From Cenococcum geophilum 1.58 (Eukaryota; Ascomycota; Dothideomycetes; Gloniales; Gloniaceae), in NCBI GenBank assembly GCA_001692895.1, contig KV748245.1, positions 310,001-374,000 on the forward strand: a stretch of 64,000 nt of DNA, in the 5' to 3' direction. The notes below the pieces were generated by a model that saw only the letters and a list, made by a program, of their open reading frames with translations, ran no database searches and had not been told where the DNA came from. The position numbers and the translations under genes were made by a program. This document shows positions 1-64,000 of the stretch, piece by piece. Each line of letters starts with the position of its first letter. Within the stretch, counting starts at the first letter, position 1.

Positions 1-650
1 ANTATATAATTATATAATAAGGATCTAATTAGGATATAGAATAAGAACTTTCTCTAAAATAGGTATGTAAATCTTTTTATAAGGATAGTATAAGTATAAG
101 ATATAAATTATATTTTAGATAAAACTATATTATATCTATAATNTAACCTTAATATATTATTAATAAGGTTNTTTATAGCCCTATTTAAGGTCTAAATATT
201 AGTATAATAGCTATACGTAGTACTTTAGAGTAACTTTTAGGTTATATCTTAAAGAACTTATTTCCTAGGATAATCTAAGCTCTTTAAACTTAGATAATAG
301 TAGGAGTAAGGGTTCTAGTACTCCTAATACTACTTTATAGCTAAATACTATAACAAGGCGCATTTCTAGCGCCCTAGCTCTATATACTAAGATATAGTAT
401 ATTAGGCTTAGTAAGCGCCTAATATAGGTACTATTCTTCTATATTAAGGTAATATCTAGTATATATCTGGCTTATATCTAGGATCTAACTTTAATATAGT
501 ACTATAGTAAATATTACTTTATCTATATTCTGCTAGAGGATATTTTCTCTAAATAGGATTATACTATTAGGAAGATTATAGTTATAAGTGCTATATATCT
601 CTATTTTATCCTAGATCTAACTATAATAAGATCTAAATACTAAGTATAAT
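1..650. other. AT-rich degraded DNA, nothing recognisable
   Basis: The stretch is dominated by TA, CTA and TAG words and has no sustained reading frame on either strand. It is probably RIP-mutated repeat, but I could not assign a family. Ambiguous bases occur at 2, 143 and 171. The last five bases (ATAAT, 646-650) are the target duplication of the solo LTR that follows. Confidence 0.6.
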
Positions 651-984
651 TGTCGGAATGTATATCACGTCGTCGCGTGTCTCTGATTAGTCACCCTTAT
701 GGTGACTCATCAGCCCCCTACTTAAGCACTGCGATCCTTACGATCCTCTGCTTTCGATAACCTATTTGCAACACCATCAGAATAAGAGTATACTCTTAAT
801 AGGTCACCCCCCTGTGAAACCGACATTGTCGGGAATGAGGCAAGCGGTCGTCACGTGTCGACGTGGCCCTAGCGTAGTGAGGAACCTTAGGTTCCTCACC
901 CCTTTCCTCATTCCTATTAAGAAGAACAATCATCATACTATCTACGAACCGTAGCTACGTGATATCCCCCTTGTGTAACCAACA
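651..984. mobile_element. Solo LTR, little mutated
   Basis: The 334-bp unit begins TGTCGGAATG and ends CCAACA, so it has the TG...CA ends of a long terminal repeat. The 5-bp direct repeat ATAAT flanks it exactly (646-650 and 985-989). It keeps CA/TG dinucleotides and a balanced base composition between heavily AT-mutated flanks, so it probably arrived, or was reduced to a solo LTR, after the surroundings were mutated. The start resembles Ty1/copia LTRs, but no internal domains are present, so the superfamily is uncertain. Confidence 0.7.
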
Positions 985-3354
985 ATAATATTTATACTTA
1001 GGGAATAAAATTTACTAATAGTTATAGAGGATTAATTAAGTATATTAAATTATATTTCTAGGTAAAAACCTAAATATATCTATATTATAACTAGCTTTTA
1101 ACCTAAAAAATAAAGAAAAATATAGGCTATATAATTTATAGTATAAAGCCTAGAGGTTAAAAAGAACTATAATTTAGTAATTTAGCTAGTATATTTATCT
1201 ATATATCTATATTATATCCTAGATCTAACCTACTATAGTAGCTTAGTAGACCCTTTATAAAGCTATCTAGATAGAGGTAGAACTAAATATTTATACCCTA
1301 TTAGTAAGGCAGTTAAAAGGCTAAAATTATTTATAATAATATAAACTATTAACGCTTCTATTTAGAATTATTAATAATATATTAATAATCTAATTAGAAA
1401 ATAGAACTTAATTACTTTAAAAAACGCTATTTAATTTATAGATAACCTTAAAGGGTAATAAGCCTTTTATATAGTTAAAAGAGCTTAATACTAAGTATCC
1501 TAGGATAGGTAGATTTTAAATATAGTATAGTTCTATCTTGAGTTTTCTATCCTAGTTCTATCCTAGTTTTATCCTTTACCTACTAAGTTATTAAGTTTAT
1601 AGAGTATGGATATAGAGTATAGTAGGAGTATTTAAAATCGGCTTTTTTTCTTAGATATTATAATATCTTTATATTTAGTAATTACCTTAAAAACCTGTAC
1701 TCCTTATACTTATAAGTATAAAACTTATATAAACTAAGTTTTATTATAATTTTCTAAGCTCTAACTCTATCTTTTAATTTTATAGTTTAATTACTTTACT
1801 TTAGCTTTTATATATAGAACCTAGGCTTCTTATTTTTATAATATTTAATTAAGATTATTATAATATCTAAAATATTATAAGAATTAAGCTTATTAAAGTA
1901 ATAGTTATATAAAATAAAGGTACTATAAGCCCTACTCTTTATATGACTGAAAAATATATAATTGCCCTTTATAAGCTAGATATATTAAGAGATATATTTA
2001 GAAATAATCTTACCTAATATCTGATAAAATAGATCCTAGAATATAGTAAAACCTAAACTATTATTTAATATACTATAATAGAGGAGAACCTAAAAATAAT
2101 AATTAAAGCTTTTATAGAATTAAGTAAGATCTAGGAATACTAAATAATACCGCTAGAGAGAAATACGAGGCTATAGTATTATAAGGTGAGATTTTAATTA
2201 TACGCCTTATAATAACGTTCACTCAACTTAAAACTATAGCGTTAATTAACTAGGGTTCACTAGAAGAAAATATAACCTAAGATATAAGTGATAATAAACG
2301 TAGATATAATAATATGAAGAATAGGTGATAAGTATATCCATAAATATTCATATAATCCTCCACTCCGCTGTCTTCTCACTATATAATTTCCTTATAGTAA
2401 GAAATTTGCTTTTAAGAGCTTAGAGAAAGTATAAATGATTATAATAAGAATAATACGGCCTATACTAAATCAGTATCTATATTTCAAAGCACTTGTAGTT
2501 ATAGATGGGCTTAAACAGAAGTAATTACTTTATACTTATTTACTTATCCTCTACTATATAAGTTGTTATATTATTATAAAGTAGTTATACTATCTGTTAC
2601 TGATATAATTTTAGAACTAAAGGTTTATATATTATAGAGATAATATTCTGGGATATATTCATAGGAATAATAGTCTTTTTATATTTTATGTATTATATCC
2701 TTTAGTAATATTCTTATTATTATACTATTCTATAGATTAAGATTAAAAATCTATAATCATATTGTAATTATACTAATACTTATTAGAGGATATAGGAATA
2801 TTCTAGTATCTTTTAACTCACTAAAAATATAAAGCTTCTTTTATTAACAAGAGTATCTTAGTTATATAATTAATATTAAGTCCCTGTAAGTAATAATATA
2901 ATAGGATTCATACTCTCTTTTACTAGCGTTAAAAGAAAAGGCCATTAGTAGATTAATATATACTGGTATTTAAGATATATATTTTTATAATACTCTTAAT
3001 ATAAGCTAGATATATCCTAGTTACTATCTTTAATATATTACTATATATATTCTTCTTATACTTATTTTACCCTTTATAAAAAGAAGTACTCTTTATAAAT
3101 TATTTAAAAATCCTTTAATTAAGAACTAAGTTGCTTTATGATTAGTAGTAGTATAAAAGAGTAGTACTCTTTATAATTAATAAAATTCTTTATATATTAA
3201 GAAACTAGTTTGCTTTTATTAGTAGATTATGTAGATATAAAAGAACTATCTAAGATTAGGTAAGGCGTTGGGGGGGCGGCCTGGAGATATTAATGTCCAC
3301 AAATCTTAGAATTAACCGATATGGTAAGCCCAGTACTAATATATCCTCGGTAAT
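985..3354. other. AT-rich degraded repeat DNA
   Basis: No coding frame, RNA gene or terminal structure can be supported here. A short GC-richer patch near 3262-3300 includes a run of seven G. The rest is TA-rich and looks like ancient mutated repeat. Confidence 0.5.
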
Positions 3355-3785
3355 GAATTATCCTAGATATATATTTCTAGATTATATATTTAGATTATAT
3401 GCTAAATTTATAGATTATATCCTAGGGCTATATATCCTAGATGATATTATTTTAATAATAATCTTAGTTTATACTCCTAGATATATCTCTTTAATATATC
3501 CGTAGTTATATCCTAGAATATTCCTTAATATATCCTAGTTATATCCTAGATATATTCTTAATTAGTATCCTAGGTTATATCCTAGAATATATTCTTAATT
3601 ATATTCTAGGTTATATCCTTAGATATATTCTTAATTATATCTTAGGATATATCCTAATATATTGATTATTTAATATATCCTAAAGTTATATCCTAAATAT
3701 ATTTTAGATTATATTCTAATTATATCCTAGATTATATTCTTTAATTATATTCTTAGGTTATATCTTATTATATCCTAAGATATAT
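3355..3785. repeat. Degenerate AT-rich minisatellite
   Basis: Variants of TTATATCCTAGATATAT recur with a period of roughly 12-18 bp across about 430 bp. The array is imperfect, with unit length drifting through small insertions. The 70-codon frame crossing its left edge is a by-product of the repeat. Confidence 0.65.
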
Positions 3786-4168
3786 CTTTACGCAATTTAA
3801 TAGTATTAGTATATGTAGTTATTTTAAATCTAGGGATTATACAATCTTAAATATCCTAAAGATAGGATATTAGTTATAACATTATATAATAAAGTATAGA
3901 AATGGCGATAATTTTAAATTAATGTTGATGAACACCTCATTAAGTTTGCGCGCACGGGTTAAATTTCATCCAGTGTAAGATTTTGTAACGTGGCGTATTT
4001 CCAACTCCCGGAGCTTTCGGACAACACTGGCGAGCTGTATGCTTCTATGCCACGCGCCTGGCCTATCTATGGTGTTTATAGCATAATTGCCAAAAATTGC
4101 GACTTACGCAGGACCCCAATTTTCGCTTGCAACAACGTGGCCCAAATTTTTTTTCCTAATGGCCAGAG
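3786..4168. other. Gene-free stretch, GC-richer on its right
   Basis: After about 140 bp of AT-rich DNA, composition becomes balanced from about 3925. Two short overlapping open frames run from here into the following minisatellite, but neither resembles a known protein. The balanced part may be a recent insertion. No terminal repeats were seen. Confidence 0.4.
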
Positions 4169-4362
4169 GCTCTGCACGAGCTCTACATAACGCTCTGCAC
4201 GAAGCTCTGCACGAAGCTCTGCACAAAGGCTCTACACGAAGCTCTGCACGAAGCTCTACACGAAGATCTGCACGAAGCCTCTACACGAAGCTCTACACGA
4301 AGCTCTAACACGAGAGCTCTACACAGCTCTAACGAAGCTCTACACGAAGCTCTACACAAAGC
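4169..4362. repeat. 12-bp minisatellite (GCTCTGCACGAA)n
   Basis: About sixteen imperfect copies of GCTCTGCACGAA or GCTCTACACGAA lie head to tail, with several one- or two-base slips. Because the unit is divisible by three it gives a periodic Ala-Leu-His-Glu-like reading in one frame, but the slips change frame, so it is unlikely to be coding. Confidence 0.85.
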
Positions 4363-4530
4363 CTTTGTGTGTGTGCGCGCGACACACTATATCGGGTCCC
4401 CGCTATATTCCCGATAGCCTCTACACGTGCCTCTGCCAAGTATACCCCTATATACACCTAGGTAGCCACCTCATTTTTACCCTTCCTTACATCCTCCCTA
4501 CCTAGGAAGACACCAGAACGACAGCCAGCA

Positions 4531-4760
4531 GAACGACCGTCGCCGGAAGCCAGACGACCATCGCCGGAGCTAGTTGACCGTCGGCCGGAGCTAGACGACC
4601 GTCGTCTGAAGCTAGACGCCGTCTGCCGGAGCCAGATGACGGTCGCCAGAGCTGGACGACCGTCGCCGGAGCCAGATGACCGTCGCCAGAGCTAGACGAC
4701 CGTCAGAGCCAGACGACCGTCGTCATCGCCACACGACCGTCGCCAGAGCCACACGACAAC
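4531..4760. repeat. 20-21-bp GC-rich minisatellite
   Basis: About eleven imperfect copies of a 20-21-bp unit, core GACGACCGTCGCCGGAGC, follow each other. CpG-rich units are intact, so this array escaped the mutation seen in its AT-rich surroundings. Confidence 0.85.
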
Positions 4761-4795
4761 CGTTCAAACGACCAGCCAGCGAACACGATAAACGA

Positions 4796-4920
4796 TTCGA
4801 TCGATCGATCGAATCAAGGGACATAGACAGGTAGGCACGGATAGGTAGGCATAGACGGGTAGGTATAGACGGACAGACAGGTAGGTAGGCAGGCAGGCAG
4901 GTAGGCAGGCAGGTAGAGTA
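4796..4920. repeat. GATC and GTAG/GCAG tetranucleotide microsatellite
   Basis: A short (GATC)n run passes into about 100 bp of mixed GGTA, GGCA and GACA tetranucleotides. With the two arrays to its left it makes a cluster of three different tandem repeats in 0.75 kb. Confidence 0.8.
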
Positions 4921-5065
4921 GTAGATTGATTTAGAGCCTCTGCGAGAGGTTCCCCCTTGACGCCCAAAGTAGATAGCTCTACATTTTATATAGTTAAAGT
5001 ATATTATAAAATCTATGGGAATATGTGATAATTTGTTATTATGTAATATAATTATAATTTATATA

Positions 5066-5492
5066 ACGTACTCCACAAGCGAGCCGCCACCCCAGCGAGG
5101 CCGCCCACCTCAAAAACACACCAAAAATCGGAAAAAATCGCACCTTAATATCTTAACAACCACTTAATAATAAATTCTAAAAATTTAGATTTAGACTTTT
5201 ATATACACTTTATAACTTCTATTAAAGCCATATAGTATATAGTTAAGTAGTTTTTAAGATATAGTATTTTGGCCCTATTTTGGCCCCTAAATCACTATAT
5301 CTTAAAAACTACTTAACTATATGCTATATAACTTTAATAGAAGCTATAAAGTGCATATAAAAGTCTAGATTTAAATTTTTAGAATTTATTATTAAGTGGT
5401 TGTTAAGATATTAAGGTGCGATTTTTCCGATTTTGGTGTGTTTTTTGAGGGTGGCGGCTCGCTTGGGGTGGCGGCTCGCTTGTGGAGTACGT
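5066..5492. mobile_element. Foldback MITE, copy 1
   Basis: The 427-bp unit is almost wholly palindromic, with arms of about 200 bp meeting near 5270-5285. The ends are ACGTACTCCAC and its complement, bounded by TA on both sides (5064-5065 and 5493-5494), which suggests a TA target duplication. GGTGGCGGCTCGCTTG-type subterminal repeats occur at both ends. The same family occurs at 47063-47486, sharing the end sequence and the internal motif AACAACCACTTAATAATAA. There is no coding capacity. TA duplication suggests a Tc1/mariner-like or related mobiliser, which is inference. Confidence 0.8.
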
Positions 5493-5508
5493 TAGTTACA
5501 ATTTAGTT

Positions 5509-5616
5509 ACAATTTGTACAGTTTTTACAATTTGTACAGTTTTTACAATTCGTACAGTTTTTACAATTCGTACAGTTTGTACAATTCGTACAGTTTATAC
5601 AATTTGTATAGTTTGC
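5509..5616. repeat. 18-bp minisatellite, six copies
   Basis: Six units of ACAATTTGTACAGTTTTT (variants with TCG or TGT) lie in exact 18-bp register. The 79-codon frame covering it is produced by the repeat and is not a supported gene. Confidence 0.85.
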
Positions 5617-6114
5617 GCACTATTTATTTATAGGGTAGCGTTTTGCCGCAATTTGCTATCCCTTTGTTGTGGCAACCGTTTCTTGCACTTTTCGTATATG
5701 CACGCCCATAAGCCTATCTAGAGGCTCCATACCGTATATAGCTTGGTGTTGAAGCCTCTGGTCAGTGCGGTTACTCGGCGGCAGGGGTGCCGGCGCCTTA
5801 TTGACGCTTGGTGATCAGCAGCGAAGTGGCCAGGAAGCCTGTATAATATTTGGTGTAGTTAATTAAAAAGCTTTAATATTATCGCCGTCTATTTAATCCT
5901 TAAATTATCAGTAAAATGTTGTCCTTATACCGCCTGGCAGTAATTTAGTGGACTTTAATAGAGGATTTTCCTATATAATTAGCAGCTGGTTGACGGAAGA
6001 AGGGCAGAAATCTACAGATATGGCGTCATATATCACGACTTCTTGCTCAACTTCTTCAAATACATATTGGTGTTTTTAGTGGTGGCCTTCTTTTACATTT
6101 TGTCGGCATCGCAA
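5617..6114. other. Gene-free stretch
   Basis: Base composition is mixed. A short hairpin is formed by AGAGGCT near 5722 and AGCCTCT near 5753. No open frame or family signature could be supported. Confidence 0.4.
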
Positions 6115-6661
6115 TACAGGGTCCGGGAGGTTCGGTGTCGCCCCCCCCGTGCGCGCAGCAGCGATGGCATCCAATTTCGCTTGAGCTTCGCCTAAATTAG
6201 TATGTAGAGCTAGCAGAATTAGGTGTAGTGGCTGCCCCATTTGAAGCTATTCGCAATATCTCTTCCTTACTAATATCGTGATATTTGCTCTAGATCTTGG
6301 TGTAATAGAGCCTTCCTCTCGTCAATATGAGCTCCAAACGTACTGCCGCTGCCGCCGTTGGAGGTTCTTCTCGTCCACCCCTTCAAAGACCTCGACTTTC
6401 GCCAATACTGTCCTTATCTACTCCTCAACCACCTATCTTAACGCCATATTCGACGGAGGCGACGAGAGTTACACCATGATCTAGAACAAAGATCACGATA
6501 TTAGTAAGGAAGAGATATTGCGAGTAGCTTCAAATGGGGCAGCCACTACACCTAATTCTGCTAGCTCTACATACTAATTTAGGCGAAGCTCAAGCGAAAT
6601 TGGATGCCATCGCTGCTGCGCGCACGGGGGGGGGGGACACCGAACCTCCCGGACCCTGTAT
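6115..6661. repeat. 547-bp inverted repeat with 165-bp spacer
   Basis: Arms of about 190 bp (6115-6304 and 6470-6661) are near-identical inverted copies around a 165-bp spacer. One arm has a run of 8 C where the other has 11 G, and a few substitutions sit near the spacer. The spacer holds a short Ala/Ser/Pro-rich frame starting at an ATG near 6328, and the right arm can be read as a short alanine-rich helix-like peptide. This suggests a duplicated fragment of a former gene. No target duplication was found, so it may be an inverted duplication and not a transposon. Confidence 0.75.
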
Positions 6662-7659
6662 CGACGTGTTTTGGTGGGGATTGCTAATAAAATCGCGCTA
6701 GCTAGGGTGCCTACAGCATGCTAACCCAAGCAAAAGCGCCAAAAGCGCCCAATACGAAAAGTGACTTCTGCCGCACGAAGGGATCAGATGCTGCAAACTT
6801 GTTACAAAACGCGCAAATTGCTATTAGGGTGCTGCAAACTTATTGCAAAACGTGCGTTTTGCGCAAATTGCTATCAACCATATACATCTGCCGCGATCGT
6901 ACGGTTTGCGGCAATTTGCCGTAAACCGCAACAACGACCCCAAAAAAAATTTCCTGATGGATCCGCGACTTTTGCCGACCGCTTTAGTATTATATAGGTC
7001 TTAATAGATCTACTAAGGCGTTAGAATAGGGCTTAAAGGACTATAGCAAGTCTCTAGTTATCTAATAATGACTTATTATTAGATATAGGGGTATCTCTAG
7101 CTTTAAGCAGCTCTTATAGTTGTTTAATTTCCGTATTAGTAGCCGCAAGCTCCGCCTAGGGGGTTAAAACGTTAATTATTTCTTTATCTAAAGTATTTAA
7201 GGGTCCTATAGCTGCTTTACCTACTGCTTTATTTTATGGCATAGTAGTAGGGGTATTAGGTAATTCTAGGTAATTTCTTTAGGGGTTCTGGTCTGTGCGT
7301 GTCTTATAGGTCTTTTCCTTAGGGTTCTATTCTTTTCTTTTAGATCCTGTCCTTATAGTCCTAATAATGTCCTTAGGGTCCTATTCTATATTCTTATCCT
7401 ATTTATAGTCTTATAGATATATTTAAGTTCCTTCTTAGGAAGAAAGAGTAGAGAGAGCTTTAGATAATATTAGCGACTTAGTTAATTAAGGCATGGGCAT
7501 AGCATAAGGGACGCGCAAGCCTATATAATTGGATTATCTATAAACGAGAATCTAAAGCTAAAGAAGAGGAAAGGAAAAGATAAGTAGTAACGCGAGGAGT
7601 TATATAAGCTTTACGTCTACTATAGCGTCTACTATAGCTGCCGCTTTCTGCTAGTGCTA
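6662..7659. other. Degraded repeat DNA with a short tandem duplication
   Basis: Near 6790-6880 a unit of about 42 bp (core CTGCAAACTTGTTACAAAACG then GCAAATTGCTAT) appears twice. From about 6990 the sequence becomes AT-mutated, with faint lysine/arginine-rich coding character around 7540-7620 on the forward strand, as in the end of a gag-like protein. Nothing firmer can be said. Confidence 0.4.
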
Positions 7660-7827
7660 TAATATTAACTCTAATTATATTTTAAGATTTACTATAAAGA
7701 AGAGAAACTATCTATAAAGACCGTATATCCTTAAATATATAACTCCTCCCTATAGTAAAGGTTGAGTATATTAATACGTCTGTACGTTAGTATATTACAT
7801 TCCTATATTCCTACATTCCTACGTTCC
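7660..7827. repeat. Old repeat X, copy 1, left piece
   Basis: This segment matches 47510-47670 closely (shared blocks include TTTACTATAAAGAAGAG and AACTCCTCCCTATAGTAAAGG). In copy 1 the repeat is cut at GTTCC by Gypsy-1 and resumes at 19566, then is cut again at TTCTA by Gypsy-2 and resumes at 46965. Part of it resembles the reverse complement of the Gypsy-2 LTR, so X may itself be an LTR of a related family. Confidence 0.75.
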
Positions 7828-8037
7828 TGTAACGGCGCTACCGTATATTACCTGCCAAATTCTACTATATTCTGCCGACCCGCGATTAGCTCGCCTGGAG
7901 CTAGCGCCTTAGCAGCTTACCCTATATATTTATTTACATCGGTCCTAGCAACCCCTTTTCCTTCTCTTTAGCTTAGTATCTTTATAATACAGTATTCTAT
8001 AAGCTTCGGTTTAAAGGCATTTATACGAGCCGTAATA
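7828..8037 (+). repeat. Gypsy-1 5' LTR
   Basis: This 210-bp repeat aligns along its full length with 19356-19565. The two LTRs differ at a modest number of sites, mostly C/T and G/A, so much of the difference may be RIP and not elapsed time. Confidence 0.9.
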
Positions 8038-8269
8038 TTATACTAAGCTCACCCTACCTTGCCTGGGAAGGCCTTAATAATATCCTACCCTAAAGAAACT
8101 TTGTCTGCAACAACGCATTAACGCGCTATACTTAGATACTAAAATAACTCTATATTACCTGGGAAGGCCTAAATAATATCCTACCTTATAAGCTAGATAG
8201 GACTAGACCTATACCCCTAGAATTAAAACTAAAGCGTATAATACTAATAAACCTTAGGAAGCTAATAAT

Positions 8270-9420
8270 GGCACCTAAAGTAAGCTTATTTAAGAGAGCT
8301 GCCTCTACTTAAGAGGAACCTAAGATCTAATTAGGATTAGAAATTAAAGATAATAATAACATTAGAGACGTACGTAAGTAGATTCGCGCCCTTATAGCTA
8401 GCTAGGAAGCTAATTGTCTTAAAGTAAGAAATATATAAAAGACCCTATAAGAGATCCTAGAGAGCCTTACGGCCCTATAAAATAGCCTAGCTTCCCCTTC
8501 TTAAGCCCTAGCCGACCTATTTACTCTACTAAATGCGATATACTAGGGAGTATGGATACAATAATAAAGTAATTAAAGTCTATTAAGCTCCCTAACCCCC
8601 TACTACTATCTAATAGGATAGATCCTACCTTTAAGAATTAGAGAATTTAAGTATAAGGAAAGCTCTATATTAACTATAACTATTTCCTTTCTAAAGAAGC
8701 CAAAATGCTCTATCTCTTTAGTTAAACTACTAGGGACGCCTAACGGCACCTTTAAGCCAAGTTTAAGGATAACTTCCCTATCTAATTTATATCTATTAAC
8801 GAGATAATATGGCACCTAGCGGCTATCTATATTAACCCGAACAAAGTACAGGATGCCTATTATAACTATAATCGCCTAATAATAAAACCGAACTAACCCT
8901 TTACTAAATTTTAGACTTAATTCCTATACCTTATAAGAGAAGGCTAGGTTCCCCTTAAAAACTACTAATTAGACCTATATAATAAGCTAATAATCCGGCT
9001 ATAAGAAAAGATTACTATAACCTTAAATAACCTACCAACCTATAAAAGACTCGCAGCTTATTGCCTATTATTAGACTTAAAACTAAAGCGGATTAACGCC
9101 CACCCTAATTAGCAGAAGTAACTCCGTAATAATTAAAACTCGCTAGCTATATATATAGGAGCTAAAGCAGGAATATAAGTTACGACTACTCTTATACTAA
9201 AGGCGGTTATAACTATATACCGGCAAGCCTTGCCTAACTAGTTACGTACTACACTATTAACTAGTATTCGCTATAATACTCTAATTAACCCTACCTTAGC
9301 TATATGCTATAACTATAATAAGTAGGGTTACTTTACCTTATCCTGCCCGGAGCTAAAGGATATAGGCGATATTAAGGAAATAAAGAAAGGAGAAACGTCC
9401 AATAAGTTAGGAAAAGAAGA
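8270..9420 (+). pseudogene. Gypsy-1 gag region with zinc knuckle
   Basis: The forward strand keeps a gag-like composition, with a charged, coiled-coil-prone N-terminal part. A CCHC zinc-knuckle-like segment lies at about 9300-9350, followed by a lysine/glutamate-rich tail. It would have encoded the structural nucleocapsid-type protein. It is a fossil and not translatable as it stands. Confidence 0.7.
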
Positions 9421-9529
9421 ACCCTAGGGAAAGACTCCCCCCTAGGGTACCCTATTAATCTTAAAGAGATTAATCTTAGTTAGTTAATAGGTGGAAAGTA
9501 TTTTATAGTTCTATATATAGTATCTTAAA

Positions 9530-11597
9530 ATGGATATAGAGTTAATATAACCGCCCTTATTAACACTAGAGCAAATAGCTTTACCTTTATAAATACTACC
9601 TATATAAATAATATTGCTAAGTTTCTAAATGCAGAAGCCATCTAACTAGAGAAGCCTGTCTAGGTAAAAGGCTATAACGGCTAAGCCGGTTGGCCCGTTA
9701 CCCACGTCTTAAAGTTATATATCGCTCTTAACGGACGACGCTAATATAGTATCCCCTTTTGCATTCCAAACCTGGGATCCTATAATATAATCCTTAGACA
9801 AAAATAGATGTCCTATTTTAATATTTGGTTAAACGTATAATAAAGACGCTTTGTCTGGCCGGAGAATAGACTAAGGTTACCCTTCTTTATTAGGGAGATC
9901 CGAACTAACTATAAGACACTAGCTATAAGGGCTAACCCTACCTACTAGTAGGATGTTTGGGCCCGTAACCTAGCCTTTACCTAAGAAGACGCCTACCATA
10001 AAGCTAGAAAGAACTCTATACTAATAAAGATACTCTTCTAAAGCGTTATATTTAAAGAGGACTCTATATATAGAAGCGGGATAGATAGTAATATAAACGA
10101 CGTCTAAATTGTATAGATTTAACTGGTATAGAAAAGAACGTATTAATAGGATATAAGAGATAACCTTTAAAAGATACAATAGGAGCTAAAAGGAGTAACG
10201 ATAACGCTAGCACCCTAGAAGTCCCTAAAGTTACGTACGCCCCTATTATTAGGCAACCCCCCTACTATAGATATTACCGCAATTAGCGCTATAGCGTTTT
10301 ACTTTAATATATACTAGAAGGATAATAAGGTCTTTATAATAAGCCTATATAAGATTAACCAAATTATTAATAATAGAGAGGAAAGACTAGCTAAGGAAAC
10401 CAATAAGGAACTAGTTAAACGCTTCCTTTTTACCATTTATACTAACTATAAGGATGCATTCTTAAAGGCGGCCTTAGATAAGTTACCCCCCTACTAGATA
10501 TACAATTATAAGATTTAATTAAAAGCCAATAACTCGCTAGGCTATAGCCCCCTTTACTATTAATTAATAGATAAGCTAAAAGTAATAAAGTAATACTTAA
10601 TTAATAACCTAGATAAAGGGTTTATTAAGCTAAGTTAAGCCCCTTTTACTTCCCCTATTCTGTTTATAAAAAAGCCTAATAAAGGCCTTCGTTTTTATAT
10701 TAACTATTAAAAGCTAAACGCTATTACTTAAAAGGACCGGTACCCTATTCCTTTAATTAACAAAACCCTTATATATTTAAACCAGGTAAAGATCTTTACT
10801 AAACTTAATATCCGCTAAGCTTTCTACTAAATTAGGATAGACCCTATATTTAAAGATTTAATAACATTCCGTACCTATTATAGTTCCTATAAATATAAAG
10901 TTCTTTCTTTTAGACTAATAAACGGACCGGCTATATACTAAAGGTATATAAATAACGTTCTTTTTAATTACCTTAATAAATTCTGCACGGTATACTTAGA
11001 CGACATTTTTATATACTTAGATAACAAACTTAAGCATTAAGTTTATATTAAGAAGGTCCTAAAAAGACTACGGAACGCGGGCTTATAAGTTAATATTAAG
11101 AAATGCGAGTTTAGGGTAAAATGTATAAAATACCTTAGGTTTATCGTAACTATAGAAGGAATTAAGGTTAACCCTAAGAAGGTAGAGGCAATCTATAACT
11201 AGAAGCCCCCTTATATAGTAAAAGGAATCTAATTCTTCCTTAGCTTTTATAACTTCTACCGCTAATTTATCTATAACTACGGAATTATAGCAAAACCTCT
11301 CGTATAACTAACCAGGAAGGATATACCTTTTATCTTTAATAATAGCTATATAGAAGCCTTTAAAGAGATAAAGGATCGGCTTATCTCTTTTCTAGTTCTT
11401 TATTACTATAACCCAGACCTTAAATTAATGCTAAAAATGGACGCCTCTAATAGGGTCGTAGTGGGAATTCTATTACAGTTATATCTAGACGGCGAATAGT
11501 ACCCTATAGCTTTCTTTTTAAAGATAATAGACCTAGCTAAGTATAACTATAAAGTATACAATAAAGAAATGCTAGCTATTATTTAATTACTCTCCTA
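9530..11597 (+). pseudogene. Gypsy-1 protease, reverse transcriptase and RNase H (first part)
   Basis: An aspartic-protease-like segment lies near 9540-9640. Reverse transcriptase extends from about 10500 to 11300 and includes a YLDD-type catalytic segment near 10990. The RNase H region begins around 11400 and is cut at 11597 by LINE A. The region is fossil and broken. The match to the Ty3/gypsy order protease-RT-RNase H is clear. Confidence 0.85.
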
Positions 11598-11789
11598 GGA
11601 GACCTTGGAGCTCTTGCTGCACCTAGCCTAAAAAGACTAAAAACAACTAAAAGAACCCTGAAAAATATCTAGAGAATCCCCCTAAGATGCATGCATTGTA
11701 GGGGAGGCATACATTAAACGACGGTGGTTCGCACTCGCGCGCGTCCACTAGAACTACGCCTAGTAATGGCCCTCTATAATAAGAATGGG

Positions 11790-12960
11790 CGAATACTATA
11801 CTATAAAGCGGAAAGACCTTTATTAAAAAGGCATCTAATAAAATATAAAGCCTATTGGACGTGTCTAGTATCTATAGTTACGGGGGAGTAACCGTTAGCT
11901 ATAATAAACTAATATAGCTAGTAGAATGGCTCCGCTAATCTAGTAAACCTTAGGCGCCCCTTTAGTAAACCCTTAACTAAATCCTCTAACGGCTAAGTAA
12001 AATTAAAAATAAATAAAACCCCTTCTTACCAACGAACCGCACTTAGGCCGCTGTAGCTGCGCCTCTACAGCATAGGGAGCCTACCCCCCTAAAGATAATA
12101 TCCGGATATATAATTATAATATAACTAAATATAGAGAAAGCAGAGGGGCTTAGGGGATAATTAAAAATAGAAGTTCTTATAGAAATTCGTAAAGAGGTCT
12201 ATAACGCTATTATAGTCTAATACCTTAGGAGTAGAGATATTAGAGTTACCCTAAGGACTAATAGGTAAAGGAATAAGCTATAAGGGTAGGGGATAAGCTA
12301 GGAGAACGTATTAGTATAAAAGTGCTCTATAAAGATTACCTAGTTAAAGTCCTAGCGGTTCCCCTAAGCCTTAGGGTAGAAAAGGGACGCTAGGCGGATA
12401 ATATAGTAACTATATATAAGATAGTAAAACAGACGGAACGCCTTATACTAGGACTTAAGATTACCTAAATCTAATAGCTTTAATAGGAAAATGTAAACTA
12501 AGTATATAATAAGAATAATAAAAGAATATAAGGGTTGCCAAAGACTTACTAGGGAGACGCCGGTTAAACGCATAGCTCCCTTATTATTAGCATATATATA
12601 CTAGGAATATAAAAACTTCTTATCCAAAAAGGTATTATTATAAATGGCCTTATATATAACGCAAGGCTCTATAACTATAAACTCCACTTAAAATAATACT
12701 ACCGCTATATATAATAGGGACACATCTAATCCATATACGCAGTATAGGTGTGCTATAGCCACTATATAGGCCCCTACAATATAAGAAACTGCTTAAATTA
12801 AGATTAAATAAAATATATAAACTGCCACTAAAGTATATATAAGGCGTAGAAGAAAGGAGACTGTATTAAATACAGGAGATGGAAGGTAAGGGCTTAATAG
12901 CTATAGGAATAACTGCACGCTAGGTTATATAAATAAAAATAATAGGCGATAAGCTAGGGG
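11790..12960 (+). pseudogene. LINE A ORF1 (nucleic-acid-binding protein)
   Basis: The reading frame resembles fungal Tad-clade ORF1 proteins: a charged central region and a cysteine/histidine-rich zinc-knuckle segment at about 12735-12845. ORF1 proteins bind the element RNA and form the ribonucleoprotein. Multiple stops make it non-functional. The same region on the minus strand is seen in copies B and D. Confidence 0.6.
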
Positions 12961-13439
12961 GGCATAGGTACCTTTTTAGCATTTCCTACCTTTAATACTA
13001 GGGGGCTAGGCCAGCCATCCCAAGCCTTAATAGGCTAGAAGTAACGCTACGCGATATTACTAGACTATATAGGGATATAAGGGTTATAGGGGATATAAGG
13101 AAGAGGACGCCCTATAGGAAGACTATTATAGACAGCTATAGTAAGCTTAAGACTAAGATAATTAAGAATTAGACTTAATACGGTAAATATAACATTTATA
13201 GCCGACTTTTAAAGGGTATATAGCTAACTAGTAAGAATAGGGGAGGAACCGGAGATAATAACAGATTTAGATATAAAAGCGCTACTAGGAATATAAGATA
13301 TGGGAATAAAAAGCTTTATATAAAATAAGTAGTAATTAGGATACAGATATAAAAGACAGAAGCTCTAAATGTCCTAAAGAAAGTGGAAATAGAGGAAGTA
13401 AGGAACAAAGGAGAGGCGAAGGACCCCCACTAGGGGTCC

Positions 13440-16400
13440 GCCACCTATCTATTATATAGTATAACTACGGTAACATAAACCACTGTCTTATAAGGCCCTT
13501 ACTAGACAGCTTAGACTTAGAGAAATACTACATCCTTACTATATAAGAGCCGTATTATAATGCCTATATATAATTAACATACTGCCCCTAAGAATTCCAG
13601 CTCCTATATAAACCAAAAGCAGCTACACGCGTATACTTTATAATTAGTAAGGCTATCAGCCTATCCTTATAGTTATAGCAGGCAATTAACCTAGATATTA
13701 TAGTTATAACAATCTAGATATATAGGGGACTGGTATAGATTATTAATATATATAACCCTAGGGTTAAAGGGGTCCTATAAACAGAGAATATTATATTAGT
13801 AATAAGCTTACTAGAAACTAAAGGTATAGAGTTTATCCTATTAAGAGATATAAACCTCTATTACCCGTAGTAAGGGGGTATCTATATTGCTGCTAAATAA
13901 TAGGTAGAGTGCCTACTAAAAGCTATAGACACCTAGGGCCTTAAGCTAGCTACCCCCCTAAAAGCAATTATATGGCAATAAGGTACTACCAGAAGTATAA
14001 TTAACCTTATATTTATAGACGAAGGCCTATACTAGAGACTTAAAAGGTGCAACCCTAAAGAAGAATAGACACTTGCTTTAAACTATATCCCTATCTAAAT
14101 ATAGTTAAATCTAAATATTAAGGCATAATTAAATAGCAAAAGATACGTAATAAGAAAGCTTAAGATAGACAGCTTTTTTAATACAGTTAAATAACAACTT
14201 TAAGACCTAGAAGAAATCCACCTAATACCAAATAAGCGAGGCTTAGTAGCTACCCCTAAGGAAATTAACTAAAGACTAGAAAGGATCTAGGTAGTAATTA
14301 AAAATAGGTTAGAAAAGCACTACCCAATCTTAAAAGCGGGCCCCTACGCGCAATATATATAGTCCGTATAATATACAGTTCTTATTACCAGCTAATAATA
14401 AGCAAGAAGAAAATATATAAGTAGCTATAATCCTAAAGATAAGAGATATTATAAAGACATAAGAAACTAGCTAAAGAATACCCTAAAAAGAAAAGTAAGG
14501 AATAGCTAGAGACGGTTTATAAATAAGTATACTACTAATTTAAGCCTCCCCTATAATAAAGGTCTTTAAAAGATAGTAAAATAGGTAAAGAGAAAGGCAG
14601 GATATCTAGTAGAAGACCTATACCTTCCGCCCTTACGAAGACTAGGTAAATCACTAGCTATAAGTAATAATAATAAGAAGGCAAAAATCCTTATAAAAAG
14701 ATTCTTCCCTTAACCAGCTTTAGTAGACCTTAGCGATATTACGGGTAAAGCACTGGTAACTCGCCTAAGGGTTAACAGTGATATAACAACTAAAGAAATA
14801 GCCAGAACTATTAGCCGCCTTTTAAATAATATAGCATTAGGATTAGATAGGATCCTAAATAAAGCCCTAAAGACCTATAGACTACTAATAGCACCTTAGC
14901 TTGCAGATATAGCTAGAGTATACTTTATAATAGGCTACTACCTAAGACTTGGAAGAGCTATAACAACGTTTATTTTATGTAAAGAAGGTAAAGCAGACTA
15001 CTTATTTCTAGGGAGCTACCGCCCTATTGCCTTAGAGAATACCCTTAATAAGATCTTAGAAAGGGTAATAGCGGACTATATAGCAGACACGGTAGAGAAA
15101 CACGCCCTACTACCACAAAGCCAAATAGGGGCAAGAAAGAACCGCTTAACACTATTAGCACTTATACTACTCGCTACCACCATTAAATTAGTATAGGCGA
15201 TGCGAAGGGACTTTATAGTATTAATGCTCAGCCTAGATATTAGTGGCGCCTACAACAACGTACCCTATAAGCGTCTCCTATATATCCTTAGAGTAAAAGG
15301 CTTCCTAGAATAGATTATATAATTTGTTTAAGGGTTTATAGGCCAAAAAGAAATATTGCTAGTCTTTAGCAGATACTAAAGCCCCCCTATTGCAGTTGCA
15401 ACAGGAATACTACAAGGATTACCCCTCTCGCCTATACTCTTTCTTTTCTTTATAAGCAACCTACTTAACTCCTTTAAGGAAGGGGCGACCTAAAGAATAG
15501 GCTTTATTAACGATATAAACCTAATTATATACGGGCTAATAGCCGCAGAGAATTGCAGAACGCTAAAGAAAGCTTATAACACCTATATAGAATAAGTAAG
15601 ACAATATAAAGTCTAATTCTCACCAGAGAAGTACCAGCTAATCCATTTTATAAGAAAACGCAACTAATTTATAGATCTTTAGTATATAATTCACATCTAA
15701 GGCTTTAGGGGTTAGCTAGTTTAGGGCCTAAGAGTATTAGGAGTATAGGTAGATAATAAGCTCCGGTGGAGCGTATATGCGGCTTAAGCAGCCTATAAGG
15801 GCCAAGCATAGTATATTGTATTATCTAGGATTATTAATTCCACATAGGGTCTATACTTTTAAAGGTTACGCCTATTATATATAGCAGTTATCTAGCTAAC
15901 CATAACGTATAGGTCTAGTATTTAGGCCATTAGAGAATCTAAAAAAGGCCCCCCTAAATCGCTTCTTAAGCCACTCTAAAAGGTCTAAATAGCCTACCTT
16001 TAGAGTATAATAGGCGGATATAAGCGAACGGCCACAGCACTGCTTAAGAAGGAAGCTAATATTCCCCCCCTATAACTATATATTAAAGCCACTATAATAT
16101 AAAGGGCGTAAAAGGAACGTAACTTTAATATTATAAAGTATATTATAATACGCCTAAATAAACTATAGAGGGACCCTAGGGCGCCTTATAGGAGAATAAA
16201 CTAATAACCCTAAAGTAGGGAAGATATATTAAAGAAACAGGTAAAGAAAGTAGAAGAAGAATAGTGCTACTTTAGGGCCCAGGCCTATATAGAGGAGAAA
16301 GGGAGACGCGTAAGAGGCTAGTAAGGATAATAGGAAGAGAGAGAAAAGAGCTAAAGTAAAGTATAAAAGAACGCTAGGAAACTAACTACCGTAATATAAT

Positions 16401-16800
16401 ACTAGCTAGACTAACGCTAGAGAGGCGTATAGGAGTTAAAGGTATAGAGGCTAACTAAGGCAAGAAGAACCTAAGCCGTAGTATAGTTAACGCTATAGGG
16501 GGTAAATACTTTAGGGCTCTAAGAAGGCCTAATAAAGGTAAAAAATATAATAGCAATACTCTTAAAAACAGGAGTAATAGGACTAAAAAACTGGCTCTAC
16601 TGGGTAGGTGTTTTAGTAGGTAGCCTAAGATGCGAATATGGCTGGCTAAGATAAATACCAAAGTATGTAATACTGCTATACCCCTTACGTACTAACTAAG
16701 AAGTAATACTCTTAGTAGCTGGCATAGAGAACTATAAGACACTACTTTTAATATAAAAAGGCCTTAAGGCGGTTACCTAGTGGCTTATTAGCTAAAATAT
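13440..16800 (+). pseudogene. LINE A ORF2 (endonuclease and reverse transcriptase)
   Basis: An apurinic-type endonuclease domain covers about 13450-14060; the segment reading RDINLYYP marks its core. Reverse transcriptase follows at about 14900-15640, with recognisable SYRPIALEN and a GLPLSP-type motif (15418-15435) and a degraded FADD-box equivalent near 15510. The C-terminal 1.1 kb (15640-16800) is well conserved among copies A, B, C and E and probably held the C-terminal part of ORF2. The frame is broken by many stops. The combination endonuclease plus RT is that of non-LTR elements that nick and prime at their target. Confidence 0.8.
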
Positions 16801-17160
16801 ACTAAACTAGTTNNNGGTTNNAANGGAAATAGTAATAAANGGTANNNGGGNNAGNAACGGGNGCCCNNTAATNACTCTATAGTAGTAGAGTAAAGTTTAC
16901 AATACTAGCGCGTCCGTAGGCTTGTTACGGCAGCAGTGGTTCCTAAGAAGGTTAAAAAGTAAGGTAGTAGGAGCACTATAGGTGACTCGTAGGCGCCTTA
17001 TAGGCGCCTTATAGGCAAGTCCTAAAAGGCGGGGAGATAGATTACGGGGTTTTCTTAAATAGAGTTTTCTCCCCATATATATATAAGGAGTAGTCTGCGT
17101 GGGCCCAATAGGGATCCGAATTAGACGTTAAGCAATGAATTATTATTAATTACTCTCCTA

Positions 17161-18450
17161 ATAGCACGCCGAGCTTAAAGGTATAAACTCCTAGATTAAG
17201 ATATATATAGATTATAATGCCTTAGAGTACTTTATAACTATAAAGCAGCTTACTAGATAATAAGCCTAGTAGGCTAAAATACTCTTCTAATTCTTCTTTA
17301 TAATTATATATCGTTCTAGTAAGTAAAACTTTAAGGCTAATGCCCTAACCTAAAGGGAATAAGACGTAGGACCCTAGGATAAGCTAAAGACCTAATATCG
17401 GACGCGCGCCCTCCTCTATTTAGAACAGCTTAACCTACAGATCCTTAAGGAGCTAGACTTCTAGTAAAACGAGCTAGCATTAATAAAGGAGTTCTTAGAT
17501 AAGCTAATAGGGCTAATTAACTACCTCCTAGCTATAAACCGCATAGTTAATACCTTAAGGGCCCTCCGCGAATAAGCTGTAAAAGGAGACCCCGATTTTA
17601 AGATAGAGGAAGAATTACTCCTATACTAGGAGTGGCTTATAGTCCCTAATATTAACAATTTATAAACTAAATTAATCCGTAAAGCTTATTGCTAAGTTTT
17701 TACGGTATACCCTGGCAAGAATAAGACCCGTAAAATTATTAACTGCCGCTACTACTAGCTAAGAATGGTTATAAATATTAACTGATATATACGGAACTAT
17801 AAAGACTATTAGAGAGCTATAATCCCACGGGATAAGACCCTAGGACTACTTAAGCCACTTCTAATACTAGAGCGCCCTTAGTAGTATATTTCTATAGACT
17901 TTTATAAACTACTTAGGGACCGTAATAGATATAATATAGTTATAGTTATAGTCGACCGCTTTAGTAAACGCCCGTTTTTAATTCCCTATTATAAGAACAT
18001 TAATACTAAAGAGGTAGCCTAGCTATATATCTATTACGTCTACCAAATCTACGGACTACTAGATACTATTATATCTAATTATAGGCTATAGTTTATATCG
18101 GCCTTCTAGAATAAATTTACCTAAATCCTAGGTATTAAGCTAAAGCTTTCTACGGCTTATTACCCCTAGATAAACGGTTAGATAGAGATTATAAATTAGT
18201 ACCTAGACCAGAGGCTTAGGCCCTTTATTAACTATTTTTAGGATAACTGGTCTAAACTACTACCCTTAATGGACTACGCGTAAGTAACCCTACCCTATAA
18301 CTCTACAGGGTTTACCCCAATTTAGCTAGAAATAGGATACTTACCCCGTATAAGCTTTAACTAGAAAAGGCTAGAAGAACCCTAGACTGTATAAGAGAAG
18401 CTATCCTATACTAAGGCCCAATAGTACGCNAAANNATTNGAGGAGGCCTN
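17161..18450 (+). pseudogene. Gypsy-1 RNase H (rest) and integrase
   Basis: After the LINE, the RNase H region resumes and is followed by a typical retroviral-type integrase: a zinc-binding N-terminal part (about 17690-17830) and the catalytic core (about 17880-18350). It is a broken fossil. Ambiguous bases occur at 18430-18455. Confidence 0.85.
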
Positions 18451-18769
18451 NANNGTAGCCCGCGAGAACCTAGAAAAAGCTTAGAGGTTAATAGAATAGC
18501 AGGCGAACAAACACCGTTAAGAGCCCGATTTTGCCCCTAGTGATATAGTCTAGGTTATAATAAGGAATTAGAAGACTAAATAATCCAGCTATAAGCTAGA
18601 CTACTAGATGGCAGGACCGTATAAGGTTCTTAAGAAGATAGGCAACTTATATAAGATAAAGCTCCTAGATTTAATTAGGGTTTACCCTATCTTCTCGCTA
18701 GATAAGTTATAGAAAGCTATAAATAACCTATTACCTAGATAAAAGAACGAGCCTCCCTTACTAGTTTAA

Positions 18770-18930
18770 GTAAACGGTAATAATAAATGGGAGGTTAATA
18801 AAATACTAGCCTATAAGATAGTACGGGGAATGCTAAAATACTATATTTAATAGAAGGGCTACAATCCTAACCCAACTTGGTACCCTACGTGGAACTTTAT
18901 AGGCTGCCCCTAAAAGCTTAAAGAATTCTA
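18770..18930 (+). pseudogene. Gypsy-1 chromodomain
   Basis: A segment reading ...WEVNKIL... and continuing to about 18930 matches the C-terminal chromodomain of chromoviral integrases, which in living elements guides integration to heterochromatin. It is a fossil here. Confidence 0.7.
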
Positions 18931-19355
18931 TAACTAATACCCTAATACGCCTGGACCCCTAAAGCACCTAGACGAATAGATAAAATGCCGGCATAATAAA
19001 GATAATAAGTTACCGGAAGAATATAGGGACAAAAACGCCCTAAAGCCCTAATACAGCTCGCTGCTAAAATTCTGCTATATTCTGCCAGTACCGATTTTTT
19101 TTTTAGATGTTTAGGAACTTTGACCGCCGGTTAAAGTTGTCTAATTGGCTAGATCCGTGCCAAAACTTTTAGCGGCTACTCTCTCTAGCCTAGTGCTTCC
19201 ACTTAGCCTACAATCGCCCTTTGTACTTAGTCTGGACGTACTTATATCCCCTTTATCTCCTTATTTTATATTTTGTAATCCTATATTTATAAGCCTAGTA
19301 CTACCCTATTTCTAACTAAGCCTAAGGGCAGGCTTTCTTTTAAAGAGGGGGGTAA

Positions 19356-19565
19356 TGTAACGGCGCTACTGCACGTTACCTGCTAAATTCTGCCATATTC
19401 TGCTAACCTACAATTGGCTCGCCTAGAGCTAGCGCCTTAGCGGCTTACCCTATATATTTGTTTATATCGGTCCTAGCGACCCCTTTTCCTTCTCTTTAGC
19501 TTAGTATCTTCGTAATATAGCATTCTACAAGCTTTAGTTTAGAGGTATTTATATAAGCCGTAACA
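19356..19565 (+). repeat. Gypsy-1 3' LTR
   Basis: The repeat is 210 bp, preceded by the purine tract TAAAGAGGGGGGTAA and followed by the target duplication GTTCC. Confidence 0.9.
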
Positions 19566-19634
19566 GTTCCGAACTTATAACGTAACTAGCTACGTAACTT
19601 AGCTACCCCTTATCCTATAGCTTAATTGGTTCTA
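19566..19634 (+). repeat. Old repeat X, copy 1, middle piece
   Basis: It continues the sequence interrupted at 7827 and matches 47672-47742 (GTTCCGAACTTATAACGTAACTAG region). It ends with TTCTA, the target duplication of Gypsy-2. Confidence 0.8.
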
Positions 19635-20058
19635 TATTACGGACGCTTTAAGTATAATATTACGATTACTAGGAAGAGAGTTAGAAGAAGCTAGTTAGTT
19701 AATTAAAGCACGGTCTAGGATAGAGCTAATAGAACTATATGACGAGGAATAGTAACCAAGGTTATATAATGTGATCTATATAATCCGTGTGATCTATATA
19801 ATCCGTAATAAAGTAAACAAAGCATACGTATATTACGAATAAGAAGGATTTTATAGGAGTACGGTTATATATTTAAGGACCCTTAATCCCTACCTAGATA
19901 GTTCCTTCCTTANAGTAATTCTTAGAATATAATTANAGTTAATCTATTAGGCAACCACTCNACCAGTTATTATTACGTTGTTAACTTTAATTTGCATTAC
20001 CTATACACCTAGCCCAATAATAAGCCTATCGTAGTTCTTGCTATAAGGTTCCGTTATA
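19635..20058 (+). repeat. Gypsy-2 5' LTR
   Basis: The 424-bp LTR aligns throughout with 46541-46964. Three ambiguous bases occur in 19913-19962. Mutated CpA sites account for most visible differences. Confidence 0.9.
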
Positions 20059-20059
20059 C

Positions 20060-21114
20060 AATTACTACCTAATTACGGTATTAAATATAGAAAGTCGAAC
20101 AATATACCACCAAAAGCAGCCACTACAACGCCATTAACGGCGGCAACTACTTTAAGGTTAGGAGGAGACACCAGTATAGCAGATACTAATTTTTAGTAAC
20201 CTATAACGGTCGGACAGTTATAAAAGGTAATTGACTAGTTAATAACAAATAATATAGCATTGGAAGAAAGGGTTAACGGGATAGGAGCAGCAAAGATTAA
20301 GCTACTATCAATTAAAAGATACTTAGGAGAGAGATCGAAGCTTAAAGGATTTCTTACGTAAATGCACTTTAAAGTTACACAGAAAGGGGTAAAGCTACTA
20401 ATACCTATGGACCGAATAGCCTATATAGGGTTATTCCTATTAGGAAGAGCACTTAAGTGGTTTAAGCCTTACCTTATAGAAATATAGGTAAACGGAATAA
20501 CAACTACTAATTAGGAGGTATAATTTATGTTTATAAGTTAGGAGGGGTTTATAAAACGACTTACGCAAATATTTAGAGACCTAGAGGTAGTAACTATAGA
20601 GGAAAGAAAACTCCAAGACCTTATATAACAAACCTTAGTAATTAAGTACATAATATAGTTCTAGACGCTAGCTATATAAGTTAAGTGGAATAATAAGGCG
20701 CTTATAGCATAATATAAATAGGGACTTAAGGCTAAAGTCTAGGACGTAATTATTCTAATAGAAGATATGGATACCCTAAGGGATCTAATAGATTAGGCGA
20801 TTAAGATTAATAATTAGATCTACTAAAGGGAACAGGCTAAAAAAGGTTAGGATAGAGTTCTATAGTTATATAAGGTGTAGAGTACGTAACGACTAAAGCT
20901 AAGTTAGAAATTATAGTATAGCGCAAAGCTAATAGACCTAAGTGGTACCAGAGAAGCCTATAAGAGAGGGAGTAAGAAACTATAAAAACCTAGAGGTTAA
21001 GGATCTAGTAATTATAGAACTAAGGAGCAGAGGCTAAACCAAGGATCTTAGTAGTAGAAGATGTTTAGGTAGACTCTATAGTAAATTTAATGGTTTAAGG
21101 ATAGAGCTTATATA
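20060..21114 (+). pseudogene. Gypsy-2 gag region
   Basis: A forward frame shows a gag-type core at about 20330-20650, readable as KLKGFLTQ-like and RIAYIGLFLLGRALKWF-like segments. This matches the retrotransposon gag domain of gypsy elements. The region is cut at 21114 by LINE B and is broken. Confidence 0.75.
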
Positions 21115-24100
21115 ATAATAATAATTCATTACTTAACGTCCGATTCGGATCCCTATTAGGCCCACGCGGACTTCTCCTTATATACATGTGGGGAGAAAAC
21201 TCTATTTAAGAAAACCCCGTAATCCATCTCCCTGCCTTTTGGGACTCGCCTATAAGGCGCCTACGAGGCGCCTACAAGTCACCTGTAGTGCTCCTACTAC
21301 CTTACTTTTTAACCTCTTTAGGAACCACTGCTGCCGTAATAAGCCTATGGACGCGCTAGTATTGTAAACTTTACTCTACTACTATAGAGTTATTAGGGGG
21401 CGCCCATTACTTACCCCCCTACCCTCTATTACCATTTCCCTTATAACCTGGAACTGGTTTAGTATATTTTAGCTAATAAGCCACTAGGTAACCGCCTTAA
21501 GGCCTTTTTATATTAAGAGCAGTATATTATAGTTCTCTATGCCCGCTACTAAAAGTATTACTTCTTAGTTAGTACGTAAGGGGCATAACAGTATTACGTG
21601 TTTTAGTGTCTATTTTAGCCAGCCACATTCGCATTTTAGGTTACCTACTGGGATACCTACCTAGTAAAGCCAGTTTTTCAGTCCTATTATTTCTATTCTT
21701 AAGAGTATCGCCATTATATTTTCTGCCTTTATTAGGCCTTCTTAGAGCCCTAGAGTGTTTACCCCCTATGGCGTTAACTATACTACGGCTTAGGTTCCTC
21801 TTGCCTTAGTTAGCCTTTATACCTTTAACTCCTATATATCTCTTTAGTGTTGGTCTAACTAGTATTATATTACGGTAGATAGTTTCCTAGCATTCTTTTA
21901 TACTTTACTTTGGCTCCTTTCTCTCTCTTACTATTATCTTTGCTAGCTTCTTACGCGTCTCCCTTCCTCCTTTATATAGGCCTGGGCCCTAAAGTAGCAT
22001 TATTCTTCTTCTACTTTTTTTACCTGTTTCTCTAATATGTCTTCCCTACTTTAGGGTTATTGGTTTATTCTCCTATAGGGCGCCCTAGGGTCCCTCTATA
22101 GTTTGTTTAGGCGTGTCTTAATATACTTTATAATATTAAAGTTATGTTTATTTTGGGCCCTTTATATTACAGCGGCTTTAATATATAGTTATAGGGGGGG
22201 AATATTGGCTTCCTTCTTAAGCAGTGCTATGGTTGTTTGCTTATATCCGCCTATTATACTTTAGAGGCAGGCTGTTTGGACCTTTTAGAGTGGTTTAAGG
22301 AGTAACTTAAGGGGGCCTTTTTTAGATTCTCTAATGGCCCAAATACTGGACCTATACGTTATGGTTAGCCGGACGACTGCTATATATAGTAGGCGTGACC
22401 TCTGGAAGCATGGGCCCTATATAGAGTTAATAATCCTAAATAATGTAATGTACTATACTTGGCCCTTATAAGCCGCTTACGCCATATATACGCTCTATTG
22501 GAGCTTACTGTCTACCTATACTTCTAATACCCTTAGGCCCTGAACTAGATAACCCCTAAAGCCTTAAATGCGGATTATGTGCTAGAGATCTATAGATTGG
22601 TTACGTTTTCTTATAAAATGGATTAGCTGGTATTTCTCTAGTAAGAATTGGACTCTATATTATTTTGCCTATTTTATATAGGTATTATAGGCTTTCTTTA
22701 GCATTCTGTAATTCTTTACGGCTGATGGCCTGTATATAATTAGGTTTGTGTTATTAACGAAGCCTATCCCCTAAGTCGCCCCTTCCTTAAAGGAGTTAAG
22801 TAGGTTGCTTATAAAGAAAAGGAAGAGTATAGGCAAGAGGGGTGATCCTTGTGGTATTCCTATTATAACTATAATAGGGGGGCTCTGGTATCTACTAAAG
22901 ACTAGTAATATTTCTTTCTAACCTATAAACCCTTGGATAAATTATATAATCTATTCTAGGAAGCCTTTTGCCTTAAGGATATATAGGAGACGCTTGTGGG
23001 GCACGTTATTGTAGGCGCCGCTAATATCTAGGCTGAGTATTAATACTACGAAGTTCCTTCGCATTACCTATGTAGATTTGATAGTGGTAGCGAGTAGCGT
23101 AAGTGCTAATAGTGTTAAGCGGTTCTTTCTTGCCCCTATTTAGCTCTGTGGTAGTAGGGCGTATTCCTTAGCTGTGTCTACTATGTGGTCCGCTATTACC
23201 TTTTTTAAAATCTTACTAAGGGTGTTTTCTAGGGCAATAGGGCGGTAGCTTTCTAGGATTAAGTAATCTGCTTTACCTTTTTTTTATAGGATAACCGTTA
23301 TTATAGATCTTCTAAGTTATAGGTAGTAGCCTATAGTAAAGTATGCTCTAGCTATATCCGTAAGCTAGGGTGCTATAAGTGGTTTATAGGTCTTTAAGGC
23401 CTTATTTAAAATCCTATCTAGACCTAGTACTATATTATTTAAAAGGCGGCTAATAGTTCTGGCTATTTCCTCTGTTGTTATATCGCTGTTAACCCGCAGG
23501 CAAGTTACCGGTGTTTTGCCCGTGATATTACTAAGGTCTACTAAAGCCGGTTAAGGGAAGAACCTTTCTATAAGGATCTTTACTTTCTTATTGTTATTGT
23601 TAGTGGCCTATAACTCCCCTGCTCTTTATAGGGGTAGTAGGTATAGGTTTTCTGCTAGTCGCCTTACCTTTTTCTTTACCTATTTTGCTATGGCCTATAG
23701 GCCTTTATTATAGGGGAGGCTTGGGTTAAAAGTGTGCTTGTTTATAAATCGTCTCCAGTTGTTCCTTGCTTCTTTTTTTAGGGTATTCTTTAACTAGTTT
23801 CTTATATCTTTATATCGTCTCTTATCTTTAGGGTTATAGCTACTTAAGTATTTTCTTTTTGCTTGTTATTAGCTAGCTATAAAAACCGCGTATTATGCGG
23901 ACTATATGTATTACGTATAGGGGCCCGGTCTTAAAACCGGGCAGTGCTCTTCCAGCCCATTTTTAATTACTGCCTAGATCCTTTTTAGTCTTCGGTTAAT
24001 TTCCTTAGGGGTAGCTAATAAGCCTTACTTATTTAGTATCGGGTGGATTTCTTCTAGGTCTTAAAGTTATTGTTTAACTATATTAAGGAAACTGTCTGCC

Positions 24101-26699
24101 TTAAGCATCCTTATTATATATCTTTTACTATTTAATTACGCCTTAATGTCTAAATCTAGCTGTATCTAGATAGGGATATAGTCTAAGGTAAGTGCCTATT
24201 TTTTTTTAGGGTTGTACCTTTTGAGTCTCTAGTATAGGCCTTCGTCTATAAATATAAGGTCAATTATACTTCTGGCGGATCCTTATTGCCATATAATTGC
24301 TCTAGGGGGGGTGGCCAGCTTAAGGCCCTAGGTGTTTATAGCTTTTAGTAAGTACTCTACCTATTGTTTAGCAGCGACGTAGATACCCCCCCACTGCGGG
24401 TAGTAGAGGTTTATGTCTCCTAATAGGATAGACTCTATGCCTTCGGTTTTGAGTAAGCTTATTACTAATATAATGTTCTCTGTTTATAGGACCCCTTTGA
24501 CCCTAAGGTTATATATATTAATGATTTATACCGGTCCTCTATATATCTAGATTATTATAACTGTAATATCTAGACTAACTGCCTGCTATGACTATAAGGA
24601 TAGGCTGATAGCCTTACTAATTATAAAGCATATGCGTATGGCTGCTTTTGGTTCGTATAGGAGCTAGAATCCTTAAGGGCAGTATGTTAATTATATGTAG
24701 GTATTATAGTACGGCTCTTATATAGTAAGGATATAGTATTTCTTTAGGTCTAGACTGTTTAGTAAGGGCCTTGTAAGACGGTGGTTTGTGTTGCTACAGT
24801 TATACTATATAATGGATAGGTAGCGGACCCCTAGTGAGGGTCCTTCGCCTCTCTATTGTTCCTCGCTTCTTCTATTTCCACTTTCTCTAGGATATTTAAA
24901 ACTTCTATCTCTTATATCTGCACCCTAGTTACTACTTATTTTGTATAGAGCTTTCTATTCCTATATCTTATGTTCCTACTAGCGCTTCTATATCTAAATC
25001 TATTATTATCTCCGGTTCTTCCCCTATTCTTACTAGTTGGCTATATACCCTTTAAGAGTCGGCTATAAATGTTATATTTGCCGCGTTAAGTCTAATTCTT
25101 AATTATCCTGGTCTTAAGCTTACTATAGCTGTCTATAAGGGTCTTCCTATAGGGCGTCCTCTCCCTTATATCCCCTATAACCCTTATGTCCCTATATAGT
25201 CTGGTAATATCGCACGGCGTCGCTTCTGGCCCGTTAAGGCTTGGGATAGCTGGCCTGGCCCCCTAGTATTAAAGATAGGAAACGCTAGAAAGGCACCTAT
25301 GCCCCCCTAGCTTATCGCCTATTGTTTCCATTTATATAACCTAGCGTGCAGTTATTCCCATAGCTGTTAAGCCCTTACCTTCCGTCTCCTATATTTAATA
25401 TAGTCTTCTTTCTCCTATGCCTTATGTGTGCTTTGGTGGCAGTTTATATATTTTATTTAGTCTTGGTTTAAGCAGTGTCTTATATTATAGGGGCCTGTAT
25501 AGTGGCCGCAGCATACCTATGCTGCGCATGTAGATTAAGTGTGCCCCTATTATACGTAGTAATAGTATTGTTTTAGGCGGAGTCTATAGTTATAGAGCCT
25601 TACGTTGTATATAAGGCTATTTATAATAATACCTTTTTGAATAAGGAGTTTTTATATTCCTAGTGTATATGTGCTAATAATAAGGGAGCCATGCGTTTAA
25701 CCGGCGTTTCCCTAGCAAGTCTCTAGCGACCCTCGTATTTTTTTATTATTTTCGTTATATGCTTAGTTTATATTTTCCTATTAAAGCTATTAGATTTAGG
25801 TAATCTTAAGTCCTAGTATAAGGCGTTCCGTCTGTTTTACTATCTTATATATAGTTGCTGTATTATCCGCCTAGTGTCCCTTTTCTACCCTAAGGCTTAA
25901 GGGAACTGTTGGGACTTTAACTGGGTAATTTTTACGAAGCACTTTTATGCCAATACGTTCTCCTAGCCTGTCCCCTACCCTAATGGCTTATTCCTTTACC
26001 TATTAGTCCCTTAAGGTAACTCTAATGTCTCCGCTCCTAAGGTATTAGACTATAATAGCGTCGTAGACCTCTTTACGAATCTCTATAAGGACTTCTGTTT
26101 CTAATTATTCCCTAAGCCCCTCTGCTTTTTCTATGTTTGGTTATATTATAATTATATACCTAGATATTGTTTTTAGGGGGGTAGGTTCCCTATACTATAG
26201 ATATATAGCTATAGCGGCCTAGGTGCGGTTCGCCGGTAAGGAGGAGTTTTATTTATTTTTAATTTTGCTTAGCCGTTAGAGGATTTAATTAAGGGTTTGC
26301 CAGAGGGGCGCCTAAGGTTTACTAGACTGGCGGAGCTATTCTGCTAGCTATATTAGTTTGTTATAGCTAATGGTTACTCCCCTATAACTATAGATACTAG
26401 ACGCGTTTAATAGGCTTTATATTTTGTTAAATACCTTTTTAATAGAGGTCTTTCTGCTTTATGGTGTAGTATTCGCCCGTTCTTATTATAGAGGGCTATT
26501 GCTAGGCGTGGTTTTGGTGGACGCGCGCGAGTGCGAACTACTGTCGTTTAACGTGTGCCTCCCCTACGATGCATGCATCTTAGGGGGATTCTCTGGGTGT
26601 TTTTCAGGGTTCTTTTGGTTGGTTTTAGTCTTTTTGGGCCGGGTGCAGCAAGAGCTCCAAAAGGTTCTTTAAATATATATATAAAAAGATGCCTTATTA
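21115..26699 (-). mobile_element. LINE B: Tad-like LINE, nearly full length
   Basis: This reverse-strand copy of the LINE A family lies between 14-bp target duplications ATAGAGCTTATATA (21101-21114 and 26700-26713). The 3' end is at the left (ATTCATTACTTAACGTCC with an (ATT)n tail) and the 5' end at the right (GGAGCTC near 26660, plus about 40 bp of extra AT-rich sequence before the target repeat). It aligns with LINE A from end to end, including endonuclease, RT and ORF1. It has fewer obvious stops in some stretches than A but is still broken. It separates the two coding regions of Gypsy-2. Confidence 0.88.
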
Positions 26700-26713
26700 A
26701 TAGAGCTTATATA

Positions 26714-29700
26714 AATTGTAAAAAATAAAATTACTTTATAAGGGATTATAAAGATAGTTAAAGTTACTATATAATAAAGGGAACTAGACTAGTAGTAGGA
26801 GACATATATATATAAAGGGATAATAGTATACTGCGAGGAATAAAAGAGTATTCAATCTAAAGTTTTACGTTTTGTTATAATAACGTATACTAAATTTATA
26901 AAGACGCTAAGTACGGCGCAAGCTATTAGCTATAAGAGCTAAACCCTATATAGTATAGAGGAACTAATAAACTAGTTTACAGATCGGATATTAAGGATAA
27001 TAAGTTTAATATAGGCAAAATATTTTATAACGATAAGGTAATAAAGGTAGCTTACTAGGAGTATATAGACCTTAGAGATATTATATAAGAGGCAGAGGAT
27101 AATTCCACTATAAAATAGGGAACATTAGTAGGGATTAAGACCCCACTAGACATAATATCTATCGCTTTATAAGACGTAAGAGAAGTAAAATAGTAAACTA
27201 TTTTGGCACTTAATAAAGGCAAAAGGCTATAGGCTTAAGATTCTCAAGATAAGATAAGAGACGACTAAGATTTTTAAGATAAAATAAGGCATACCTAAGG
27301 ACCCATGACGGATAGAAACTGATGGAGTAGGGTAGTAGCTTAGTTTAAGGATATATAAATGAGCTCGGGGCAGAGTTTCCTATAGGTATAAGACTCTTAA
27401 AGTGAGATAAGTAAGATTTAAGACTTTTAAGACGAGATAAGAACACTAAGTAAGCCTAGTTAGACTAAGGCAGGAGTAAAGCTTAAGTTAGAAGCGAGCT
27501 TAGGATTAAAAATCCTATAGAATTAAGACTTTAAGACATAAATAAGGACTATTAACGAGATTAGAGAATCTATAGCATAAATAGTAACTAAACTAGAAGA
27601 CAGATATATAGACCTAGAAGACTTACTAGGGGAATATAGTATTTAGCCTAAGGATCGGAAGACTGATACTAAGATTAAGAAGTAAGAAGACTTTAAGGAT
27701 CTATTTATAAGACGCGAAAGGAAAGAAACTATAGAGGAATTTAGAGCAAGAATTACCTTATAATAAGAATAGAAACTAGATAAGAATAGAAACTAGATAA
27801 GAGATCTAGTATATTGGGACGTATATAAGACAGAGTACTAGTATAAAGAATTATTAATAGACCTAGAACAGGCACACTAAGAGCTAAGTAGCTTACTAAA
27901 CTGGAATAAGAAGAGGATCTAGGGATTTTAACTAGATTTGAAGAATGATATATAAAGGGCTATTATAATACAGTAATAAGGAAATACTTCCTTATGGATA
28001 CGCTATATATACTCCAGCAGCTGTACCAAAAGTGGTATAGGCAAAGGTATAATGACGAGTGGGAAGATTTCTATATATAGTTAGACGAAAAAGTTATCTA
28101 AGACCACCTAATTATAGAAAAGGCTATGACCTATATTAAAGGATCTAGAGGAGCGTTTAGAAGACTAGAGAAGTAAAAGACGTATTTTAGTACCTATAAA
28201 TAAAGTTATAACGTTTAAATTAACGTAAATAAGGTTTAAACTTAAGGACGAAGATAAGCTAAGAGTTGACCTAAGACATTAAGCACACTATATATTGGCA
28301 TAGATTGCGTATATAGACAATATGTATAATATGCACCGAGCACCAAAAAATAAGCATTGGAAATACCCTATAAGAATATATTAAATAGCAGAAGAATAAA
28401 GGTATTAAAACGTTAAGTATATATATAGTTAGCATTTAGTAGAAGTTTAAAAGTTAGGGGACTTAATACTTTAGCCAGGAAGATTTCTTATGGAAGAATA
28501 CCTAGACGGATAATAGTGGTGAGAATGCCTAGAAAATATATATCTATAGTATATTAAAGACAAAAAGCGAACTAAGTATTAGTCTAAGTTAGACTAAGTA
28601 TAAACAGGATTAAGCAGCTAATAGTTAGGAAAAGTGGAGGCCTATAGGACTAGAGGGAGCCAGTGGTAGAGCCTTAAACCCTTAAAGGAATTTAAGGACG
28701 ACACCTAAATTTATAAGTTAAGTGGCAAAATTAGCAGTTTAAGGCATTAATAGATAGTAGAGTAATAAGGAACTATATCTCGCTAGCAGCAGTTAAAAGA
28801 ATAGGATTACTACACAGGAAAAAGGAGCACTCTTACCTATTAATAATAATTTTAGGAGATCCAATAGCCTATAGAGGAGGTATTATTAATCTTAAAATAG
28901 GACCTATTTAGATAACTATTAAAGAGAGATAAATTAAGATGTCTTTTAATATATTACTATTAGGAAATAATAAGGCAGTATTAGGAATGCCTTAGTTATA
29001 GGATTACAATCTAAAAATTGATTAGGTTATAGGTTAAGTTAATATTAGGGATACTTAATAATATAAGATGTAATAATAAGCTAAGTTAGTATAGTACTAA
29101 GTAGGAGCAACCTATAAAGAAACAGAAAAAGGACTAAGTTATATACTAAAGAGATACCATAAGTATGGTAAGAAACTATAGTTACTAGAAAGTAAGAAGT
29201 TATTAGAGTATATAGCTTAGGACTATAAGATAGAATTAAAACTAGGAATAAGTTTAAGGTTCTTTCCAATCTATAAGCTTACTAAAGAGGAAGGTAGAGT
29301 ATTAAAAGAGTTTATCTAGGAGAACTTATAAAAGGGATATATTAGACCATCGTAATTATTAGCAGGTTATCTAGTATTATTTATATTAAAGAAAAATAGC
29401 AAATTAAGGCTGTGTATTAACTATAGATAGTTAAATAGCATTACTAGAAAGGATAGGTATTCTTTACCCTTAATTAGTGAAATCTAAGATAGAATAGGCA
29501 ACGTATAAATCTTTATAAAAATAGATCTAAGATAGGCGTACCATTAGATTAGAATTAAGGAAGGCAATAAATAGAAGGCAGCCTTTAGGTTAAAGGAAGG
29601 ACTATATAAACCATTAGTTATACAATTCGGGCTTATAAACGCACTAGAAATATTCTAGAAGCGTATTAATAATATATTAGAAGAATACTTAGATGAATTT

Positions 29701-30929
29701 ATTATGGTATATCTTAATAATATTATTATTTACTTAATAAATAAGGAAGAATATGGGGAATACGTTAAATGGGTTTTAAAGAGACTATAAAAAGAATAGA
29801 TGCTAATAGCAATTAAGAAATACGAGTTCTTTACTAGGAAGACCAATTTTATTAGATTTATTATTAAACTAGGCCAACTTAGTATAGATCTAAAAAAGAT
29901 TAAGGCTATAGTAAATTGGTAAAAACTAGAGAACGTTATATAGTTAAGATTATTTCTAGGGTTTCATAATTACTATAGAAGGTTTATAGCATAGTAGTTA
30001 AAGGATATTAAACCATTTATACGATTAACAAAGAAAGAAGAACTATAGGTATAGGGAGAGGAACAATAAAAACTATTTAAGAAAGTTAAAAGATTATTTA
30101 CTTAGGAGCTAGTTCTTAAGATCTATTAACTAGGACTAGAGACGGTTATAAAAATAAATATATTAGACTTTATACTAGGGGCATACTTTATATAAAAATA
30201 TCAAAATAGATAGCACCTAGTAGCATACTAGAGTTAAACTATAACATCTATAATAAAGAGTTATTAGGTATAGTTACAGCATTAAAGGAATAGAGAGTAT
30301 TCTTATAAGGTATAGAAAAACTATTTATAGTTAAGATAGACTATAAGAACCTAATAGGATTCTTAATAATAAAGGAACTTAACTAAAGATAGGTTAGATG
30401 GGTAGAGATGCTTACGGAATACTATTTTAAGATTTAGTATATTAAAGGTACAGATAATATAAAAGCAGATACTCTAAGTTAAAAGGCTAAACTATAAAAT
30501 AACGAAAAGCCATTAGGGGCTTTACTGCGAAAAGATATAGATAGATTAATTAGGTTTAATTATCTAAAAATTATAGTAACTTAGGAAGAACTAGGAAGAG
30601 TTTATAAGTTACTAAAAAGCTTTTAGGTATAAAGAATTCTAAAGGTATAACTAGAAGATCTATAGACGGATATATACAAAAATTAAGAAGTAAAATATAT
30701 CCTAAGAAGTATAGCAAAATAATTTATAGAAGAGTTCTATAAGGGATTAACTTAGGGATATAATAGAGCCAGAGGCTTAGTATTAAGACTCTAAAAGGAG
30801 TATATTATTAATAAAATCTAGGGCTTAGCGCGAAAAGTTATAAAGGAATATCTAGATTACTAAAGAAATAAACTAATAAGGTATAAGCTATACGGAGGGC
30901 TACAACCTATTAAAACACTAGAAAAACTA
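26714..30929 (+). pseudogene. Gypsy-2 gag end, protease, reverse transcriptase, RNase H
   Basis: A protease core lies at about 28745-28930, reverse transcriptase at about 29280-29900 and RNase H at about 30130-30480, followed by the start of the integrase zinc-binding part. The order is that of Ty3/gypsy pol. The 26714-28700 stretch is charged and gag-like but without clear motifs. The region is a broken fossil. Confidence 0.82.
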
Positions 30930-31264
30930 TCCCTTGCATCGATAGTGTACTTAGAGATGTGGCCCGTGCACGCGATCGAAGAACATCAACTTCCTTACGT
31001 CAATAGGCTTCCACGAACTAAATTTGGTGTAGATTATGTCGCATACCCCTCTGCAAGACGGGGCCGTGTTAGCAAGAGCATGTAGATTAACTTAATATCG
31101 AAGAATGAAGCTCTATATATAATATACGTACGAAATTTAACATATTTATGGCCTTATCTACGGGCCTTGGTTATCTGGCAGAACGATTGACCGCCTACAT
31201 ATGCAGCTTCTTAATTGGCGCGCACGGAGCACAGCTCTAAGGACGCGTTTATCGATGCAAGGGA
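30930..31264. mobile_element. 335-bp MITE, unmutated, inside Gypsy-2
   Basis: Perfect 15-bp inverted ends TCCCTTGCATCGATA (30930-30944 and 31250-31264) are flanked by TA on both sides. If CTA is counted, the repeat is 18 bp. The sequence is rich in CA/TG and CpG while the gypsy sequence on each side is heavily mutated, so it inserted after the RIP episode. It has no coding capacity, and a TA target suggests a Tc1/mariner-like mobiliser. Confidence 0.85.
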
Positions 31265-31266
31265 TA

Positions 31267-31672
31267 GGAGGTTATATTATAAGACTTTATTATTAAGTTA
31301 CTAAAGTTAAGAAACCCTATCACTAGACAAGATTACGATATAATTTTAGTAATAGTAGATAAGCTTATAAAGTAGGGATACTTTATAGCATGTACAGAAG
31401 AAATATTAATAGAAGATATTGCTAGAATCTATATTAAAGAAGTGTTTATAAAACACGGAGTACTAAGTAAAATTATATTAGATAGGGATTTAAGATTTAT
31501 AGCAGCATTCTAGGAGGTATTTTTAGCGGAGTAAGGAGTTAGAGCAGCAACTTTTATTACATATTATCTGCAGACAGACGGTTAAATGGAAAGATTAAAT
31601 TAGATACTAAAATAGTATCTAAGATATTATATTAATTACGTGTAGAATAATTAGGTATTACTATTACCAGTT
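31267..31672 (+). pseudogene. Gypsy-2 integrase core
   Basis: The catalytic core of a gypsy integrase is readable in one frame after the MITE, with recognisable segments such as KHGVLSKIILDRD. It is cut at its right by LINE C and resumes near 45049. It is a fossil. Confidence 0.8.
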
Positions 31673-33005
31673 ATATAATAATTATTCATTGCTTAACGTC
31701 CGATTTAGATCCCTATTAGGCCCACGCGGACTACTCCTTATTTACATATAGGGAGAAAACTCTAAGTGAGAAAACCCCGTAATCCATCTCCCCGCCTTTT
31801 AGGCCTCGCCTACTTAACGCCTACGGGTCACCTATAGTGCTCTACTACCTTACTTTTTAACCTTTTTAGGAACCACTGCTGCCGTAATAAGCCTATGGAC
31901 GCGCTAGTATTGTAAACTTAACTCTACTGCTGTAGAGTTATTAGGGGGCGCCTAATTCTCGCCCCTTTGCCTTTTATTACTATTTCCTTTATAACCCGGA
32001 ACTGGTCTAGTATATTTTAGCTAATAAGCCACTAGGTGATCGCCTTAAGACCTTTTTATATTAAGAGCAGTGTATTATAGTTCTCTATGCCAGCTACTAA
32101 GAGTATTACTTCTCGGTTAGTGCGTAGGGGGTATAATAGTATTACGTATTTTGGTGTCTATCTTAGCCAGCCACATTTGCATCTTGGGCCCTACAGGACA
32201 CCCACCTAGTAGAGCCAATCTTTTAGTCCTATTATTCCTGTTCTTAGGAGTGTTACTATTATATTTTCTGCCTTTATTAGGCCTTCTTGGAGCCCTTAGG
32301 TGTTTACCCCCTATAGCATTAACTATACTATAGCTTAGGTTCCTCTTGCTTAAGACAGCCTCTATACCTTCAACTCCTATATATCTCTTTAGTATTAGTC
32401 TAGCTAGTGTTATATTGGGGTAGATAGTTTCCCGGTACTCTTTTACGCTCTTCTTTAGCTCCTTTCTCTCTCTTGCTATTATCTTTACTAGTCTCTTACG
32501 CGTCTCCCTTTCTCCTTTATATAGGCCTAGGCCCTAATATAGTACCATTTTTCTTTTACTTTCTTTACCTGTTTCTCTAATATATCTTCCCTACTTTAGG
32601 GTTACTAGTTTACTCTCCTATAAGGCACCCTAGGGTTACTCTATAGTTTATTTAGGCGTGTCTTAATATACTTTATAATATTAGAGTTACGCTCCCTTTA
32701 CACCCTTTATATTGTAGTAGCTTTAATATATAATTATAGGGGGGGGATATTAGCTTCCTTCTTAAGCAGTGCTATAGCCGTTCGCTTATACCCGCCTATT
32801 ATACTCTAAAGGTAAGCTAATTAGACCTTTTAGAGTGGTTTAAGGAGTAATTTAGGGGGGCCTTTCTCGGTTTCTCCTATGGCCTAAATACTGGATCTAT
32901 ACATTATGGTTAGCCAGACAACTACTATATATAGTAGGCGTGACCTCTAAAAGCATGGACCCTATATAGAATTAATAATCCTAGACATTGCGATGTACTA
33001 TACTT
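31673..33005 (-). mobile_element. LINE C: 3' portion of a Tad-like LINE
   Basis: This segment matches LINE B 21115-22458 in the same orientation, from the (ATT)n tail to the word CTATACTT, where it stops abruptly at 33005. LINE D (from 40952) resumes at the adjacent base of the family sequence (TTGGCCC). C and D are therefore most likely one insertion later split by the block 33006-40951. The flanks share CCAGTT (31667-31672 and 45043-45048), a weak target-duplication candidate. Confidence 0.85.
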
Positions 33006-33127
33006 ATAGGAGGGTCTTAATAGGCGTAGTGCACGCAACCTGATGCGTATATGTATAAGGCGACTCATAGGAGGGTCTTAATAGGCGTAGTGTATATAAC
33101 CTAATATATATATATAGGGAGGCTATA
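33006..33127. repeat. Two 61-bp direct repeats
   Basis: The unit ATAGGAGGGTCTTAATAGGC... starts at 33006 and again at 33067. The second copy carries more C-to-T type changes. Tandem units at an element edge can be LINE promoter repeats, but that is only a possibility here. Confidence 0.75.
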
Positions 33128-34054
33128 GGGGAAATATAGGCTAGTTAGACGAGGACTTAATAAGTTAGAGATACAGGTATAGCTTATAAAAAGGGGGGAC
33201 ATAAGCTTAGTTAATAGGAGGGGGGAAGTAGGTCGTCTAGTGCGGGACCTAGTGTCTCTACGGCCCCTCTCCTGTAAGACACAGTCGGCCTATTATAAGG
33301 AGACTCTTATAGGTAACGTAAAACGGAAACTGGTAGTAGTATAGGGTGTTATGCCCCTATACTACTACTAGCCTCCCGCGGGGCGTAGTGCGTAGTAGCT
33401 ACTGCTAGCTCTAGGGACCTTACCCCTTAGCTAGGCTCTAACCCCTAGTGCACCTAGTAGGTAGGTAGGATTACGTCCTAGCTAAAGAGACTATTACGTG
33501 GCTTAAGAGAACGGATGCGCGTGTTGGTATATTAATAGACGGAACCGTTCGCCTCTAGGGCGGCTTACTAGTAAGATATGCTTAAGAAGCAAATAGGAGT
33601 TACTTAGGTAGGTGAGGCTTTTTAGTCTAGGCCTTAACTATAGAAGGTACCTAAGGCTTCTATACTGTAGGATGTAGCTAGGACACCTTTATAGGATTAC
33701 GCTAGTAGGTACATAAGACGGGAGTTGCGACCCCTAGAAAAGGCAGCTTATGCCTATACTAGCGGAAATAATAGAAAAGGTATAAAACTAGAGGCTATAG
33801 AAGGCTCCTAAGCCGTATAAAAGCGTACTAACTCTAGGAGGAGACTCTTATATAGACCGCGGGGGGGCAGACTAGTACTTAGGCCAATAACCTATTATAA
33901 GATATCTAAAAGAACTGGTAAAACCCCCCGTTAAGGTAGTAGCAGCCAACTGCTTATAGAAAGCCCCTAGGCCTTTAGGCCTAGGTTTAGGATAAATACT
34001 AGAAAACTAAGGTAGAGGCCTGGATAAGTAGGTACGTTAAACTCTACTATATAA
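33128..34054. other. Unassigned repeat-like stretch
   Basis: The sequence is moderately mutated and basic-residue-rich in forward frames (about 33480-33960), but matches none of the LINE A-D sequence. It could be the 5' part of another LINE family. No domain was recognised. Confidence 0.35.
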
Positions 34055-35568
34055 CTACCTATCCATTTTATAAGAAAACGTAACTAATCTGCAGATCTCT
34101 AGCATATAATTCGCATTTAAGGCTTTAGGGGTTAACTAGTTTAGGGCCTAAGGGTATTAGGAGTATAGGTAGACAGTAAGCTTTAGTAGAGCGTATATAC
34201 GGCATAAGCGGCCCGTAAAGGCTAAGTACAGTTTATTGCTTTATCTAGGATTATTAATTCTATATAGGGTCTATGCTTCTAGAGGTCACGCCTACTATAT
34301 ATAGCAGTTATCCGGCCAACTATAACATATAGATCTAGTATTTAGGCCATTAGAGAAACTAAGAAGGGCCCCCCTAAATTACTCCTTAAACTACTTTAAA
34401 AGGTCTAAACAGCCTGCCTTTAGAGTATTATAGGCGGGTATAAGCGAACGGCTATAGTACTGCTTAAGAAGGAATCCAATATTCCCCCCCTATAGTTATA
34501 TATTAAAGCCGCTATAATATAAAGGACGTAAAATAAACGTAACTCTAATGTTATAAAGTACATTAAGATACGCCTAAGTAAACTATAGAGGGACCCTAGG
34601 GTGCCCTATAGGAGAATAAACTAATAACCCTAAAGTAGGGAAAAGATATTAGAGAAATAGGTAAAGAAAGTATAAGAAAAATGGTGCCGCTTTAGGGCCT
34701 AGGCCTATATAGAGGAGGAAGGGAGACGCGTAAGAGGTTAGTAAAGATAATAGTAAGATAGAGAAAGGAGCCAAAGTAAAATACGTAAGAACGCTAAGAA
34801 ACTATCTACCGCAATGTAATACTAGTTAGATTAACGCTAGAGAGGTAAATAGGAGTTAAAGGTATAGAGGCTAACTTAGGCAAGATAAACCTAAGCTATA
34901 GTATAGTTAACGCTATAGGGGGTAAATACCTAAGGGCTCTAAGAAGGCTTAATAAAGGCAGAAAATATAATAGTAATACTCTTAAGAACAGGAATAATAG
35001 GACTAAAAGATTAGCTTTACTAGGTAGGTGTCCTAGTAGGTAGCCTAAGATATAAATATAGCTGGCTAAGACAGACACCAAAACACGTAATACTGCTATG
35101 CCCCCTACACACTAATTAAGAAATAATGCTCTTAGCAGCTAGCATAGAGAACTATAATATACTGCTCTTAATATAAAAAGGCCTTAAGGCGGTTACCTAG
35201 TGGCTTATTAGTTAAAATGTGCTAAATTGGTTCTGGGTTATAAGGGAAATAGTAATAAAAGGCAAGGGGGCGAGCAGTAGATGCCCCCTAGTAACTCTAT
35301 AATAGTAAAGTAAAAGTTTATAATACTAGCGCGTCCGTAGGCTTATTACGGCAGCAGTAGTTCCTAAGGAGGTTAAATAGTAAGGTAGTAGAGCACTATA
35401 GGTAACTTATAGGCGCTAAGTAGGCGAGTCTTAAAAGGCGGGGAGATGGATTACGGGGTTTTCTCATTTTTCTTAAATAGAGTTTTCTCCCTATATGTAA
35501 ATAAGGAGTAGTCCGCGTGGGCCCAATAGGGATCTAAATCGGACGTTAAGCAATGAATTATTATTATA
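34055..35568 (+). mobile_element. LINE E: 3' part of a Tad-like LINE
   Basis: The fragment aligns with LINE A from about 15640 to the 3' end, closing with the same GCAATGAATTATTATTA tail. It lacks ORF1, the endonuclease and most of the RT, which fits a 5'-truncated insertion. No convincing target duplication was found. Confidence 0.8.
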
Positions 35569-35839
35569 TTATTCCTATATAAAAATCTTTAATAAAATCT
35601 TTTAGAAAGTTTTTTGGAATATATATTACTTTTTAACTTTTATAGTTTTCTAAATTTAAGTCCTTAGATTGTGCTTTTTAAATATTTTATGCCTATAAAA
35701 CTTTTAGTGCTTTATATATTTTTAATAGCTATAGGTAATTGTATTAAATCTTCTTATCTTTATTAAGTATATTTATTTTAGTGTTATCTACACCTTTAAT
35801 ATACTTAATTTTAAAATAATATTTTAAAAATATCTCTAC
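35569..35839. other. AT-rich degraded DNA
   Basis: No open frame or repeat family can be supported in this short AT-rich stretch. It ends with TCTAC, the target duplication of the next feature. Confidence 0.5.
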
Positions 35840-35963
35840 TGTCAGGTAACGAAGTCACCTCGCCTATATGTATTGTTCCGCACAGCCGTGCCTGGCATCA
35901 AGCCAGTCACTTGCTTACCTTTTGGTTTATGTAGCTAAGTGGTGCGGAGCCTATTACCTCACA
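35840..35963. mobile_element. 124-bp solo LTR-like insertion
   Basis: The unit starts TGTCAGGTAACG and ends TATTACCTCACA, giving TG...CA ends with a 10-bp imperfect inverted terminus. The 5-bp direct repeat TCTAC flanks it exactly (35835-35839 and 35964-35968). It is unmutated between AT-rich flanks. The small size fits an LTR of a small or non-autonomous retrotransposon. Confidence 0.7.
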
Positions 35964-35968
35964 TCTAC

Positions 35969-36289
35969 CTATTTAACTTATTTTTAGTTTGGTTCTTTAG
36001 TTATTAAAAATCCTATTAAGTTTTTATAGTCTGTTTTGATAATAAATAGTTCAATTGTTTTTATAAGTATAATCTTCATTCCTTTAATATTATTACTATT
36101 GCTAATAGCTTTTTATTATAAATATTATAGTTTAGCTCTAATAGTATTATCTTCTAACTATAGTATACAATTAGGTGCTATATTTTTTTAATATACTTTT
36201 ATATAAAATATCCCCTTAATATAAAGTTTAATACATCTATCTTAACGTTTGTTAGTAATATTAATTAATACTTTAATTTTAAATAGCAA
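35969..36289. other. AT-rich degraded DNA
   Basis: I see no gene, terminal repeat or recognisable family in this AT-rich stretch. Confidence 0.5.
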
Positions 36290-36870
36290 GAGCCGCTATA
36301 GCAGCAAAATACGCCCACTACCTACTTAATAAAAAACAGCTTCTTCTAATTAAATCTATAGTATAATATGCCCTAGAATTAATATATACATTACAGCTGG
36401 AAAGCCTATACAATATAGAAGGGTCGCAGCAGACTTAAAAGGGAGACGCTGTATAGAAAAACGCGACACCACAATAACTAAAAGATAACGACTAGAAATG
36501 GTAAAAACTTATAGACCTTCTAAAAGATATTAAGGACGATTTAGGGAAGGGAGACGAACGCCTACGCGTAGGCGTAGTGCGTGCGGCTTGGTAAGTAGGC
36601 TAAGTTACCTAAAAGCTTTAGAGAAGATATAATAGGAACTACAACGCTATAGAGGATAGGCTTAGGCGCATTAAGGACGCTATAAAAATATAGGGAATAC
36701 TAACAACATAAATAATAAAGCCTTTATAGGCTATAAGCGTCTAACCAGTAACTTACTAGCGCATACCTAGCGTAGAACCAGTTAGAACTATAGTTAGAGT
36801 CTAAATACTAAAGGTAGCAGAAGCGGAGCCTAAGCAGATCTTTATATTGATTAAGTTATTATAGATACTC
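36290..36870 (+). pseudogene. LINE ORF1 fragment
   Basis: The forward strand has a glutamine/lysine-rich frame ending in a segment resembling the conserved ORF1 core of Tad-like elements (near 36780-36860). It is interrupted by several TAG/TAA. It is not contiguous with any of LINE A-E and may derive from another subfamily. Confidence 0.45.
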
Positions 36871-37134
36871 CTAATTCCTACTTAACACTATGCCAAGACT
36901 CGTGATATTAAGCCAATGCGATCGGCTTGAACCAGATTAAACCACATCAAGCCAATCCAAGCCAAACCACTGACATCGTCAAACGCCCCACCCGTTTGGT
37001 TTGGATTGATTTGCGCTTGCTCGTGCCCTACGCTGAACGTTACTACGAAATTAGCCTAGAGACTAATTTTGACCTGAAATGTGTAGAGGAATAGGGGATT
37101 AAGAAATTACACGAAGGTTTGGATATTCTCTTTA
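36871..37134. other. Unmutated stretch left of the hAT element
   Basis: From about 36890 composition turns balanced, with repeated CCAAGCCAA-type words resembling those in the hAT element. It may be another hAT-derived fragment, but no ends were found. Confidence 0.35.
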
Positions 37135-37142
37135 CATATTGC

Positions 37143-38109
37143 CAGACTTGCTATTAAGCAAGCTGGCTTGACAGCTTGCTTGGCTTGCTTGATTGGTAAT
37201 CAAGCAAGCCAGCAAGCCGAAGGGCCTGATTTGGGCAAGCCAGCAAGCCAAAAGAGGGCCTGCTTGCTTGCTTGCTTGCCCGCTTGATAGGAAATATATA
37301 TATATAATTTTGGTAGAGATCTGAAGTTCATAATAGATTTTTGTAGATGAACGATTTTGGATATTTCTGAGTATGCAAATAGAGCAAACAGGACTATTTA
37401 GGTAACACACCAGCCGCGTGGCTCAAAGCTCTATCGACGCGTCTGACGAATACGAAGCTTAGAAGACTCTACCGCCACTACCAGACGATCACCCATTGGC
37501 GAACTACTCAGCCGAAGCTCGCATGGATGGCTCTTGATATATTAACTGTACTGGCTACAAGCGACGACTGCGAACGGGCGTTCGGTGAAGCTGGTGATCT
37601 ACTAGAACTGCGTCTCTTGAAGCTTCGCCCTAATATTATTGTTGTTTTGCAGTGCAATCGCAGCTATTTAAGAATAGGCTTTAAGGATCTAGTAGATAAG
37701 GTAACAAGTTCACCGGGATTAGTATAATTAATAGCTAACCGTTGGAGTTAACAGCAGGATCTTCCTACCAAAGCCTTCCTATTGAAACCTTCCTCACCAC
37801 CATGCCAAGCCTTGCGATAGACATCCTCAGCCACGCGAACTTCCTCATTACGTTATCTCTATGCTATCTTATATTATAATGACTATAAATCGGGGCTATA
37901 GAGGAGCTTTTTGGTCAAATCGGTGGCTGGGAGGCTTAATTTTGTATATTACTCCAAAATATATATAAAATTAAGCAAGCCTTCAAGCAAGCCAAGCAAG
38001 CCGACTGTTTCGACCTATCAAGCCAAGCAAGCCAGCTTCAGGTGCGAAAAGTTTCAAGCCAGCAAGCCAAGGCTTTCCGGCTTGGCTTGCTTGCTTAATA
38101 GCAAGTCTG
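37143..38109 (+). mobile_element. 967-bp hAT element, internally deleted
   Basis: Perfect 21-bp inverted ends start CAGACTTGCTATTAAGCAAG (37143-37163 and 38089-38109). The 8-bp target duplication CATATTGC flanks it exactly (37135-37142 and 38110-38117). Eight-base duplications and CAG... ends are hallmarks of hAT elements. Both subterminal regions (37150-37290 and 37970-38100) are packed with AAGCAAGCC-type repeats, a usual binding-site arrangement for hAT transposases. Only a 3' piece of a transposase gene remains. Base composition shows little RIP, so the insertion is recent relative to its surroundings. Confidence 0.92.
37527..37727 (+). pseudogene. hAT transposase C-terminal dimerisation domain remnant
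   Basis: The 66-codon frame reads MALDILTVLATSDDCERAFG and continues, with the spacing of the hAT C-terminal dimerisation domain (small residue-rich LA.SDDCER.F). The frame continues upstream in the same direction into NYSAEAR but meets a stop near 37460, so the start at 37527 is only the first ATG. A full transposase would be 600-900 residues; the DDE core and zinc finger are absent. An intact short product could in principle dimerise with full-length transposase, but expression is unknown. Confidence 0.8.
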
Positions 38110-38194
38110 CATATTGCCAAGCCTTGACCTCTATGAGGGGAAGAAGTACACGATAAAACTAGACTTTACGTTTTAAAGCCAACTATGCTGACTT

Positions 38195-39145
38195 CTATCC
38201 TCCAGTAATACCTCCGCTAGCACTAATATATTGTCCAGTAACCCAACGACTCAAAGGTGAAGCAAGGAAAAGCACCACGTCTGCAACTTCTCTGGATAAT
38301 CCCATACGACTTTCCAGCCTAGTTAAGCCCACAAGCATTTGCACAAGTGGATTGTTCGGTAAGGGCACCTTGTTGGTAGCAACAGGCCCAAGTGCGACAC
38401 TGTTAACGGTTATGCCGTATTTCTTTCCAAACTGACCAAATGAATTAGCTTGATGTTAATACTAGTTTTCAAATTACCTGAGAAGCTACAGAGATAGATT
38501 TTTGACAAATAAGGAGATTTGGCGAACCTCTGCAGCCCATATATAAGTTAAGCTGTCCAAAGTTGCCTTCGTGGCATAGTAGAGAGGCATCGCTTCCAAT
38601 CCCAACTTTGACCCTATAGATAAAGTGTTAATAATTTGACCTCCAGGAGGCATATGGGGTACCACGGCTTGTGTCACGTATATAGGCCCATAAACATTAG
38701 AACGGAATAGATCCTCAATTTCCTCGGCGGTAGAGTCAAGTATAGAAGTAGCCGCTCTGTTACCGGCATTGTTAACTGCACATATAGAAATTAAGTGGTC
38801 AACTAAGTAGTCCATATATTTCAAGTGCACCTAGAGATCTACTTACTTACCGAGTATGTCTATTTTATCCGTCTTAAACGCTTCCATTGTCTTCTCAACC
38901 AAATATTTTGCTGCTTTCGGATCCGTAAGGTCGGCCTAAATTACAGTGGCTTTACTCCCAGACTTGTCGATTATATTAGCAACCTCCGCGGCTCTACCGG
39001 CAGTGGAGTTAGAGAAGTAATGGACTATAACAGCAGCACCCCTTTCCGCTAGAACATAAGCAATTGCAGCTCCGATTCCGTTCTTACGGCCGGAGCCAGT
39101 GACAATAGCGACTTTTCCGGCAAGGGAGAGCGTATCACTGCTCAT
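38195..39145 (-). pseudogene. Short-chain dehydrogenase/reductase gene with one nonsense codon
   Basis: Three exons join to 260 codons: 39145-38851, 38775-38528 and 38431-38195. Intron 1 (75 bp) has GTAAGT...GCAG. Intron 2 (96 bp) has a weak GTTCGC donor, chosen because it joins WAAE to FGKKYGITVN in frame. The protein has the classical SDR pattern: cofactor loop TGSGRKNGIG (residues 16-25), NNAG (100-103), and the catalytic Ser151, Tyr164, Lys168 at the usual spacing. It would act as an NAD(P)H-dependent oxidoreductase; substrate unknown. Codon 70 is TAG where CAG is expected, and the usual proline in VNSVAPG is leucine, both C-to-T changes. The start could also be at 39166 or 39253. With one stop it is probably inactive, or the base call should be checked. 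Confidence 0.82.
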
Positions 39146-39253
39146 ATTGGCTTTTGGGTATGACATGATATCATACTTGCTAGTAGTAATGTAGAAAAAG
39201 GTGCTGGTACTAAAGTTAGATAAGAACGGAGGAGTTATTTTCTTGCCCAACAA

Positions 39254-39790
39254 TCATTCAGCTTATCCACTACTTATATCCAGCGGAAGCTGCTGACAGT
39301 ATAAGCCTTAATTAAGCCAACCAGGATTTCAAAGCCTGTAGCTTTTAATCCTTAAAACACCTAAAGAAAATGATAGAACCGCATGTTCGAACCTTCTGAA
39401 TAGTCTAAGGTTTAATTAGTAACGTATCTGATTGTTTTACTTATTGCAGAAGATAATTTGTAAATATGATTTATGTCAATCAGTTCGTCAGCAGTCCAAG
39501 TCCTATACGTTTGTGTGGCCGACGTCCTATTCTTACAGGTGTTCTGGTACATATTACCTGGAGCCAAAAGGAAGGTATTCAACTAGGCTCAATCTGGTAG
39601 TAGGTGGTATCCCTGCTATATATGTCCAATGACACGTCCGTAAGCCCGCGTCGGGTAAACCTTAATAGGCCCTCGTTTAGCCCTATTACTTACTATTCCG
39701 GATGTCGCTCTAGCCAAAGTACCCTTAACTTTATCTATTCCCAAGGTCTAAAGCAACAAAGCTCGCCTGATTAACTTATGGGGGTACTAG
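39254..39790. other. No supported gene
   Basis: This stretch upstream of the SDR gene has balanced composition. A 66-codon forward frame (39432-39632) has no recognisable domain. It may hold the SDR promoter. Confidence 0.4.
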
Positions 39791-39791
39791 C

Positions 39792-39806
39792 GGGGGGGGG
39801 GGGGGG
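39792..39806 (+). repeat. G15 homopolymer
   Basis: A run of fifteen G stands between GTACTAGC and TAGAAAAGG. It lies at the C-terminal end of a 69-codon reverse frame (39996-39787) of unknown nature. Confidence 0.9.
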
Positions 39807-40036
39807 TAGAAAAGGAGCCGGGTATCCGGTTATTGGAAGGCCTTTCTAAGGCAAATAGATTGGCTGCAGTGGCAGTTAAGAGCCTACTATAGAGGCAAGC
39901 TTCATTACCAAATGCTACTGGGACGAGTTTAGTTATCAACAGCGTGTGCAACCCATTACTAATATTGTTACTGATGGCCATAATGCTATAGTACATATAT
40001 ACCTATACTGATATGGCTCAATACGTTGCGAAAAAC

Positions 40037-40714
40037 CTAATCCAATAGGGCCGCACTTGTAGCACTTAGGAAGGGGGTATCCGCCTCCTCTTCCGTATTC
40101 TCCTAGCCCAGCTTCTCTCCTAACTCCAAAAGATCTTTCTTCTCGGTCTCTTCTAGTAATGCAACCTCTATATCTTCTTCGCCTCTTCCAGCAGCCCGTT
40201 GTTAACGATGTGCTCGCCAAAGAATTAAAAAGTATCTAGCAAAGCATATACTAGTTAGGATAAAAAGCGGGATATGATTATACAGCCACTCCCTAACTGT
40301 CCAAGAAATTAAATGGAAGGTTTTTTCCCACGTTCCGATATGGCCGTAGTAATCCCACTCTATTAATCTGAAAACTATTCGGATTAGACTTTCTCTCCCA
40401 TAAGGACGCTTAAACTTAGTATCTTTAATCACATCCTTACAATCAACCAGCTCTATAGTCTTAATTTTTAGTTTATCCTCAAAATTTTCTTAACCAAGCC
40501 TCATCTATATAAGCTTCTGCCCTAGCTAATCTAACGCTTTTCCACTAGGGTTAGATCCGGTTAAAATATCAATGTATATAATATCAAATTGCAATACTTC
40601 GGTGTAGCGGTCTTCCAGCATTATTATATGCGAATATAAGAGTTTGAAGGTGCCGTACTTAGTGCCCACGTTCTAAGACTCGTCAAGCATATTCATCTTA
40701 ATTATCTTACTCAT
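40037..40714 (-). pseudogene. Broken gene for an unknown one-pass membrane protein
   Basis: A single reverse frame of 226 codons, from ATG 40714 to TAG 40037, is interrupted by about half a dozen stops. All are TAG or TAA at places where a glutamine codon is plausible, which points to RIP and not to random decay. Between them the protein is coherent: a mixed N-terminal half, an aromatic stretch (GTWEKTFHLISW), one strong hydrophobic segment of about 19 residues (IPLFILTSICFARYFLIL, roughly residues 148-166), then a charged tail rich in Glu and Lys. I do not recognise the family. An adjoining 69-codon reverse frame to 39787 may be a further exon. It could be a host gene or cargo of the surrounding block. 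Confidence 0.55.
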
Positions 40715-40951
40715 AATCGGGGCCGATAGGTTGGCGGGCGTTTAAAATGCCCGGGGCTTGAGGGGAAGAGGAGCGAGAGGAGCAATGCGTTTACCGTTTA
40801 GCAGGAGGGTGTACAAATCTACGGTAAAGTTAAGGAGCTATATAGACTCGATTGTTAGATCTATATTTCTATTCTAATACAAGAGTCCATATACGAATCA
40901 GCGCGCTTACCAATAAATTATCCACCGGCTCCTCTACCTACGGCTTATATG
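40715..40951. other. Upstream region of the broken membrane-protein gene
   Basis: The sequence is GC-richer near 40730-40800 (GGCGGGCG, GCCCGGGGC) and AT-rich after. No promoter element can be identified with confidence. Confidence 0.35.
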
Positions 40952-43900
40952 TTTGGCCCAACTTCCTAATACTCTTAGGCCTTAAACTGGTTAACCCCTA
41001 AAGGCTTAAATATAAATTATATACTAGAGATCTGTAGATTAGTTACGTTTTCTTATAAAATAGATTAGCTGGTATTTCTCCGGTAAGAATTAAACTCTAT
41101 ATCGTCTTGCCTATTCTATATAGGTATTATAGGCTTTCTTTAGTATTCTACAATTCTCTGCGGCTATTAGNCCGTATATAATTAGGTTTATATTATTAAC
41201 AAAGCCTATCTCCTAGGTCGCCCCTTCCTTAAAAGAGTTAAGTAGGTTGCTTATAAAGAAAAGGAAGAGTATAGGTAAGAGGGGTAATCCTTATAGTATT
41301 TCTATTATAACTATAATAGGGGGGCTCTAGTATCCGCTAAAGACTAATAATATTTCTTTCTAGCCTATAAACCCTTAAACAAATTATATAATCTATTCTA
41401 GGAAGCCCTTTGCCCTAAGGATATATAGGAGGCGCTTATAGGGTATATTATCGTAGGCACTACTAATATCTAAGCTAAGCATTAATACTACGAAGTCCTT
41501 TCACATCGCCTATATAGATTTAATAGTGGTAGCGAGTAGCGTAAGTGCTAATAGTATTAAGCGGTTCTTTCTTGCCCCTATTTAACTTTATAGTAGTAGG
41601 GCGTGTTCCTTAGCTATATCTACTATATAGTCCGCTATTACCCTTTCTAAGATCTTGCTAAGGGTGTTTTCTAGGGCAATAGGGTAGTAGCTTTCCAGGA
41701 TTAAGTAGTCTGCTTTACCTTCTTTTTATAGAATAATCGTCATTATAGATCTTCTAAGTCGCGGGTAGTATCCTATAGTAAAGCATACTCTAGCTATATC
41801 TATAAGCTAAAGTGCTATAAGTGGTCTATAAGTCTTTAAGGCCTTGTTTAGAATCCCATCTAGTCCTAATACTATATTATTTAAAAGGCGGCTAATAGTT
41901 CTGGCTATTTCCTCTATTATTATATCACTATTGACCAATTAACAGGTAGAGTACCTACTAAGAGCTATAGACATCTAGGGCCTTAAGCTAGCCACCCCCC
42001 TAGGAGCAATTATATAGCAATAAGGCACCGCCAGAAGTATAATTAACCTTATATTTATAGACGAAGGCCTATACTAGAGACTTAAAAGGTATAACCCTAA
42101 AGAAGAATAGGCACTTACCTTAGACTCTATCCCTATCTAGATACAGCTAGATCTAGATATTAAGGCGTAATTAATTAGTAAAAGATACGTAATAAGGAAG
42201 CTTAAGATAAATAGTTTCCTTAACGCAGTTAAATAACAAATTTAAGACCTAGAAGAAATCCACCTAATACTAAATAAGCGAGGCCTATTAGCCACCCCTA
42301 AGGAAATTAACTAAAGACTAGAAAGGATCTAGGTAGCAATTAAAAACGGGCTAGAAGAGCACTGCCCGGTCTTAAAACCGGGCCCCTATACGCGATACGC
42401 ATAGTCCGCATAATATACGGTTTTTATTACCAGCTAATAATAAGCAAGAAGGAAATATATAAGTAGCTATAACCCTAAAGATAAGAGATAATATAAAGAC
42501 ATAAGAAACTAGTTAAAGAATACCCTAAAAAAAAGTAAGGAATAACTGGAGACGGTTTATAAATAAGTACATCTTTAACCTAAGCCTCCTCTATAATAAG
42601 GGCCTTTAGGCTATAGTAAAATGGGTAAAGAAAAAGGTAGGGCGCCTAGTAGAAGACCTATATTTACTACCCCTATAAAGAGCAGGGGAAGTATAGGCCA
42701 CTAATAACAATGATAAGAAGGTAAAGATCCTTATAGAAAGGTTCTTCCCCCAACTAGCTCTAGTAGACCTTAGCGACATTATAGGTAAAGCACCAGTGAC
42801 TCTCCTAGTAGGATAGACTCTATGCCTTTAGTTTCTAGTAAGCTTATTACTAATATAATATTCTCTGTTTATAGGACCCCTTCGACCCTTAGGTTATACA
42901 CATTAATGATTTATACTAGTCCCCTATATATCTGGATTGTTATAACTATAATATTTGGGTTAACTGCCTACTATAACTATAAGGATAGGCTAATAGCCTT
43001 GCTAATTATAAAGCACACACGTATAGCTGCTTTTAGTTTATATAGAAGCTGGAATCCTTAGGGGCAGTATATTAATTATATATAGGAATTGTAATACGGC
43101 TCTTGTATAGTAAGGATATAATGTTTCTCTAGGTCTAGGCTATCTAGTAGGGGCCTTATAAGGCGGTGGTTTATATTGCCGCAATTATACTATATAATAG
43201 ATAGGTAGCGGACCCCCGGTAGGGGTCCTTTATCTCTCCTTTATTCCTCGCTTCTTCTATTTCTACTTTCTCTAGGATATTTAGAACTTCTATCTCTTAT
43301 ATCTATACCCTAGTTGCTACTTATTTTATATAGAGCTTTCTATTCCTATATCTTATATTCCTACTAACGCTTCTAAGTCTAAATCTATTATTAACTCCGG
43401 TTCTTCCCCTAATCTTACTAGTCGGCTATATACCCTTTATAGGTTGGCTATAAATGTTATATTTACCGCGTTAAGTCTAATTTTTAATTATCCTGGTTTT
43501 AAGCTTACTATAGCTGTCTATAAGGGTCTTCCTATAGGGCGTCCTCTCCCTTATGTCCTCTGTAACCCTTAAGTCCCTATTTAGTTTGGTAATATTATAC
43601 GGCGTCGCTTCTAGCCCGTTAAGGCTTAGGATAACTAGCCTTACCCCCTAGTATTAAAGGTAGGAAACGCTAGGAAGGCACCTACGTCCCCTAGGCTTAT
43701 TGCCTATTGTTTCTATTCGTATAACCTAGCGTGTAGTTATTCCCGTAGCTATTAAGCCCTTACCTTCCGTCTCCTATATTTAATATAGTCTTCTCTCTCC
43801 CACGCCTTATATATGCTTTAGTGGCAGTTTACGCATTTTATTTAATCTTAATTTAAGCAGTGTCTTATATTATAGGGGCCTATATAGTAGCCGCAGCACA

Positions 43901-45042
43901 CCTATACTATGTATGTGGTTTAGGTATGCCCCTATTATATATAGTAATAGCAACGATCTAGGCGTAATTTGTAGTTATAGAGCCTTATGTTATATATAAG
44001 GCTATTTATAATTATTCCCTTTTAGATAAGGAGTTTTTGCATTCCTAGCGTATATATACTAATAATAAGGGAGCTATATGTTCGTCCGGCGTCTCCCTAG
44101 CGAGTCTTTAGCGACCCTTATATCCTTTTATTATTCTTATTATATACTTAGTTTATATTTTTTTTATTAAAGCCATTAGATTTAGGTAATCTTAAAACTT
44201 AGTATAAGGCGTTCCGTTTATTTTACTATCTTGTATATAGTTGCTATATTATCCGCCTAGTGTCCCTTTTCTACCCTAAGGCTTATAGGAACCACTAGGA
44301 CTTTAACTAAGTAATCTTTATAGAGCACTTTTATGCTAATATATTCTCCGAGCCTATCCCCCACCCTTATAGCTCGCTCCTTTACCTATTAGTCTTTTAG
44401 GGTGACTTTAATATCTCTACTCCTAAGGTATTGGACTATAACTGTGTTATAGACCTCTTTATAAATCTCCGTAAGAACTTCTATTTCTAATTATCCCCTA
44501 AACCCCTCTACTTTTTCTGTATTTAGTTATATTATAATTATATACCCAGTTATTATCTTAAGAGGGGTAGGTTCCCTATACTATAGAAGCGCAGCTACTG
44601 CGGCCTAAGTATAGTTCGCCGGTAAGGAGGGGTTTTATTTATTTTTAATTTTGCTTAGCCGTTAGAGGATTTAATTAAGGGTTTACTAGAGGGGCGCCTA
44701 AGGTTCGCTAGACTAGCGGAGCCATTTTACTAGCTGTATTAGTTCGTTATAGCTAACGGTTACTCCCCTGTAATTATAGATACTAAACGCGTTTAATAGG
44801 CTTTATATTTTATTAGATGCCTTCTTAATAGAGGCATTTCCGCTTTATAGTATAGTATTCGCCCGTTTTTATTGTGGAGGGCCGTTGCTAGGTATGGTTC
44901 TAGCGGTTGCGCGCGAGTACGAACCACCGTCGTTCGACGTATGCCTCCCCTACGATGTATACATCTTAGGGGGATTCTCTAGGTGTTTTTTAGGGTTCTT
45001 TTAGTTGGTTTTGGTCTTTTTAGGCCGGGTGCAGCAAGAGCT
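40952..45042 (-). mobile_element. LINE D: 5' portion of a Tad-like LINE, with internal inversion
   Basis: The segment matches LINE B from about 22458 to the 5' end (GGAGCTC). It holds the rest of the RT, the endonuclease and ORF1 on the reverse strand. About 65 bp near its left edge are missing compared with B. Between about 41940 and 42800 the sequence is inverted: it matches LINE A in forward orientation (A 13905-14770), while both sides match B. It forms one insertion with LINE C. Stops are frequent. Confidence 0.85.
41940..42800 (+). mobile_element. Inverted internal segment of LINE D
   Basis: This 860-bp segment corresponds to the family region between B 23500 and B 24415 but runs in the opposite direction to the rest of LINE D. 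The flanking LINE sequence stops and resumes at matching family positions, so it is an inversion in place and not an extra insertion. Confidence 0.85.
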
Positions 45043-45048
45043 CCAGTT

Positions 45049-46540
45049 CTTTCGCTCAATCTTTTTAAATAATAGTGTTTAGCTTTTAATAGTCAATATA
45101 AAAACAAAGGCCTCTATTAGGCTTTTTTATAAATAGGATATTACTAGTTATATAGTTTGTATACAATGTAACACCTTAAGAAGGAATAGGTATATTATTA
45201 TTTAAGGCAAATTATGGATATAAGCTAAGGATATTGTTATTACTATAATAAGTAAAGAAAACGAGTAGTACAGCTAAAGAAAGGATAAAGATATTAATAA
45301 ATCTTTACGTAGACCTTATAGAATTAGCAAAAACAGTATAAGAAAGAATAAAAAGGTACTATAATACTAGGAGATCTAAGGGACCAGATCTTAAGGAGGG
45401 AGATAAAGTATAGCTACTATACAAAAATTTCAAAAGTCGACAACTAAGTAAGAAGTTAGACTATGTTAGACTAGGACCTTTTAAAATTATCTAAAGGACT
45501 TTACCGGTTATATTTAAGTTAAACCTACTAGCTAAAATAAAGATCTACCCTATATAGTATATTGTAATACTAGAGCTAGTATATAGGAATATTAAGTTAC
45601 TAGTTTATAAAGCAGATATATATAGAGGATAAAAGGAAGATAAATAGTAAGTTTTAAAGATCGTTAGTTATAAGGATATCGACAATAAAATATAGTATAA
45701 AGTAAAGTGGATAGGCTACACTAAGATTACCTAGAAACTACTAGGGAATTTAAAAAACGCTATAGGAAAGGTATAGAAGTATTAGAAGAAATTAGGTTAG
45801 GTAGTATTAATAAAGAAAAGTTACTAAAGAATAAGTCACCTAAGGGGGACCTAAGAAGAGTAGTTACTAAACTACTTAAATCTATTTCCTTCTTAGCCAA
45901 AAGAGAATCCGTTCTTTTATTACTAAGTTCCTATAGACCCTATTCTACAAGTTTCTACTCCTTAAAATGGACCTTTTTACGCACCTTCTTAAGACGGATT
46001 AACTAAGTAGACGCCGTAAGACGGGACTTAAGGGCCCTTTACTAAGCATTAGTAGCCTTTTATTTAGCGTTATAAGACTAGTATAGTTCCGCTAGAGTAA
46101 TAAATAGTTTATTATTTAGCCGCGTAGTAGTAGATTAAATATAAAACCTTAAGATAAATTAATTAGGGAACTAGACGACTATTAAGAGTAATAGGTTATA
46201 TATATTTAGCATTAGAGACGGAGTAAACATTATAGAACGAATAAATATTTACTTTAGTGCATTCTAAATAAGAGGACGGTTGTTATAAAGATGGATTTAC
46301 TAACGTAATATAAACTAACCCCTCTTTTAAACAATAAGAATATAGAAACGGCATAATCTTACTAAGAGATAATATTGTAGTAATGGTATAAGACCGACAG
46401 GCTATAGACGAAGAAGAAATTGCTTTAGGTATAATAAGCAATAATATTAACTAAATTAATTAGATAGATATTATACCTCTAGTAAATAACCTAGAGATAT
46501 TCTAAATCTTTAAGGATAAAGATAAAGAGGAGGGAGATAG
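45049..46540 (+). pseudogene. Gypsy-2 integrase C-terminus, chromodomain and tail
   Basis: The integrase C-terminal region resumes after LINE D, with a GDKV-type segment near 45400. A chromodomain-like stretch lies at about 45690-45760 (YKVKWIGY). About 700 bp without recognisable coding follow, and a purine-rich tract (AAAGAGGAGGGAGATAG) abuts the 3' LTR. It is a broken fossil. Confidence 0.75.
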
Positions 46541-46964
46541 TGTTACGGACGCTTTAAGTACAATATTATAACTACTAAAAAGAGAGTCGGAAGAAGCTAG
46601 TTAGTTAATTAGAGTACGGTTTAGAATAGAGCCGATAGAACTATATAACGAGGAATGGTAATTAAGGTTATATAATATGATCTATATAATCTATATAATC
46701 TATATAATCCGTAATAAAGCAGATAGAGTATACGTATATTACGTATAAGAAGGATTTTATAGAAGTATGGTTATGTATTTAAGGACCCTTAGTCCCTACC
46801 TAGATAGTTCCTTCCTTATAGTAATTCTTAGAATATAATTAGAGTTAATCTATTAGGCAACTACTCCACTAGTTATTATTACGTTGTTAACTTTAATTTG
46901 CATTACCTATATACCTAGCCCAATAACAAGCCTATTGTAGTTCTTGCTATAAGGTTCCGTTACA
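46541..46964 (+). repeat. Gypsy-2 3' LTR
   Basis: The 424-bp LTR begins TGTTACGGAC and ends TTCCGTTACA, preceded by a purine tract and followed by the target duplication TTCTA. Confidence 0.9.
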
Positions 46965-47062
46965 TTCTAGTACTTTTTATACTATCTTAACTAACCTATT
47001 TATATCTCTTCTTAGTAGTCGCACTACTGTTAATATAAGGTCTGTAATAGTAATAATAACTA
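46965..47062 (+). repeat. Old repeat X, copy 1, right piece
   Basis: It continues from 19634 after removal of Gypsy-2 and matches 47750-47830 (shared TTCTTAGTAGTCGCACTACTG). It is interrupted at its right by the second foldback MITE. Confidence 0.75.
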
Positions 47063-47486
47063 ACGTATTCCACCACCGAGCCGGCCACCCCACCGAGCCG
47101 GCCACTTTTTTTCCCACCAAAAATCGTGAAAATCGCAATACAATATCTCAACAACCACTTAATAATAATTCCTAAAAATTTATATTTAAGCTTGCATATA
47201 TACTATATTTCATTTGCTTTAATTTTAGATAAATCTATTAAGTAGTTATAAAGATATTAAGATTAGAGTAAAATTTACGATCAAAAACTATATATCTTTA
47301 AAACTACTTAATAGATTTATCTAAAATTAAAGCAAATGAAGTAGAGTATATATATAAGCTTAAAGATAAATTTTTAAAAATTATTATTAAGTGGTTGTTG
47401 AGATATTGTATTGCGATTTTCACGATTTTTAGTGGGAAAAAAAGTGGCCGGCTCGGTGGGGTGGCCGGCTTGGTGGTGGAATACGT
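47063..47486. mobile_element. Foldback MITE, copy 2
   Basis: The 424-bp palindrome has ends ACGTATTCCACCACCGAGCC and complement, with TA on both sides (47061-47062 and 47487-47488). The subterminal GAGCCGGCCACC unit is doubled at each end. It shares layout, length, end sequence and the AACAACCACTTAATAATAA-like block with 5066-5492, but the GC-rich subterminal units and the AT-rich core differ, so the two are diverged members of one family. Confidence 0.82.
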
Positions 47487-47494
47487 TAATAAAG

Positions 47495-47835
47495 TAGTTG
47501 CCTAATAGATTAACTTTAATTATATTATAAGATTTACTATAAAGAAGAGAAACTATCTATAGAGACCGTACGTCCTTAAATATATAACTCCTCCCTATAG
47601 TAAAGGTTAAGTATATTAGTATGTTAGTACGTTAGTACGTCGCGTTCCTACATTCCTACGTTTCTACGTTCCGAACTTATAACGTAACTAGCCACGTAAC
47701 TCGGCTACCCCTCGTCCTATAACTTAATTGGTTTTAGCGCCTCCCGTACTATCTTAACCAACCTATTTATATCCCTTCTTAGTAGTCGCACTACTGCCGT
47801 TATAAGGTCCGTAATAACTATAACCCCATTTTATA
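47495..47835 (+). repeat. Old repeat X, copy 2 (uninterrupted)
   Basis: This copy carries the sequences found split at 7660-7827, 19566-19634 and 46965-47062, in the same order, without the two gypsy elements. It serves as an empty-site control for both insertions. Its first part resembles the reverse complement of the Gypsy-2 LTR, beginning AGTTGCCTAATAGATTAAC. Confidence 0.8.
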
Positions 47836-48244
47836 GAAGCTTAAGTTTAAAGGAAGGGTACTATTATAGAACTACTCCGTAATACCCTATACGCGTTTAC
47901 CTATTTCTACTATAAAGATATTAGTTCCGCTTACTGCCTTAACTAAGCTAATAGCGATTTTCTATCCCTAGAATGAAAAATCCTAATTAGTTAGCTTAAT
48001 AAATAGAGCCGGTAGAACCTATACTGCTACTTAAATATATCCTATATATAGTACGGTTCCCATTAACCTAATAATCTTATAACGATATATACCCTATTCT
48101 CCTATTTCTTATTTCCTTTTCTTATATAACGTCTTGATTTTATTATACAGTTTATATACGTAGCTTAATAATATCTAATTTGCTATATATTATCGTTACT
48201 TATACTTACTCTGTAATAAATAGAATATCTATAGATAGAATATT
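47836..48244. other. AT-rich degraded repeat DNA
   Basis: No clear coding or terminal structure is visible. It probably continues the element to which repeat X belongs. Confidence 0.45.
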
Positions 48245-48562
48245 TGCTAGTTATAGAGAGGTCAGGCATAGGCGTAGGCGTTTAGCGTTAGTAGTTACTA
48301 CGCAGCTTAGTAGTATAGAGGTAGAATTATAGCCTCTACTGCGGCGACTTCCTCTTAATATTATATAGGTATAAGGAACTAAGGATTATAACTTATAGAG
48401 TAGGCTTTTCTCTGCAATTTAATATCATTTTTATATTAATAGGTATTATAGGAGGGTAGATTAATTTCGTTAAAGTTAATAAGGTCTTCTTATATAAAAT
48501 GTGTTTATTCCCATATCCGCAATCGATTTCAAAACGGAATCACGTGTAACCTTACTAAGGTA
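48245..48562 (-). mobile_element. Head-to-head end fragment of the 12-kb transposon family
   Basis: Read in reverse, this fragment matches the left 250 bp of coding and leader of the 12.1-kb element (48723-48960 and beyond). It ends CTAAGGTAA, the complement of the element end TTACCTTAG. It therefore is a truncated second copy pointing away from the large one, with about 25 bp between the two ends. It lacks the hairpin-forming segment present next to the end of the large copy. Confidence 0.75.
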
Positions 48563-48587
48563 AAGCATGCAAGTCACTCGTCTTTGA

Positions 48588-48607
48588 TTACCTTAGCGAG
48601 CTCAGAC
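48588..48607 (+). repeat. Left terminal inverted repeat
   Basis: The sequence TTACCTTAGCGAGCTCAGAC pairs with the complement of 60649-60668 with one mismatch. The 9 bp before it (CGTCTTTGA) is the target duplication. Confidence 0.85.
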
Positions 48608-48835
48608 TAAGAAATCGATTATGCGGATATAGGAATATCCGCACCGTCCGCTAAGCTGATTTAGGACGGCAATCGTTTTCTTGGTCTGAGGCACTTTGGC
48701 GAGCTTTATAGAAAACCTAAATATGGTTTATATGAGAAGACCTTATTAACTTTAACAAAATTAATCTACCCTCCCACAATACCTGTTAATATAAAAATTA
48801 CACCAAATTATAGAGAAAAGCCTACTCTATAAGTT

Positions 48836-51557
48836 ATGAGATCTTTAGCTCCTTATACACGCGCAACGTTAAGAGGAATTCGTCGCCGTAGAGGCCCCAA
48901 TTCTACCTCTACACCGCCGAGCCGTGCAGTAAACACTAACGCTAAACGCTTACATCCACGCCGCCAGCCCTCTGCACAGCCAGCGGATATTCTAGCGGAT
49001 ATTCCAGCGGATATTCCATCTACCAGTCGGACAAAGATATCAAAGGAAGAGAAGGTTAACATCGTAAAGGACCTTCTATATTAATGGGGCTGGTCTTTTC
49101 GCAGGCTAATCTTTAAGTACTTAGAAAGCGAGAACGGGCATAGAGGCAATAGGAAGAAGAAGAAAGTAGGGGACCTGCTTATTACTTTACTAGAGGAAAA
49201 GGAAATATAAGAAGAGCTTATTAATAGGGCTGAAATTCATATAACACTAGTAACCTCTATTACCCGCTATATCCGGAAAGAACTCCACCAACTATAATTA
49301 TAACGCGGCCCCTTTAACACATAGACTCCAGATATAGAGTTTTAGGATATTAACCTTAAGAATACGGCCCAGTTTATTCAGTAGCACGGTCCGCTACTAT
49401 TCTAGCTTATTAAGGGGATATCCGCACCAAATAGAGAGGAACGTAGTTGGGATCCGCATAGCGGACGTATAGTTATAGTTGCCTCTATATTCCTCCTAGG
49501 GTTTACCTAAAACTCCGCAAATAGTTTCGCCCGTCTACTTAGTCTATATCTTTAGGCGCTTAGTATAAAGCGCTATATACTGTCTTTCCTATATAGCCTT
49601 AGTCTAATTAATAGTTATAAAACTCTTAACGCTAAAAAGCTTGGGCTAGCTAAATATTCTAAGGAAGGTCCTATTAATTCTAATGGCCCTTTTAACGCTA
49701 ATAACCCTTAAGAAACTAATTAAGTCTCTATCTATTTATAATAATGTCTGCATTATTTATAATAACTTTAACTATTACTAAAAGACTCGACATTAGGTTA
49801 TCGGCAAGATTGGTAAGTTTAATTTATATACTACGGGAAAGATTTTACGCGGAGTCTATATGCCTAAAGGGGGCCTTAAGCAGTCAATGCTAAATAACAC
49901 CCGTTAACTTAAGCTAGATGAGGTTGTTAATACAGCTAGGAATAAGTTTAATAACCTTTAGAAGCGGATATCTATAAGTTTTATTACGGACGCCATCCAA
50001 TACGCGTATTCTACTGCAGTTAATAGTATATTCAACTCTAACGCGGATATTAAATATCCGCGTATACCAGCAGTTGATATTCTCCCTTATAAAAGGACAG
50101 AGCATATAACTCTAGGACCTATTCTAGATAGCGAGGCTTCTATTAACGGTAACTATCGCGTAATAGAGAATATCTTCCTAGAACAACTATAGTATAATCA
50201 CGAAACCGCTTTTAACGACTAGCTTTTCCTAGTATACGAAGATCAGAAAACCATAAAGCTTATCCAATTATACAAAGAGGAGCGGGTTAAGGCGGAAGGT
50301 GCGTACGATAGCCATAAATAGGTGTTGCCTATTCCAGGGCTATGGTATATGCGATTAAACTTCCTATATATAATTATGCGTACGTTCTATAGGGGTAAGG
50401 AAGCCGCGTAGCAGTTTTTAGCGCTTTACGCCTATATAAACCACCTAAAACGGCGCAATATTCCTAGGGAAAAGGCCCTGTTTTATTATATAGAAGAGCT
50501 AATCCTCCAAAGCTTTAACGCTTATGTTATTGCGTTGTTTCTACTCCATATCCGCAATAAGTGCAACATTAAGGTAGATGGTGAGGCTAAGCGATATATA
50601 CGAAACCTATCTCCGCAGCAATTTCTAGAGTATATTAAGGATATCCGCACAGTAGCTTTTTTAAGAGATGTATACCGCGATGCAAATCAGCGCTTAAAGC
50701 CACCTGCCAACGCACGTTAGCTAGCAGCAACGTCGTCCTCTGCGGGTACATTAAGCTCCGCCGCTAATAACTATAATACGAAGTTCTTTAATCATATCCG
50801 GTTCTTATAGGTTATTAATACTTATAAGCTTCTAAAATACGCCATTAAGTATACGGATATTGGACTACTAAAGCGTATAATCCCCCGCCTTTGCTTATAC
50901 TTTACTAGAAGCTTATTAAAGAACTATACATATAATATACTGATCCTATAGCAACTAGTTGGAACAAGCGCTTATAATCCAGTGCTTTAACGGGCTATTC
51001 TTACTAATAGTTTAGTTAACCTCCAAGGGCAGCCAGATAGCTTCTTTAAGACGGATCGCCTTAATAAACTACTAAATCTTTAACTTAAGGAGTTACTCTA
51101 AACGCGCGGGAATTTAACGTTTGGCATAGACAAGCTGTTTAAATAAAGTGTTCTTATAATAAGTTATACTAGCGCACTCCGCGATATTTTTAAGCGTATA
51201 TTTAGTAAACGTATAAACAGCGAACATATAACTAAGTCTCTAGCGCTAGATATCCGCTATCTTGCAGATTAAATCAGGAAGGATTTAATTATGCAATATA
51301 CGCGGCGCTCGGCGGATTTTAAGGCTCCTTTACTTCTACAGCGTGGATATAAGAAACTCGCAAAGGACGGCGTAAATACATTTAACGCCTTTCTATTAAC
51401 TACAGCCGGTTTGCCATTTAATCCCCTTATATGCAGCTTTAGTAATACTAATAAGAATATAGAGGTATTAGGGGAAGCTGCTAAATATATTTACATAGTT
51501 TGTTATCCTAATATTACACCTATACCTCTGCTAATATATATAATAGTTAGTATATAA
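48836..51557 (+). pseudogene. DUF6589-like protein, candidate transposase
   Basis: Counting interruptions, the forward frame runs about 900 codons. It opens with an ATG and an Arg/Pro-rich, basic N-terminus (residues 1-70), then a helical region. A core follows that resembles DUF6589 proteins: a segment around 49500-49650 about narrow-length helices ending in a Ser-Tyr-Lys-Thr motif, a VYNNFNYY segment with RHQVIG near 49760-49800, and GGLKQSMLN near 49880. C-terminally a segment near 50980-51120 reads like the NLVNLQG...FFKTDRLN... region of that family. Stops are common, nearly all TAG or TAA at likely glutamine positions, with a few short frame problems. DUF6589 proteins are abundant and often repeated in fungi. 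Their role as transposases is plausible but, to my knowledge, not proven. The assignment is from memory of the family. Confidence 0.6.
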
Positions 51558-51930
51558 GTTGCTTAATAAATGCTGAGAGTAACAGTAATATATTGTTTTA
51601 ATTGCGGATATACTTCCATTGTGCGTTAGCGTATATAGGACGTTAGGTTTAAGGCACCTACTATTCTTTAACTTAGATTAAAGCGGCTCTTATAAGGCGG
51701 CATTACTGATTTTAATATGCGGATGTCTTATATTAGCGGTTTATTATATAACCCTTATAAGGACGGATTTAATAAGGCTACGGATAATATGCTAGAGGAC
51801 TTTTAAATACTTAGGCTTTTAGTACATTTCTGTCTTAATATATTAATCGAGTTCTTTTTATTAATATTAACTCTAGCCGGCGTATAATCTTCTTAGTGCA
51901 TAGTATATAACATAGCAGTAGGCTGTTTTG
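51558..51930. other. Between the forward gene and the duplicated unit
   Basis: The sequence is AT-rich and mutated, with two GCGGAT-type words. It may contain the 3' part of the forward gene or a further exon, since faint coding character persists to about 51800. Confidence 0.4.
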
Positions 51931-51934
51931 TAGT

Positions 51935-53880
51935 GCAGATATATAAATATCTATATCTTAGCTTATACGGATATCTTCATATTAGCTTACGCGGATATCG
52001 TTATCTTAGCTTATACGGATATTATAATATTAATTAAGTATATCTATTAAATATAAGGCAGAGACTTAATTCCTATATATATAGTAGTAAAAAGGTATAA
52101 GCTACTATTTTATTATTATAAACTAGCAACAATAGCCAGCCCGCAGCAATAGCTAACTTATATCTACCTATATTTGATATCCGGTAGCCCAGTATTACAT
52201 ATAAGCGCAATAACACCACGCCTTAGGAACGCAAGCTCATCCTTTATCTCACTTAGAGAATCTTTAAACTCACTAAACTAGCAATCTATAGCTTAAACAT
52301 CTTTCGCTATATTAGTTACCTATTTATAAACTATATTAACGCGCGCAGAAATAGCGATTGCTAAATACACCCTAATAGATTCCGTGCCAGCGGAAGCGGT
52401 AGCAGTAACGGCAGCACCTAGCGTGCTAGCAATTAATAAAAGAGTTAGAGGAGCAGCGGCAAAGCAAGTGCCTCTACGGCCGCGTATACTACTATAAGTG
52501 GGAGTCTTAATAGGAGGGAAGGTCTTAGTAGGGGGAGGCGTAATAGTGCAGGTGGGGATGGTGCGAGAACGAAGCTATATGGATATTAGCAATATCCGTA
52601 TTATTAACACGCGGATATTATACCTTCTTAGTAGGCGTTTCGGCTGAACTATTAGCAAAAGCTAACTTTATACATTTTTTACGCTAAAGTATAACCGGCT
52701 CTAAATCTAGTAAACTTTCCTATATGCGTATTAGCTGACAGAATAATAGTATACTATTAGCACGTACCTTTCCGCATAACCTGCCACCTATATAATATCT
52801 TAAGCACGCACCCCTAAAATAAGGCCCAGAGTCCTTCTTATAAACGCGACATTCGTAGCTATACTTCTCGCATAGAGTATATAGCGGGTTGCGCAGCTTA
52901 CCAAAGCTACCCTCAATATTCTAAACGTGTGTTAATATCCGCTGGCGGCTTTCCTTTATGTTCTCCCAAACACCAGCTTTTAGAATATACCATTTATTCG
53001 CTAACGGCACTTGGATAGGAAGGCGCTCGTTTATGTTCGTAGTACTGCGGAGATTATAAAGGCTGCGGAGATTACAAGGGCTGCGGAGATTATAAGAGTC
53101 GGCGTTATTAAGATCTTCATCTTTGCCGCTGTCTAAAGATTCGCTATCTAAAGAAACCTTATAAATGTTTAGGTTACTATAAGAGGTAAATTAGTAGATA
53201 AGACATTAAAACAGTATAACTAACACATACGATTTAATAGCTATCTTGGCCTTTAGATTCATATCAGTAGCCTTTTTAGCCTACTTTCTAAGAAAAGAAG
53301 ATAAACGAGCCTTATTAAGCCTCCTTTTAGAAGCATTAGGTGGCAGTAGCAGAAAAGCAGATGGTAAAGAAACTAATAGCAAAGTGGTTTACGGCAAAGA
53401 TGTAGGTAACGGAAAGGCAGGCAGCGAAAAGGTGCGCGGATTTTTAGCGGACTTCGCTCTATCTATATTTTTGTCGTTTACTAAATCCTATAAAGAGCGC
53501 TTTGGTATATATTTTCTAAAATCACATTAGCTATAGGCACAATTTAGTATTAGAAAGCTTACTCTTTAGGAATAAAGTCTAAAGGCTTAGTAAAAGCAGC
53601 CATGGCGTGCTTAACAGCATCCTCGTTCACTTCGCGTATATTAAGTTCCTTAACTACCTAGCTACTATTATTTGCATTAATATCGTTTACAGGTGTAAAT
53701 AAAGGCATCGCAGACAGTAGAACGCTAAGGGATAGTAAATAAAATAACAATAATAAAGTTTGCGGTGCGGTGCTATAAGGTGGAAGGTTAGTAGAAGAAA
53801 AGGTGCGGAGGTTAATTAAAGGTAAATATCTACGCTACTAATTTTATTAAATTAGCTTACTAACAAATAACTGCTACTAT
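51935..53880 (-). pseudogene. Duplicated unknown gene, copy 1
   Basis: This unit of about 1.95 kb is a direct duplicate of 53907-55840. On the reverse strand it begins near 53710 with MPLFTPV and reads a short acidic N-terminus, a probable small intron after IPKE, then a Leu/Pro/Ser-rich basic region. About 0.7 kb further on, a cysteine-containing segment (YSYECRVYKKDSG, then GAC and RLCGK, near 52780-52880) follows. Four cysteines spaced this way could bind zinc, but I do not recognise the domain. The forward 94-codon frame at 53246-53530 is a shadow of the Leu/Pro-rich part. The gene is RIP-damaged. Confidence 0.5.
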
Positions 53881-53906
53881 AATAACTTACCTTAGTAATT
53901 ATTAAC

Positions 53907-55840
53907 GGTGCGGATATATAAATATCTTTATCTTACCTTATATAGATATCTTCATCTTAGCTTATACGGATATCTTTATCTTAGCTTATACGGATATTAT
54001 AATATTAATTATATCTATTAAATATAAGGTAGAGACTTAATTCCTAAGTATATACGTAGTAGCAGAGAGGTAAGAGCTACTATTTTATTACTCTAAACCT
54101 ATAATAACAGTTAACCCGCAGTAATAGCCAACCGGCATCTACTTAAATTCTATATTAAGTAACCCGGCGTTACGTATAAGTGCTATAATACTACGCCTTA
54201 TAAACGCAAGCTCATCCTTTATCTTACTTAAAGAATCTTTAAGCTCACTTAACCAGCAATTTATAGCCCAAATATCTTTTGCTATCTTAGTTACCTACTT
54301 ATAAACTATATTAACGCGTATAAAAACAGCAATTACTAAATACACCCTAATATTTTCCGTACTAGCGAGAGCGGTAGTAGTACCAGAAGTAGCACTAGGC
54401 GTGCTAAGAATTAGTAAAAGAGTAAGAGGAGCGGCGGCGGAATGGGTGCCCCTACGGCTGCGTATATTACTATAAGTAAAAGTCTTAGGGGAAGGGGAGG
54501 TCTCTAGAGGGGGGATGGTGCGGGTACAAAGCTATATGGATATCAGCAATATCCGTATTATTAAGATGCGGATATTATACCTTCTTAGTAGGCGTTCCAG
54601 CTAGACTACTGGCAGAAGCTAATTGTGTATATTTTTTACACTAAGGTATAACCAGCTCCAGTTTTAGCGAACTATCCTATATACGTGTTAGCTAATAGAA
54701 TAATAGTATACTATTAGCATATACCTTTTCGTATAACCTACTACTTAAGCAATATCTTAAGCACGCACCTCTAAAATACAACCTAGAGTTCTGCTTGTAA
54801 ACGCGATATTTATAGTCTTACTTAACGCATAAAGTGTATAGCGGATCGTATAGTATACTAAAGCTACCCTTAATATTCTAGATATAGGTATATATCCGCT
54901 AGCAAGCTTCCTTTATATTCTCCTAAGCACCAGCTTTTGGGGTATACTATTTATTTACTAACGGCACTTAAATAGGAAGGCGCTCGTTCGTATTAATATC
55001 CAATATTATAGCTTAGGCCGTCTGCGTACTGCGGAGCTTGTAAGAGCTATAAAGATTATAAGAGGATAGAGGAGGGCTTTTAGGAGAGTCGGTGTTATTA
55101 AGGTTATTCTTTTTATTGTTATCTAAAATCTCTAACATTTCTATTGGGTTACTATAAGAGGTAAATTAGTAGATAAGATACTAAAAGAGTATAGTTAACA
55201 CATACGATTTAAAGGCTATCTTATACTAAACATTTTACGCAGTAATTCTGTTAGCCTGCCTCTTAAGAGAAATAGAAGCATAACGAGGATTAAACTTCTT
55301 AGAAGTAGCAGGCGACGAAGAAACAAGCGGCTTAAAAGTAGGCGGCGAAGAGGTAAGCGGTAAAGAAGTAGGCAGCAAAGAGGTAGGCAGTAAAGAGGTA
55401 AGCGGATTTCTAGCGGATTTCGCAATAACCTTATTATAGTGCTCTGCTAGATCTAATAAAGAGTGCTTTAGTACGTATTTCCTAAAATTATATTAGCTAT
55501 AGGCATAATTTAGTATTAAAAAGCTTACTCTCTAGGCAGAGATTCTAAAGGATTAGTAAAAGAAAGAGCGTCCTTAAAAGCGTCCTTAATTATTTCATCA
55601 TCAATGTCGCGTATATTAAGTTCCTTAACTAAATAGCTGTCGGACGTATTTAGAGGTATAAAGGAAGGCATTGTAGATAGTAGTATACTAATAAACAGTA
55701 GATAAAACAATAATGATAAAGTTTGCGGTATAATGCTGTAAAGTAAAAGGTGCGGAGGTTAATTAAAGGTGAATATCCACGCTGCAGATTTTATCGAATT
55801 AGCTTACTAACAAATAATCACTATTATAGTGACTCACCTT
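53907..55840 (-). pseudogene. Duplicated unknown gene, copy 2
   Basis: It aligns with copy 1 throughout, including the leading GCGGATAT and repeated CTTATACGGATATC words at its left edge and the AACACATACGATTTAA block. The reverse frame starts MPSFIPLNTSDSYLVKELNI near 55674 and shows the same VKELNIR segment as copy 1. The two copies have diverged by well more than RIP-type changes alone (small indels, substitutions), so the duplication predates inactivation. It is located between the forward gene and the helicase. Confidence 0.55.
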
Positions 55841-55899
55841 AGTAAATATCAACTACCTTTTATACAACACTTAAACTGAATGGCTAATATAATATAGGT

Positions 55900-58800
55900 T
55901 CTACGGGTTTCGGGAGCTTTAGGTATAAACCTTAGTATCTCTCTAGATAAGAATCTAATAAACTATTTAAATACGTATATGGAGATCGACACTTAACACC
56001 CGGATATTAATTAGAGCTCTGCCCGAGTCTTAGTTAAGTTAACAAACAAATAGAACGCCGAGGAATATTGAATACCAACCTGCTAAAGCTGCGTCATATC
56101 CAAAACCAAGGGCGGAGATTAAGCACTAGGCTACAGGTTCTGAGCTGCGCTCAGTTTAGAAAGCAGAGATTAAATATTAGACTGCAAATTCTAAGCTGCA
56201 CCCAATTTAGAAGGCGGGGATTAAGCATTAGCACGCGAATTCTAAACTGCGCCCAGTTTAGAGGGCGGAGATTAAGCATTAGCCTGCAAACCCTAAGCCT
56301 TAGAGTTTCCTAGGAGCGGAGATCCAGTATTATAACTTAAATCCTAAGCCTTAGGATTTTCTAGGAGCGGAGGTCTAATACTGCGTTGCGAATTCTAAAT
56401 TTCCGGATTTCCTACTACCTAGGAACTGGTGCTACGCCACGGATATTAAACTTTAGAATTTTTTATAATCAGAGGTCCAATGCTATATTGCGAATATTAA
56501 ACCTTAGGCTTGTCCGAAAGTTAAGACTTAGTAGTACACTATAAGCTCTAATACTTAGGCTGCCCTAAGGATTCGAATTTGATGCTACGCTGTAAGCTTT
56601 AATATCCGGATTGCTTTAAGGGCTAAGACCTAATGCTGCGCTGTAAGCTCTAATATTCGGCGTTTTAGCCGCGGCCCATTTATACTTGTATTGCCACTAA
56701 TATTAGCAAATAGACGTCTCTGCGTCTTTTTTAAGGTCATACTACTAGCTAGTGCAGTACTAAAGGGGAAGATTAGCTGAAGAGACTGGCTTAGAGTTGT
56801 ATTGGCACTAGCTATATAAGTAGAGGTAGTACTTCTTACTTAAGCAGAGCGGCGGTAAGTGCTAGATTTACCTCTAGTTAATTCTACCCACTAGAAGGGA
56901 GCTAACTCTATAATCGTTAATACATTAGCCCGTAAGTCTACGCGTTGGGATAAGCTTCCTAACCGCACTAGTAAGCTACCAGGCGAAGCATACGGTTGTT
57001 AAGCACTAGTATATAGTTGGTCGGACAAACTATTTAAAAGCCGCTGTAAGCGACAAGCCTAGGTTAATAGATAAGCTGCCGAACTACTATACCAACCCTA
57101 TAGATATCCGTCCACACCCGCCGCATAAGCTAATTCCCTTCTAGTATCCTACTACTAAGTTGCTATAGAGGGTGCCGTAATGCGGCAGTTTGCCGTCGCC
57201 GTTGACACTAGATTACTATAGATTGCTACTAATAACGGACTATTGCCAGCAGGATCATTAATAAGGCCACGTTAATTCGCAATAACCGCACGCGGAGATT
57301 GCTGCGGAGATTAAACACCACGCTGTGAACTAGCGCCACCTATATTTGAGCCAATAATACTATTAAACCTCTGCTGCGGAGCTTAAGGGCTACACCACGG
57401 ACCAACACCTAGGTTATTCTGAGATATAAACTAAGGCAGCAGAGAATCGTGAGGATCGTGCGGAGCTATATTAAGAAGCTGTTAGGAACAATGAAGGCGC
57501 TGCGGGGAGTTATTAGGATGCTAAAGGTCAAGTTAAGGGTTCTGCGGATATACACTAGACGATTTTTAAGTAGGTAGCCGTGTATCTAGAGTATACGGAT
57601 ATTAAACATCTAGCTATTAAGATGACTGCGATAGAGTGGCATGCGTAGTCTGAGACCAGTTCGCCTATAAGTCTTAGGTTAATACAAGCTAAGTTTTTTA
57701 AGACTTAGTTATATCCGTTTATAAGCTAAATACTAATAATAGCTATAAGGGCGGTAATACTTCGGTTTGCAACGGTTAATTAAGGCTAGTACTCTTTATA
57801 GTTAATGTACTAACAGGTCCCTATTAACCCACTAATAGTAGAGGCGTCTATAATAAGCTTCTAGATATAGTAACACATCTACTAGATTGCGACGCAGCCT
57901 ATAAGACGCTAGTACTAGAGTATTGCGTTCCTTCCTTATAAATAAAGCGGATAAGCGCATCTACTTTATCTCCTAGGAAGCTATAATCCCATTTAGGTAA
58001 TATTCGCTTAAGGCCCTTATAAGTTAGCGGAGGTTAAATATAGAGCATGCGGATTTAATTATCAAATATAATATAACTGGAAATTGGACTTTAAACTACA
58101 TCCTAGTATATTATATTAAGCCATCCTTTAATCCACTTCTTAACACTTATAAATAGATCCTTTAAGTACTTGCTCTTTATAATATTCCTAGTATATAGTA
58201 TAATAATATTATACTCCTTATAAGCCTATAATAAATTATTATAATTAGAGCAATAGCGTAGACCTCTAGATAACGGACTCGTCTCCTTATATAGCTTAAG
58301 TAGAATATTACATAGACATCTAGTAGCTTTATTCGCGAGCTCGTATAATATATCTAGAAGTACCACCCGTTTCTCTGCATTAGTCTTTACCCTCTTCTAT
58401 TTTTCTATATACTTAATTAGCAGGGCTAATGATGTTATATTCTTATTAAGTATTTAATCCTTCTCCTCCTAAGTAGATACCTGCGAGATAATATCACTGT
58501 TAATTATAATGAATAAAGCCAGATCGCTGGCGAAATCCGCTACCCTATCCTCCTATATCGCCATCCTAGCAGCAATAAAGTTACGGCCGAGTCGGGTAGA
58601 CAGAGGGGCTATAGGTTTTTAAGACTTTCGCTTTAGCAGTATAATATCCGCAAAAGCGCCCTTATACCAGTCTTTAATAAGGATAATTGTATATCTGGTA
58701 ACACCGTTGCGTTAAGCGACCTGTCTAAATCGCTGCAGTATTATATTTAGGCTTTTATTAGGATAATAACCGTATATAATAGAACGGATAATATCTGGAA

Positions 58801-60300
58801 TATCCGCACTATAGGCTAGGGCGTCCGACGTAATAAGAATGCGGGTAGGTAAGTCTTCTATATAGAAATTTTAATACTCCCTACTCTTGTTACATTTGGA
58901 TAATATCGCATAATAACTCCGCACTGCTATTTTAGCTTACTTTATAGTATAGCCCTTAGTTATAAGCCACAAACGGATTATGTTCAGACACCTATAGATA
59001 TAATTTTTAGCATAAAGAAAGATAATCATCTTAGGAATTAATTTAGGGCTTAGAACCTTTCGTCCCTTTAGCTATATAGTACCTCCTACCAGATTTTAGA
59101 TCTGCCCGACTAGTTAATAAATAGAGGTAGCGGGTATTTAACTAGAAGATACGGATATCCTACTAGGCGCTACGGGCGTTTAGCTGGATAATGCGGATAT
59201 TTTACTAGACCCTACAGATATCTGGCCAAGGGTCGTAGATATATAATCCTCCTCTACTACCGCCTCCTTAAATGCCTCTTTAATAACAAAGAATAGTGCC
59301 TTATAATTATTCTTATCCCTCCTTTTAATATAGCCCCTAATAATAAATAGGTCAGGCCAATTAATATTTATTTATTTAAGATCCGTTATACTCCAATAAA
59401 ACCCCACTAGCTTTATTACCTTTATATACGTCTCCTTATTAAGTATTACAGTATATATAAACTACGGCACTATTAGACTAAGCAGTGATTGGACCTTAAA
59501 AAGCTATACGTAATAGGGCCGGAAGCTCTTACCCTAGTTAGCAACTAGATAACACTTATTAATTATAACTAAGAAAATATGTAAGCGAAAAGTAGGCTAA
59601 GTAAGGATATAGTGGAACCGTTTACTTAATAGCAACTCTGGCAATACTAGAATATACGTAAACCAACCCGCCTTAATATATTTTAGGATATCTATATACG
59701 CTTTTATCACCTCCGCACATATAAATACGGGATTTACTTCTAGGATGGCCTATATTTTTAACAGCTGCTCCTCTCTAATTACGTTTAAAGGCAACACAAT
59801 AATAGCAACAGAAGCTTAAATTAGTAATGGAATCGCCTATATTATTATACTCTTACCCTATAATATCTTCGCCGCCAGGAACAAGTCCCTCCGCCTATAC
59901 ATTACCCGTCTTAACACCTTAATTTAACTAGGTCGTCCGCTATACGGATATAGAAGCTTAATAGCTCTATCTATTAAGCTTAACTGTTTATCTTTACTTA
60001 CCTCCTATAAGGCTAGAAGCTTATCTTATACGTCCTATAACTGCCTCTTTACTAGGGACGTAAGATCCTCCTATAAACAATTATCTAGCTCCCATAAGCT
60101 CCGCAAGACCTCCTGGCGTTCCCGTTTAACTATGGTCTTCTAACCCCGGCGGCTAGTGCTTTTCTTCCGAGCTATAGTGGGTTTTTTATGCGGATATAAC
60201 GCCTAGTAGTAGTAAAGGCACTCTAGGCTAAGGGAGGATATTTTTAAGGAAGGACCTAACTATAGCACCTACTAAGTATTGCAATGGCTTTAAGTAGTAA
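55900..60300 (-). pseudogene. RecQ-like SF2 helicase gene
   Basis: On the reverse strand a long frame from about 60300 to 55900 keeps helicase order. There is a Walker A region near 59880-59850 (RRDLFLAAK then GKS), a PLNVIREEQ segment, a SPEL-like segment and a degraded DECH box near 59580-59540 ending GKSFRPYY. A C-terminal helicase domain follows near 58920-58640, with TRILITSDALAYSADIPDI and a QRF...QRNG motif VI equivalent. This matches RecQ-like DEAD/DEAH helicases such as those found in fungal transposons and telomere-linked helicase genes. The C-terminal third is low-complexity and glutamine/serine/proline-rich. Stops are numerous and mostly at glutamine positions. The likely role was unwinding DNA during element movement or replication, which is inference. 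Confidence 0.8.
56080..56690 (-). repeat. About ten degenerate 60-63-bp repeats in the helicase C-terminus
   Basis: Units with core GGCGGAGATTAAGCATTAG and a CTAAACTGGGCGCAG-like segment recur every 60-63 bp, decaying to the right. In the helicase frame they spell a 20-21-residue repeat with SPPSKLGA at its heart, likely disordered. The unit length divisible by three and glutamine-position stops support the reverse strand as the coding one. The 81-codon forward frame over this region is a shadow. Confidence 0.7.
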
Positions 60301-60648
60301 ATATCTATATATCTGTATAGTTTTATCTATATTAGCAGACTATTTAATAAGATATAATATATGCTTATACTTTTAATAACGCGTTTTTTAACTTTAACGA
60401 AATTGATGTCAGGACTGAGCGATAGCCGTATTATAAAATTCGTACTATTTAGAAGCCCTAGTTCTTAAAAATATTGTATTAACTTTTAGTAATAATAACG
60501 CGTTATATAAATGAATGAATTAGATATCCGCAATATCCGTTTTACGGATTTTGCTTATGCTTTTAACAAAACTCGCCAAAGCCTCTCAGACGTGATTTTG
60601 CAATTCGGAAGACGGCGTAGGTTATTCCGATGCTAGCTAAAAAATCGC

Positions 60649-60668
60649 GTCTGAGCTCGCTGAGGTAA
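60649..60668 (-). repeat. Right terminal inverted repeat
   Basis: Reverse complement of the left end with a single T/C difference. It is followed directly by CGTCTTTGA (60669-60677). Confidence 0.85.
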
Positions 60669-60677
60669 CGTCTTTGA

Positions 60678-61494
60678 ATTCCACACTACGACTCAAAGAG
60701 GCTTAGCGTAGGCCCACGAAGCTCGAAGCCCAAGTCGAAATCTGCGACTGCCCTTCTCTTCTTTTCCCTCAAGCGGTCGTCCTCACCAACGCTGCGTTTC
60801 TTTGCTCACAAACAGACTCTGAGCTCGCCTCAGCCCGTCCCTTTATGCAAATGAGAAATTCGGAGTAATCTTCAAACCACACATACCACCTCGCTCTGCG
60901 GGCTCTGGCATCACTGCCCGTGAGGGCCTGGCGTGACTCACGTCTGCACTTGGCATCAGAAAATTCAGGATCCTTCTTAGTATCTTTATGCTTGCCTTCG
61001 GGCTCGCATTTGGCCCTGGTTGGATATCCTATGGGAGCCTGTGCGAAGATTGTGTGCTTCTACTCCAAAAAGTACGAAGTGACATTTTAGTGCAATACGC
61101 GGCGTGCTGGACCTCAAGTAGCTGAAAGGCGAAAGAGGAAAGGTATTATTCGATTCCGATTACTCTGGTGAGGACGACCGCTTCACCCCATTTTTAAAAT
61201 GTAGGTGGAGTCAACTTCAGCCACCCGCAAAGATAACTATGTGAGGATACTGCTAATGAGTATGAGATGCTGAGACCAGGGACTTTTCTTTCGATGCACC
61301 TAGAACAAAAACATCAATACCTCTAGCTGATGCACCCTCGCATCGCCGGTCATCGACACAAATACCTGCCACCCTGTTTTCCATGCTACTAATATATTTG
61401 TACCGATGTTACACCTCTATCCCCAACCTATAAATCTAGATGACCCTCGAGCAACTCTATCCACCATCAGATTGATCGCCAACTAGCTTATTCT
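60678..61494. other. Intergenic DNA at the start of the gene-rich side
   Basis: Composition changes sharply to balanced, non-RIP sequence directly after the transposon. No protein gene is supported. It contains the candidate MITE below and the 3' flank of the oxygenase gene. Confidence 0.6.
60771..61183. mobile_element. Candidate MITE with 18-bp inverted ends
   Basis: AAGCGGTCGTCCTCACCA (60771-60788) and its exact complement (61166-61183) enclose 413 bp of unmutated, non-coding DNA. No clear target duplication is present, so an unrelated inverted pair cannot be excluded. Confidence 0.5.
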
Positions 61495-62325
61495 TCAAGT
61501 TTCGGTTGACACAGCATTGTCTTTCTCTTCCTTTGCAAACATGATATCAGTTCGTAATGTCAGCTTAGTACCCTTCTGAACATCATCTCCAGAGTGCAAA
61601 AGGAAAGCATGCTGGAAGACCAAAACTCTGCCAATCTTTGGCTCGACATCAAGGCGCTTCGTCATGTTGTATGAATGGAATGTCGTAGCACCACCCTTCA
61701 GTGTTTCGCCTTTCGGATCTGGCATTGCATCGTTGAGATAAAGGTGTAGAGTGAAGTAAGACCTCTCCTTGCGGTCTGGTGTCTCGTAATTTCCGTCGCA
61801 GTGCGCTGGCCCGTGTTAGCAAAAAGAATGTGTGATTGCGGAATGGCATGGCATACGCTTGAAGTATTCGCCTTTTGAATACTTGAGGAACCTCATCCTC
61901 TCATTACATCGTGTTAGATTCCATACCTCGTTCCGCCTGGTAGGCCCATTTCCAGTTACTTTCGGCCACTTCTCCAAGCGCTGTAATTCCGGAACGCTTG
62001 CCCCGACACGAGCCCAGATCTTTGCCACGATTTCTGGTGAATCCCAGATGATACGCCCACAATTTCTCGTGCCCTCATCAAGCCTTTGCCGACCTCCTCC
62101 AACGTTTACCATTGCTCGCTCCCATTTCCCGCCAGTGGTCGATTCTGCAGCTGCAACCAACATATTGCATTCCTCTGGAGAAAGGGCATTGTCGAGGATC
62201 ACAGCGTAAAGGTCTTGGTATTCAGGAAGAGGAGTCTTTTTAAAGTCAATTCTTGAAATGATTAGGTTGGGTGCAGGGCCGTCGAGGAAGCCCGCGGGCA
62301 AAGGCGAGGGCTTGAGGGAGGCCAT
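61495..62325 (-). CDS. Prolyl 4-hydroxylase-like 2-oxoglutarate/Fe(II) oxygenase
   Basis: Two exons (62325-61857 and 61805-61495) give 259 residues. The 51-bp intron has GTATGC at its start, a perfect TGCTAAC branch site and CAG at its end. The joined protein shows the double-stranded beta-helix iron site: His158-Cys-Asp160 (HCDGNYET) and distal His227 (FLLHSGDD), with Lys237 or Arg241 (KLTLRTD) placed to bind 2-oxoglutarate. The N-terminal part (DNALSPEECNMLVAAAE) fits the P4H family. Such enzymes hydroxylate proline or other residues using O2 and 2-oxoglutarate; the substrate is unknown. ATG 62325 was preferred over one 59 codons upstream because it has A at -3 and G at +4, and the upstream frame looks unlike protein. 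It appears intact. Confidence 0.88.
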
Positions 62326-63175
62326 GGTTGCTAGCGGTGAATGCAAATAGGATATGTAGCAGGTCAAGAATGCTGAGCGGATAGTTTTAAATATAGCCTT
62401 AACGCCTAACGATGAAGGAGGATGTATGCTTTTATATGCTAGGACTGCTGCCTGACACGCCAAGCATATATAGTCGCGCGGCGGTGAAGCCGTGGCTGAC
62501 ACTGGTGTGAATCACACTGAATACTGGAAACGTTCAACTACTTTTAGTGGGTGTGAGTGAGAAGTTGGAGGGTTATGACGGTTCCTAACAAATTTCGTCT
62601 GTGCGCAGTTTTAATATTCCAAACCGCTATAACCCTTTCACCTACGTTAGCTGAAGCGAAAACTCTGCTCCGGTTTCGAGGTCGAGCACCAACTCCAACT
62701 CCCCAAGACATCGGCCACCAACACGATACCACCGCCACCATTACTCGTTATCCACAATTGCATTGTTCGCCACAAAGCCTTCCCCCAGACCGTCGTTCAC
62801 TCGTCGCGCAATTCCATTTCTGCCGTCTCGGCCGCCGTGCGTTTCCAATCGTCGCGCCAAGACCGCAACTTCACCTCGACCTGCTAATCTCCCGGCGCAC
62901 GACATTTTGTCCAGAGCAAGAGGAGCCGCAAAACACCATCAGATCTGCAAAATCTACCCTAAACTCCTCGAATATCGCAGTAATCGCCATCAGAAACTCT
63001 CCTTCAACAATCACCTTCCGTCAGCATCGCGCGAGAGCTGGATCAAAGAGTCTAAGCGCATCGAAGCGCTCATATTCAACAGACCTGGGATGAGCCCTCG
63101 ACCTCCTCAATTCGCAGCTTAAGACCACGTTCCCAATTACACTCTTAGTCAAAGCCGTTCAGTCCATAACTGACC
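62326..63175. promoter_or_regulatory. Shared upstream region of the oxygenase and rax1-like genes
   Basis: This 850-bp stretch separates two divergently transcribed genes and must hold both promoters and 5' leaders. Forward frames of 178 and 119 codons lie within it (62557-63093, 62763-63122). They are Arg/Pro/Ser-rich and overlap in different phases, so they are more likely leader sequence than genes. No specific promoter element was identified. Confidence 0.5.
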
Positions 63176-64000
63176 ATGGCATCAACACCTTCGCCAGCGC
63201 CGGATCTCCACCGGAACCGATTGCCAACACTTTTCGAAGTTCTAAGCAGAAGGACAATGGCACCGGTTGATCTCTTCTCCTTCTATATATACATGCGAGA
63301 CCAGCAAAAATCAGTGGATTATCTAGACTTCTGGTCAGTTCACGGGGATTAGAAGGGTACTTCTTGCAACTCACCAGCTAATAACATATCAGGCTCGATG
63401 TCTCACAGCATCTATCTCTCTGCCGGCATTACGTCCGGCGGCTTCACCGATCAGTCATTGATGATACACCAGAATTAGAAAAGGACACTAGCAAACGCTC
63501 CTCCGCCGCCCTAGACAACGCTGGTGAAGGTCCCTCCGGCGAAAAAGCCACAATAACACCAGATCAACGTCTCTCCGCATTCCTTCGGTCCGACCACGGT
63601 AGTAGGCAACACTCACCACACAATAGCCACGGGAGCAATAAGTCCACCCAATCAACTCCGGGAATGGAACGGCCTCGACCTAGTTTCATGACTACCGATA
63701 GCAATTCGCCTGCAAACGACTCTTCTCCAGGTCAGGACTCATCCGGTCCAGACAATGTGCCGAAGCGTGAAGATCTCCGCGCTTCTGCAGAGAAAATCCT
63801 CTACACCTATCTCCTCCCAGGCTCGGAGCGCGAGATTATCATACCACAAGGGATTTTGCATGACGTACAAGAGGCAATTGAGGGACCCGCTCAACGTAGT
63901 GACCCGGAATTATTCGACGCAGCAAAGGACTATGTCTTCCAAGCCATGGAGCGTGATGCCTTCCCAGGCTTCTTAAACAGCAAGGCGCTGGGTAATTTGG
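63176..64000 (+). CDS. rax1: Rax1-like RGS-domain protein (3' end beyond window)
   Basis: Exon 1 is 63176-63333; a 59-bp intron (GTCAGT...ATCAG, 63334-63392) joins DF-W to LDVSQH; exon 2 runs off the window open. The visible 255 residues begin MASTPSPAPDLHRNRLPTLF and include PVDLFSFYIYMRDQQKS then WLDVSQHLSLCRHYVR, the first helices of an RGS domain. A Ser/Pro/Asn-rich insert (about residues 75-155) follows, then RASAEKILYTYLLPGSEREI and FQAMERDAFPGFLNSKALGN, the closing RGS helices. This split RGS with a long insert is typical of Rax1 orthologues, which are membrane proteins for bud-site selection in yeast and growth and stress response in moulds. Transmembrane helices would lie beyond the window. 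No damage is seen. Confidence 0.88.

Follow-up and report, generated by a model that had tools for sequence, protein, structure and literature searches.

A RIP-inactivated DNA transposon, probably of the AcademH type, that pairs a DUF6589 protein with a RecQ-like helicase in Cenococcum geophilum

What kind of mobile element joins a DUF6589 protein to a RecQ-like helicase, and does such an element belong to a lineage that is already described? The window that we analyzed, a stretch of 64,000 nucleotides from contig KV748245.1 of Cenococcum geophilum 1.58, contains a 12,081-bp element (48588-60668) that raises both questions. A sequence-only reading had proposed a DNA transposon that pairs these two proteins, and our analysis supports that pairing. 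We consider it quite probable that the element is a cut-and-paste DNA transposon of the AcademH type, an autonomous copy inactivated by RIP in its filamentous ascomycete host, with AcademH compared here by description only.

Borders, copies and decay of the element

The element is bounded by 20-bp terminal inverted repeats (TIRs), TTACCTTAGCGAGCTCAGAC on the left (48588-48607, forward strand) and on the right a repeat (60649-60668, reverse strand) whose inward reading is TTACCTCAGCGAGCTCAGAC. These are complementary at 19/20 positions, and the termini of the element are TT..AA. Directly outside the TIRs lies the 9-bp target-site duplication CGTCTTTGA, at 48579-48587 on the left and 60669-60677 on the right, matching the earlier description of near-perfect inverted ends with an exact repeat outside them. 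We reject chance as the source of the TIRs: with up to three mismatches allowed, the genome has 396 and 405 matches, versus 2 and 1 for a control made by reversing the pattern.

A second complete copy, C1:2007448-2019540, is 12,093 bp long, 91% identical to the window element and flanked by its own perfect 9-bp repeat, TGCGAGGTC. Between the two full copies there are 1033 transitions and 2 transversions, a pattern that points to RIP decay. No open reading frame of at least 120 aa overlaps the window element. Five of the 814 candidates from the whole-element DNA search were scored. Open frames for both the DUF6589 protein and the helicase are kept in two sister families, A' and B.

The duplication recurs at other insertions in the same 177-Mb genome. 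Among 22 pairs of left and right ends from families A and A', 14 have perfect 9-bp duplications, four carry one transition, one carries two, one has a 10-bp duplication, and two (C48 and one L022 element) have none. This total comprises 17 pairs from 30 left-end 33-mer places, paired among 100 listed of 189 right ends, plus the A' element at C75 and four pairs placed by BLAST (L022 supplied two, L025 and C36 one apiece); the partners of the other 13 left-end places were not among the right ends listed, and these places are uncounted. The BLAST-placed ends read 9/9 in one L022 element, once its tip was moved one base inward by eye from the BLAST output, none in the other, 8/9 in C36 and 7/9 in L025. 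L023, L026 and L027 were left out of the counts; L023 has facing TIRs with no duplication and is otherwise without similarity to the element. For family B, ends were looked for at nine copies, of which C88, C77, C22 and C72 yielded a single end. The five with both ends, which are the ones counted, gave two 9/9, one 8/9 and two 7/9 duplications, every mismatch being a transition.

An empty site provides a view of the locus before insertion. For the A' element at C75, the flanks joined with one CAAGAAACA match an uninterrupted copy in a gap-free alignment of 280 bp at 92%. Two of the checks suggested at the outset concern such copies and sites. The search for other genomic copies with the same TIRs and 9-bp duplications showed that the borders recur, and the search for paralogous empty sites succeeded for the A' insertion and found none for the window element, whose joined flanks matched only its own two flanks in the genome.

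The DUF6589 protein, the helicase and the third unit

The likely transposase is a RIP-broken DUF6589 protein at 48836-51554 (forward strand), with an inferred start and intron. Its PF20231 domain (49977-51206, forward strand; Pfam E 2.4e-44) agrees with the DUF6589-type protein named in the sequence-only reading, and at least 102 DUF6589 matches over cut-off occur in the genome. Its relatives share conserved D, D, H and D/E residues, in that order. In an alignment (A1) of 92 of 120 listed proteins, which excludes fragments and some long rows, the D of GDQ, the H and D407 are each present in 92/92 and E411 in 91/92, and the D of a YDNF-like motif is present in all 25 rows having a residue at that position. 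In the window copy the first acidic residue, that of YDNF in relatives (about 49761), reads N and the conserved H reads Y. From these motifs we propose, as a new reading, that DUF6589 is a likely DDE-type transposase. It would give a role to a domain of unknown function per Pfam that is found in many ascomycete sequences. A profile search of the PDB with DUF6589 returned no credible match, only three at chance level (E 0.08-0.2), and scans of viral_contigs with the DUF6589 protein and the helicase found no relative.

Convergent to this gene is a RecQ-like helicase (56086-60133, reverse strand), also RIP-broken, whose tail is long and repetitive and in which the DE of motif II reads NK. Against Pfam, its read-through matches Helicase_C only, below cut-off (E 0.06). 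Against the PDB it has 22 matches (best E 3e-5), 21 of them named WRN, helicase Q5 or RecQ and one named 'ATP-dependent DNA helicase'. Both DEAD and Helicase_C score above cut-off in the open-frame relatives P0001 and P0002 (71-74% identical) and in the family-B helicase, in keeping with the reverse-strand SF2 helicase seen previously. The family-B helicase reaches E 8e-20 in the PDB (RecQ) and E 5e-30 for NCBIfam recQ_fam, where its 104.7 bits lie below the curated cut-off of 219.8. Since the scores fall short of the NCBIfam RecQ cut-offs, we describe the protein as RecQ-like and not as a canonical RecQ.

Could the two proteins simply be separate host genes? That possibility and different borders in other copies had been named as findings that would speak against the transposon. 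We reject it: of 53 family-B-type helicase matches, 34 lie no more than 15 kb from a scored DUF6589 match (chance, about 2%), and 33 of those 34 are convergent; the remaining 19 have no scored DUF6589 match within that distance. As described above, the borders recur.

Between the two genes lies the duplicated third unit that had also been recognized earlier, in tandem copies at 51933-53906 and 53908-55853 (both reverse strand) that are 74% identical. All of its Pfam matches are sub-threshold, the best being Zn_clus (E 0.013); the window copy matches Img2 at E 0.033. The first copy has a Zn2Cys6-like motif in the sister copy at C75, and the unit is probably an optional, DNA-binding cargo of this branch.

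Placement among DNA transposons

AcademH, which belongs to the Academ superfamily, is said to have been described by Kojima in 2020. The sequence-only reading credited it with 3-4-bp duplications and suggested that the element could represent an undescribed superfamily or lineage. The Discussion of PMC10045372 gives 9 or 10 bp for AcademH and assigns 3 or 4 bp to AcademX, the other lineage named within Academ, which differs in having a nuclease instead of a helicase. Because the premise on duplication length was wrong, an undescribed superfamily is unsupported, and the 9-bp duplications found here, with one of 10 bp, are as expected of AcademH as portrayed there. PMC10799480 describes an AcademH helicase with DEAD and Helicase_C domains, the pair found here in P0001, P0002 and family B, and reports AcademH from Ascomycota, the host group here as well. 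The same paper describes AcademH as low-copy in fungi, in contrast to the hundreds of ends in this genome. Taken with the helicase and the host, the duplication length makes a new AcademH family the most likely placement, with the window copy killed by RIP; DUF6589 would then be kin to the Academ transposases. This placement is testable and takes over from a possible new superfamily.

It is unlikely, in our judgment, that the element instead forms a separate undescribed superfamily, in which a DUF6589 transposase unrelated to Academ converged on a 9-bp stagger and captured a RecQ-like helicase. Several features of the relatives are consistent with such an origin. Among the Pfam families listed (25 of 38), DUF6589 alone was matched by more than two of the 92 proteins. 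The residue three positions before the invariant H is G in 48, A in 41, S in 2 and D in 1 (n=92), so that the C/DxxH signature of hAT, P, MuDR, Kolobok and Dada, between the second D and the last E, gives way to G/A in 89/92. We also found no paper naming DUF6589 among the open-access papers searched, although absence from such papers is weak evidence, and the accounts of AcademH already combine the same duplication length, a DEAD/Helicase_C helicase and ascomycete hosts.

Other classifications fare worse. KolobokH, which PMC9587614 describes as encoding a RecQ helicase and as known from fungi only, resembles our element in both respects. However, Kolobok duplications are 4-bp TTAA and its ends 5'-RR..YY-3', whereas the element here has TT..AA ends and 9-bp duplications that vary in sequence; its helicase and transposase genes converge, and the helicase is not downstream. 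The C/DxxH signature gives way to G/A in nearly all relatives, as noted above. We therefore reject KolobokH as scarcely credible. A Mutator-like element that acquired a helicase is very improbable and was likewise rejected: MuDR/IS256 duplications of 4-10 bp, as given in PMC10045372, cover the length seen here, but neither MULE nor another known transposase domain was found in the frames scanned or among the families listed (25 of 38) for the 92 DUF6589 relatives. Helitrons, having no TIR and no duplication, were rejected on the presence of both.

Palindromic ends and copies with open frames

The least expected feature of the element is its palindromic ends. At the left end, a 90-bp palindrome (48601-48690) forms a paired stem from the TIR core CTCAGAC and its inverted copy GTCTGAG (z -6.5), and the right end follows the same design over 71 bp (60585-60655; z -2.6, 5/200 shuffles folding equally well). 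The core is repeated inverted at all six ends examined in A, A' and B, in palindromes of 71-94 bp, and the folding of these stems is better than that of shuffled sequences (z from -2.6 to -9.9). Outside the core, the arms of one end pair with each other at 11.7 of 19 positions, versus 5.4, and at most 12, for arms taken from separate ends; double changes number up to 10. These ends, in which the stem sequence drifts and pairing is mostly kept, are newly described here.

In the mechanism that we propose, the DUF6589 protein would bind ends composed of TIR and palindrome, cut the element out, and insert it into target DNA with a stagger of 9 bp, rarely 10 bp, creating the duplication. The convergent helicase, its constant partner, would probably act where the ends are palindromic or where insertion leaves gaps, opening or resolving the DNA there. 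It is possible, and we raise it tentatively, that the ends fold into hairpins or cruciforms and depend on the RecQ-like helicase to be opened, with a folded-end intermediate in place of plain double-strand cutting. The inverted core at every end, the folding of the stems and the preferential pairing of own arms with their double changes all favor folding. Against it, the right end of B is weakly paired by ungapped arm matching (6/19, with 427/2000 shuffles as good; fold z -7.7), the window right end folds only moderately better than its shuffles, and paired binding sites for proteins would have the same appearance. The full sequence of events, in which co-evolving palindromes fold and are opened or resolved by the element's own helicase before a DDE cut by DUF6589 at the 9-bp stagger, seems to us rather doubtful. 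If true, folded ends would amount to cut-and-paste transposition in a helicase-dependent form and provide a function for DUF6589. The covarying palindromes offer a concrete target for asking why certain DNA transposons encode a helicase, and a system that combines defined ends, an empty site and conserved open frames in A' and B makes that question testable.

The stop-free copies of family B, eight in number, all lie at contig ends. We rejected a subtelomeric site for them: no telomere repeat occurs in 500 bases at the two starts checked (C9, C43), and the family-B matches in C9, C42, C74 and C149 share coordinates from the first base. These same-coordinate matches make unresolved identical copies the likelier cause of the contig-end position.

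Borders, copies and palindromic ends

The window element (48588-60668; 12,081 bp) has 20-bp inverted ends (TIRs) differing at one position, with CGTCTTTGA exactly repeated just outside both, so the borders drawn by the sequence-only reading, near-perfect ends and an exact 9-bp repeat, stand. We searched the host assembly (177,193,698 bp in 162 contigs, the window lying on contig C70), where the TIR pattern with up to three mismatches had 801 matches against 3 for a reversed control. The left-end 33-mer occurred at 30 places and the right-end 33-mer at 189, each with 0 for its control. Matching 17 of the 30 left ends to a right end among 100 listed of the 189, and adding the sister element A' on C75 and four pairs set by BLAST in retrieved stretches, gave 22 end pairs of family A (the window element's own) and A', eleven of them read at their ends only. 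In this search, proposed earlier for copies with the same TIRs and 9-bp duplications, 14 pairs have perfect 9-bp duplications, four differ by one transition and one by two. The C26 element has a perfect 10-bp duplication, the sole 10-bp case among the 22 pairs, and two of the 22, C48 and one element in stretch L022, have no duplication. The four pairs set by BLAST add slightly to the evidence for a 9-bp duplication.

Six pairs span near 12 kb (the window, C1, C4, C10, C17 and C81), with intermediate pairs at C75 (10.9 kb), C26 (9.5 kb) and C36 (4.7 kb). Four reach 18-32 kb (C1, C23, C28 and C46), presumably through nested insertions, and the remaining nine, at 1.4-2.2 kb, are short forms. Sequence at the ends seems to be enough in cis, since one short form (L024) retains just 307 bp at the left and 467 bp at the right. 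Two local arrangements were also observed. On contig C6 (L026, 1974000-1975200), two right-type ends lie back to back, separated by the same 9 bp (TAGGGCTTG), as if one element had inserted at the other's duplication. Just left of the window element, at 48400-48570, its own left end has an inverted, diverged relative whose tip resembles TTACCTTAG; the insertion landed next to a related element.

An inverted repeat of the TIR core was present at all six ends examined, forming palindromes of 71-94 bp. Folding z-scores ranged from -2.6 to -9.9; for the window right end, 5 of 200 shuffles folded equally well, and the right end of family B, a shorter sister family, was weak in ungapped matching (427/2000 shuffles as good). 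Outside the core, the two arms of an end agreed at 11, 11, 14, 13, 15 and 6 of 19 positions, while arms from different ends agreed at a mean of 5.4 (maximum 12), and pairs of ends differed by up to 10 double changes. This excess and the double changes support the suggestion that stem pairing is under selection in most ends.

Genes and placement among known transposons

The DUF6589 protein of the window element matches PF20231 (E 2.4e-44) and shares 73% identity across 573 aa with its relative P0006. Further relatives are named from Ilyonectria, Fusarium and Metarhizium, all Pezizomycotina; these names, together with the transition-type decay of the repeats, indicate a filamentous ascomycete as host. 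In an alignment of 92 relatives, a first conserved D (YDNF-like) occupies 25 of the 25 rows with a residue there, a second D (GDQ) and an H 35-38 residues later are present in 92/92, D407 in 92/92 and E411 in 91/92, with 155-175 residues between the first two acids and 223-332 from the second to D407. This arrangement resembles that of a DDE core interrupted by an insertion. In Pfam, neither the helicase nor the Zn-like third unit showed a nuclease or transposase domain, and the two family B copies read (C9 and C43) leave no room for that unit between the gene pair; DUF6589 is therefore the best transposase candidate of the element.

The helicase read-through had 22 PDB matches, 21 of them named WRN, helicase Q5 or RecQ, with Pfam matches below cut-off only. 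Close relatives with open frames, partial in some cases, are P0001, P0002, P0003 and P0004, of which P0004 aligns gap-free from 58987 to 56633, so the helicase gene is one long exon there. Its C-terminal tail includes five tandem 51-bp units (56112-56366), a region where open-frame copies have S- and Q-rich repeats. The third unit is, as first described, duplicated: two minus-strand copies of 2 kb lie in tandem (51933-53906 and 53908-55853). Its C75 copy reads C-x2-C-x6-C-x14-C-x2-C-x6-C (spacing counted by eye), and its Zn_clus match is sub-threshold.

The sequence-only reading raised the possibility of an undescribed superfamily or lineage, on the premise that AcademH duplications are 3-4 bp. 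PMC10045372 gives 9 or 10 bp for AcademH and 3 or 4 bp for AcademX, a difference its authors tie to helicase versus nuclease. In PMC10799480, AcademH/KolobokH is given as a source of DEAD and Helicase_C, and AcademH is low-copy in Ascomycota and other phyla; PMC9587614 describes KolobokH as carrying RecQ and Kolobok as having TTAA duplications and RR..YY ends. On these descriptions, the window element is most likely AcademH, judged by anatomy, and a new superfamily is not supported. No paper on DUF6589 was found in the open-access library searched, a result that does not extend to Repbase or subscription journals.

Sister families and the helicase-DUF6589 pair

A' (C75:754919-765805; 10,887 bp) has the gene order of the window element and little transition-type repeat decay (RIP), with 34 bases read N. 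Its TIR begins TTACCTCAGCAAGC and its duplication is CAAGAAACA (9/9). The DUF6589 frame, preceded by another open frame, runs for 629 codons without a stop, and the helicase frame for 1184. A' inserted within a RIP-decayed family B copy, and the paralogous empty site proposed as a check was found for it in an uninterrupted B end at C41: the A' flanks, joined with one CAAGAAACA, align gap-free over 280 bp at 92%.

Family B, whose length of about 6.4 kb we infer from overlapping copies, carries only the pair, DUF6589 (939 aa) and helicase (854 aa), in convergent orientation. Its TIRs are TTGACTCAGCATGCTCAGAC / TTGTCTCAGCATGCTCAGAC; the borders are sharp at the points where independent copies cease to match. 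Duplications match at 9/9 (C5, C31), 8/9 (C28) and 7/9 (C40 and the C75 host of A'), and all mismatches are transitions. The best 37 of 51 PDB matches of the helicase are DNA helicases (best E 8e-20), nearly all named RecQ, WRN, Bloom, Q1, Q4 or Q5; the remaining 14 are RNA helicases with E above 1e-4. NCBIfam recQ_fam matches at E 5e-30, although its 105 bits fall short of the 220-bit cut-off.

For the family-B-type helicase, which the linkage count covers, 34 of 53 matches have a scored DUF6589 match within 15 kb, where about 2% would be expected by chance. Orientation is convergent in 33 of the 34 linked pairs, and spacing is 593-754 bp in 30. Since both match lists are lower bounds (at least 53 helicase matches scored from 424 candidates and at least 102 DUF6589 matches from 274), the 19 unpartnered helicases do not prove that the two genes occur apart.

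Eight copies of the family B helicase are near-identical and free of stops, and each sits at the end of a contig (C9, C42, C74, C149, C88, C70, C41 and C43), four of them at identical coordinates; the window's own contig, C70, begins with one (90-2651). They are likely unresolved young copies escaping RIP.

Decay and probable exchange

Over 12.1 kb, the window and C1 copies differ by 1033 transitions, 2 transversions and 12 gap columns; 531 transitions are strictly CpA/TpG, and in a further 188 a neighbour also varies. The two were therefore nearly identical at insertion and decayed later. The window copy is dead: besides many stops, DUF6589 has N in place of its first conserved acid and Y in place of the conserved H, and the helicase has NK at motif II.

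Comparison of the window element with A' gave 281 transitions and 17 transversions for one third-unit copy, 272 and 15 for the other, and 82 and 4 over 570 bp of the helicase tail, but 128 and 93 over 688 alignment columns of the transposase gene. A recent exchange of the duplicated block (window 51615-55856, compared with stretch L063) and the helicase tail is therefore probable, between elements whose transposase and helicase cores had diverged widely and long before.

Elsewhere in the window, an inverted 5.5-kb pair (11605-17148 and 21116-26660; 87% identical) consists of decayed retrotransposons; in 11605-17148 an RVT_1 reverse transcriptase domain (E 5e-18) can be read through.
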